Assembly (NCBI RefSeq): GCF_032854445.1
Contig: NC_088300.1
Location: forward strand, 29,741,608 to 29,805,607
Length of the DNA: 64,000 nucleotides
Source: Liolophura sinensis
Lineage: Eukaryota > Mollusca > Polyplacophora > Chitonida > Chitonidae
Direction of reading: 5' to 3'
Shown here: in pieces, positions 1 to 64,000 of the stretch
Layout: each line of letters starts with the position of its first letter
Numbering within the stretch: position 1 is the stretch's first letter
Position numbers and translations under genes: made by a program
The notes under the pieces: model-generated
Told to the model about the DNA's origin: nothing
Database searches by the model: none
What the model saw: only the letters and a program-made list of their open reading frames with translations

Positions 1-174
1 GCATTCTATGTATTGTACCCTGGATGAACCATTAATGCTACATGCACAGCTAGAGAAAGCCGGTGCAAAAAGACAGGAAAATGGAATCAAATGTGACCAC
101 TAACACATGTAGGACTAGTTTTAATTAGTGATGTCCACTGACTGGGAGGATACAAATAGGCCCTGGTCTCTGAC

Positions 175-365
175 ATATACATCTAACTATCCAGAGCAGT
201 TTTCTGGTACCCCAATTCCTCAACCTTTTCGCATATAAAAGAGAAACTTTCAGTAAAATTTATGCACATTTTTAATCTGATTTTGGAAACAAAATTACAT
301 TGGTTGGATTGGCCAGTGTCAAGGCTTCACAAAAAGTATAATTTTATCAGTCAACCCAGAAAAAT
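175..365 (+). repeat. Interspersed repeat, family 3
   Basis: A block from CAATTCCTCAACCTTTTCGC through ATGCACATTTTTAATCTGATT to TTTTATCAGTCAACCCAG recurs in reverse complement at 16365-16515 and in part at 11560-11675. No ORF or tRNA-like part is seen. Confidence 0.6.
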
Positions 366-1102
366 GCCTTCAAAATATGAAAAAATGTGAAAAGGTTAAA
401 GAATTACAGTAACAACTGGACAATGTTCAAAAGGTAACTGGATAATATAATGGATAACACAGAGTAGGAACTCTATATTCACCACTGAAGTCTTTGTACG
501 CTTAAATGAAACCAACAACTGAGCACTGATCAGCATTAAGTGAAAATTCAAAAATATGAACTTGTTCATATACACAATTATTCAAACTGTTTTAGATGTC
601 AGACTTAGATATTTAAAAAAAAACACATCATTTCATGAATATTAGGCATCCTTGAAGAAAATTTCAGCATCACTGATGAAATATTATTAAAACAGTGACC
701 TACTCAAGTGCAAACCACTGCTGTTTTAATATTGTTCACCTTGCATGCTAACACTTTAACAAAGGTGTCTTAATATCCATTAAATGTCTTAAGTCAAACA
801 TCAAAGTCTTGCCTTTTGGATAAGTTTGATTTCAATAGGGTTATCACATTTTTTCTTTGTGGCCAATCTAATACAGATATATACGTCCTCTTATGCGAAG
901 CTTTCCGAGTGTCACGGTTCTTAATGAGAACTCATTTATTTATTTAGTTATGCATTCAGCTGAAAATTGCAAAATTTATCTATCAGGATTGTGGTGTATG
1001 CTAGGGTGCTGAAGTTTACATGCAGTGAATGAACAAGTCTCTTGAGCCACAGTTCAGAGATCAGATTTCATCTTATTTGCCAATTGATAATCTGAGTGAA
1101 AA

Positions 1103-1220
1103 CATGTATGTATGAATGCTTGGGTTTTGATGTCAAACTTAGAAATTCCTGTGACGATGAGGATTCATTAGGTCTGTGTACATATAGTGTCGTCTTGTAG
1201 CAGGGCAAGTCCATGCCCTG
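1103..1220 (-). mobile_element. SINE family 2, short tail fragment
   Basis: The text from ATGCTTGGGTTTTGATGTC to GGCAAGTCCATGCCCTG matches the tail and start of the body of family 2. Confidence 0.6.
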
Positions 1221-4200
1221 AATAAACAGAAAGTTGTTTTGTTGCGGTTGGAAAAAATGAACTTGAAATGTTATAAATACATACACACAAAAAGAAAAAA
1301 AAAAGAAAAACAAAAACAATCAATGTTTTGGCTTCAGGTATTTGTAAAATACATCCAGCGGCCTTGTCACCAGTAAGTTTTGACACTAATTGCATAGCAG
1401 CATCTAACAGAGCTAAGTAAGCTAGGTGGCCTATCTGTAATTATCCACTGGTCAGCAGCTTGACAAGGGACTGTCCAGCGCAACAAGACATAAAAAAAAA
1501 AAAAAATCCACTGTGCATAGCATAAGTTACAGTAAAGTAACAGAAAAATGCAAGTTACACATATTCAAGTGTTGATGAGGCAGGATCTGATCAATGATGT
1601 AGACAGATATAGCACTGAACTGACAGTTAACTGAATAAGGTTTTTTTTTTTTCCCCCCATAAACATTTCAACAGGTATAATATGGTATGCACAAACATCT
1701 CTACCACACATGGACATATTTACCCTCATGAATAAATATCGCCTCAAATACTGCCATGATAACCAATGCAAACAGCACACAAATATTCCAAACAGCATTA
1801 TACATGTACATATGATCCAAACAGCATGAGTTATTCAAACAGCGCATAAAATATGATCTTATTTACAACTGACAAACGGGAAGTGCAAATCTCTTGTTAC
1901 AAGGCTGTATGAAAAATTACTACACAATTTTATGCTACTGCTATATTAATTTATACTAAAACATTCAGTATTTAAAATGCTGTAGGCAAGTTCCAGTATT
2001 ACAAATGGAAAAAGTCTTTTCCAACAAGGTGTGTTCAGAGCGCATAAAAATTACTCAAAACTTTCTTTGTCCTCACATACAAGTATTTATTACTCATTTC
2101 AATGTATCAAACAAGATGTTTTCACATAACAGCTATGCACCAGTATTTGACTAGTGTTGTAAAGATTTTTGACAGGTATCCTTAGGTCTACATTTTGAAC
2201 AAGATGTAGGACCCGCTGAATATGAAGTCATTCGGTAAACGTAAGATTTCGAAGAGCTTTAATAAAGATTTATTAACTTCTAAAGACTTGAACATACCCC
2301 TGGGTTTACTGGCTGTTACATGAATCAGGGGATGTGTAATAAACATTATACAGGTGTAACTGTTCCAGGGGCAACAAAGGGAAATAATTCATCGCTGATC
2401 AAAACATGTGGAAGACACTGAAAACAACGAACACTCTGAACTTTGGTAAAGAATGGTGGCCTTCATATAATATTTCATAAAGCATGCAGAAAGTAACACA
2501 GAGGGACAGGCAACGTTTATAGTGCATAAGGAAATAGGCAGATTTTTAACAAAGAATCAAACAAGGCCTAAAAAAAAGTGTCTTTAGTATAGTTGCAGTG
2601 TACAGGCCTAGTGTTCAGAAATGGGCTACACATTTTTCCAGCATTCTCAATTCAGTTAATTCTCACAAATAAGGACATTGTTAGAGCTTGACTAATTTTG
2701 CATAAAAAGGCAGATAGATATACTTGTATAAATAATATTGAACACTTATTTATTTACACCCAGCAAGAGGTTCCATAACATTTGATTTCAAAGAAGACAC
2801 AATTTTGTATTTTAAACACACGACAAAAAGTATCTTCTGTATTACAATTATTGCAAAGTTTCGGTCAAGAAAAGATTTTAAAAAGAATGTTTCCACCAGA
2901 CAATACATCGGTGTGCTATTTCAGGTCACATTTGGGTGATAAAATGGAAGTCCAGGAAAAGTGTAGATAAACTGAAAACATTGAATATTGAGCATGTTGG
3001 AAAAGCTCATTTTTTCTCTGAATTTTAACTTTTCTCTTCTGACTGTTTTTATCAAGTCTTTGGATGAGGCTTTCCTACAAATCTACACCAAAGACAGGCT
3101 TCATATAATCTCTGACAAAGAAATTGAGAGTAATTTTGTGGACAAAGCAATTGATCATCGTTATTCTCTCATCAAAGGTAAAAGAGAAGAAGAACACATG
3201 CACAGTACTTAATGGTCAAGATAAGCTTACTGTGTCATTCACATGTATTTTAGCCTTAATCTTAGATCTGTATGTTGCATTATGAGAACATTTCAGTGGT
3301 TAAGTATTCTTGGACTGAAATGAACATATGTAGAAATACTGTACTCCAAAATGGAGAGTTCGAAGACCAAATTTTAACTGACACTGGTAATATATCTACA
3401 AAAAAAATAATAACGATAAAAAAAGAATTCAAGTCAATTAACATATAAATGCAGAATAATAACATATATACACCCTCATATACACATTGACTAATCCTTT
3501 ACCAATGTCAAAAATCAAAAGAATGACAGTGACCATGGAAGGAATTTTCTTTCACTTTGCACTTTCAATCCTATATTACACAATTCTTTAAAAAAAAAAA
3601 GAAAAAAAACAACAACCAAACCTGAACACAGACTTACATAAAACAGATATAAATAGCCCCGGGACTCCATCACAGAATGAGGCATGGCGGGATTGGAAAT
3701 CTGAGGGCATTGAAATTAAAAAATAGAGGCCACGGGTAATTATCATAGTCCAGGTTGGATACATATGTACAAATGGTTTTCCAATTGTTTTAGTCAATAA
3801 TAGTATAGAAGTGTAAATTTGTTACCATGTGGAAGCAAGCTGAAAATATACAATAACTGCATAAAAGTGATACTCCTTTCTATAGTGTGATCACAAGGCC
3901 TCAGCATACAGACAAACACAAGGTACAATGATCGTGCAAGAGGCCTAACTGTCACTTTCCGATCAAACAATATAGCACTGTTTTGTATTTACCTCAAGAA
4001 GCAACAGTCATAATGAAGACAATATACAATACTTACAAAGGACAGTGCCAAAGCATATCATTATTATCATCATTATTAATTAACACGTTCATCATCATCG
4101 TCATCATCATTTAAAATTAATTCAATATTTGTATAGCACGTTTGCATGAAAGTTAGCACTGCTGACATACACACATCGCCAGCAATGATATTAACCGAGA

Positions 4201-4482
4201 CAAAAGGCTATGAGTCAGTTTGGATCCTTGGTACTGTAAACTCTATAATGTCAATCCTTACCCAGGTATTATAACAATACAATGACATTCAACAAACATA
4301 TATTCAACTCGTAAGCCAGCCAAGGAGCTTGGTGTCGACCAGACACTCTGTTGTTCTTGTTGGTATTTATGGTGAAGCACAATGTGCTGCTATGTCGTCA
4401 TCTCTGATTAGCATACAGGGTGGACACGGAGACTACAATCGATGGCACCACAATCATTTGAGCGGTTAGCGGCTTGGTCTCA

Positions 4483-7400
4483 TCAGAAGGTGTTCTCATG
4501 CCCAGCTAATACATACAGGTTGGAATTGGCCGTGGGGTCCTCTGTGGGTCGACTCTCCAAAACTATTACCCTGTGCGGACAAGAACACAAAAACCTCATC
4601 ATGTGTGAACTGAAAAGGGACATGTGGTATCATAGTCAATCTTATTTTCCTTCTGTAAATATATCCGTAATATTAACTCATTGTTGCCGAATGCCATACT
4701 CCGGCCTTTCACTTTCACTTGTACAACGGCAGTCAGTTTTATAGATAGTTTTATAAAAGGAAACCAAGGGGTAGACCACCAATCTTTTGCAAGTTACAAC
4801 ACTTTCCCACATGACAAACATACACGAACACCATATCTGGTGGGACAAGTGGTCTTCAGCTAAGCAGTGTAAATGGCCACACCAATTTGTTTGAAAAGTT
4901 GATCACATGATGCAAACTGACAGGAATAATAAAAGATGTTAACATGGCCATTCCAAAGTGAGCATATGATACAGCTTAAAAACAAACAGGAAAACAACGT
5001 GGCATATAACTGTTGAGCTAATACTTCACTTCCTTACCTGTCCGACCCTAACATTCGAAATATTCTTGACCTGTCACAAATTTCCTGCGTGACCTAAAGA
5101 TGAAAGAAAAGGCAAAAATGTTCCAGGATTTTTTGGACAGAACACTTAGAGAACCACTAATCCAGTTCTAAATTATCTGCCTTCAATTAAAATCATGGGT
5201 TAAATTGTAAGGATTGAAATAATCTGGATTTCTTTGAAGTATTCAAGAACATATGTGAACTATCGTTAGAATATCGCATGAAAGTGAGGGTGAAAAATTG
5301 TTTCACATGAATGCATCTTTGCCTAATTTTTCTTAAGAATATGTTCTCCAATGCAAGAAATTAGACTGTCAATAAGAAATCTTCACAAATAAAAAAACAG
5401 GCAGTGTAGTACAAATCTCTACAGAAACTTGCTAATTAAGCTTTATTTATTTATTTATTTGATTGGTGATTTACGCCGTACTCAAAAATATTTCACTTAT
5501 ACGAGGGCGGCCAGCATTATGGTGGAAGGAAACCGGGCAGAGCCTGGGGAAAACCCATGACCATCTGCAGGTTGCTGGCAAACCTTCCCACGTATGGCTA
5601 ATCAAGATTTAAACATCCCCTAAAAGCATATATGTAATGGCCTCTACAGAGTGATCTACTCCTTTTTTTCATTATGGACCAACAATTTATTCTAGATAAA
5701 GCAGAAAACCTGTTTTCAAAACAGAAGCTTCACAGGCAATCGTCTGAGGAAATTCAATTAACAGCTTACTGCGGAACAGTACATATCTTACTTCATTGGC
5801 TTTAAAACTCCTTCCTTGCATTCCATGTTTGTGAAACGCCAACACACTGTCTTGTAAACACACTGAAAAAGAGAAGTTAAATGATAGTCATACAAAACAT
5901 TTAAGCCTCACATGGACTTCTGGTAATGTATACACAATACGATTCAACATTCTGAACATGTAGGGTGCTTGATTTACACATCTGAGTTTTTGGGTTGACT
6001 GTCTCACTTTGGTTTTTAAGAGTATGAAGTAGAGATTATATAGGGCTCTAAGAGATGCTATGGATGATCAAAATAATTTGACATAAGCACAAAAATCACT
6101 TGGCTTAGTTCAAGAGGACAAAATCAGAAATCGAATAAATTTTCATTTTTGATAGTTTTTACTTATAAGATACCAATCAGATTCATGCTTAGATGAAACT
6201 GGGATGCCCAAAAGTAAACTCCTGACAAACCTCTCGGCTTAAATCTCTAGTGCAAACTGTGTGAGCCCAATTCAAGCATGGAAACCAAAATAACTTATAT
6301 CCCCATTTGAATATATATTTGTCTCACTGAGTGTTTCATACTAGTATCATAACTGATGTTATTACACGATTTGAAGAGAAACTATACTGATGCTTGATCT
6401 GCAATGAATGTTTGAGTAACACCTTACCTAGAGACTCCACAGGGAAGTCAAAATGGAGCTCTGCAGCCTGCCGTCTACTGGATTTCAACTTGCCGCTCAT
6501 ATTCACAACTTTGAGGTACTCTGTAAAACAAACAATTCATTGCCCAAGCTGGTACAAGAGGCACGCCACAAGAAAAATAAGATTGTTAAAAAATCCATGA
6601 GCACTACTGTCTTTTTCGTCTGCCATTCTAATTTCAAACTCTGTATACCTTAAACCAAATTGTTCATTTAAGCCCTGTTTGTATATTTTAACATGCTCAT
6701 TAAATACTTCTCCAAAGGCTGTTTAGCTGGTAAAATTGAGAGTTGCACAAATCTAGACAATAAAACTAAACTTTGTATTTCACGCACATGACTGAGAATC
6801 CAGGTCATTACTTACGCTCATAGCAGACTAGAATAGAATCTTTCTCCAACTGTGTTGTGTTGCTCACTGGTAAATGTTCACCTGAGAAGGTCAAAACAAA
6901 CCAAATAAATTAATAACTAAATAAATCAATGTGAAATTAGAGCAATCAATATACCTGCAAAGAAACAAAATCTAAATTCAGTCTGCATCCCAAAACCAGT
7001 CAGAATGAAACAGAGAGGATTGGTGTGCATGAACATCAAGTGTAAAACTGTGTTGTCAGCCATAGTGAAACCTGATGTTTACCATAGTTGTCTTCACATT
7101 ATACTGTGTGAGCTGAAGGCATGGGTAACTTTTCTTGAGATGCAAAAATATGAAGTGTGCTTGTTGAAGGGAACAGTCTGAATGGAAGCACAATGAAGTG
7201 CAATCCTTGGGGCAAAGGACAAGAATCTAGTTGAAGTGGAGGTGATTCATGGAACATATGATACAACTAATTACATATGACTGGCCAACTTGCAATAATA
7301 CTATTTCTCATTGGTTAAATTGAGTTTCTGATTGACAGGTCAGAAGCCACTGTCATAATATATGGGCTTACACAAAAATATTTTTATAATGAAATACAGA

Positions 7401-10400
7401 CTTTGTTTACCTTCGAAAGTCTCTGTAAACCAACTGGAGCAAGAGTTAAGGTTGATTATATCAAACTTCACATGGTTCCGGTCATGACTAAAACAGAAAC
7501 AGAATTAAGTGAGAAATAACAATGAGGTTATAATCTACAGATATTACAGATTATGTTTATGGACATGAAGTAGTCAGTGTTAATGACAAAATCAGTATCA
7601 ACGGGGACAGTATTCCTTCAATCCTTAAAAAAGGAGCGTTTAGGTGAAAATCTCAAAAGTTTAGTATGCAATGAATGGGGACCTGTCAAACACAGGTCAG
7701 CAGGACCCTGACGTTTTTTTATTGAAATCAGATTTTCCTTTCCACCAACTTCATCATGCCGAGATCATATTCAACACAGTATGATGTTACAATAGAAACT
7801 CATACATAGTAGCATTGTGGATGCTGCACTATCATCTTTTTTATTTTACCTATCAACTGCTCAAGGCCCTGCTTCATACTAGCGCCACCTTACTGGATTA
7901 AAAAATATGCCATCTTCTCACATCAAACTACAAAATTCCTGAAGCTAATTGTTCTAAAATGTAGCTTTAAGCATTCCTATATTTACAATGCAAAGCAAAA
8001 CACACTGAATACTTGTTGGCTTCCTCTCTGGGCATACGTGGGAAAGTTGAACAACCTATGGATGGTCATGGGTTTCCCCCTGACTTCCTCCCACCACATT
8101 CCTAGAGTACGTCATATAAGTGAAATATTTTTAAGTTCGATGAAAAACTCCAATCGAATAAATAATTACCCTACATGGCCTCAAATTTCGCCCACAAAAG
8201 TGCATTTTTAGGGGCAAATAAATGTAACATAATATTATTTTTGGTGCTGAAACTTACAATTTCCAGTAGAGCATCATCCGATGTTCCAAGCAAACCTCAA
8301 AACAAATATCCAAATAGAACTAGAACTCTCAGAAATCAGGAAAAATGGACAAATTAGTCATGGATGAAATTCATAGTTACTTGGGGTAAACCCATTGAGT
8401 ACAACTCACCCTTTCCTGACACCCAAACACAGCATAGGGTATTCCAACTCTGGTGTTATAAACATCTCAAACACATTCAGTGGAGAAGGCATGTTTTCAT
8501 AGTCAAACGTCTGCAGGGAATAAAACACACTTCATCTACACTCAGAAAGAGTAACAAAGAATAAAGCTAAAAAAGCTAATCGACCTTTGCATTTCAAAAC
8601 GTAAGCTCTAGTCTGTTTAAGACATAATGGGACCATGACCATGATGCATTCTCATGATCACATTATCTGTCATTTATTTTCAAATTTATAAAAAAAAAAA
8701 AATTGTTCTGAAACCTGTAAAAATTGAGCTATGTACAGCATCTTACTGATTAATATGCAACCAGTTTTCTGATATACATGTAGGTAGATTGAGCTAAAAT
8801 TGTTTTATTGTCAGTGTCAGCAAATGTTCACCAGTGCATTATCTCATATACTATGTATAATGGTATTTCGTAATGGTAAAGGGCCTGATAGTCACAGAGA
8901 GCCAGCAGTTAAAGGATACATGAAAAGGTGCGATAACAGGAATGGTTCTAATGATAATGATATGCACAAAAACGAAAAGGGAAATAAAAAAATTCATTTT
9001 CGAGGCATATTTTATAACCCCTCTATTTTATGCATATTTTTGTCAATATTTGGAAATAACATTATCAATGAACATACCAACAATGCGCGATCAGCTTACC
9101 AGTCCCCCAATGAGCACCTTCCCCACCCCCCCACAGCAACAAAGTTGTTTTCATAGCTATCCCTGTTGACATCAAAGCAGCAGACTACTTAATTTCCCTA
9201 ATGACAAATGGGCCTTACGAAAACTATACTTTAAAGCCATTTTTATGCCCATGAAGAAAGATAAGAAAGTTATATGTTGTTATATGTCAGGCATGGGACA
9301 TATTCTGTATTAAGAAATAAAAACCAAGCCTTTTCATCCTTTAAACCATCTGGGTTAGCAAGGCCCTCTTTGGTCCAAGTCCACAAATGTGATCATCGAC
9401 ATACCTTTAGCAGCATGAATTTGTTGAGTGGTTCATACCACTGCATGAGTATGACTCCAGTAGCCAGAGCCCCACACAAGTACTTGTATCCATTATAAGG
9501 GTTCCGCCCCACACAACACCGCATACAGCCCTTTGTGTCCGGAACCTTCACAGTAGGGGCAAATTTCCTGAGACACAAACAAAATTGGTCAGAACTTTAA
9601 ACTGCGAATATTGACATCATGGCTACAAAGAGACTATGACTTGGGTGTAAATTGTTAACTATACAAATCAAAATAAATATAAAATATGTTTCAGACTCTT
9701 AAACTTGAAGGTTACCAGGTCCACCAGAACACAAATCTATCTTTGTCTTTTTTCACTAACTCAACTCTTTCAATGCTAGTAAATTTAACATTCTAATGTC
9801 TCATTTTCAGATGAGGAAATTCATTTGCTTTGAATGCTCAAACTTAAAAAATGCCATATTTTGATCAATTTTTCAGTCAGTATTTTGTCATATACATGAC
9901 TTAGGAGTTAAGACTGATTTTGTGCTAAGCGAAAGTCTCCATTGTGACCGTTGTAAGCCCTTGACAGCTGATCGCGTCAAAACAATATATGCTATGTCTT
10001 ACCTTGGAACCAGCTTTTCGGGTATTCTGTTCATGGGCAAGGAAAACCTGTTTGTCTTTTGAGTGTGTAATATAAACAGGTCATGTCTGTACAGGTGGGG
10101 TGTTTTCCCTAAGGAGAAGGAGGAACACACAAGGTTATGAAAAATACACTCATATTTTTAAACTTTGTCCACAAATGCCTATCAATACATTTTACATGTG
10201 AATTCATTGCCAATTTCATTTATTTATTTAATCCTTGTTTAATGCCATAATGTGTTGTACCTTAATACAACATAAGCGCAGCTGATCACTTATTTACAGC
10301 AAGTAAAAGAGATAAAAATGTACTGTCCAAGGTTGGGAATGAACCTGCACCTCATGCGTCCTAGTGACTGAATGATAAACCTTAAGGTTTTGCAAAAACA

Positions 10401-13400
10401 GCCTTAGAGCTAACTCTTGTCTTGGTGTCAAAATATACACTATGTTAAAACAGCCAATGGTTGAGGAACCATTAATCATACATAAAATTTCTGAACCATA
10501 AGACACAGTACACATGCTTTCTGATACATAATAAGAAGCTGATTGAAGAATTCACCTGATATTGACATTAGCACATCCTTAATCACATACATCCATGTGC
10601 ATCTACGGGGTTGAAGCTGTGAAATGAAGACAGATCTTTATTTACATACCAACATTTATAGACAAAATATCATCTAGCACTACTTACATGTATATTAAGA
10701 AATTTGTTAGAGTAGTTAATTTGCTCTCAGACACCTAATAGTTAAAGTTTTCCTTTCAGATAGCTTCAAACATCAAGACTAAAGCATAAACATATCAGAG
10801 TTATGGATAAATAAATGTAAGTAAAACAATGACAACTCACCAGCTCTAGTGAGGCTTCGTGGATTTCATTCAGATTAAGAGTGTACAGACCCTCATTGGC
10901 ACCTATCAGGATATACTGATCTGCAAGAGTGGAGAAGTTCCACATCAGCTGATGCCAATAAAACTCAACATGTCCCATGACAAAAATTTACTTACTTAAA
11001 AAGCCGAATTCATAATGTTAATACTATCCTAGAAAATGCATAGGAATCTCACATGCTACACTGTCATACTAGATCTTCTATTTACAATTCTGCCACATAT
11101 TTTTCAAGAGAACAATATTCAGCTTGATCTATTTCCAAAAAGTTAAAAAACTGAACACACTTAAGCTTATATAGATATAATCTCAATTGCTGAGAAGCAA
11201 ATCAAACAAACATAATAGGTTCAAACTTACTCTGGGTGTGAATATGAAACAAAAAGCTGATAAGTAGCAAGACAGAGATATGAATGTACTTACCTCTTGT
11301 ATCTTCTTTCACCCAGCTAGCTGTACAGTTTATATGCAAAGGACAGCCATTGAAAACCTTGGAGAAACAGGCTCCCATCTAAAAAAGCAAAACAAGTGGA
11401 TCAAACGTGGTTAAACCATTATTTCAGCGGTACAAGTGACACACTAACCTCACCGATTTAATTTAAAAACTTTACCTTTGTTACAATGAGACTGAACTTG
11501 ATTTTCATATCCATAGTGCAGCAATCTACTATCTGAGCTATAGGGGGAAGTTTTCCCTAGCCACTGCTACATGTGCCCTAATTCCTCAACCTTTTCTCAC
11601 ACGAAAGAGCAACTGAACTGATTTTGGAAAAAAAACCACTTTGGTTGGGTTGGCCTGTTTCATGCAAAACAATGGAATCAGTTGTGTAAGTGAGTTAACG
11701 CCTTTGGTTTTGGTGTTAAAGCTAGATGATCACCCAGTCATCTGTAAGCCAAGATTGGTTATTATCTACATGTAGCTGGATCACAGAAACAGAAGGAGGT
11801 AACTGACTTGAAAGGTATAATACAAACATTAATAATCATTAACATGCTCTATTCACCGTGTGCACAAGTTAAACAATTGGGCAAAGTCTATGGAAACGCT
11901 TCTGTGAAGTCATATAATTCTCATTGCCTGAAAAACTATGGAAACACAGCATACGGTTACTCATGGAAACACAGCATGAGGTTACTCACATGTACTTTGG
12001 GAGTTGGAGGGAGGCCATTACTTAGGGCACGCTGAAAAAGAGGATCCTGCATGTAACAGGTAAACATGTAGATACATTAGTTTGGCATTTTTTCTACAAC
12101 TGTGTTTGTACCCACGACTTTGAAATGTTCTGCTCTGATGGCCAAAACTTACTGTTAAGCTTCAGATGAATTGTGATTGATTGAGTGATAAACTTTATTT
12201 AGAGAGGTCTGATAATCAGTCAACAAGCAGCTGATCTTCCCTGAGGCCCTTTGATTCACACATCTACTCACTCACTTGAGAAAGAAAGGAAAAATAAATA
12301 TATAGCATATAAGACTATCTTTACAAAATGGTTATAGCTGAATCACAAGATCATTATAGTTATCAAGGGGTGGATACATATTTACCAACTTACAAAGGCT
12401 GTATCTTTGTCTTTGCGCTTGGGTGGAATTGCAGGCGGGTTTCTATTGGTATTTTGAGACTCATCCGAGCTGTGTCTGACATCGCCGTTCTGCTGTTTGG
12501 ATTGTTTAGGGGGTAGTGCTGGTGGCCTCTGTAGTGTACCCTCATCCATATCTGTGGGTAACTGTGTGCCTGGAGTCAGGGTTTTCAGATAATCCACCAG
12601 GCCATTGACATCAGGACCTTCATCCACCTCTAGGGGTTCATTGTTATTGGCAGCGTCCCTCTCATCTACTCCACTGTCCGAGCCAGGTGGCTGTTAACAC
12701 AGAACAACATTGACATAATGTTAGAGTGTCAGTTCTGCCATCTTTTCCTAACTTATTGCAGAAAGTGCAGTACAACCAACGACATCTGTGTGCCATTCAA
12801 GTGGAAAACAACGTCAGTATTAGTGTCTAGATAAAACCACTGCTCAAATATTAATACTTTCTCAATTTTCCCAGCCGAGAACATAATTCGTAAGAAATAT
12901 GGCAAACTTTACCACGTTGTGCACTTGCACACCATACTTGTGGAAAACAAATGGTCTTTTGCGAATGTAAGCTGCTGAGACCGCACGAATCCCTACACAT
13001 TTGTCATCACTAGCAAAATCACTAAAACTGGACTGGTTGTTCGCGGTCACATGCACCAATCTGAGACTACAGCAAAGTCTACACCCTGAACAGACGTTTC
13101 ATATTGGAATAATAATAGATTGCTAAAAGCGTGCTAATGGAATCTAGTAGCAGTGAGAACACTTGATCCTGGTTGGCGCTATACTTTTAAGCGTTTGCTG
13201 AATACAGCACTATGAAAACCATAAGGAAATAAACTTTCACACGTAAAATAAATAAAAAATAATAAAACTTTAAAAAAATTCATAAAAATACATAAATTCC
13301 TTGATTTCGAGGTGTGTAATAACTCTGTCAAACAAAAATGAAGGCCTAATTTTAAATAAGTTTCCATTCTGAAAAATGGCGAAAAAATTAGGACCGTGCA

Positions 13401-16400
13401 TTTTTAAAAATTTGACATCAAAGTAGTTATAAAGCCACTCAAAATGTTATGCTCTTACCAATAAATACTCACATAGAAATCTCCAAAATCAATGACTGCC
13501 AACCAGGCTTTCATGTCTTCACTGGAATCCATTGTCAAAGTTTTGACACTACTCGACCAATCATTACCTGACTAGTCCCTTAACTGTACCTACCCCTGCT
13601 CCCTTCCCTATGTTAACACATTAACTCTTTACTGTTAAACCTACTCCTTTCAGCTTGAAGCATGACCACCTGAACTGTGTACTTTCAAGACTGATACACA
13701 GGCTTCAAAATCCACAGTTCTCCAAAACTATTTTAAAAATCTTGCCAATAGATATCAAACTCAATCCCACATATAGAAGTCTTTAACTGTCTATTTTAGA
13801 TATAAACATTTTTTTAGTGTAACACCAAACTTATGAAAACCTCAACAGTTACAAAGGGTTAAGTCTTGTAGCTTCTTCAGATGCAAGGTTATATGACAGA
13901 CAAATGTCAGGCAACATTCTGAGACCCTCGGGTAAATGTTAACGTGAGGGGAGAGAACAAAGCAAGAGAGTCGCCAAATGTCAGGTGTGTTCCGGGAGAA
14001 GGAACTAATACAGGTGATGTGGTCAACTGAGCTGTTAATACACAAGTAACACCTGGGTAAGGGTTGCAGGTAAGGCCATCCTTAAAAAAATCTTTGTCAA
14101 GGGTAACCCAATTATATCAGAAAAAAAATCCAATGAGAATTAGTTTTTAGTCTGACAAATGAAACTTACAGTGATCTGACATAAATTAACAAATGTTGAG
14201 AAAAAGGAAATTCCAAAACATGCCCAAAAAAAGCTTTGGAGTAGGATGCTTTTTTGGAGTGTCAGTTGAGTTAGCCTCAAACAAACAAATTTTTAATGAT
14301 GGCCCAATTAAATAGATTTGATCACTCAAGTTTACTGTAAATATGACAAGGAGTCATTAGGTGTATGTACATATACTGTGTCTTCTTCTGGTAGGATGAG
14401 TCCATGCCGCTAAAGTGCTGCTGCCATATGCCGAAGACACCAGACATGGCACCCACCCAGTCATATTATAGTGACACCGGGCCAAACATTCCTGTTTCCT
14501 TGCTCTACCTCTCAGTGCTGAGCACCAAGCAAGAGAGCATCAAGTACCATTTTTGGTAATTTTGGTCTCTGGTATGACACAAGCCAAAATTTTATCACAG
14601 GTCTCCTGAATTACACTGACTGAACCTAGATGCAACTTCAGTAGTATTACATATACCATTGCTCAAATACATGGATTGGGATCTTAATGCATATAACAGA
14701 TGTCGAATACAAAATCCCTATTTTTTTTTTTATACCAAGTTGAAGTATTAACATGCCCAGTGAGGAAATTTCATGACAAATATTGCCTTGGAATTGCCAT
14801 CTGCATGTATCTGGGCAAATTCAATGCTTGATAATCCAAGATTCAACAGTCTTATTCAATAGAGATAAACAATAAGATGACCAGCCAATTTGAATCATGA
14901 TATCAATATAACTGGCATTATCTTTTTGTAGTTTTTATTTCCATTTTCCATCAGCTGTTAAATGAGATTGTTTCCAGTCCCTTCACTGAGAGTCGTGACC
15001 ACCTCCGGAAATGGGAATTCGAATCTTTGTTCAACCAGTTGTATAATATAAACTGGGAAATGTAGAAAAATTGCAAAACAACAGAGTATGACCTAAACAA
15101 AAGTCAATGGAGCTCAATGGATCTTCTACAACTTGAAATTAGAAAGCACACATTTGAAAACATAAAAAACAATTTTAATAATGGTAAATTCTTCTAAAAT
15201 ATTGATGTTCATTTGTAAACACTTGCCAACACTTTGTAGCTTACCTTTCCTATTTCTGAATCTGACCTTTCCGACACTGGTAGCGTGGACCTGGGGGGGA
15301 GAACAAACACAAAAAACCATCAGAGTAATGTCCACAGTGTTTACTCTACTCCAACAGTCAAAGGGCTGATAATTAACAGCTTTACTGCACTGCATTCACA
15401 TGTTTCAATGGTAAGAAGGTTAACAGAAAAGCCTGACATACCAACAGGCAAGGTGAGAGAGCCATACAACGCATATACTCTCAAACCGGATACTGTAAAT
15501 GTAACTTTGAACATAAGACCACATTATATGGACAGGCCAAGATTTACACATATTAGAATCTGATAATGCCAGCCAGTCTTAGCAATTGAAATCTGTGTTT
15601 TTTCACTGAGATACAAACTTGGAAAGTCAGATGCCAAGAGTTATTACAAAATAAGCCAGGTTAGGTGCTATCAAAGACAGTTATCTGCAGGTGATGAATG
15701 AACATCAAAAACCACCATTCTTTTCCCAGAAGACAGAAGGAATGAATGAATGATTATGACTTGATTCGACATGGGCAATATTTTAGCCGTATCATAGCAA
15801 ATACATGTTTACAAAACTAGGCAGTAAAGCCCAGATGAGAGATGACAGAATCCAAGACTGTATGAATATGAATGTTATAACTTTACAGGTACATTCTGAG
15901 GAGAGATCTAGCTGTGAGGTAACCTACATGACCCATAATTAAATTATCCATAGTTGGCAAATGTCTTCTAGAAATTATGCTGCTCAGTTAGTTAGCACGC
16001 TAGCGCAGCATAATGACCCAGGAGCCTTTCACCAATGCGGTCGCTGTGAGTTCAAGTCCAGCTCATGCTGGCTTTCTCTTCAGCTGTAAGAGGGAAGGTC
16101 TGTCAGTAGTCTGCGGATGGTTGTGGGTTTCCCCCAGACTTTGCCCGGTTTCCTTCCACCATTATGCTGTCCGCCACCGCATAAGTGAAAGATTCTTGAG
16201 TACGGTGTAAAACACCAATCAAATAAATAAATAAATAAATAAATATAATTATTCTACACAAAATATGAGAAGCGTAATGACACTTCATGTATTTGTGGTG
16301 TGGTCATGTATTTCTTAAACTTTTAGCTGGCTTGCTAGGTGTTTATTCAAGCATATTCTGAAAGCATTATTGTGTGCTGACTGATAAAACTATATTTTTT

Positions 16401-19400
16401 GTGAAACCCTGAAAATTGCCAATCCAACTAAGGTAGTTTTGTCTCCAAAATCAAATTAAAAATGTGCATAAACTACGCTCATATGTGAAAAGGTTGAGAA
16501 ATTAGGGTATACACTTATCACATACATCCGGTATAATGTGTGAATGAAATACCAATGAAAATGATCTAGGTATGTTTCACTATGGAATTGCATAACTGAT
16601 CAATCTCACTAAATCAGATCCAGCTGCCAGTCTCTTTCTAACAAGGACATGTCACACCAAAGCCTGTCTCCTGAACCTTCATTGGTTGGAGAGGTCAATC
16701 CTTAGTACCAATCAAAATCACTATTTCAATACAGAAAAGAGCACAGAGCCAAAAGAAGAAAACAAGAATTTAACTGGATGGAAAGCTGATGAGCTGAGAT
16801 TAGGTGCTACTGTAAATCTTCAACCTTTTCAACCATTAAAGCACTTTTTAGGTGGAACTTATGCATACAATTATCATGAAAATGATGCTAAAATGATTCG
16901 TGTGTGTCACTTTAGATGCAAGCTTTATAAAAAAGTGAAAAATACTTCTCTACACCCCATGCATGTAGTTCTCTCAGAATGTTTCGAAATATTGGTCTCG
17001 GAGGCAGTTGAAAAGGTTGAAAAATCAGGGTATGTCTGATGTAGGATAAAGTCCATATAAACAGCGTCTAGGTGATCTGAGTTTATTGAGAATGAAGTCT
17101 TCATAGAAGCCAGAGGGGCCTCATTCACGTCATGCACAGATAACAGATGCAGCTGCTTACACGTTGTGGTGGTTGTCTCCTGTCTGCTCGATTATTAGAC
17201 TAGCTCTACCCCTGGTAAGGAATACAAACAAACAACAACATATAAAACAAGAAAAACAATTATAATGAAAACACAATGCCAACAAAGTAAAAAAAAAAAA
17301 AAAAGTAAATGAAAAAGAAAATATATGGTACTTGAATCAAGCCAACACTTCTCAAATACCTGTACACCAAATACACTTACAAATTAGAAAAAAAATATAA
17401 AATAAATGATGAACAAATTTTTGTTCAAAACAGTGAGAGTACTAGAATTCTTCCCTTATTTTGGCTGAACACTAGCATGATATGGAATATATGAACTGAC
17501 GGTGACCTTCTGTGTGAAGTTTTTAGCACCGCGTAGTCTGAAATAATGCATTTTTATCTTGATGAGTATTTTAAGGCAAAACCTGCCTTCAAAACAGATC
17601 ATTCCATTCAAGGCTGAAAGAACTGAAGCTAAAAACTTCTTTCCACAAATTCATCAACGATCACCTTAAAACATGCAATAGTTAAATGAACTGACTACTA
17701 AGTGTAATAGTGAAATGTGGCATTACTACGTGAATGCAGCAGCCTAACAGGTGTAGGAAGACAAATTTGCAAAATAACACCAAGCAATGCATCTTGAACA
17801 TCTCAATATTCAATTTTAATCAGGTATATCATCATGAGAAATTTCTACACAGATTATCAAAATGCATTTTTTTTTCCTTGGAGCTATTTTGCTTCTCTAT
17901 TGCACCAACCTGTTCAATGGTTGAACTAGAATCTCAACTATGCATTTCTAAGTATAATATGTATAGCTGAGTGCGTATTCTGTTCACAAAACAGCCCACT
18001 TTGTGAACTCCAGTTATTTCCTGTTAATCCACAATGCTTTGACACGTTTTCTGTGTGCATAAATAGTACTACCAAAGCAGCGACTCCACGTCCAACAAAA
18101 TCAATGTACACAGGAACACAGCTGGGGTACTGCAGGTCACCTCAACCCAAAACATTTCAGGAGAACAAAATTTCTCTAAAACATGCAGATGACAAAAATT
18201 TTTCCTCTTAAAATCAGTTGCTTGATGTTAGAAACCTGAAGTTCCACTGGTCAGCTTAATGCCTTACACAAGTAGGGTTCACATGAAAAATGAGTCGCAA
18301 TGCTTCATCTTGATTCAATATTTCTGTGTTTTTTCACCATCTTTCAAGTAAATAAATGCCAAAGTATTGAGACAAAATTAAGCATTCACTTTTCAGGTTA
18401 ACCCTAACAATACTAGTGTAGTACTAACCTCAAATATGACTTTTCAGAATGTAGCTACCACATTTTGGTGAAACACAAATACCATTAAAATTTGTATTAT
18501 CGTTATCAACTTCTAAGAACTTTTGTTCTCTGAAATTGCGTCATGTTAGTAAATCCAGAGTTTTAGTGCACACTATATGCTTGTACTCTGAAATTGTGTC
18601 ACGTTAGCAAATCCAGAGTTTTAGTACACACTATATATTTGTACTCTGAAATTGCGTCACGTTAGCAAATCCAGAGTTTTAGTACACACTATATACTTGT
18701 ACTCTGAAATTGCGTCACATTAGCAAATCCAGAGTTTTAGTACACACTATATATTTGTACTCTGAAATTGTGTCACGTTAGCAAATCCAGAGTTTTAATA
18801 CACACTATGTACTTGTACTCTGAATTTGTGTCACGTTAGTAAATCCAGAGTTTTAGTACACACTATATACTTGTACTCTGAAAATGTGTCACGTTAGCAA
18901 ATCCTGAGTTTTAGTACACACTATGTACTTGTACTCTGAATTTGTGTCACGTTAGTAAATCCAGAGTTTTAGTACACACTATATACTTGTACTCTGAAAA
19001 TGTGTCACGTTAGCAAATCTTGAGTTTTAGAACACACTATGCACTTGTACACACAGACGGTTATACAGACAACTGATCAAACAGGGGTACAACATGCTTA
19101 CAGAGAAAATGCTCACAATAGACATATAATAATGTGATTTGCATATTGTTGATGGTAGAATAAAACATCTCCATTTTGTCATGCTATGTTTCAAATAAGA
19201 ATCAAATCTACTTTGTCAACTCTCTGTTTGAGGAGACAGAGTTAGTGTATTCAAAATGAACTGCCCATGTTACCTGGCATTAATGCACAACCATGTAACA
19301 TGCCACTGACCTCCAATACATTCACATCTGCCACATATATCAGATATAAGTACAACTCCATACTGAAAAACACAAAGTAACCTAGAAAAATTTTAACTTC

Positions 19401-22400
19401 GCTTATCTCAAAATGCCACTATTGGTTGGCTACAAATGCTTTTGATATGATGAAAATGCAAATGTTTTCATAAACTTAGTAGGATATCTCTCAAAATGTT
19501 ACATTTACATTTAAACATTTAATCACAGCAGATTACAGAAATAATATCAACACATGCATCCTTGGCATGTTTTAACAGAGAATTCTCCACAAAGGAGTTC
19601 AGGTCTGCCGTACTCAGAAGCAAAAGTGCATGTCAATAAATGTAGAGGTCATAGCATGGAAACATACATGTAGGGTTTATATTACTGTTGTGGACTCAAG
19701 TAAATTATCAATGGTGAGCTCAAGTTTACAAGCGAAATGTCACAAAATATAATTTTAAGCGAATTTATAAAAAAAAAAGTAGCAAAACAACAGGAGCAAT
19801 GCTCCGCCCATGCAGCTTTAGACAATCAGCTCTGAAAAACTTCATGAATCTTCTTTTCAGAAACATCCAGAGAATAAAAGTGTGGCAGTTACAAAAGGTA
19901 TGCAAATTAAGCTGACAAATATGCAAATTTATGTAGGCATAGATTGAAAATGTCAAATTAAGGCACAAGTATAATTATCTCAACAAAAGATCATGATTCT
20001 CCTTTGACCAGAGATATGGCAGTCACAAAGATGGGACACACAGATGGACAGACAGGGCAATATCAATACTCTTTGTTGTTAACCCTGTTAAAGTGGCTGG
20101 GGAGTAACAAATACAAACTGAAACAAAAACCACCATGCTGAAGGTCAAACCATTGTCAACATGCACTTATCAAAGGCACAGGTGCAGGGTACAACACCAT
20201 TCACCCCTGAACGTAATGTACCAAACACACCATATGTTAGGGAGTGCACACAAAAACAACAAAACTAATAGCAGCATCTAATAACAGCAAAAAGCTACTC
20301 AATCTATAAAAAGTAAGCATAAACATAGTTAATTTACAGATGCATGATCACGCCTATTAGAATATAGTGATGTAAGCCAAGCCCAAAAACTATGTGAAGC
20401 CAAATATATAACAATAAGAAGAATTAAACACAAAAATTCAAAAAAAAAATAAATAAATAAATAAGCAAGCAGCATAATCATTATTCTGATCCAAAAAGAG
20501 ATTCCAAAAAAATTTCTGGAAATTCCAGAAAAAGGAGGCTTTGGAAATTTTTTTTTTTTCATCAAAAAACATCAAGTACAATAAGTGGAACCTATCAAAG
20601 CACAGAACACATTTACTTGCATTTATCAATTCACATTGCTGTTTTTCAAATTTCTGTACTGCTGCAATGCAAATTTTTCTACTGTCTTCCCCTTGGGTTA
20701 TGCGCTTACCAAGACAACCAGGTGTTAAATACAAGTGATTTCCATACCTGTGTTGCAATTCCTCGTTAACAGATTCTAACAAGGTCCTGTGTGGCACAGA
20801 AAAGGGCAAAATAACCACCCAGTTAACTCAGTTAAAAGTCAGACCCTTTTCCCAAATGGTAAGACGGGTGATGACAATAAAAGCTAAACAAATACAGCCT
20901 CTTTCTCACATTTAACATTTTCATATGAAATGAAAACATGACATGAACAAGAATGTTACGCTAAGTCAAATACAAAGATCAGAAGAGGCAACAACAACAA
21001 AAAGCAAATTAAAAATACGAAAATAATGGAAATGAAGGTGCAATGACACGGCACTCAGGCATGTGCAATAAACAATGATACACAGGTTAGTAATACCACG
21101 CAGACAAAGAGACATAAACCTGCTTGCAGGCCTCCAAAGTTCTGAACATCCACACTTTGTAAATATACCTTAAATCCTCAACAAATTCGACCAGTAAAGT
21201 ATAATTTCAGACATAATTTGAAACATAGTTCACAAGTTTTGTTTTCTTTTGATTGATGTTTAACATTGTACTCAGGAGAGCATTTTGGGAAGAGGAAACT
21301 GAAGGAAACACTAGTTGATAAGATACTGATGACTTAATCATATCATTTCGATAGGAGCACACATGAACTTCACAGAAACTTTAAACTAACCTGTCCAGAT
21401 CAGAAAACATTCATCTAATGTGACAAAACATGCGTCATATCTGTGGTCGAATTTGACGAGGATCAAGGGTATGTATATACACATCTAGATTTTCTCTTGT
21501 ATTTTGTGGGAGCTCAGCATACAAGGGTGCACTTGTCTTGTAATTCTATACCCTGTCCCGTTTTTTTTCTCCCTTTGGTTAGTTATCACTTCATCAGCAT
21601 AGGCTTTTAATAGATCAATACTCGGCCCATCAGACAATTCCCTGTTTAATTCAAAATAATGGCAACAAAGGAGACAACTCTAACAGTTGGCACCTACCTA
21701 GTGAATATAAAACAAGCAACCTGTGATTTGGTCATGCTTCAGTAACTTTTTTTGCTGCATGTATATGTAATCAGCCTTAAGATAAAAAATAACCTGGTTA
21801 TGGTGCCATAACTCTTTGGTATATTATCAAATTTGTTTTGGAGTCAAATCTGGAAGTGCATTCTAGTATTTCACAACAAACCTTATCTCATGTACATCAA
21901 CACTTCACCATGCCGTTAGCCACCAATCTTCCTCGCACAACGATGAACATTCTCACACAAAATGCCAGCACATCAATGACCCCTCCCCCCCTCCCCCACA
22001 GCAATTAGTCACACACACATTTGATGAGAAACTACAAATGACAAGGATCTATCAAACTGTGTAAATGTCTATCTGAAGATTTTGTGGACAGTGAGCCTCT
22101 TAAAGAAATCAAGGCAAATGTGCTTTGTACATGTGCATCAGAATTATATGTATTTGAAGTTCATTTCAATTTCTCCCATGAAAGAATTTTCAGGATACAG
22201 CATGATGCTGAACATATTAATCTGTTTTTGAATGCCGAGGCTTAAAGAACTACAATTACCACCACAATAATGTACTCCCATAAGATTTTATACTGACAGT
22301 GAATCATCCATCAATTTGTCCCTGATTATTTTTCTTTGGAAGGTAGAACAAAATCCTACTGAAAAATGTAAGTTTCAATACCAAAAGTCATTTTATGACA

Positions 22401-25400
22401 TTTATTTGCCAGTAAACAATGTATTTTTGGTATGAAATTTTAGCTCATCTTCAGTAATACATCTTTTTATTTACCATCATGTTTATTAAGTTACTAACTG
22501 ATAAGCATCGGTCTAACAGAATCAGAATCCCACCTGGTTTAGCATATTTAGTGAGTGCCAAGGCAAGACTGACTGTAAACACCTGTGCATGTAATATATA
22601 TGCAAATTTGTCCTGTTAGTCATCCTACACATATTACATACAGCACCGTCACAACTGCTTTAAAGAAGATGAGTTCAAAGAAAGTGGGTATCAGGAAAAG
22701 GTATGTCCACATTTAAATCAGAATATGGGCTACATGTTGAACATACAGTCATCATTACACCCTTTCACACAATATCCATGAATTATTTCAGGTTTAAGTC
22801 AAATAAACATGTACCAAATGTGGATTGTGGATGTATCAAATCCACATCCACAAATCCAGTATGTTGATTTGCAAAGATCTGGTGCCATGCTTAAGCAGTG
22901 TTTCTGATTTATTCATGATTAATGGATTAATACATATGCAGCTGCCTAGTGGAAGGGGAGGTAATTATCAGAGTTGGCAGACGAAGGCCATAGTGAATGA
23001 CTATTTCAGGATGTATCTTAGTTGCACAAAACCTTTTATCTGGCATTTCAGGGGTCAGTCCTCTAATGGAACTGGCAAAAAGTTCCGTATGCAACAACAA
23101 CATACACAATAGATCTCTGAGCTCCTAACTTGTTCTTTGCTGCTTCACTTGTGCCAAGTAATCTTCCAGTTTCTGCATTTAACCATCACATGCCAAGAAT
23201 ACTGGCACAGTAGAAAAAGTTTTGTGTGGAAGTCATAAGGAAGAAAGCCAATCAGTGTTCACTGTTGTCATGTTCACATTCATTATGCGAGACCAACAAG
23301 ATTCTACCAGACTAGATGCATCTGTACAATAACATGAATTGGCAGACAGTACAGAAAGGAGAAGCAGCTCTGATCACTTGATACTTCATTTTATGTACAG
23401 TGCCAGTAATTTACCCTACCAAAAACTGTTCTGTTGCACATAACAACCACCCAGCATCGATTTTGCTTCACTATTATTTTCCATTACTGTTATATTTTAC
23501 TGAGATTTCTACAGAAAGTATGAATGTAGGCAGTGTTAGTATACCTCCCTTTCCATTAGCTGATGTACCTTATCTACACCTATCATTCTTTGACCATGAA
23601 GACACACCGATGGCAGTAAAACGTTGTCCATAGTTTGTCTACAATTCTTAATGTTAATTATGAATCTTGACGGGCTTCATGAAACAAAATAAAATCTCTG
23701 TTATGATCAGATGAAGTTCAATGGACATGGCTAGGTTTTCCATTCAAGACCCAAAAATTAAAAATTTCACTTACTTTTTGGAGACAGAATCCTCCGTACC
23801 ATTATACTGCTCTTCCTGTGAAGAAATCAGAAGCAGCTTTACAACAATCAGTAGCTTCATTCGAGTTTTATGCCTGATCTTCAACAATATGTGTGAGTTA
23901 GCAATGGCCAATATGTTTCCAGTTGTGACAACATGTCATTCGTTTCCAAGATGCCTATCCTTCCATCTGGTTATCCATCAATTTGGGCCCAAAAAATGTT
24001 TAGAATTCCTTCAACCTGCCCTTTAAGTAATCTAATGCCACTGAAGAAAACAAATATCTAGGTATAAAAACATTGCTGGTTTTGGCTAGCCTTCAACCCT
24101 GTACATAGCAGGATGAACTATTGACAGCACCTAGATGACACTGAAAGACAATGTCATATATTAACATAAGAGCCATCAGTGTTGTGTAATATGTTTGCAG
24201 TTTTTATATTAAAATTTTATCAATATCCCATATTTCTAGATGCTAGAAAATTTCTCTACACAAGTAGTCTAATCCTTCAATTCAAAACATGTGTCGCAGT
24301 TTGATAGCATCATAGTCAATCTTTGCTTGTAAAATGTCCTCTCTGAAGCCTAACATGCACTCTACAAAAAATCTATTCTTCAAATAAAACTAAGGGACAA
24401 TTTATTTCACCAGAATAGGTAATATAGAACGATAGAATAGCACATTTAGAGTACTGAAGTTAAAAAATGAAAACATTATAAATATGCTAGAAGTAACTGT
24501 AAAATTGTTAATATGAAGAGAGCATTGCAACCTTGAGAGTAGGATTACCAGATTAAATTTTCAATAAGCAGGTAAGCTGACAACCTTAAGCGGCATTAAG
24601 ACAGCAAATGCTAACAGATATCAAATCTCAGATGATAACAATGTTAGTTTGCCAGCGAAACCTTGTGTACAACAATAACAGGTTATCCATGTGAGCAATT
24701 GCCTCATTTCAATAGAAAAAGGTGTCTACATACATTATTTTATTTCCATTATAATGAGACAGGTCTTCATAGCACTCACCTGTTTTTCATCATCCCCAGT
24801 CAGACCCCAGGCCTGTGCTAATTCATAGGCTCCTGAGCCCTACAGAGACAGAATAACAACATTAATATCCTGTAAATCATGTAGAGTCCAGCCAAAACTT
24901 TCTGGCCGTAAAGTTTAGCCGAAAATTTCTGGCAGTAAAGTTTAGCCGACTTGAGTTGCCAGAGGATATGAGAAGGGAGAGTGATCAGCCCCCAGCTATG
25001 CAGTAATCCCCACAGACTGTCTGGCAGCTGGCCCTCACCACATGGGGTAACTTATGAATTTTTACTCATCAATTAAAGCGAAAAACAACAATTGTAACAA
25101 ACCTATATATTCCAAAAATATCTAGGCTTGACAGGCCACTTGACGTATTACTTCTCAGGTTGACAGGCTAAATTTGCTGGTTATACTTGCTGGCCTCAGC
25201 TTAATCGGCGAATGCTTAATTGTTCAGGTTATGTGGAGGTCGCCTGATGATAACATTATCTGGAGGAACGGTCTTGTCTGTTCACAGCCCCGTAAATAAA
25301 TTTAACAAATCAGCATACAAAGGTATTTTAGCGATATAGGTCTGACTGGTAAGTATCAGTTGTCAAGCTCTCATAAAATAGCTGAGTTGAGTTGAGTTTG

Positions 25401-28400
25401 CCATGTCTCACGCACGTGTTATTTCGCTACAATCAAAACTCTTCTCCTATTTCAGAAGAATTCTATTTTCCCGCTTTATCAAATCGGGTACCTTCAGTTC
25501 AACATAGAAAACACATTTCTGCCAAGTTTCCGAAACCAGATATATCACATGTTCTAACCTCATTCTCGCATTGTTGTGACAGCCAATTGCCATATACTGG
25601 ATTGAGTCATGTGCGAGTAAATGTCTACAGGTAACTGACAGCTTATAGATTTCAACACTGACCAATTAGATGCATTTATTTTCATTAATCCGCCCCTTGG
25701 AATAGTCCCAAGAATGAAATCTCCCACCAAATCTAGACTAGCAGACGAAGGTCCATTAATTTAAATACAGCCACGTGCTCAGTGAAATGGATGCACAGTA
25801 ATTTTCGTGACATCGCTATGGATTTTGCTACTAAACCATTTCAGTAAAGCCAGGTAGTTGTGTATTTCAGTGGTTTACGTAACACACGTAACCCATTTAC
25901 AGTGAGTAGAATTAAAAACAACTGACAACATATCAGGTGGTCATATCGGGTCTCTGCTGTGATTGACGGGTCTCCTAAACTATGTTGAAACTTCAAAGAC
26001 TATACCCAAAGAAAGCTTGGGATTACCCATGATATCAATACGACTCAGCTGTTTACATTTGAATACTCAATAGGTTATAGCTTGGCACCTCCTCCTCCTA
26101 AATTTACATGTAATAAATGTCATTGTTAGATAAAGGCCTACATTGGTAAGGTGTTATCATGAGTTCTGATTCAAGCAAATCACTTGAAAATGGATTTTCT
26201 TACTCCAACAAAGGCAAACCTGTAATGCTGGCCTAATCAAGATAAGTCTGAGCAGTGTTGTACTTATGTCTGTAAATTAGCTTCTAACATGCATATGGGT
26301 ATTTATTTACTTTAAACAAGACACATATTCGTCGTTCAGTGATGTTTTGAAAGACCTGCACGCTTATCAATGTGGGCCTATTTGTTATCGTTCCACCGTC
26401 CAACCTGTATTTACCTGTTCTGGCATGACATACTCTCACATGCATTCTGATGCATATGTAAAAATATGTACTAGTGCCAACATTTCGTTGCTCACTGAAG
26501 CGCTTTGGCAAAACTCACTTGGCACACCATGTGTGCAATGTGCATTCTGTCAGTAGCTAACACATTTAGCGTGTAGATATACTACAAAAAGAATCCCCAC
26601 TCACCTCATCACTCAGTGGGGGATTGAAGTTCACACTCTCCACTGTAACACACAAAATGAACTATGTGTTATAAAGGTTGGCATTTACCCTCTCCACACA
26701 GCTATTTACAGAGATATTACGGACATTTAAAAAAAATCTCAAGCAAAACAAAAAACTATATTGCTTGCCACAGACCAAACCCCTTATTTTAATGAGTAAT
26801 ATAACTAACAATGAACTGTGACAAGCTGGTGGCTTTACATGAAACAAGACAGGTAATTAAATTAAAGGTTTTTGGCGATGTCTAGAATGAAGCTATTTTA
26901 TAAAGCATTAACACTGAAATAAGAGCAAGTGTAGTCAAAGTGATAATATCACAGAAAGAAACATACTGTTGATTTCTGACTTAGACCTCTCTTTGTGTTG
27001 GGCAGACCGCTTTGATGAGATCCTTCTCGGGACATCTTGTAATAACTGTATAAATACAGAAACTCAAGCATATATAAACAAGCGCTAATTTAGCAAGGTA
27101 ATGTCATCTTGCATTATAGCCACGTTTTAAAGAGAATGGCAGATGGCAAAAAAACACAATATCAAAACTTCTTAACAAGGAAGTCCTTTCAATCTTTCAA
27201 AAAATAGTGTGCACTTTGAGACACTCTAATTTTATCTTTGCTTTTTTTGTTTTCGTTATATTTTCTGCAATACAGGATTCAATGAATGATGGATCATGTG
27301 ACATGCCAGAGGCTATAAGATAATAACGTACAGCTAAAAACTTGTGAAGTGAAACCTCCAACTCTATGAATGAATAATCAGCTTAAATTAAAGTTACAAG
27401 ATTAACCATTACAAGCTATCTGCATGTTGAGAAGGGTATATGAGGATTTATACTCTGGGTGTGAAATTTTAACCTTAAGTAACAGGCGAAGGGCTACAAT
27501 TTTACCCCCAGGGTTTAAATCCGCATATACTGTTCTCAACACGGGGGTAACGATTTTGTACCTACCATATTTATAGAACAGAAAACCAGTCTCGTGTATA
27601 TATAAAGCAGGGCTAAGAAAAAAATCTTCCTAGCTATGTCGACTGCAGACAGTGCTGGTATAGCATGACTTCACAATGATGTGCCATGGAACGCAGCATC
27701 ATAAAGAAAAATGACGTCAGCCTGAGCAGTAATATAGCTGTGATGAGCCAACGACAATGGAAAATCACAGATGATGTAGGGACAGGTGATAATATTCAAT
27801 GCCATATATTTCCACACACAAAAAGGTTCAACACTTGGTGCAGTCCAAAAATAAACCTACGCCTTCCTCTTCATTTTCTCCAGGCTCTGAATACTGGACT
27901 TCGACAGGGTTGTATGCTTTCTCCAATAGCTCCTTGGTTAAATGACGACCCAGTGGTCCATGGAAGAATGGATGCTAAAACACACGAGAGCGCTTGTCGT
28001 TAAATGCCATAAAAACACTCACATGTACATGTAATAAAGTTAAAATGAAAACATAGAGAGTGAAATCAACATAAACTGTAATGAAACTGCCTTTACATAC
28101 ATGAAACAATACAGTTTTGGAGTGATTTCCTTACGACAACAAAGTGACATCCCAATACAAAATGGCATCCTGATTACTTCATGGCTATTTGCCTATATTG
28201 TAACATGACAGTTCTCATGCTTCATAAAATTATCCACAAAATATAAATTTTTTTTTCAATATAACGAACCCATATAGAAACATAATTTAGCAGATGTCTC
28301 ACACTTTATATACAAGCACCATGGTAAAACTGGCTGATCAAGCCTACAGTGCTGTAAAGCTACAACTTTGGCATTGGTCTTTGGGACGTCAATCTGTTGT

Positions 28401-31400
28401 TGTCACATGTATTTTGAAATACACATTTATGCATTACAGACTTAAAATAACAAGCTTGGCTCACCTCCTGTAGCCTTTCAGCTGTTGGTCTCTTTTTGGG
28501 ATTTTTGGTTAAAGCTACTTTGACAAAATTTTGAAACTCTGCAGACCTGAAAGGAAAACAATAATTAGAAATTTGTGTTGGGCATAAAATGTATAGTGTA
28601 TCTCCATGCATAACATTCATGGCCCCATTTCAGAACGACAACTGTACTCCAAATGAAAAAAAGACACTCTGTATTCGATAGCCTTTAACCAAATGTAAAT
28701 CTCAATGTGGAAAATATATAAAAGAAGAACTGTATAAATGAGTGAATAAATATTGACTCGTCAAATCTGTACATGTGTATGTAATATGGATCAAATCAAA
28801 TCAAAATATCATCCAATACAACCATGACAAGAAATGTCACAGCCTCTCACCATTTGTTTCTGTCCTTCAACTGTGGCGGCTTGAAGCCACTTTTTGACAT
28901 AATAAACAGAGCTCTGAAACCAGACAGATGGTATTTCATCACAGGGTATAATGACATCATCATGGGATGAGTATGGATCAATGAACAATCTAAGGCAAAG
29001 CTTTATCAAACTGAACTGCCTGCAGGATTGATGTTACAAATATCAGCAAATGCTTTTATTTTATGTCATTAATCTTAGTTATTGCCACCGTGTGGTTGCC
29101 TCTGAAGGCAGTGGTGGCAGGGAAATCCCATGGATTCCCTTGCCCAGGATGAGACTGAGCCAGCTTCTCATATATCCTGGTAGATAGAGAACAACCACTT
29201 TTAACACTCATGCCAAGGTTCATAAATTAAGGAAAAAAAAAAGAAAGTAAAAAGCTACAATACCTAAAGTATTTCATCTGAAACCAGATTACATTCTAAC
29301 AAAGTAGGTCATACACTGACTACAGAAGAGCACCACAGAAGAACAATGTGTACATGAATACAACACAAACACTGTGCAATGAAAGACGGTGGTACCTCAT
29401 AGGATGTAGATCAAACATTGGAGGTTGTAACTCAGCAAACTCTATGGCTGTGATGCCAACAGCCCAAATATCACATTGTTGGTTGTAACCACCCTTCCTC
29501 TCCACCGCGGCAACCTCAGGGGCCATCCTGACAACGGAAACCAAACCATCTTAGCCAATTACACCTGGCTCATTGAACTTGTAATATGTGTGTACTACAT
29601 TAACAGTTCACCCATGAATCACTTTGGGGGCCTCCGTGGCACATGTGGTTAAAGCGTGCCAGCATGGCGCAATGACCTGTGAGCCTCTCACCAATGCGGA
29701 TACTGTGAGGTCATGCTGACTTCCTCTCAGCCGTACGTGGAAAGGTCTACCAGCAACCTGTAGATAGTCGTCGGTTTTCCCTGGGCTCTCCCTGGTTTCA
29801 TCCACATCATAATGCTGCTCGTCATCGTCTAAGTGAAATATTCTTCAATACCGCATTAAAGGCCAATCAAATAAATAAATAAATAAACAAATCACCTTTG
29901 CAAAGGCAGGAATGAAAAACAGACTACACAGATTCAAATCTGACTTAAATTGAGGCAGACAAGATACCCCATTTTCAGCCACACTCTTTAAATTATGTCA
30001 CAAACCAACAATTTTCGTCTAGTATCTGTTGTTATTCTCATTCACATACAAGCAAACAAAGCAAAGATTGATACAGTCTATCAAGTGAAAATGACAACGT
30101 TCTCTCCACTGTACACTTCCTGTTAGATTATAAATGGCTTCAAATGTTAAAGCAATAGCACAAGCAGATGGGAGTAATTTGATTGGCCTATCTCATAATG
30201 GCAAGCAATATTTACATAATGTGGTACATTCATAATATCTACTGAAATCGTTTTCCTATCAAGTGAAGCATTACAATGTAAAGAGCCAGATTGGATGAAA
30301 AGGATCTTGACATACAGATCAGAGTTAATTAACATGACATAATTTGTTTGGATTAGACCATATAGGTTATGAATAAAGATAATACAGATACTGATGCCTT
30401 CATTAAACTGATTATAAATTTATGTACATGTATAAAAGATTGTTAAGATAATTACTATGCAGACATTATAATAATATTATACACAGCTTTATAATTCCCC
30501 TGAAAAATGTCCTATGGGAACTTGAAAACGCAAAGCATTATTTCCTAAAATGTCACCATTATATTTCTCAGAGGAAGTAATAGTGTAAATTCAAGACATC
30601 TATTGGAGATTAATGAAAGTTTAACCCTGTAGAAACTAACACTATTTTCTGTCAGTACAAGAATATACCACTAATAGCTCTAGGTCCTTTCTAGGCTATT
30701 TATTTATTGTGGGTAAATGTTATCCTAGCGGGACACATAATTTGAAATCGTTCAAATTATCATATTATTATTCTTAGCCAGGCACCACAACAATGTATTC
30801 TTTCTGTCTTTTGTTCTTGTTAATCAGCAAAAAATCAATGCCACCTAATCTCTATGCTAGTCTTCAGTACTGGGCCCGTTGTATATGATACCTGGCATTC
30901 TCCAGGTTCAAATCCAGTACATTCCTTTCCATTTTTCGTTCTTATTTCTGCTATTCAGCATACAATTAATCTGGAAATCAATGGAATTGCTGTCTTTGAC
31001 AGCTATTCATGTAGCCCAGCACTGCTATCTGAGAGCAGTGTTTCCTTTCAATGGTTGTCACACAAGCCCCAATGGACATTGTATCTAGCTCCCAGTGGTT
31101 TAAACCCAGTTAATTCCTGCCAATCTTTTTTCGCTTTTTTCCTCATTATCATGAACTTTATAGGCATCAGGCTACCACAGCTGAAGTGGTAAAATCTATA
31201 ATTCCAATGATTTAACCAGCTGTCATAAATGGTGTCTATTATTCTGAAGAAATGGTACCAACAGTATACCTTATTTATGTATTGGCGAGGAGGCAAAAGC
31301 ATGCAAGATGTAATAAGTCATTGCCACAAAACATGTTCACTATTTAAACTCAGTGTAGTCATATCAAATCTGAATATATCCAGCCTTGCATGTTTTTTCA

Positions 31401-34373
31401 ATGGAAGTTATGTAAAACAAAAACTTACGGAATGAAATGTTCTAATCAGTCGTGTTTCTTCTGAGAAGATTACATATGAAAGTTTACTGTGAAAATTCCG
31501 CTGATTATCTTACACCTTAGCATGCTTCGTTGTTTCCAATTTACACCAGTAATCTTATTTGCCTAGGAGGCAAAATGAAAAGCTCTCACAAAACTTTAAA
31601 GAAGTTAATGAAGATGAAAACATACTTACCAATACGGAGTACCAATGAAAGACTTTCGTTTGCAAATTGTTGCAGTTATTTGGGCAGAAACGCCAAAATC
31701 AGCTGCAAGATACAGATGTAAAGTAAACTGAGTAAAAAAATATACAGAAGGCAATATAGGGATAACAAGTATAACCATTATGACATATCTAAACTAAGAA
31801 AATATTAAAAATGGAAAGCATGAAAAATTCATTACTTACCTAATTTAACATCTCCCTCGTCTGTAAGCAATATATTAGCTCCCTGCAAAATAAGTAAAAT
31901 TGTCCAACAATACATATACATATTAGTCAAACTAAGCTGTTCACGTTTGCTGGTAAGGTACATTATTTCATATGAAGGTCCTGAAGATACACTGCTTTCC
32001 TTTTATACAATCTTGTATCTCACACATGCCGCTGCTTTACACCCTAAACAGTGCCATTTTATCAGAATATGACAAAGGCAAGTAAACATCATGGTAACAG
32101 GAAAAAAACTCATTTGCTAAGGTAAGGTATATGCACTGGAGCATTGAAGTTCTCACTGTTAAGTTCTCATATTAAATACATGTATGAACTAAAACTGTTC
32201 CTGTTATGCTTTGACTGTGGACGAAAGCATTGGCTACTGAGTCTGTGTAAAATTTAAAATATATAGTATGACTTAATAGCAAAATTAGCTGACACATTTT
32301 TGAACAATTGAGCCCGGACAGGTACAGTGCCTTCGTGTAATATACTATACTATAGTATGAACAAGTTCAGCAGTACATGCTTTACCACAACGCACACATA
32401 TACCTTTATATCTCTGTGCATCTTTCCTTTATTGTGGAGATATCTTAGGCCGTTTAGAGTTTCCTTGCAGATAAAGGCAATCTGGGGTTCTGACAAAGGG
32501 CCTGTGACTAGACAGAGGGAGAAGAAAAAAAAAAGGTCAATATATTGCTCTCCCAAGTCATTTTCTCTCCCAAGTCAGCACAAACCTAGCAAAGTTAGCA
32601 TTACACATTCAGCTGTATCTATTACTTCAGCATACCTGTAACAGTACAAACAGTCTATAGCGTAATTACATGTATATATATTATCACATGATGAAGCACA
32701 TAAGTAAATGCTCATCATATCCCCTTACTTCCTCTATGACCTACATGTACCATATTTATCCTAAAATTTCATCCATGACTAAAGTCAATCATTTTGCAAT
32801 CATCCATGACTGAAGTCAATCATTTTGCATGACTCTGATCATAGGAGAACTGACTTCTGGTTCGGAAGAGATAAGATGATACCGTACAGGAAAGAGGTAA
32901 ATTTCAACACTAAAATAATATTGCATGACTTTAATTTGCCTCTTTAAACCTCCTCTTTTGGGGGTAAACTTTTAGGGTAAATACCGTATTTACATGTAAA
33001 TGGTGGAGACCTTTTTCACATACATGTGTTATTACATGTACTATTATCATGCTTACTGTGGTATATATCTTGCATAGATCCTCCACCACAGTATTCCATG
33101 GCAATCCATAGCTTATCCCTCCTGTGAAAGCAAAGTAAACCTTGCCAATATAAAGGTATTGGTAATAAAACAATATCCTAAATGCATCAAGTTTCATATA
33201 CAAATCCATACCTAATCTTTCTAACTATTTGAAAAGATATAACTTTATTCACTAATCTATTCCATCTTTAAAATCAGCAAATCTTTAAAATCGGCGTCTT
33301 CCAAAGTTCAGAAGACTTTTTCGACTGATTAAGTATTTGAAGTGAAATACATCATCAACATTGATACAAAATGTGCTTTATTAACAGACAGCCAAAAAAA
33401 CAAAAAAAAAACAAGGTAAAAATCAACTCCAAAAGCCAAGTGTTGCTGTTTGTCCACCAAACAGTTTACACTATTTAGTCTACATCTTCATCAACATATA
33501 TATATATATAAGTATCACAACTTTGACATACCTCAAGTAACTGCCGAAGTAAGCTACAATATTGTGGTTTCGGCATTCTCGCATCATCACAATCTCTTGC
33601 TGTATAACAGCAAAGTCATCTCCTGCAACAGTTAACGTAAGATTTAGACTGTTCCAAGACATAAAAAAGAAACTTTACTTATTACCTGTAGAAGACAAGT
33701 GGTCTTTAACAAATGTTGGACAGCCATGCTAGCACAGAACTCATATGAAGTGAGATCAGAGGAATGTACAAGGTCCCTGTCCAAGGTCGGGTTTGAACCC
33801 TTACTTGATGTATCCTAATGATTAAAAGACTAACACTTTGATAATATCTTGACCTTCTTCTGCTTCAAACATGCTTTAATACCGGAGAATAAATTTAAAA
33901 CGTAACTTTTAGTTACGTTAATAATTAACACTTCATTTAAAACAAACAAAAAAAATTAAACACACTAGTAAATTCACCAAATGATTCTCAAACACTCTGT
34001 TGTTTACTAGTACAGTATGTGCAGACTACTGTTAATGTACATGTATGTGAATGTGTATCTGTGGCCACCTATCATATCATGTACATGACTACTGTTAATG
34101 TACATGTATGTGAATGTGTATCTGTGGCCACCTATCATATCATGTACATGACTACTGTTAATGTACATGTATGTGTATCTGTGGCCACCTATCATATCAT
34201 GTACATGACTACTGTTAATGTACATGTATGTGTATCTGTGGCCACCTATCATATCATGTACATGACTACTGTTAATGTACATGTATGTGTATCTGTGACC
34301 ACCTATCATATCATGTCTGTACATTTACTGGAGATTCAAATCATCTTTACCTTTCTGTTGTTTAACCTTTCTG

Positions 34374-34423
<50 letters not shown>

Positions 34424-37400
34424 CACAGTTTTTTGCATTTTAATCACTTAAAATATGCATGTAAAGCGATTAAAATGCAAAAATTGTAATCCACTGATAC
34501 TCACTGAGTAACTGACCCAGTGAAAATCAGTGCACTGTTTATGGCAGTCTAACAAACAGGTGAAATCATAGCTCTACTCTGTTTGCTTGCCTACATTCAC
34601 TGACAGTAAGTAATATAAGATCATCACATGGCCATAATACTTAACCCTGATCCTTATCTACAGACATGATAAAGAAACCAGCATGCTAGCTTATGTTACA
34701 GCTACTTTGTATATGTTGGTGTGTTCCAGATATATAACTCAGGTCTGGGCTGGACTGGGCTGAGTTGGTCGAGTGAACAGGAAGAAAACCTCTTGTTGTA
34801 TTGGGTAACAAATAGGTGTACAAATGGCAACATCGTTATCTGATTACTTTATGAGAATTCACATGTACCTGGTTCAAGCTTGATAACCTTGATTGCAGCA
34901 TATTCACCTGTGCACAGATTACGAGCCTGAAATACAGAAACATGAAGTGTAAATGTAGGTTAAACGTGGTGAACCATTCATAGCCAATGTGCTAATAACA
35001 TTTTGAACACCTTACAAAGTGATTAATTACTAGTGATTATTAGCCGATTCATATTTTTTTTTGGAGCTTTTTTTGCCTTTTTCACATGTAAAAGTTAAAT
35101 GTATTTCTGACCAAAACTGAGCTGCATATCACACAAATACACAAGAATATCTTCATTTAAATATAATTCCTAGTTTACTGTCACCCTGAGACTTGAAAAG
35201 ATTTCAGAAAAGAAAACATTTAAACAATGCCATGTCCATGAATAAAGCTGTCTTAGTACTTGACACCTTTTACATCAGACTAGATGTAATATACATTAAA
35301 GAGGAAATCCTGTACAAGGAATCTGGCTAGAGTATAAAAAGAAGAATGTTTTAAGACTGAAAAAAAAAAAAAATAATAAAATATATGGAAACTATTCTGT
35401 TAATCAATCTTTTTGGGATTCACTAAGATGAAAGGAAATCTAGCAAGAGGGTCAATTACCTGTCTAGCATGTTATTAAACCTTTACATCATTTGGTCATG
35501 TGACATTTGTGGGCGTTTTACCCTAGTAAACGTACACAACACACAACTGGAATTACAACCAAGCTGTGCATCTACAACTGTCTTACTTGGTGTTATGCAC
35601 AATCTTTAATCCATGATACCATTACAACATGAGGGCCACAGATGCTGTAATATTTTGTTTTTGTCAGAGAATTTAGTGATGAAATGATATGAATCCATAA
35701 TGTATATATTTTTGCTATTCACAATTATGTAGTTCTTATTCACTGATAACATACATCAGTCATCAATGCACAGTATTTTAGATACAACCATGCAGTGTAC
35801 AAGTTTGTATTGTAGTCTGTTTGAATTGGCAACAATCGTCCATTTGTATTAGAAAAAGAACAGATTATAAGACTTCAGTTGTGATGAATGTCAGTACTGT
35901 AAGAAAGCACAAGTGCATCTACAGCAGGGTATCAATCAACTTCACCACACGAAACAACTACTGTTTTCGTGACACAAAAAATCAGAGAGCATCTGGAAGT
36001 TTCCCATTATGCCCAAGTTTTTAGCTGTCAATATGTAGTGTGGATCACAATCAAGATTACTTTTCTGCGACTTGATTTAAAAATGAAGTATCCAGTTCTG
36101 TCTAACCCTAGAGCATTGGCAATTTGAGTTGATTTTGTGTCAGTGTGCTTCTTGGACATTACCACTGGTGTACCAAGTTTTGTTTCCGTCTGTTAGTTGC
36201 AATCTCCACAAAGCACGCCTGTTTGCATTAAAATCTTCTCTTCAGCGTCTTTGCTCGGATGAGCATTTCCACCCAGGTTCCTGAGCCTGGAGGATGCAAA
36301 TGCTAAGATTGTGAAGCTCCGGAATCAGGACTACCTATGTTACAGCAAACATCACATTGTCATAGCAAACAATCAGCTGAGGTAATTTGAATTCAATTGT
36401 CTATCAGCCTTATGTTGGACAAGTTGGGCTGGTGGTGTATTCACGGTTATGTTTTAATGCTACAGTTTATCCATATGTGTCTAAATGTGTCTTTCCAACC
36501 AGTCAATCATTGTTGGTCACTTTGAGGCATGTACACATCCTTACCATGCATCTTCAAAAGTAAAAATGAACCCATATGACGCTTTCTGTCAATCTCCAAT
36601 CTCAGAAAGTTGAGAACTTTTATCTGTGGAGATGTGACCAGATTTTATATATGTCTTTTACGGTAATAAGTATATGTGAAAACAGAATGAAACTGGGCAT
36701 AAACAAGAGCTGTCTTACTTCATCTTGTCTACTCCACCCCTTGGTTTAGAAATACGGACAAGTATTAATATATGCCAGAATTAAAGATGGCAAACTATTC
36801 TAGGGCTCATATATTCTTACCGCTGTTTGTCTTTATATTACAGGTGTATTAAAAGCATAATGGATTTTCGATTCTGTCAATTTCAATTATGCACCTTTGT
36901 TTTCTGCACAAATCAGGAAACATGTGATGATTTACACTACATATTGACAGCTTATTTCTAAGGGAAGGGTTCCCTAGTTCAACAGTAATGGGAGTCAGTT
37001 TATTGCATAAACATCTGACTTGATTGATGGACCATACACAGATTACAAAACATGTTAGAAACTAAAGAAGAAATGGTAGGAATTAAATCTAGGCAGTGAG
37101 AGGAGGATTTAAATACTTTGCTGTAATGTGTAATATCAGTCCTCACAGATATGCTATGAGTTGTACCTGACATTCACAACTGAAAAAAATGAATCTAGTC
37201 AGACACAGAAAATTCATAATCACAAGGTGAAGGGTTTCTCTCGGCTGAATGGAACATGTATGGTACCATTCATATATTTATAGAAAACTCAGTTTTCTTC
37301 CAGAAAAGAAAAACATTAGTTGGAACAGGACTGAACTTTTTCGCCACTTTCTAAGTAAAGTTCTTCGTAGAAATAAATGATCTATGACTGACAGGTGCTT

Positions 37401-37963
37401 TTATTATACAATTTAAATATATCCAAAGTTCACATGACTGAGTGACTCAGCAGACGTCATCATCCTTTCAACTTTCATGGTGGATGACTCCAGTTCTATA
37501 TAGCTGATTCAGATAAGATACCATCCAACTCCAAATATGTGATCTTAGCTATATCTCCATCTTGGAAACCTCAATCACTGCTAGAAAACATTGACAATTA
37601 AACAATGGCCAGCTGATGACAGATTTCCATTCTTTCTTTTTAAACAGACCCGCAGTTTTTCCAAATCATTTCTTTTATCCATAGCGCCTTGATATATTGC
37701 CATTGTATGATTATAGTAGTCAATTCGCCATATGTGACACGTGGTTATATTAATAAAAAGTATAAAAAAATAATAAGAAAAACAAGAACACGAAAGTCGG
37801 ACGGATAAGTGGAAACGTCAGTGTCATTACCGTGGATTGTCATAAATTTTACAACAGATACCTTGTAGACATCGCCATACGTTCCACTGCCGACCCGTTG
37901 AATAAGTTCAAAATCGTCTTGTGGATTTCGTCTAGAAATGTCAACGGATGTTGCCGCACACAT
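4483..37963 (-). CDS. MAP4K3: MAP4K3-like Ste20-family protein kinase, complete, 32 coding exons
   Basis: Serine/threonine kinase of the GCK-I group; in animals MAP4K3 acts in the cytosol upstream of JNK and in amino-acid signalling to mTORC1. Coding exons in transcript order: 37963-37862, 34926-34869, 33622-33532, 33121-33057, 32507-32404, 31882-31840, 31702-31630, 29527-29396, 28913-28851, 28546-28465, 27974-27861, 27045-26967, 26642-26605, 24839-24780, 23815-23775, 20786-20748, 17211-17161, 15290-15245, 12690-12394, 12031-11990, 11378-11294, 10920-10841, 10616-10556, 10108-10003, 9567-9405, 8510-8410, 7487-7411, 6881-6816, 6520-6428, 5862-5792, 5093-5038, 4570-4483. All have AG/GT borders and compatible phases, giving 888 residues plus TGA. 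The start [20 protein letters not shown] aligns with the vertebrate N-terminus; an in-frame upstream Met at 38047 is less likely. The product ends GHENTF, like vertebrate GHENSY. The weakest joins are the small linker exons at 15-28 kb, where conservation is low and alternative exons could be missed. Confidence 0.95.
5442..5602 (-). mobile_element. SINE family 1, 3' fragment in a MAP4K3 intron
   Basis: On the plus strand it starts with TTTATTTATTTATTTGATTG and continues through the body to CCTTCCCACGTATGG; the tRNA head is missing. Confidence 0.85.
8014..8165 (+). mobile_element. SINE family 1, diverged 3' fragment
   Basis: Matches the body from TTGGCTTCCTCTCTGGGC to CAATCGAATAAATAA with several substitutions. 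In the MAP4K3 intron between exons 26 and 27. Confidence 0.78.
11560..11675 (+). repeat. Interspersed repeat, family 3 (partial)
   Basis: Shares TAATTCCTCAACCTTTTCTC, CTGATTTTGGAAA and TTTGGTTGGGTTGGCC with the copy at 175-365; part of the middle is deleted. Confidence 0.55.
13473..13532 (-). CDS. Possible alternative first exon inside MAP4K3 (20 codons)
   Basis: An ATG at 13532-13530 sits in a good Kozak context (ACAATGG) and opens 20 codons, [20 protein letters not shown], ending exactly at a GTGAGT donor in phase 0. The next MAP4K3 exon (12690-12394) also begins in phase 0, so splicing would give a short kinase-less protein of linker plus CNH. I see no acceptor that would let this be an internal exon in the main frame: the nearby AG at the ATTCCAG would put TGA first in phase 0. 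The peptide is not recognised. It could also be a chance ORF beside a cryptic donor. Confidence 0.3.
14340..14590 (-). mobile_element. SINE family 2, headless copy in a MAP4K3 intron
   Basis: Shares GTAGGATGAGTCCATGCCGC and GTGACACCGGGCCAAACATT with the copies at 38-41 kb. The tRNA-like part is missing. Confidence 0.75.
15980..16245 (+). mobile_element. SINE family 1 in a MAP4K3 intron
   Basis: Clear head (GTTAGCACGCTAGCGCAGCA) and middle (CAATGCGGTCGCTGTGAGTT), ending in five AAATA tail units. The left edge is slightly degraded. Possible AATTAT target-site duplications flank it. Confidence 0.88.
16365..16515 (-). repeat. Interspersed repeat, family 3
   Basis: Reverse-complement copy of the repeat at 175-365; shares GCACATTTTTAATTTGATTTTGG and TTGGATTGGC in the same order and spacing. 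Confidence 0.6.
18525..19048. repeat. 58-bp minisatellite, about 9 copies
   Basis: Units begin at 18525, 18583, 18641, 18699, 18757, 18815, 18873, 18931 and 18989, each near GTACTCTGAAATTGTGTCAC ... CCAGAGTTTTAGTACACAC. Spacing is exactly 58 bp. The last four units alternate two variants (GAATTTGTG and GAAAATGTG), forming a 116-bp higher-order unit. It lies in the MAP4K3 intron between exons 16 and 17. Confidence 0.95.
20790..23770. other. MAP4K3 intron between exons 15 and 16, nothing further seen
   Basis: About 3 kb of AT-rich sequence. The splice sites at both ends are clear; no mobile element or gene was recognised. Confidence 0.45.
29627..29888 (+). mobile_element. SINE family 1 in a MAP4K3 intron
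   Basis: Head GCCTCCGTGGCACATGTGG, the middle CAATGCGGATACTGTGAGG, and the tail CAATCAAATAAATAAATAAA. The flanks AATCACTTTG and AATCACCTTTG look like a target-site duplication with one indel. It lies in the intron before the exon at 29527-29396, opposite in orientation to MAP4K3, and is more diverged than the 40-kb copy. Confidence 0.88.
30780..31200 (+). repeat. Weak repeated tRNA-like units in a MAP4K3 intron
   Basis: Two stretches, around 30866-30930 and 31060-31120, each have a B-box-like part (GGTTCAAATCC; GGTTTAAACCC) followed by CAGT(A/T)(C/A)ATTCCT and a T-rich tail. Similarity is low; possibly old SINE remains. Confidence 0.3.
32765..32832. repeat. Direct duplication of a 34-bp unit
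   Basis: CATCCATGACTAAAGTCAAT and the following CATTTTGCA occur twice in a row with one base change. In a MAP4K3 intron. Confidence 0.8.
34024..34317. repeat. 63/57-bp minisatellite, 5 copies
   Basis: Copies start at 34024, 34087, 34150, 34207 and 34264. The first two are 63 bp and the rest 57 bp, differing by a 6-bp TGAATG. Both lengths are multiples of three, so stop-free frames run through on both strands without any sign of coding. It lies in the MAP4K3 intron between exons 2 and 3. Confidence 0.95.
34375..34422. repeat. (TG)n microsatellite
   Basis: About 22 consecutive TG dinucleotides, directly followed by the palindrome at 34427-34487. Confidence 0.95.
34427..34487. repeat. Long near-perfect palindrome
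   Basis: A perfect 16-bp stem, TTTTTGCATTTTAATC (34430-34445) with its complement at 34468-34483. The 22-bp spacer is itself largely self-complementary around ATGCAT, so nearly 60 bp could form a cruciform. Confidence 0.85.
35000..37860. other. MAP4K3 intron 1, nothing further seen
   Basis: First intron, 37861 to 34927. No repeat family, RNA gene or conserved exon was recognised. Open frames are short and unsupported. Confidence 0.5.
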
Positions 37964-38559
37964 TTTCGCTGAAGAGCAGCACTTCAGCGTCTGTGAAACT
38001 ACGTAATCTCTATGAATTACTCTCACATTCTGTTTCTGAAATTTCAACCTCCATTGGAGTTAGTTCCGGACATGCGCGTAGAGAGGACAAACTCCTCTCA
38101 GCGATAGCTACAATCATCCTTTCTTAGGTCATGTGATAAAACAAACATTGTGCATATATTGTTAATTATGAAAGTCTATTTTCCCTACTCATTGTGGTAA
38201 AATGCCTGCAGACAGTCTTACAATGCGCACATACTTACAAGAGATCTTTTGATATTAACAAGTCAAGCGTATCGTGCATTATGAAAACGATGTGGGTTGC
38301 TCTTATAATAGTGGCATCGTCATGTATGAATAGGCGTACGCTTACATGCGACTACACGCGCTGCTCCTTTCAGGCCGTAACGACAAAAAATATTTTAACC
38401 AAGGCCATCATAAAATACACAAGTAACACGTGCTATAGTAGGCCTATCGGACCTGTGCAATATCGTCTCGTCGTCATGTATGTACAGGCCTATATGTATG
38501 TATAGGCCTACTTGGGGTATTATGTCGTAGGCCTATTGAAGAATATTTCAAATGAAGAC

Positions 38560-38900
38560 ACAGTACCGGTAGGCCTATACATATACTGAGTCTTCCTGTG
38601 GCAGGACGAGTCCATGCCGACAAAGCGTGCTACCGCCTCTAAAGCATCGATCATGCCCGAAGACACCGACATCAAACACCGCCCAGTTACGTTATATACT
38701 GACACCGGGCCAACCAGTCCTGTTTCCGTTGCTCTAACCTCTCAGTGCCTAGCGACAACTGAGGCATAAATAAGTAGGTCTACCATATTTAACGCCTTGG
38801 GTATGACCCGAGCCGGGTTTGAACCCAGGTCTCCGGATTTTGGGGCAACGATTAGGTCACCGGAGAGGACGATTAAATATACCTATACGCCACGCCGGTC
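38560..38900 (-). mobile_element. SINE family 2 copy
   Basis: The body TGGCAGGACGAGTCCATGCC, the middle ACTGACACCGGGCCAACCAG and the head-side GCCGGGTTTGAACCCAGG are present; the A-box side (AACGATTAGGTCACCGG) is slightly diverged. It begins about 0.6 kb upstream of the MAP4K3 start codon. Confidence 0.78.
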
Positions 38901-39149
38901 TTTAATACTTTAAAGAGAGAGACTGACATAATACAGATATGACGTACGTAAATCAGCCAAGGTGTAGGCCTATACAAAACACACACCCATTCATGATTTC
39001 AGTGGGCCCCAAAATATGTTGTATATAATACGCACAACACACTGAACACAGCAACACCCACGTACATGTAAGCATATAGGCCTACTCATTGCATCGATGT
39101 TTTATTTTTATTATTGTTTTTTGTTCTCATATTCAAGAAATTACGAAAT

Positions 39150-39515
39150 ATTTTATGTATGTATATGTATGTGTGCTTGGGATTTTATGTCGTACTTTCA
39201 GTCATATGATGACGAAGAGTCATTAGGTGTGTGCACATTGTGGCAGGGCGAATCCATGCCGCCAAAGTTGCTTCCCCCACTAAGGTATTATGCCGAAGAC
39301 ATCCAACTCAGTCATATTTTACCGATACCGGACCAACCAGTCATGTTTTCTTGCTCTCACCTATCAGTGCTAAGCGCCAAGAGAGGCAGCGAAAAAAGTA
39401 CCATTTTAAGTATCATTTTACCAAGTCCTTGGCATGACCCTAAACGGGTTTGATCCCTTGCCTTCTAACTTCGAAGCGGACGCTCTAACCATTAGTCAAC
39501 CGAAGCGGTCTTATA
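39150..39515 (-). mobile_element. SINE family 2 copy
   Basis: Same arrangement as at 40605. The head at the right edge reads, on the plus strand, GACGCTCTAACCATTAGTCA with GGGTTTGATCCC before it; the body has TGGCAGGGCGAATCCATGCC. Confidence 0.8.
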
Positions 39516-39576
39516 CATGTATTTACCAAATACAACATTGGATCATTTAGTATCAAGGCGACGTATTATCATTTCG

Positions 39577-39645
39577 TCGTCATATGACTGAAAAATTGTT
39601 AAGTATGACGTTAACCCCCAAGCACTCACTCACTCACTCACTCGT
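39577..39645 (+). mobile_element. SINE family 2, 3' end with (ACTC)n tail
   Basis: CGTCATATGACTGAAAAATT and the following GTATGACGTTAAC match the reverse complement of the tails at 40605 and 39150, ending in CACTCACTCACTCACTCACT. It shows the true 3' end of the family. Confidence 0.7.
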
Positions 39646-40032
39646 ATTATCATTATATGGCATACTGAACCAGGTGTACCCTTAATAGTACACTTGATTA
39701 TGGCGGGAAATTAACAACAAATATAAACGTAATAATAATACTAACAAAGGAAAGAAAAAGAAGAAGGAAAACAGATGCTAAATAAATAAATAATGTTTTA
39801 GAAATTTAAAAGATCTTCGGGTAATGGTAATTTACGTGTAACGGTATGTATTTCGGCAAATAGCTTTAATTTCCCTGTGGGTGGTATACAGTATGTCATA
39901 TGACACACATCCTACCATCCTATTATCCTTTGTATAGATCCCCAAATGATTACGAAAACCATGTATAAATAATCTAACAGTGGTATTTAGAACGATGAGC
40001 CTGTCATATCACATTCATAGTCATACATAGGC

Positions 40033-40290
40033 GGGACCTCCGTGGCTCAGTCGGTTAGCGCGCTAGCGCAGCGTAATGACCCAGGAGCCTCTCACCAATG
40101 CGGTCGCTGTGAGTTCAAGTCCAGCTCATGCTGGCTTCCTCTCCGGCCGTAAGTGGGAAGGTCTGTCAGCAACCTGCGGATGGTCGTGGGTTCCCCCCGG
40201 GCTGTGCCCGGTTTCCACCCAGCATAATGCTGGCCGCCGTCGTATAAGTGAAATATTCTTGAGTACGGCGTAAAACACCAATCAAATAAA
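40033..40290 (+). mobile_element. Full-length tRNA-derived SINE (family 1) with 12-bp TSD
   Basis: The tRNA-like head (CCTCCGTGGCTCAGTCGGTT, then a B-box-like GAGTTCAAGTCC) is followed by a body with a GTCGTATAAGTGAAATATTC segment and a short AATCAAATAAA tail. The repeat TCATACATAGGC occurs directly before (40021-40032) and after (40291-40302) the element, a perfect 12-bp target-site duplication showing L1-style retroposition. This is the reference copy for family 1 in the window. Confidence 0.92.
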
Positions 40291-40303
40291 TCATACATAG
40301 GCT

Positions 40304-40331
40304 TTATATATATATATATATATATATATAG
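40304..40331. repeat. (TA)n microsatellite next to the SINE
   Basis: About 13 TA dinucleotides immediately after the right target-site duplication of the SINE at 40033-40290. Confidence 0.9.
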
Positions 40332-40604
40332 ATATAAAAAGTTTGAGGTTTTAAAATTCAAGCATTCGCCTACAATTCGAATGGGACATTCAAAACGAAT
40401 TTTTTTGGGGAACCAATTGCCCAGTGGATAAAGCATGCGCGTAGTTCCTCCGATATGGTACAGTAGAAGCACTGTACATGTACCAGAACAACGGAACATA
40501 TTGTCGGAATTGGCTAAATCACATACATAATCTAATAAATTCTACTATTGCTATGTTCACCAGCGATAAATAAATAATTAAACCAAAATAATGCGGAATA
40601 AATG

Positions 40605-40960
40605 AATGAATGCTGGGAATTTAACGTCGTACGTAACAATTTTTCGATCACATGACGATGAAGAATCTTTATTTGTGTGTACATATAATGTGTCTTCATG
40701 TGGCTGCTCGAGTCCATGCCGATAAAGTGCTGCCACCACTAGAGTATCATGCCCAAGATACCAGACATGACACCCCACTAATTCACATTATAATGACACC
40801 AGTCCTGTTTCCTTCCTCTAAAGCCTAAGAGCTGAGCGCCCAGCGAGCCAGGAACAAGTATCATTTTTCTAAGTCTTTGGTGTTACACGACCCGGGTTTT
40901 ACTCCGGGTCTCCGACTTTGAGGCAGACGCTCTAACCATTAGGCCACCGAAGCTGTCATC
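40605..40960 (-). mobile_element. SINE family 2 (tRNA-like head), full copy
   Basis: Read on the minus strand, the head GCCTAATGGTTAGAGCGTCT resembles a Pol III A box and GGAGTAAAACCCGGGTC is a B-box-like element. The body contains GGCATGGACTCGAGCAGCC, and the tail segment GAAAAATTGTTACGTACGAC is followed by CATTCATTCATT. It is unrelated to family 1. Three copies lie in tandem orientation upstream of MAP4K3. Confidence 0.8.
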
Positions 40961-41760
40961 AAATGCAGATAATTTCGATCAAATCAAAGGCAATATATGG
41001 TAGACCCATATATATTACTTAAAATAAGTAACGGGAATAAAGCCGTGGCGATTGCACTTGTTCTAACACAAAGCAGTATATATAAGGTATTAGTAATTAT
41101 CTGATGCAATGAGGAAACGGTGACTTCGCGACATGCAATAACCAAATGTGTTTTACGCTAAGATATAGTAACTCAGTATAGTAATTCAGTCTGATTCTGT
41201 ATGGAATTTAAAGCGTTGTGTAAGAAAAATTATAATGTCACAGTATAAATGATTTAATTATCTATTGTTATAGTGGAGACCTCACAGAAGAACACGTTTT
41301 CGTTTAGTTTTCTTTTATTTACGGAACCGCTTACAAGGAACATTCCAAAGAAAACCGTACTTAACTATTTATCAGAGAGATATTCAGACGACCCAGTAAG
41401 CAATGAAACGTCTCATGAATGGTAACTTTTGTATATTATGTTGACAAGAATAAGGCATTTTTACAATTTTGCAAAAATGTATACAAGTGACCCACTTTGG
41501 TAAACACCAGGACTACTAACGTGCATAAATTATGTAAATCAACTTCTGATGAAGCTGGAAGTCACCTTATCATTCCCTTATAGAAGCAATGGTCATATTA
41601 ATCCTTGTATCCATCGATTTTAACTAAATTATTGCCAATATTCGCATATACAAGAGTCGGCCTATAGCTTACAGAGTTATCTCCCCTGTGTCTGCGTTAT
41701 GTGGAATGATGATGATGGGCTAACTTTCGCTTTTAAAATGGGATCAATTCAGTTTTGACC

Positions 41761-42515
41761 TGTTATGTGCACAACTGCCGTCAGCTTCTAAATTTAGCTT
41801 GCCACTGTTTACATATGCTAAATTCAGGGCCTGCTGTCTGCCTCTACTTTAGAATGTTCCAGAATACGCTCAGTTCGGTGCCTGTTTGTTTACATCAAGT
41901 GTTCAGGAATTTTCTTATTCTAGACAATTCCACCAGGCTATATCAGACCTATGAAAGCAGGTCAAAGGAAGAGAAAGGAGAGTTATTGAGAGTTTTTGAT
42001 GCTTTCGCTGTGTGTAGGCCTTTTGTGCTGAATTTTGGTGTCTTTATAGCCTCTGGTTTTGTTAGATCATATCTCCACCGAGCACTTGTTCAGTTTGAAC
42101 TTGTATATTTAATTTGTGCTCTTGTGTACACAGTGCTTATTAGTACACGGACCCTGTCTGTGGAATTTTGTGTATATTTCATCATACACTCAGTTATACT
42201 GTGGATTTTCCCTCTTGTGAATTTGCCTCTGAGCATTTATGCCTGTGTGGTATATATTGTGGAATATATGCGTCCGTTTGGACTTGACACCGTTGTACAT
42301 GTAAGTACTTTAGTATTTGTACAGATACTGCTATCCTTTCTTGTTAAACTTAAGTACTTTAGCATTTGTAAAAGTCTTGTTATCTGTTCTTGTTAAACCT
42401 AATAAATTGTTGTAAAATAAAATCTGCTGGTTTTGGTTACTTTTTTGTGCGGCTAAACTGTCGTGTATTTCGAACAAGCCATCTCTTTATAATACAGACA
42501 GTTTGGGTCGTAACA
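41761..42515. mobile_element. Probable solo LTR of an LTR retrotransposon (755 bp)
   Basis: The segment begins TGTTATG and ends CGTAACA, near-perfect inverted TG...CA termini (TGTTA/TAACA). It is flanked on both sides by GACC (41757-41760 and 42516-42519), a 4-bp target-site duplication such as Gypsy-type integrases make. An AATAAA polyadenylation signal lies at 42401-42406 on the plus strand, and a 49-bp unit is tandemly repeated at 42302-42399. No second LTR or gag/pol was found nearby, so I read it as a solo LTR. The long stop-free plus frame inside it lacks an ATG at its start and is T-rich and hydrophobic, so it is not called a gene. Confidence 0.6.
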
Positions 42516-42889
42516 GACCCCATCCGCAATTACACGAGAAGGATACCCAATATTACTGAGCACATTAAACCATACTTTTTTCTTTTACGTTCCACATTCG
42601 TCCACAACTCACGTAGTCATAAAAGAGCTATTTAAAATGCCTTTGACGTCATTCAGTGAAAACATGACATTAGGAATATGTTTACGCAATGTCTATCAGT
42701 CAAATTGCACGGAAACTACGGAAGATTTTGTTTTTTGAGGACACTTTTGTTATAAATGTTAAATAGTATTATTTCCACCAAATCTGTTTGAACCTTGGTA
42801 TCCGATTTATTCCGTACGTCTTCCGTCATGTCATTTAAAAACTTCAGCCCTGTTGCCTTGGAGCTATTTTAGTAGCCATGCCGGGCTTA

Positions 42890-43150
42890 CAATGGCGTAG
42901 TGGATGTATAGTATGTCGGAATTGATACACCCGGGGTTCAGCCTCGAGCCGAGTCATACCAAAGTCATACCTAATCGGTAATCTTGATATTACCTCGTTT
43001 AGTTGGAGGTATTAGAGGAATTGGAGGTATTACAGGAACATACATGTAGGCCTAGTATACTGATCTTGCCGATGTCAGAATCATGTGACTGGGTGTCCGG
43101 TGTCTTCACACTAACACTAAATACATCGGCTACAGCTTGAGGTATGTACC
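42890..43150 (+). repeat. Degenerate tRNA-like repeat, perhaps SINE family 2
   Basis: Holds CCCGGGGTTCAGCCTCGAG (B-box-like) and a GACTGGGTGTCCGGTGTCTTC segment resembling family 2 body, but the order is scrambled. Confidence 0.35.
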
Positions 43151-43389
43151 ACCGTGGTGAAATATTGCTGAAAGCTACATGTGTTAAACCCAAAGCTTTC
43201 AAGCAAACAAATACATAGATATACCACAGCAGTTTTCCCAAAAGACCACTAAACTAAATCAGATAATATACAGGCAGATTAAGATTTGCAGAAGAGAAGC
43301 ACACATCCACTTGAAATGATTGGAGAAATACAGGGTTGAATTATTTTTTAGGCTTTGAATCGATGGTTTGTTACGGAAAGCGAATAATT

Positions 43390-43630
43390 TATTTATTTTA
43401 TTGACTGATTTGTGCTCAATCTTGGGTTTTCACTTATTTGACGGCGGTAGGGTTTACAGATAGATGAAACCGGAGTGACCAGGCAGTAAACCACCGTCCT
43501 TCACTAGAAGATACCTGACACTTCTCCCAACATAAAGCGGCAATCGAAAGGGCGAGAGCTGGAGTTGAACCCCCGAAGTCACTGGTAAACGTCCTGATGT
43601 ACATTTAGTCGCTTTAGTCAGCACCTGAAT
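43390..43630 (-). repeat. Degenerate repeat with tRNA-like B box
   Basis: Starts with TTTATTTATTTTATTGACTG and CACTTATTTGACGGCGG, like a minus-oriented SINE tail, and contains GAGTTGAACCCCCGAAGTC, a B-box-like motif on the minus strand. It is too diverged to place in either family. Confidence 0.4.
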
Positions 43631-43882
43631 CAGCGAGACTCCCCTCCCCCGAAAGCGTAGACTATGTTAATACACAGTCAAGTGGTTTTTAGACGGAAAC
43701 ATACACGCAGGATAATGTATCTTTCATATAAACTGCACACCGATTAACATTAATAATTTAATAATGAAAAAACAAGAATCAAATAAAGGTTTTTTTGATT
43801 AACACATTTATTACGAACACAGAAAGATTCAGACGATGTATTCAGCGAGATACTCATAAAACAAATGCGTTACGACAGTCCA

Positions 43883-44062
43883 GTTTATTTATTAGATTGC
43901 TGTTTTAATTCGAATACAAGAATATTTCATTCACATGAAAGCGGCCAGCATTTTGGTTGGAGGAAACTGGGTAGAGCCCGGGGAAATACATGACCATCTG
44001 CAGGTTTCTGACAGACTTTCCCACGTACAACCGGAGAGAAAGTCAGCGTTGGCGAGGGACTT
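43883..44062 (-). mobile_element. SINE family 1, diverged 3' fragment near the first vWA gene
   Basis: Plus-strand text TTTATTTATTAGATTGCTG, then GCGGCCAGCATTTTGGTTGG and CTTTCCCACGTACAACCGG are reverse-complement SINE body. It lies 0.4 kb downstream of the vWA stop codon. Confidence 0.8.
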
Positions 44063-44455
44063 CTATGCTGCCCTAACATCCAATATAACACAGGTATATT
44101 GGCTGAAAACATGCATATACTGCAATCACGAAATTCGTCTTATACCACCTACAATACTATTTATTAGTCAATGCCACATCTTGGCATGTACACAGACCAA
44201 GGTTACATAGATTTGAAAAATGCGTGTTGCACCGACATTGACGAGGGTATGGAGGTCTCTGAACTGTCAATCATCAGCTCAAACACTTGGCCAAACATAA
44301 TGCATGTTGTTGCAAATAAGTCATTCGGATGTCCCACACACTGGTATCAAAAGTTCAATTTTTTGTGACGTCATCAAAAAGGGAATGAAAAATAGGCTAA
44401 TGTTTTCACGAGAAAATGTCGTTTGCTGTTTAAATGTCGATCATCCCAACACTTT

Positions 44456-45613
44456 TTATTTGTTTAGTCCTAGAATTGCTTTAGTTTGCGCAACAGACTT
44501 TTGAACCATTCGTTCCACCTGTGCTATGTTAATCTCTGTCTCGGTAGCGGCGAAAGCCTCGTTCGTCTCGCTGTTTTGATCTCCTTCGTTGTCATGTTCA
44601 CTCAAGGTGAGACCTGCGACACGACTACCACCCCTGCCTCTACCACGCCCTCTACCACGCCCTCTGCCACGCCCTCTTCCCCTTCCCCTGCCCCAACTTT
44701 GCCCTGTTCGTTGTCTGACGTCACTCATATCACCGCAATTGGCAATCTCTTTTACTGTCGGATCGACTGTTACTAAACAGCTATTATTGTTCTGCAATTG
44801 CCACACTTTAGCCCCTTTCCACCTTAGAATGTCATAAATATCTTTGACTAGTGCATCTTCGTCGATACTCAATCCCTTCTGTTCCAGCTCTGCCTTCACG
44901 ACGGCATCGACGTCAGGCGTGAACTGATCCAATGAAATCTCTTCCCGCGCGCTTCCAATAATGACATGTGTCAGAACCTCTGCGTCTGTCAGTGGTACGT
45001 ACTGTCCTCCAGTGATGAAAGACAACGCCTTGAAAAACTTGACGTATGGTAAAATGCAAGGTTGACACCCCACTACATAAATCATGACGCCAATCTCGGA
45101 CAGGTCACGTGCTGTCTTCAGCGGGTCGATGCCGTTTGGACAACCATTCGGGAACCCGTCCCCACCACGTCCGCTGAGCCCGTGGGGTGGGGCATCGGAG
45201 ATTAACACACATATTTTGACAGAGTCCGGACGCCAGCTAAGTTTGAACACCTGGTTTAAGGCGTCGGCAACGGCTTCTGGGGTGTCCCCGCCCCCATCAG
45301 CGCTACACTCATTTAGCCACGATTTCATGATAATGACGTCACTTGTGAAGTCATGTGTCCGTGTGACGAAAGTGCTGTCCTCTGGCGGATGATCTCTGTA
45401 CTCCACCAGCGCCAGGCGTACATCAATGTCTTCGCCATGTAGCGTAATGCCCTCGACAATCTTCCGTATATTTTCCCGGGCCTCATTTATGTACGACCCC
45501 ATACTACCAGTGCAGTCCATGGCGAAGGCAAGATCAAGGCTGGTATCTTCCACTTCGGAACTTTCCGAATCTGAGCCGGGATTTGAAGAGTGTTCGAGAA
45601 TATCTGACGCCAT
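44456..45613 (-). CDS. vWA-domain protein with RG-repeat tail, intronless (385 aa)
   Basis: Single open frame from ATG 45613 to TAA 44456. Residues 1-25 are acidic and serine-rich. A von Willebrand A domain follows, about residues 26-225, beginning LDLAFAMDCTGSMGSYI with MIDAS residues DxTGS, then VRLALVEYRDHPP, a GGGDTPEAVADAL segment and ISDAPPHG. These resemble the vWA module of vwkA alpha-kinases and its stand-alone relatives; no alpha-kinase domain is present. After about 80 less conserved residues come ten Gly-Arg repeats (about 308-329), an RG-type region usually linked to RNA or protein binding and arginine methylation. A charged C-terminus includes VERMVQKSV. There is no signal peptide or membrane segment, so it is probably cytosolic or nuclear. 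Its function is unknown. It is paralogous to the gene at 58388-59431. Confidence 0.88.
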   Translation of the reverse strand: MASDILEHSSNPGSDSESSEVEDTSLDLAFAMDCTGSMGSYINEARENIRKIVEGITLHGEDIDVRLALVEYRDHPPEDSTFVTRTHDFTSDVIIMKSWLNECSADGGGDTPEAVADALNQVFKLSWRPDSVKICVLISDAPPHGLSGRGGDGFPNGCPNGIDPLKTARDLSEIGVMIYVVGCQPCILPYVKFFKALSFITGGQYVPLTDAEVLTHVIIGSAREEISLDQFTPDVDAVVKAELEQKGLSIDEDALVKDIYDILRWKGAKVWQLQNNNSCLVTVDPTVKEIANCGDMSDVRQRTGQSWGRGRGRGRGRGRGRGRGRGRGGSRVAGLTLSEHDNEGDQNSETNEAFAATETEINIAQVERMVQKSVAQTKAILGLNK

Positions 45614-47400
45614 TTTTTCACGATATTTTCAATATATCCGTAAAATAAATAAAAATAAATAAAACACTGCTTACGTCACCTCTACAGTAAGATGTAAACG
45701 TTGACTAGCCAGTTGTCACACATTTCAGCCTAGTTACAGTCCACCAATACACAGCGAACATACAGAATTGTAGGCACTATTATAGATATAGCATGAATAT
45801 ACGTATGGAGCCTCGCAGCACTCGTGTGTCAACAACTATACACAAAGTACAGCCTAACTACTGGGCCTGGCTGATCAGTTGCTATATGTATATCCGTTGC
45901 GGTTACGGCTGACAGGCAGTGGTGCAATACTGCTAAGTTAGCTATTTCGGATACGTGGTGCAATTCCATAGGCCAAATACAGGCATGTACACACAGGAAA
46001 TAAAGCTAGACCATAGCCATGCAGTTAACATACACATGATAAATGTCTGTTCATGGTGACACCTTCAAGTGTTCGAAGAAATGCTATTGTCTGTACATTT
46101 GAATATACATGTTGCTCGAGGGAAGGTTATCGCGACTAAACTCCGCACAGCGATCAGTACGTCTGCTGTGCGCGCTATTTCCTGTTATTTCATCAGCCTG
46201 TATATATTCCTCCGCATTTGTTTTCATGTCATTGTCTATTTAGTCTGAGGGCAACAGAACATCCTGTCTAATAAATTTGAATTAACGCCACTGCATTTTT
46301 TTGACCTAATTCATCCATGCTAAGCGCTGTATGAGTTGCTACTAAGTAAAAGCATTCACTTGAACAGTTTGAATAAAAAATTAACGTTTTTTCTTCTTTT
46401 TTGGGGAGGGTAGAATAGACTTTAGCAGGTGTCTGTTGTATAAGTCCTTCAATATGGTATCCTCGTCATAAATCCTCGTCAAATCCCTCCAATGCTGAGC
46501 ATTCTCGGGATTGCACTCGTTACGATAGAAGGTTCAGCGATATCGAGTACAGTACCGCTATGTGCGGTGTTAAATCCTTAATCATGTTGTCGTCACTAAT
46601 CCTGCCCATACACACGTAAGGCTTACGTTTAAAATTAACCAGATTTTACTCTTTAAAGGACAAACTTGATTTCAGTTTCACAGCCGAAAACATTAAATTA
46701 AATTTTTTCACACTGTACTAAAATTAATGCTCTTCTTGTTAGTGGATGGTTTGATGACTTCCGACAGATGTTGAAGTCTTATATATGCTCACTTGGTATA
46801 TGAGAGACCCGCGATGCCGTGATAATCTTCCTGCATATATGGTTGTGTTATCAATATTCATGTATTGGATCTCTGTCCACGCGTGCAAGGGTCGTGTCCA
46901 TATTTCCGTTTAAGCCCTGGTCCGCACACACAGTGACTGTGGGTTGACTTGCATGGTATTCCTGAAATATCAGAAATAGACATCAGTATGGAGGGTAAAA
47001 CGAGGGCAGCAACGACAGTGTGAGAGTTGACGAATGGTCACACCTACGCGGTGAAATACGGACTCGTGTCAATTTATCTAAGTTAAAGATTTATTTCTCC
47101 AGCTGTTCATGTAAATGCTTAAAAAGAATTACACGACTCTAGTACCATGGTTTAAATAGAAATAGGTAAAAAAAATGCAATGATGTAAAAGGGTCATTAG
47201 ACTTCACTGGTTGTATGGCACGACTATATGTACCTGCTAAAGAGCGGACTGATAATTTACACGGAAACCCCGTGAATTGGTTAAACTTCATACTGCGGAA
47301 ATTTAGCGACATACATATCCAAGCCAAAAAAGAAAAAAAGAAAAAAAAATCGAACTAAATAATAAAGCATATCATAGTACTGAGAAATTTAGATATTATA
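45614..47400. other. Intergenic, upstream of the first vWA gene
   Basis: No ORF with coding character and no repeat of the families above. It should contain the vWA promoter, but no clean TATA box stands out; AT-rich TTTATTT tracts lie just upstream of the ATG. Confidence 0.4.
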
Positions 47401-47411
47401 GATATTGTCCT

Positions 47412-47653
47412 AGGGGGCTCCGTGGCCGAAGGGATAAACACACCAGACTCAATGACTCAAGAGTCTCGCACCAAAGCGGTCGCTGTGAGTTCAAGCCCAG
47501 TACATGCTGGCTTCCTCTCCTTTCTTGCGTGGGGAGGTCTACCAGCAACCTGTTGATGCCCGGTTTCATCCCACCACAACCCTGTCCGCCTTCGTAAAGG
47601 TGAAATATTCTTGAGTACGGCGTAAAACACCAATCAAATAAATCAGTAAATAA
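47412..47653 (+). mobile_element. SINE family 1, near full length, 10-bp TSD
   Basis: Head GGGGGCTCCGTGGCCGAA, B-box-like GAGTTCAAGCCC, and the shared 3' body and tail. It is flanked by ATATTGTCCT at 47402-47411 and 47654-47663. A short deletion in the body separates it from the copy at 40033. Confidence 0.9.
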
Positions 47654-48111
47654 ATATTGTCCTTATGACAGTTTAAATTTATCACCTACCGGGCCATTAA
47701 CGCGTGGTTAATCTTGGATTATTCAGTTAGATATTACAGTTGTATATGTTTTGAACCTCCCTGGAAACTAATGACTATATCTACTTACTGCTACCTGTCC
47801 TCCGTGGAACTAATTATACATATATTTTCCTAAATTGTGACGCCAATTTTATTAGTGGAACTGATGTTTGGGAGTTTGACTTCGTACATTAATTTACCGG
47901 TTGACGGACTGAATTGTGATTTGGATACTTCACTTCCTCTCTTAAATATTTTTCTGGAATTTTATATATAACTACATATATCCATGTGTCACTCCACAAT
48001 CTGCTGTGATATTTGATTTCCACTTCAAGACTTACAAACAAGAACAACGCAAACTGTTATGCACAAACTTCCGGTGCTTCAACTGTGCACGTGAGTCTTT
48101 TCTAAGACACT

Positions 48112-48312
48112 TACTTGTAGAAAACCGGGCATGCAGAGCCCGGAGGATACCCACGACGATCCGTAGGTTTATGCCAGACCTTCCCATGTACAACCGGAAT
48201 GGAACCCAGCATGAGCTGGATTTGAACTCACAGCGTTCGCATTGGTGAGAGAGAGGGGCTCCTGGTTCATTGTGCTGCGCTAGCACGCTAACCACCAGTC
48301 TACGGAGGCTCT
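48112..48312 (-). mobile_element. SINE family 1, 5' part
   Basis: Reverse-complement copy carrying the tRNA-like head (rc of GAGCCTCCGTAGACTGGTGG) and the middle, truncated before the AAATAAA tail. It lies about 0.4 kb upstream of BLVRB. Confidence 0.88.
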
Positions 48313-48696
48313 CTTTCTTGAGTTGGGACCAGCTACTTCAACAGTGTATTGTGACATTTGACATGACCATCAATGCCCCAGGTAACAATTACTTCCGTGC
48401 ATTAGAGTGCCGGACATTTTTCCGATGGACGCTATCAAAGCTCTGTTTGCCTGCTTCCGAAATGCTGTGCCATACCCAAATGATACTCGGTGTGGCGCGA
48501 CTCCAGTATACGCTCAGATGTGTGCAGTAGCAAACAGAACGGCGGGCTGTGGGGACACGGCCTTGTGAGCTTACAAAGGTCACGGAGTACGAGCAGATAT
48601 TCACGTACACACACACTCGCTAGAGGGCCCGACAGGCGTGTGATAACTGCACAGTGAAACTCTTCAGAACAATCAATATACTCTGTGGCAGGAGAC

Positions 48697-51600
48697 ATGA
48701 TGAAGGCAGGTTTTAAGGTGGTCATCTTTGGAGCTACAGGACAGACGGGAAAGGCATGTGTGGAAGCTGCTCTACGGGAAGGTCTGTACAGATGTAGACT
48801 TACATTACAGAGTGGTTCACCCCTCGTGCTGAGAGGTGATATAGACATCATTAATTCATACAGTGAACTGCAGCTTGTATATATAGGGGCCAATGTATTT
48901 GTAAGGTATTTTAGCCGCTCTGAGGGCTTGAATGGGTGTGTAAAGGTTTTACATGGATGGCTATGCTTCATGTTAAATAAACTCGACACTGTGGATATAT
49001 GCGCCACTTATAAACAGTTAGCGGAGATGGGTAAGATGATACTTTTTAAGCATTTCCATGAACAGTTAGAATACCACCCCTAACCAAGGTAAACTGAGGA
49101 GAGGTCGGACGGACCAAACCAGTGAAGTGTGACCATTATTTTTCCAATTATACCACATTTTCGGCACTGCTCTAGCTTATGTTGGTGAATGAGTCAGTAG
49201 CATCTGTTTCGACGCCTATAGATTTAACGGGTTGATATGAATGTGTAATCTTATGTTCTGTCTGTGTACTCAAAAGTTTTAGTTGGAAGTCAGTATACGA
49301 GTGTATCCAGATGCCCTACATATTTCTGTGGGATTAGCCTCAGGAAGTCTGCCAGCAACCTGCGGATGGTCGTGGGTTTCCCCCGGGCTCTGCCACGTTT
49401 CTTCCCACTATAATGCTAGCCGACGTCGTATAAGTGAAATATTCTTGAGTACGGTGAAAAACACCAACCAAATAAATAAATAAAATAGCCTTAGGAATGC
49501 TGATTATAACATTATATAACGCTTCGCTCTAAAAATAATAACAATTATGTGCTAAAATTTAGCAGAAAATCTGTCCGAGTGATGCCTGATATCTGAGTGT
49601 TGCTATAATATATTCTGCTGTTATATCAGATGATTAGCACACATATTCTGTTTAACATTGACTGTATTAGACTAATACGATATTATGTTAAATATGACGA
49701 AGTATTATGTTATAATAACATTCAAACATCGTGCAGACAACAGATTTTTAATCTGATACTTAACAGATTATTTGTTTGAGTGTAAAACGATTTTTTTTGC
49801 ATGAGAGACATATTCAAGCAGAATGTAAATACGTAATGATCCATATTCACTCTTCAATAGGACGGTTTTATGAGAGTCTTAAAGGTGAAGCAGGCCATTG
49901 ACATTAACTTAGTCATCGTGCTTATTACGGTTGAACAGGTTCTTATGTACAACAATCCTAGATATCGCTGTTCAGATAATAGTTAATCAAAATTGTCCTG
50001 TCAGATAAACAGATATATTTACAGTTCCATGGCATGCAAATGGAAATCTGTATATAAGTTATCTTGAAAGTCATTCAAGATAACCTTGTCAGTTTGCGGG
50101 GTCATTTTTTGTACTTCATATCAAAGTCTTCAACTGGCTTCGTTTGGCAACACATATTCAAGTTTGACCTCTGATAACGTTATTGTGACCTCTAATGGAG
50201 TTTCAAATCAGCGTCCGCTTTATATCTTATGGTATTCACATCTCATTAAGCTGGTCGCCGTCATATATATTTTCACAGAACTAAATATAGTCAAGGCGTG
50301 GTTTGTGAGATGGACATTATCAGTCACGTTAATAATGTGTGGCGCACAACTAATCCTGCAACTTTATGTTTCAGGCTTGAATAAAAATAGTGTAAATTTC
50401 TCGTGTAATGTGTGCTTTTGCAAGAAAGCACTAAGCCTGATCTGACAATAAATACATGTTTTGGGGCCAATGAAATGGTGATGTGCATGACGTGTGATAT
50501 GGCAACAGAAGCTCACCTTACAATTCAGATATTTAACTACTTTTAATTCAGTGAAAAAATCTAATGTTATTGAGATAAAGGTATGAATTGTCGTTCTGCT
50601 GATGCTTACCAAGTTTTTATGTTCACTTTCCCTTTAAAGATTATTACAACGGTTTCTGCGCTTTCAGATGGAAAATGGTATCGCACTATAAAATATATAT
50701 TTGTCTGTGTTGCTTTGGGTAATTATATCGCCCAATATTGTATGTAGGATTGAAGGTCAGGGTTCTCGTGCGTGATCCAACTCGACTGTCATCTTCCGAC
50801 AATTTAGACGTCATCCAAGGGGATGTAACCAACGAGGATGACGTGAAAAAGGCTATAAGTGGACAAGATGGTGTGGTTGTTGCAATCGGAACAGGAGTGG
50901 ATTTGTGTATGTCATAAGTATTGCATATATATGTAACTGATGTTCTTTTGTCGAGTAACTGGAATGAAGTTGGTGGTTGTCTTTTGATGGCCAAGTCAAA
51001 CGGGACGTTGGTTCAGTAGCATTGCTCGGATAGCAAATTTTGAAAATCTCGCTGCTTTCGTTACAGTAGTCGGGTCTGTGGAAGAAATAAGCGGTCGACG
51101 GTACTTTCTGGTGTAGTCTTTCATGAAGTTCGTTGAAGGTTTCTTGCTTACCACCATTATAACTTGTCACACTCACCTGTGGAAGTCGGTAGACTGTTAT
51201 TTGGAATTCCCTTGTTTACCAGTGCTTTCATTTGAATTCCACAAATTACATGTTAAAGAATAATACCATTATCGTGCGTTTTCGTAAGCTTGTTAATAAC
51301 ATCCATGGTATTACCCTATTTCTTCTAATTTTTGGGACACTTGGTATGCTCATTTTAGCCAATATATATGTAATTGTGACATGACTATTGCGTTTCTTTT
51401 TTCTCAAATGGTTAGACCATCTATAATAAGCAACATGCTCATATCTTTACTTTTCCAAAAGGCGAGTAAAGAAATGCAGTATTCTACTTTCAACGCTACT
51501 AATATCTATCCTATAAATTAGAAGAATTAGGTTATTAATGCCAAACGAGACCACAAAAACACACATTAGGACTTCAGCCGAGAACAGTAATTACACATAC

Positions 51601-54600
51601 ATTTATATCTGATTGGACAGGTGTTTATAGCCATATTCAAGAACTTTTCACTTTTTCGATCACGGCCAGTTTCATGAGTGGAAGAAACCGCAATGCCCCT
51701 CTGGCCTTAGGGAAGTTACTTACGAACTCTCCCACGCGTGGCGCACACCATAATGGCGTAAGACAAGGTGCCTTCAACGAACGTTAGGTTGTCCAAACGA
51801 GCTTCGTTGACCACTTATCAAGACCCCCACAAACACTGACCAACAGCGAATCCGCAAATTTAGTGTCCAAGGGTGGAACTGAACTCGCACCCCCTGTGAC
51901 TTAGCGATTGAAAAGATGAAGTAAAAATTGCATGCAAGCCTGTTTTTATTAGCCATAATGGTTCGGCCAGTACTCGCTCTTAGTAATTGAAAATTGCATG
52001 CAGGTTTGTTAAAATCTATCATGATGACTTTTACATCTTTAGATCTGCAGATTTGGTGTTTTTGGTATTTTCATTTTAGCACACAGTAGAATATCTGGAA
52101 TGTAATAATGTTCTCATGCACGCATACAAGTGGATAGGCTGTGAGTAGTTCTCACTATTCTGACCTTGCCGTGCCTTCACTATTTATTTCAGCGCCAACA
52201 ACTCTGTTCTCTGTGGGAACCACAAATATTGTGGCCGCCATGAAGGAGTGCAATGTAAAGAGGATATCAGTTTGTAATTCTGGTAAGGACAATTCCTGTT
52301 TATTTAATTGTCGCGCTCAAAATTATTTCACACATACGACGGCGGAGAAAACCATGCCGACTCATTGCGTTGAAAAACATGTGACAAACCTAGCTGTATT
52401 ATTCCAGTGACAAAGCAGTCATCATCTGCATTCGGTTGAAACATTAAGTTATATTCTTGTACACGAAATGCAAGACATGCTCATCTGAAGTGAAACATTG
52501 CGTGAATACTGTTTTTTTCCTCATGAAGTGTGTTCAATGGTTGAATGAAGTCTATTCTTCTGCATGAAATGCTAAACATTATCTCAAGTAAAACATTGAT
52601 TGGATACTGTTTTTTCTTCATGAAACGTCAGACATTGTTGAGTGGTTGTACGAATGCAGAGCTACGTAAAATGCCAGACATGATGTATAGTGAAGCGCTG
52701 TATTAGTTTGATCGTTTATGACCTGTGATCGTTGGTGGTGATCTATGACGTCACATCAGAGTTGCCACTTAAAACGTAAGACTGCTCGACTTCTGCATTC
52801 AAAGTGAATGTACACATTTGCCGTTTGGACCTTGAAACGAACTGTTTGAATACAAAAAAACATGTGGCGTCATGGATACCTTTTCCATGCGTCCCAACAG
52901 AGAACTGTCGAATTCCATGCTTAAAAAAATATTACTCGGTTGGAAAAATTCTGATAAAAAAAATCGATCTGTTTTCCACGACAGTGTTTGATATTCATCC
53001 ACAATTTAATAGAAAGTCTGTTGCCTGAGTGATGCTAGAATGTATTCTGTTATTGAGGCAGATTATTTTGTTAAATATAGCATATATATAGCATCTATTA
53101 ATTCAGTCTAGAGATAACAGGATATTGTGTTGAGTATGACAAAATATTATGTTTTAATAACAGAACTCATTCTAGCATCACTCAGGCAACAGAATTCCTG
53201 TTAAAATGAAGAGATTATTTTTTGAGTGTAATATTCCAGTTTACATTTTAATGTTTTCTTTGCCTTTTAAGTTACCCCATGTCACAGGAGTGTACAAAAT
53301 TTGAAAGACTGCAGTACAAATATTAAAACTAGAGCAGTGACAACAGTTTGATGTTTGGCAAGTCACACGTAACCGCTGAAATACAGCCACTTGTCTATTT
53401 ACTTCAGAGGGTTTTATTCTATCTAAATGCACAAGTAGTAGCAAATTACACGCCTCCTAACAACATGGCTTAAAATGAGTATAACAAATAGAAATCTGCA
53501 TCTGTTCTCGGTTTCAGCATTTGTATTTTTCCCTGAGGAGAAATTGCCAGCACGCTTTGTTCCCATAACCGAGGATCACAAACGACAGATAAAGATATTG
53601 GAGGAGAGTGACTTAGATTACATCATTGTATGTCCTCCACATATAGCCGGTAAGTAAACGTGATTTGGTTATGCTTGACATAGCTGGCCATTTGTATAGA
53701 AACTCGTGGTACTGTTCGTGATACTTAACGCCTGCATTATGTTTTTCATAACAGCCATAGCAGTCACAGTCGACATGGACAAAACGTTTGGAATCTTCGG
53801 CGTTTTATGGTTGTTACAACTAAGATTAGTAGAAAAACACATTGCTTTTAGTGGTTACAAGTTAGTGTCCGTCCCACCGTTCGTCCGCCCGTCCTTCTGT
53901 CCACTTCTTTGTAAACCCTATCTCTTCAAGATTATGACCAGATATATCAAACTTACACTAAACGTACACTATTCACGTTATGTGACCTTCGTCAATTTAA
54001 TTTTAAACATCACTGAGATCTTTTAAGTTATACGTTGTGCCAGGCCTGTAAAATAGGATATTTAATTTTTAAGCAAAATTTTCATCAATCGTGTACCAAA
54101 TATACCATACACCACATATTTTTTTAATCAAGGACCTTGCGCTTTCACCTATATTATCTTGCACTGTGAATTGCAATTGTGGTTAAAGTCGAGAGGTATT
54201 TAGTTCCTTGTAGGGTTGTTTTTTAACATCTTTCTTTTGACCACGAACTTAGAATAACGATGGTAATTGAAACTCATTACTACTTCTAATCTCTTTATCT
54301 TGTAAACTACTCAGTGTACACGTGGAATAACTTGACAACATAAAAAGCGTGTATTTATAGCTGTTACAATTACCTTTCGTAATGTTTCAAGGACATGAAA
54401 GGATGAAATCAGTTTTGTTGCAGTTGTACACTTATACCAAGATTAGCACACTTTTACCCAGATTGGCACACTTTTACCAAGACTAAGATTATGACGTTTA
54501 ATTAAATTAAATTTATTGGGAAATAATTTTGGACTTATTTTTGAAATATCAAAGATTCTGCATATCAATCCGTCTTGTTTTCACGAATATTGCAAGCATA

Positions 54601-54790
54601 CAACTTCATTCATTCATTTGTTTCTGTTCTTAAAGATGAACCGGCCACGGGAAAGATCGCTGTCCAAGAGTCGAGTAATGCGTCTAGGAAAGTTAGCAAA
54701 TACGACTTGGGAAACTTCCTGGTGAATTGCATGTTTCCAGAGACGGATCAGTATCTCCACAAAAGGGTTGGGGTTTCCAATCCACCCTAA
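48697..54790 (+). CDS. BLVRB: BLVRB: NADPH-dependent flavin / biliverdin-IX-beta reductase, complete, 5 exons
   Basis: Reduces flavins, and in vertebrates biliverdin IX-beta, with NADPH; a soluble cytosolic atypical short-chain dehydrogenase. Exons: 48697-48781, 50748-50906, 52193-52282, 53518-53649, 54636-54790. All borders are GT/AG with matching phase, giving 206 residues plus TAA, the same length as human BLVRB. The N-terminal Rossmann motif is VVIFGATGQTG (8-18), followed by VLVRDPTRL. The active-site Ser111 (SVCNSAF) and His153 (VCPPHIAG) fall at the human residue numbers. The late SKYDLGNF block matches human SKHDLGHF. A tandem second ATG at 48700 is possible, and a GTG further upstream is ignored. 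Introns 1-4 contain a SINE fragment, MITE-like repeats and a tandem duplication. Confidence 0.95.
49340..49488 (+). mobile_element. SINE family 1, 3' fragment in BLVRB intron 1
   Basis: Begins in the body at CTGCCAGCAACCTGCGGATG and runs to the AAATAAATAAATAAA tail; 5'-truncated. Confidence 0.88.
49558..49790. mobile_element. Diverged relative of the 53-kb MITE-like element
   Basis: Shares ATTATGTTAAATATGACGAA, TATTATGTTATAATAAC and AGATTATTTGTTTGAGTGTA, in order, with 53017-53235. Its inverted repeats are degraded. In BLVRB intron 1. Confidence 0.6.
51635..51755 (-). mobile_element. Degenerate SINE family 1 fragment in BLVRB intron 2
   Basis: Only the body is recognisable (TTCACTTTTTCGATCACGGCCAG to CTCTCCCACGCGTGG), and divergence is strong. 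Confidence 0.45.
52458..52710. repeat. Imperfect tandem duplication, about 101-bp unit
   Basis: Two units starting near 52460 and 52561 share GAAATGC.A.ACAT, AAACATTG and GGATACTGTTTTTT-like blocks; a third partial unit starts near 52665. In BLVRB intron 3. Confidence 0.6.
53017..53193. mobile_element. MITE-like element with 26-bp perfect inverted repeats
   Basis: The terminal segment 53017-53042 (starting TCTGTTGCCTGAG) is repeated exactly in inverted form at 53168-53193, and the match continues imperfectly inward (TTCTGTTATT). It is 177 bp long, AT-rich and non-coding. The true ends may lie a little outside, because the related copy at 49558 also shares the flanking GATTATTTGTTTGAGTGTAA. 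In BLVRB intron 3. Confidence 0.75.
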
Positions 54791-54821
54791 GGTGCTCGCC
54801 TACATCTGGCCATGATGCGGA

Positions 54822-54886
54822 TCCTGAGTCTGCAAGACATATATTAGTCTGCACGACATATATATAGTCTGCAAGACATATATTAG
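54822..54886. repeat. Short tandem repeat, about 20-bp unit
   Basis: Three copies of TCTGCAAGACATATATTAG with small changes, just after the BLVRB stop codon and probably in its 3' UTR. Confidence 0.8.
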
Positions 54887-55404
54887 CAATGAATTAATTT
54901 AAAGAAGGGTTTTACCTTTGTGCTCCGATTGTGAATTTAGTTCGAGATTGTATTTATGAAGCTGGCACCAATCGGGGGTTTGTCTGTAAGCCCCATTTCA
55001 GAACACAGAAATTACGTAAGACAAACGTAACGGGAATGCAATGGAGGCTGGAAACCAACGAGTTAGAGCCTCAACCCCTTATACTATGAGATTATATTAG
55101 CGAACGTGACTATATGGGGTCAATCACCTTGAATTTCATGCTGTAAGAACTGCAGTACAGTAGGGTGATTAATTCGTGAAAAAAGTATGGTTTACGTATG
55201 ATTTACAGTTAATCAAATGGAATTTCATAAGATTTTTTATCAACCTGGTACTGTATAAGCTAGTAAAAAATGCCATGAAATCATTGGGATTTTATTGTAA
55301 GTATATATGCTGAAAATACTGCAATGAAAGTTAAGTATTGTAACGGTGATACGGATATGACGTTGCATGTGTAAACGTGAGATAATGAAGGACCGAATGA
55401 TACC

Positions 55405-55515
55405 GAAGAGCATTTGTTTATCAAGGAGCATTTGTTTATTGAAGAGCATTAGTTTATCAAAGAGCATTTGTTTATTGAAGAGTATTTGTTTACCCGAAGA
55501 ACATTTGTTTACCGA
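55405..55515. repeat. Short tandem repeat, about 18-bp unit
   Basis: Six or so units of the form GAAGAGCATTTGTTTATC. Downstream of BLVRB and not part of any recognised exon. Confidence 0.85.
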
Positions 55516-55865
55516 CGAGAATGTGTTTAATCCACTGCCTTTTCACAACAAATACTCGTTTTCATTATTAAAAATATCAATGTTAAAATGGAATCGTGAT
55601 GTTTTTTTTGGAATATGAAATTAAACACATATTATAAATTGATATATTTCAGTTGGTGGACTTTATTGCACTTATTGTCGCCAAGACCTCTGAAAGATTC
55701 TTCCAGAAGCTAACATTTCTGTGACCACTAAGTTTGCCCGTTCGAATCCAGTTCCCATCGACTCAACCGTGACTTTACAGAAGAGCCCCAAAATAGAATT
55801 CTACTGTAACATCCTGAAAGCTACAATAGAAATGATTTTTTTAAAACCATAACTATGGTCAAATT

Positions 55866-55903
55866 CCCCCCCCCCCCCACCCCCCCCACCCCCCCACCCC
55901 ACC
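55866..55903. repeat. Poly-C tract
   Basis: Runs of 13, 7, 7 and 4 C separated by single A. The complementary strand has four G-runs and could form a G-quadruplex. Confidence 0.9.
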
Positions 55904-56084
55904 TTCAAAATGCTGAAAGAAGTGTTTTGTGTCTCCTGATCGTGAAAACTGGAAATATATTTTCTTAGCTTTATCTCAAAGCCTTTGTACATTATGTTGC
56001 GTATCACTCGCCCATTTCATTAGATGGTATAATGTTAGCCTGTATTTAGTTTTGCTGTCTGCAGTTCTTTAAGTCAGAGTTTCA

Positions 56085-56212
56085 CCAGGCACAAGCCGTG
56101 GGTCGAGGTTTCCCTAGGGCTTGGCATGCCTAGGTTTCTCCACTCAAACATCAAGCTCAGTGCCTTCATATAAGTGAAATGTTCTTCAGCACATAGCACT
56201 AACCAAACAACC
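56085..56212 (+). mobile_element. Degenerate SINE family 1 fragment
   Basis: The 3' region (CCTTCATATAAGTGAAATGTTCTTCAGC, ending ACTAACCAAACAA) matches family 1 with many changes. Confidence 0.5.
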
Positions 56213-56214
56213 GT

Positions 56215-58380
56215 ATATACATGTAGTAAGTACTTTTAATCTCTTGGAAGTCACACATAATGAGGTCAAAACAGAAAACTTTTATGTGTACAAAAGTAGC
56301 TAGAAATCATGGACAAGGTGTTGATCTGTAAAACCATGGGGCTCTGCTGGTCAGTTGAAGGTATCCCGAAAAACGGGAGATAACTCTTATTCAAGATAAT
56401 GTCTTATCATCACTAGGGTGATGGCGAAATAAACGACGAAATACTGAATCAAGAGAAACATTTCACCTTCGTTTCTCGCGTTAACATTACTCATATACTA
56501 CATTAATGTGTTACTACTAACAAAAGCATTGACTTCCATCTTAATATCAATTGGTGGATGGCCGTATATCTTCTGTGTGTAAATTTCTCCTCTTTGCAGC
56601 GTGCACAAACATAAGATGTGAATATCGCCAGTATAGTGAGTAAATTGTCTCTAATGCGCCAAAGTCGGGGTTACAACGGTTACTTATCTTTCCTTCACCG
56701 ATGAATCTTGGAACCCGTCCTAAGTGAAACGATCTTGGAATGACGATAAACCATAATGAAATAAATAACCCAACACCCACGAGTGCATATATTGTACAAA
56801 TATATTAATTATTCTGCTTTTTGGGCTGAATAGAACTGCAACGTCATCGCAATGAAACACAGTCACTAAATTAGAAAAAAAGATTGTGTTTGGAGACAAA
56901 TGAGTCTACTTTTTTGTCAGATTACACTTCTATATGTGTACTGAAAGTTAAACCTATGTAATTTTGTCACATAATCAGTTCATGGCCACGTGGTATTGGT
57001 GCCTGACTTTATTCGCTTGTGGAGGGGCTTGTATTGCCAGACGACGAAGTTCGATTTGCAGATGTCATAAAAAAAGAATCTATCGACCGTTGAGCTCAAC
57101 GAATCCGTTTCAATCGACTGACGACTCCCATCTAGGGGAGCTAGCTCATAAACATATATAAATATGTAGGCCCAAGGGCGGAAAAAGCATGTAGGCCCTA
57201 TATTAATAGTAATGTACAGTGGGAAAATTGCAGTTTACCATGTTTAGTTTAGGGAGAAAATATATTTGCAATAGTGTGATGTTTTATTCAGCGAAGGGGG
57301 CCTGTTTGTGTTACAAGTATATATAATTTCCGGAAACTAAAAATTGGGGGGGGGGGGAGGGTAAAAAGATATGTCCTGTTTATATAGCTGATTGACTGGT
57401 GGTTGAACCAGAGTTTTCTTGATACGAGCTGGGCGCTCTAATTACTCGGCCAACGTGGTACGGTATCTTATACCACGAGAGCTAATTGGATAACTGATTA
57501 ATGGCAAACTTTTTTTCTCTCTGGTAAATGGTAGCCTGGTTAACGGTTTTGACACATCATCCAGAGTAACAACTACTAAAACGAAAGGAATACATGACAA
57601 GGTATTTTATCAATGTTTAGGCAAAATTCTTTTTATTAACTTTGCCCTGTATAAACATCAACATAAAGTAGACAGAATAAGAGTGAACATGAAATACACA
57701 ATAACTTTTAAACTACAAATATTTTTGTTAGCTATTTTCATTTCCTCGTTAAGTAACGCACTACGTGATGTGCTGTAATGCTGATGTATATATGTATGTG
57801 CTGATGTGATATATCCAATGAATTCCGTGAGAGCTCATGCAAAGGATTTCAGCGACAGAGGTGAAACAGTGAAAACCTTATAAAGTCAAACTATAACATG
57901 CAGTATGGAAATATACACAATACAGAACTGGATTCCTACATTCGTGCATTTGGCACAGCCATAGGGTAAACGATATGACCATGTGGTGCGGATGTGTTCT
58001 ATTCACCTTTAATAAAGTCATCACGAATTTATCAGTCAGATTATCTCGATCAGCGCCCTGATTGCACGAAGAAGTTGATCACAGGGAACAGAATTGTCTC
58101 CCCTTAGCTATACACCGTATATAGCGTATGCCCTAAAAAAAAAAAAAAAAAAAAAAAAAAAACTAAGCAGGTCACTATGTACCTTCCACAGTCCATGTGC
58201 GCGTATATACTGTTCAGTGTCGAAATGACCTTGGAACAATCCTTTGAGAGCCATAAGTTTCAATTTCGTTTCACCTACTTCGTTAACTTATATCAGATAG
58301 ATCTGGCAATTAATATTAAAAACACAGATCTACTTCCAAAAATGAAATTTACATAATAATGTCCTGTCTCTTCGAGAATA
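56215..58380. other. Intergenic between BLVRB and the second vWA gene
   Basis: Apart from the A28 run and a G-rich tract near 57346-57360, nothing was recognised. The two flanking genes converge on this stretch. Confidence 0.4.
58135..58162. repeat. Poly-A run of 28
   Basis: Uninterrupted A28 between BLVRB and the second vWA gene. No retroposed body could be recognised next to it. Confidence 0.85.
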
Positions 58381-58387
58381 GCTGTAC

Positions 58388-59431
58388 CTACTTAGCTTTG
58401 TTTCTCCATACAGATTTCTTGACCATTCGCTTTGCTTGTTCCAGTTCAATTTCCCTTTCTTCAGTTGAGTACACGTCGGGAGTTGAACCTCTTCCAAGGG
58501 ATAGCGCAGGAGCTGCCGCAGCCGGTTTGAACAGACTTTGGACAGCCGACATATCCTCGCATTTAGACAGATGCTGGGCTGACAATGGTGCCTCTTTCAG
58601 AGCCGCTTTGTTCAAGTGAAGTTGTCGAACATTAGCCCCTTTGCTTTTCAGTTTTGCGTGCACACTTCTGGAAACCCTTTCCTCGGCGTCGTCGTCCAAA
58701 TCTCCACCGTGCTCCCGAAGCTCTTGGACCACCTCCGCCTCCACATCAGCTATCCACTGGTCCAGGGACAGCTCCTCCTGAGCACCTCCGATTATCACCT
58801 GGGTAAGCAGGTGCGCACCTCTTAGTGGCACGTATTGACCGCCAGTCAGGTATGCCACCGCCGTGAAGAAGTCCTTATACGGGGAGATGGACGGCTCGCA
58901 CCCCACCATGTAGATCGTCACCCCTTTCTCGGCCAGCTGACGAGTGACAACCATTGGGTCAATGCTAGCTGGGCAGCCGTTCGGAAAACTGTCGCCACTG
59001 CGTGACAGCCCGTGAGGTGGAGCATCAGCTATGAACACACATATTTTAGTTGATTTATCCCTCCAGGACAACTTGAGAAGATCGTGAAGGCCATCGGCAA
59101 CAGCTTCTGGCCTATCCCCTCCACCTTTGGCACTACAGTTCTCCAGCCAGCCCTTCATAGTGCTCACGGACCCTGTAAAGTCATGGGGTCGCGTCACGAA
59201 GGTCTGGTCCTGGGGCGGGTGGTCACGGTATTCCACTAAAGCCAGTCGGACGTCGCTGGTTTCCTTCGCTACGATCTGTTCCACGATTGTGCGAATGTTA
59301 TCCCTGGCTTGATTAATATAGGAGCCCATACTACTCGTGCAGTCCATAACAAAGGCCAAGTCCAGGACGGAGGAATCATGCTTGGCCAGATCGGGTCTCT
59401 GTACACGGTCCGCAGCTACACCTGAAGCCAT
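58388..59431 (-). CDS. vWA-domain protein, intronless paralogue (347 aa)
   Basis: Open frame ending at TAG 58388-58390. I take the start as the ATG at 59431 (MASGVAADR, context ACAAAATGG) rather than the in-frame ATG at 59509, because a TATA box lies between them at 59496-59503 and the protein then begins like its paralogue (MAS...). The vWA domain starts LDLAFVMDCTSSMGSYI, keeping the MIDAS DxTxS, with VRLALVEYRDHPP, GGGDRPEAVADGL and IADAPPHGLS. The RG-repeat tail of the 44.5-kb copy is absent and an alanine/proline-rich stretch (KPAAAAPALSLGRG) takes its place. The C-terminal QAKRMVKKSV motif is shared. No signal peptide or membrane helix. Function unknown; it belongs to the vwkA-type vWA group without a kinase domain. 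Confidence 0.87.
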   Translation of the reverse strand: MASGVAADRVQRPDLAKHDSSVLDLAFVMDCTSSMGSYINQARDNIRTIVEQIVAKETSDVRLALVEYRDHPPQDQTFVTRPHDFTGSVSTMKGWLENCSAKGGGDRPEAVADGLHDLLKLSWRDKSTKICVFIADAPPHGLSRSGDSFPNGCPASIDPMVVTRQLAEKGVTIYMVGCEPSISPYKDFFTAVAYLTGGQYVPLRGAHLLTQVIIGGAQEELSLDQWIADVEAEVVQELREHGGDLDDDAEERVSRSVHAKLKSKGANVRQLHLNKAALKEAPLSAQHLSKCEDMSAVQSLFKPAAAAPALSLGRGSTPDVYSTEEREIELEQAKRMVKKSVWRNKAK

Positions 59432-59495
59432 TTTGTATCTATATCTCCAGTCCACAACTTGGTTAAAGTGGGATATGCTTTTAAAATGTATACAG

Positions 59496-59503
59496 TTTAT
59501 ATA
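59496..59503 (-). promoter_or_regulatory. TATA box of the second vWA gene
   Basis: TATATAAA on the minus strand, 65 bp upstream of the ATG at 59431. Allowing the usual 25-30 bp to the transcription start, this leaves a 5' UTR of roughly 35-40 nt. It supports the 59431 start over the one at 59509. Not tested experimentally. Confidence 0.5.
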
Positions 59504-60317
59504 GCCCAAGTACGTTGTGTGTACGCTGTCGACGAGTAAACAGAAAGTGTTTTGCGAAATTCCTAGCTCTAAAGATAACTGACAAATGTGACCACGTCAC
59601 ATTGAACCCGTGTGTATGACGCACCGTCCCGGATAGATATAGGTGTCATGCGTCTCTAATGCTGATGGCAAGGTACAGCTAAGGCGACGAGAAGGGGGAT
59701 ACCCTAACTCAGTTCTCAATAATGCTCAAAATAGAACTAGGCCTCATACCTACTATACAGTTGTTGTTCGCTAGGAGGCGTGTCGATATATCCTCGTATA
59801 AATGTTTTTTAGGGAACATCGTATTGACCCACATACATCACTGGAACATGTTTGTTCATGTCTTAGCTATTATTGATCATACCACAGCATTCATTAACTG
59901 TGTGGAACAGATCGCTTAGTGACTCAAGCCTGGTATTTCATCAACACGTGTAAACTCTATAAAGGATTTGCTAACACTTGAGGCCGCACATGTCTTGCTG
60001 CGCGGGCTATGTCAAGAATCAGATTAAATACGCGTTGATACAGGAATTTGAATGTTTCATTTCTGTTTTATGAAACCATTGTAAAGAGGACTTAATCAAT
60101 GTGGAGAGGACTGAGTCCTCGTTGACATAACAAGATTTGTATTTTTAAACTGTAATATCCAAAAACAGCCCTGCGAGGTTTCTGTCTATTAAACAGGAGG
60201 AATGTTTAATTTATGATGTGCTGCTTTATTTTCGATTTCACCGGGAGCTTACGAATAATGAGAATAAGAAAATGGTTTTAGATGAGCGTGTTTAATAAAT
60301 TTGGTAGATAATGCCTG

Positions 60318-60800
60318 TATGGTTTATTTATTTATTTACTTATTTGATTGGTGTTTAATGCCATGTACTCAAGAATTTGTCACTTATACAATACACATGT
60401 GGTCAGTTTTATTTATGAAGGATACCGGCGTTTGCTTCAGTAAGTTACTGTCGCCGTCGTATAAGGGAAATATTCTTGGTGCGGCGAAAATCACCCACAA
60501 AATACAATAAATCAGGAAGTTACTGACTAACTTTCCAGCGCCTGAGCTACATAGCTATGCGCGCCATACTGGTGGAAGACAAGCGGTCTTGAAAGATTTA
60601 TTTGTTTACCCACTTATACGACAACAGCCAGCATTATAGTGGAAGGAAACCGGACAAAGGCCGGGAGGTGTGTGTTTGTTGGGGGGGGGGGGGGGGGGGG
60701 GGGGCATGGCCATCAGCAGGGTGCCGTATGGCCGGAAAGGAAGCCAATATGACTGTATTCACGCAAACGAGCGTGAAAGCCAAACGTTGTTAGTCATTTT
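60318..60800. mobile_element. Cluster of SINE family 1 fragments in both orientations
   Basis: A minus-oriented tail and body (TTTATTTATTTATTTACTTA...) at 60318-60400, a plus-oriented 3' end (CGCCGTCGTATAAGGGAAAT) at about 60445-60512, and a minus-oriented body at about 60595-60760 interrupted by a 24-G run. Nested or rearranged insertions are the simplest reading. Confidence 0.65.
60681..60704. repeat. Poly-G run of 24
   Basis: Uninterrupted G24 inside a SINE remnant. Such runs are prone to sequencing error, so the exact length is uncertain. Confidence 0.85.
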
Positions 60801-61539
60801 TTGTCTCTAAGGCTCCACGAATAATTAGTGTGCGAGAATCAAGGAATCCCCTGTCTCAGGCTGGGGTCCAACCTCCAAGTGGTGCGCAAGAGACTGCGAG
60901 TGGCTCATGTTACATATTACCTAAAGACAGAACAATAAATATAACGTGTGTAATGGATATTATCGTACTATCAGCTGTGAGCTGTGACAGAAACTAAAAA
61001 GCACACGCCTATTTAAGTGATTCTGTTCACTTTATCGCAATACAGGTGTTGAAGAAAAAAATATTTATATGCACGTTACCTAGACATAAGGGGAATTAAA
61101 AAAAAACACAATACCAATGATTAATTGTTTAGTCGAAATTAACTGATCTATAATTTGTATTGTAAACAAGCTTAGCAATTTTTAAACCATTGTCTTTTTT
61201 GAGATGACTTTTTAGTGTTCCGAATGAAAAAGGTGAAATTTGAGCTGAATACTGTTATCGCGAACAGTTCGGCGGCTTCATCGTGATTACGCTGAATTTA
61301 TTCTCGGAATTTTACTGAAACTTCCAAGGTTCTGAGCCGATTATCCAAGGATGACCAGATCTCGGCATGGTCGTATTCATCTGTAAACCAATTCTTTGTA
61401 GGTTGATAAATGGACAATATCAGCCCTCACACAATAGGATGTAAGTCTCTATAATTCGATCTTCTCCGCTGCATGTTGCTGTTGTTAAATAACGCCTTTG
61501 TCCATCGACCTGTTATGCGATCGGGGTATTGATTTCTAA

Positions 61540-61660
61540 TTTTCAAGACGGCTCTGTCCGATGATGGCGGCGGCTGGCGACCCGCCTCTCGTTTCTATGG
61601 CGACATCGTGCATCGATTTTGTGACGTCACTCTACCGTCCATAGAACGGACAGACTGATC
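61540..61660 (+). promoter_or_regulatory. GC-rich region with consensus CRE, likely promoter
   Basis: A GC-rich island in AT-rich surroundings holds the perfect palindromic cAMP-response element TGACGTCA at 61622-61629. It lies about 460 bp upstream of the signal-peptide ATG at 62090. The CRE is symmetric, so it gives no orientation; the assignment rests on proximity. Confidence 0.4.
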
Positions 61661-62089
61661 GATTCCTGGGTGTGTTAGAAGGATGCTTCGTACAATATGC
61701 CTATAAACGATGCCATTCTACATCTTTTTCTCCCAATTAACGATTCTGTTCTACCTTACTTTTTAAATTTCAATCGAACACCACACAAATCTATTGCAGA
61801 GACTAAATCGTCGTCAATTTGTCGTCAAAAGTCGCAATCTACGACGGCCTAATCGCCGACAAACACCTTGGAATGGACTCGTCCGGCTACTTTCATCTTC
61901 TTGGCTCGTGGACTGGATTTAGTACGGGTACGACGCTAACACTTGCCGGACCATCTGAGTTTAGTCAGAGCTCAGCACAACACTTCCAGCCTGTGTTATA
62001 TGAGAGCTTGGCTTGAGATTCCACGCAATTCCACGGCTACCCTACCTGAATAGATCCAGTGTCGCCGAGCTACCTTCGAAACTGCCAAA

Positions 62090-62141
62090 ATGCAAAGTCT
62101 CGCATTATTCGGCTGCATCGTAGTTTCTCTTACATATCAAG
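62090..62141 (+). CDS. First coding exon of a secreted/membrane protein gene (partial)
   Basis: ATG at 62090 opens MQSLALFGCIVVSLTYQ, a typical signal peptide: short polar start, hydrophobic core, no charged residues. The frame ends at a strong donor, CAAG|GTAAGC, in phase 1. The rest of the gene must lie beyond the window, because no matching acceptor with a recognisable protein appears before 64000. The GC-rich stretch from about 61.5 kb with a consensus CRE is a likely promoter, giving a 5' UTR of several hundred bases. A 47-codon uORF starts at 61873. The family cannot be named. Confidence 0.55.
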
Positions 62142-64000
62142 GTAAGCTTAAATTTTTTTGAACAGAGATTGTTTCTTCAGTTTTCCACTCAGTAAACGTC
62201 TTGGAGGACGTAAAGCCGAAATACTCTAATCCTTTTTACACATGTTTATGGGAAAATTCTTGCAAAATAACTCATTCATAATTCGTTTTACTTCTTCGTT
62301 TTGAGGTAAAAATGGTAGTTCTGGAACATGCGTATAATTTGTATGGAACTACACCAGTAACGTAAGTAAAATATATCAATTCAACAATATATGTATGTTA
62401 TACATTTAGTCGGCCAAGGTATAATAACATTATTATATACCATGGCGGAGGATATAAATATTTTATTAGCTGGAAGTGAATAATATTTCACCGGCTATTT
62501 AAGGGTTTCAAACCCATTGATCAAAGATAAACAACTCTTTTTATGGTATTGCTTATGTCCGTTTTGGAACATTTGATTTTGTCACAAAATTGTATACCAT
62601 ATAGGTGTATAGGTGTGATATATGGTGACCCCCGTTATGACACGTTAAATAATTCAGTGGTGAGAATGAGAACCAACATTAAATATTTCATGATATTAGA
62701 CGCGTGAAATTGGTTGACTTCCATTGTTGTATGAAGCGAGTCATACACAACCCTGCAAATGGATTATAGGTTATAACCATTACATTCGCCCAACATACCT
62801 ACAGCCATGCAGTTTAGCGACGTTAACGTATGAGTGCTACTGGCAATTTGTCGTGTATGTACTTACACGTATTGTACAATGCTATTGAAGTACAACTATG
62901 AAACAGTTTTCTCACAAAAACTCCCAAATGCAAGGCGCATTTCACAATCAAGGAAAACAAATTATTGTACCTATATTCGCTTCGATTTTATCTAGATTTA
63001 TTTATTTCATTTACTATATTTTGAAACTTTTGCGTTGTGTTATATTTGATCACTGACAAGGCTGTTCTGGGGAAACAGACGTTGTAATTAAGAGATGTGA
63101 TGATAATTTTCACCTCTGAATTGTTTTCCCTCATAATAAAATGGAGTATGATTGTGAAATTGACACAAAGTAGACAATATACAGATTTACACTGACTTGA
63201 GCTGGACTTGCTATCTACGTTGATAATGCCTGTTCTGGATAAACGGACACAAAATTGCCCATGTGTTGTGTTTGTATTTCAACTTTTCATTCTGTCTCCC
63301 AAGTTACTTTATTTGGTTTACATTTGTTGCTGATTACATTAATTGCACTTAGGCATATACCCACTGTTACTTTTAGAATAAAAACTTGATTTGTGTTAAA
63401 ATGTCAGTGCCAACCTTTATACAGTTGTTCTCTACCGGCTATGTACACGATCAGATGCCAGTGGTTTTATTTAAATGTCTGTAATTACATGTTTACGCAT
63501 ATAAAACGTTTGCTTCTGGCGAACACTGAGTCCGCGAGGCCTGTTTCCTCCGCACACTTGTTTTATAGTGTTGCACTTAAATGGTTTCCAAGCAGAAAAT
63601 CAGTTTAGACGAACTGATAAATTTGTATAATGACTTTTAAGTTTACACGGTTAACGTTGACAGTCAGCTCAAAGACTTGAATTAAGTGAAAATGTCAATG
63701 CCTAACTTGATACTGGCAAGATGTACTGGCGATCGACGGGTGTTTCATAAATTAAGACGGACTAACAAATTGTCAGTAACCCTTTTAATGGTGCAATATT
63801 CTCGGTTTCAATCCAGATTGTGACATTATTATATTATATCTATTGTATTATATTATCAGTATTATCAATATTATATTATTCAGTAAGTGATATAAAGCCA
63901 GAACTACTATTATAGTTGGACGTATGTATGATGTTATGTGTTTTTTGTAACGTAGAACTATGACCATGTTGAGAAGAGAACTCTCCAAAACAGAAAAAAA
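62142..64000 (+). other. First intron of the signal-peptide gene (presumed)
   Basis: AT-rich sequence with no recognisable exon or repeat up to the window edge; assigned as intron because of the strong donor at 62142. Confidence 0.4.

Follow-up and report, generated by a model that had tools for sequence, protein, structure and literature searches.

The Locus and Its Genes

The window, a stretch of 64,000 nucleotides from the chiton Liolophura sinensis, harbors two related genes for vWA domain proteins, referred to here as A and B, in the order MAP4K (minus strand), A (minus), BLVRB (plus), B (minus) (Table 1). Reading of the ORFs places A and B about 13 kb apart, in agreement with the initial annotation of this DNA. 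Each coding region is one open frame that runs from ATG to stop without introns. The stop-to-stop frames of A and B extend over 390 and 402 aa, respectively. When the window was simulated 60 times with a first-order Markov model, the longest such frame to arise by chance was 289 aa, with a mean of 147 aa. Alignment of the two proteins (E = 1e-117) gives 50% identity over 357 aligned columns, with 67% identity over 212 aa within the vWA region, and confirms that the vWA motifs quoted in the initial annotation and the C-terminal motif are common to both ORFs. Given their common MAS start and shared tail motif, each coding region appears to be contained in full within one exon. The intronless state claimed for both genes thus holds for the coding regions, which are uninterrupted and agree at both ends. 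A and B are functional single-exon genes, a term that refers to the coding region, and they may have additional UTR exons. The Arg-Gly repeat found in A is missing from B. The TAA stop codon of gene A sits inside the sequence AAATAAA (44456-44462), which resembles a poly-A signal.

The genes beside the pair are intron-rich, as had been reported. The kinase exons of the MAP4K3-like gene are split, and the BLVRB-like gene has about five exons which, once joined, match PF13460 at 4.7e-39. BLVRB is single copy, and the genome holds no second copy that would mark a larger duplicated block.

A dispersed repeat of about 250 bp is found at 47406-47700 and in ten more places in the window, including 40075-40293, 16012-16241, and 29670-29887, and its copies are 65-87% identical to one another. 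This repeat is probably a SINE, as judged from its start (GGCTCCGTGGCCGAAGGGATAA ... GAGTTCAAGCCC), which is reminiscent of a tRNA promoter; no tRNA was called in it by ARAGORN.

Table 1. Position and nature of the features at the locus, and of the next relatives of the pair in the genome.
Feature	Position	Strand	Description
MAP4K3-like kinase	9405..31793	-	Intron-rich, beyond A; pieces only
MAP4K3-like CNH piece	about 9405-9569	-	
MAP4K3-like kinase exons	about 29323-29550 and 31629-31793	-	Split
Gene A	44456..45613	-	Single-exon ORF, 385 aa
Gene A, vWA domain	about aa 26-225		
Gene A, Arg-Gly repeat	about aa 308-332		
Gene A, C-terminal motif			EINIAQVERMVQKSVAQTKA
BLVRB-like gene	48697..54790	+	NAD(P)H-binding reductase; about five exons; between A and B, unrelated to the pair
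BLVRB-like exons	near 48697-48781, 50748-50896, 52193-52282, 53535-53651, 54632-54790	+	Ends approximate
A28 tract	58135..58162	+	About 225 bp past the stop codon of gene B
Gene B	58388..59431	-	Single-exon ORF, 347 aa; vWA domain
Gene B, C-terminal motif			EIELEQAKRMVKKSVWRNKA
Next relatives	C6:43.95 Mb, C6:43.03 Mb, C10:29.39 Mb		24-34% identity to A/B; multi-exon

Domain Assignment and Putative Function

Both proteins score above the cut-offs of two vWA profiles, with 44.7 and 52.8 bits against PF25106 (VWA_4; cut-off 27), and 41.9 and 37.8 bits against PF00092 (VWA; cut-off 23.8). The MIDAS motif DxTxS (DCTGS/DCTSS) and the later Asp residue of DAPPHG are intact in A and B. In an AlphaFold model of B generated from two sequences, which is of low confidence and weak overall (mean pLDDT 52), strands and helices alternate in the order typical of vWA domains. 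The best Foldseek matches of this model are vWA domains (best E 1.8e-7), including those of LapA, VWF A1, integrin beta, TRAP, and mussel PTMP1. By their profile matches and their predicted Rossmann-like fold, A and B belong among the vWA domain proteins. With the proteins defined by PF25106 and PF00092 they have in common the domain itself, the MIDAS motif, and the predicted fold, whereas they are short and made of two parts, with a tail of their own, no secretion signal, and no domain repeats. Searches of the prophage-family and NCBIfam libraries yielded no useful match.

No signal-peptide-like or transmembrane stretch was found in A or B, which makes an intracellular role likely. Both are likely to be small intracellular proteins composed of one vWA domain with a MIDAS site, followed by a helical tail. 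Judging from the domain, the MIDAS, formed by DCTGS/DCTSS together with the Asp residue of DAPPHG, would hold a divalent ion and bind an acidic residue of a partner protein, and A and B may act as MIDAS-dependent scaffolds in intracellular protein complexes. Their differing tails, with Arg-Gly repeats in A only, might give each copy its own partners.

Both genes had been called “vwkA-type” in the initial annotation, a label that presumably likens their vWA core to that of Dictyostelium VwkA. In VwkA, the vWA domain is located upstream of an alpha-kinase domain (PMC1420674). In contrast, a profile search with PF02816 found no alpha-kinase match in A or B, consistent with the lack of a kinase domain stated for both genes at the outset, and the alpha-kinase matches of the genome sit on other contigs (C1, C5, and C9). 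The label therefore describes the look of the vWA domain only. It denotes a resemblance and should preferably be dropped or qualified. Literature searches on molluscan vWA genes that are intronless or resemble vwkA brought up nothing direct. A whole alpha-kinase domain on C9 (28013688-28014302) is contained in a single, apparently intronless open frame of 365 aa, with no vWA domain within the stretch read.

Relatives in the Same Genome

A search of the 609-Mb genome showed that the close group consists of A and B only. Three distant, multi-exon relatives, two on contig C6 and one on C10, are of the same vWA subtype as the pair (FDTTGSM, GGGD, DAxPH, and GVxIYxVxC) and differ from it in their C-terminal part. 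In both C6 relatives, a phase-0 intron with GT...AG ends is found directly before the GVxIYxVxC strand, where it splits the vWA domain, and another phase-0 intron is located after that domain. Neither of them is present in A and B, which read through before GVxIYxVxC. This difference from the C6 relatives is the strongest evidence for intron loss in the A/B lineage, yet at such a distance the relatives may instead have gained introns. As they are only 24-34% identical to the pair, their gene structure is not necessarily the ancestral one. Intron-bearing homologs of this region, which the initial annotation had named as a test of its reading, were seen at that distance only, and as such they neither refute nor prove it.

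The two multi-exon vWA genes on C6 (C6:43943500-43948500 and C6:43030000-43035500) are separated by 0.9 Mb and have a further, conserved open frame that carries a “DLxWSPWKL” motif. Another vWA locus, on C4 (17964050-18032940), consists of a unit of about 1804 bp that is repeated head to tail more than 30 times. Each unit holds two long open frames, one of 370 aa, in which a Thr/Pro/Glu-rich linker is joined to a vWA domain, and another of about 170 aa. Neighboring units look nearly identical, and the locus may be a single giant vWA gene with internal repeats or a series of separate genes in tandem.

Age and Origin of the Pair

A and B are an old duplicate pair under purifying selection. Between them, dN is about 0.40 and synonymous differences are saturated (ps 0.77), and the differences at the first, second, and third codon positions amount to 0.34, 0.26, and 0.65, respectively. 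Taken together, the third-position excess, the saturation of synonymous changes, and the value of dN indicate an ancient pair maintained by purifying selection. There is good support for an old, local duplication of a gene that was already without introns, since the group has only two members genome-wide, on the same strand and 13 kb apart, with saturated synonymous sites, and since the intron of the distant relatives is missing in both. A and B are each other's closest relatives and lie near each other in the same orientation, as expected of local duplicates and in line with the initial proposal of an old gene that duplicated locally. Comparison of the flanks of A and B revealed no homology beyond the coding match, only short dispersed repeats, and gave no sign of a recent segmental duplication.

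We consider it moderately probable that a single-exon ancestor, most likely a retrogene whose parent was lost, was copied locally to yield A and B, whose products would serve as MIDAS scaffolds. The common ancestor of A and B would thus have been a single-exon gene, most likely a retroposed copy of an intron-bearing vWA gene, and the parent would then have been lost or have diverged past recognition. The ancestor would subsequently have been copied locally, leaving BLVRB between the copies, either through the landing of the new copy beyond BLVRB or through a later rearrangement.

Retroposition of the ancestor, which the initial annotation had put forward, is plausible and has a precedent in molluscs, where nAChR genes became intronless via retroposition and were then duplicated in tandem (PMC6896357). 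Like A and B, those genes are intronless paralogs close together, with intron-bearing relatives elsewhere. Unlike A and B, which are two copies with no parent, they form large families whose source relatives are intron-rich and clearly identifiable (PMC6896357). For amphioxus SYCP1, a retrogene is reported to have replaced a multi-exon parent (PMC5803294). In the case of A and B, however, neither a parent nor a tail was found. Searches of the 609-Mb genome (whole proteins and two short pieces, E up to 10) gave no intron-bearing parent, and there is no sense-strand A tract of at least 8 within about 800 bp behind A or B. The A28 tract behind gene B corresponds to T in the sense of that gene and hence is not its retroposon tail, in line with the earlier remark that no poly-A tract is left. 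Loss of the poly-A tract is expected at such an age, which makes its absence weak evidence, and the survival of a target-site duplication is not expected either, given the saturated synonymous divergence of the pair.

Alternatively, the family might have been intronless from the start. In that case, the introns at C6:43 Mb and C10:29 Mb would be later gains of the relatives, and the local duplication would have taken place without retroposition. We regard this as possible if somewhat unlikely. It accords with the failure to find a parent or a mark of retroposition, and with the distance of the intron-bearing relatives, whose C-terminal parts differ from those of the pair. However, the phase-0 intron occupies an identical position in two of the loci, indicating that, within their branch at least, it is old.

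Acquisition of the ancestor from a bacterium or a virus by horizontal transfer, which would explain the missing introns, appears highly improbable. Bacterial vWA proteins of Lachnospiraceae, Ruminococcus, and Paracoccus do match the pair at 34-38% over about 115 aa of the vWA core, where they score about as well as the genome's own distant relatives. Nevertheless, nearly all the bacterial, plasmid, and phage matches (20-38%) end at the generic vWA core, and scans of viral contigs, phages, plasmids, and the genome collection matched neither the RDHPP...DAPPHGLS...FPNGCP...TGGQYVPL set nor the tail. In a small tree built with bacterial vWA domains, the pair sits on a long branch and, save for one unsupported long-branch row, falls outside the bacterial groups; owing to long branches, the tree is uninformative beyond that placement. 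Scans of viral contigs detected no relative of A or B. A recent horizontal transfer finds no support, as viral contigs, prokaryote genomes, plasmids, and phages matched the generic vWA core only.

Least probable of all is the separate retroposition of A and B from one parent into nearby places, which would be in line with two intronless copies devoid of flanking homology but would call for two insertions on the same strand, only 13 kb from each other in a genome of 609 Mb, an unlikely event, for genes that are each other's closest relatives.

Significance of the Pair

More broadly, A and B might belong to a widespread lophotrochozoan family of single-exon vWA genes, in which a retrogene would have entirely replaced its intron-bearing parent and then diversified, and A might function as an RNA- or methylation-dependent adaptor by way of its Arg-Gly tail, although we hold this extended scenario to be distinctly unlikely. 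An intronless vWA pair is nothing out of the ordinary in these animals, and alone it alters no view of gene origin. It adds one clear, old case of single-exon paralogs beside intron-rich neighbors, and it fits reports on molluscan gene families in which local duplication came after retroposition.
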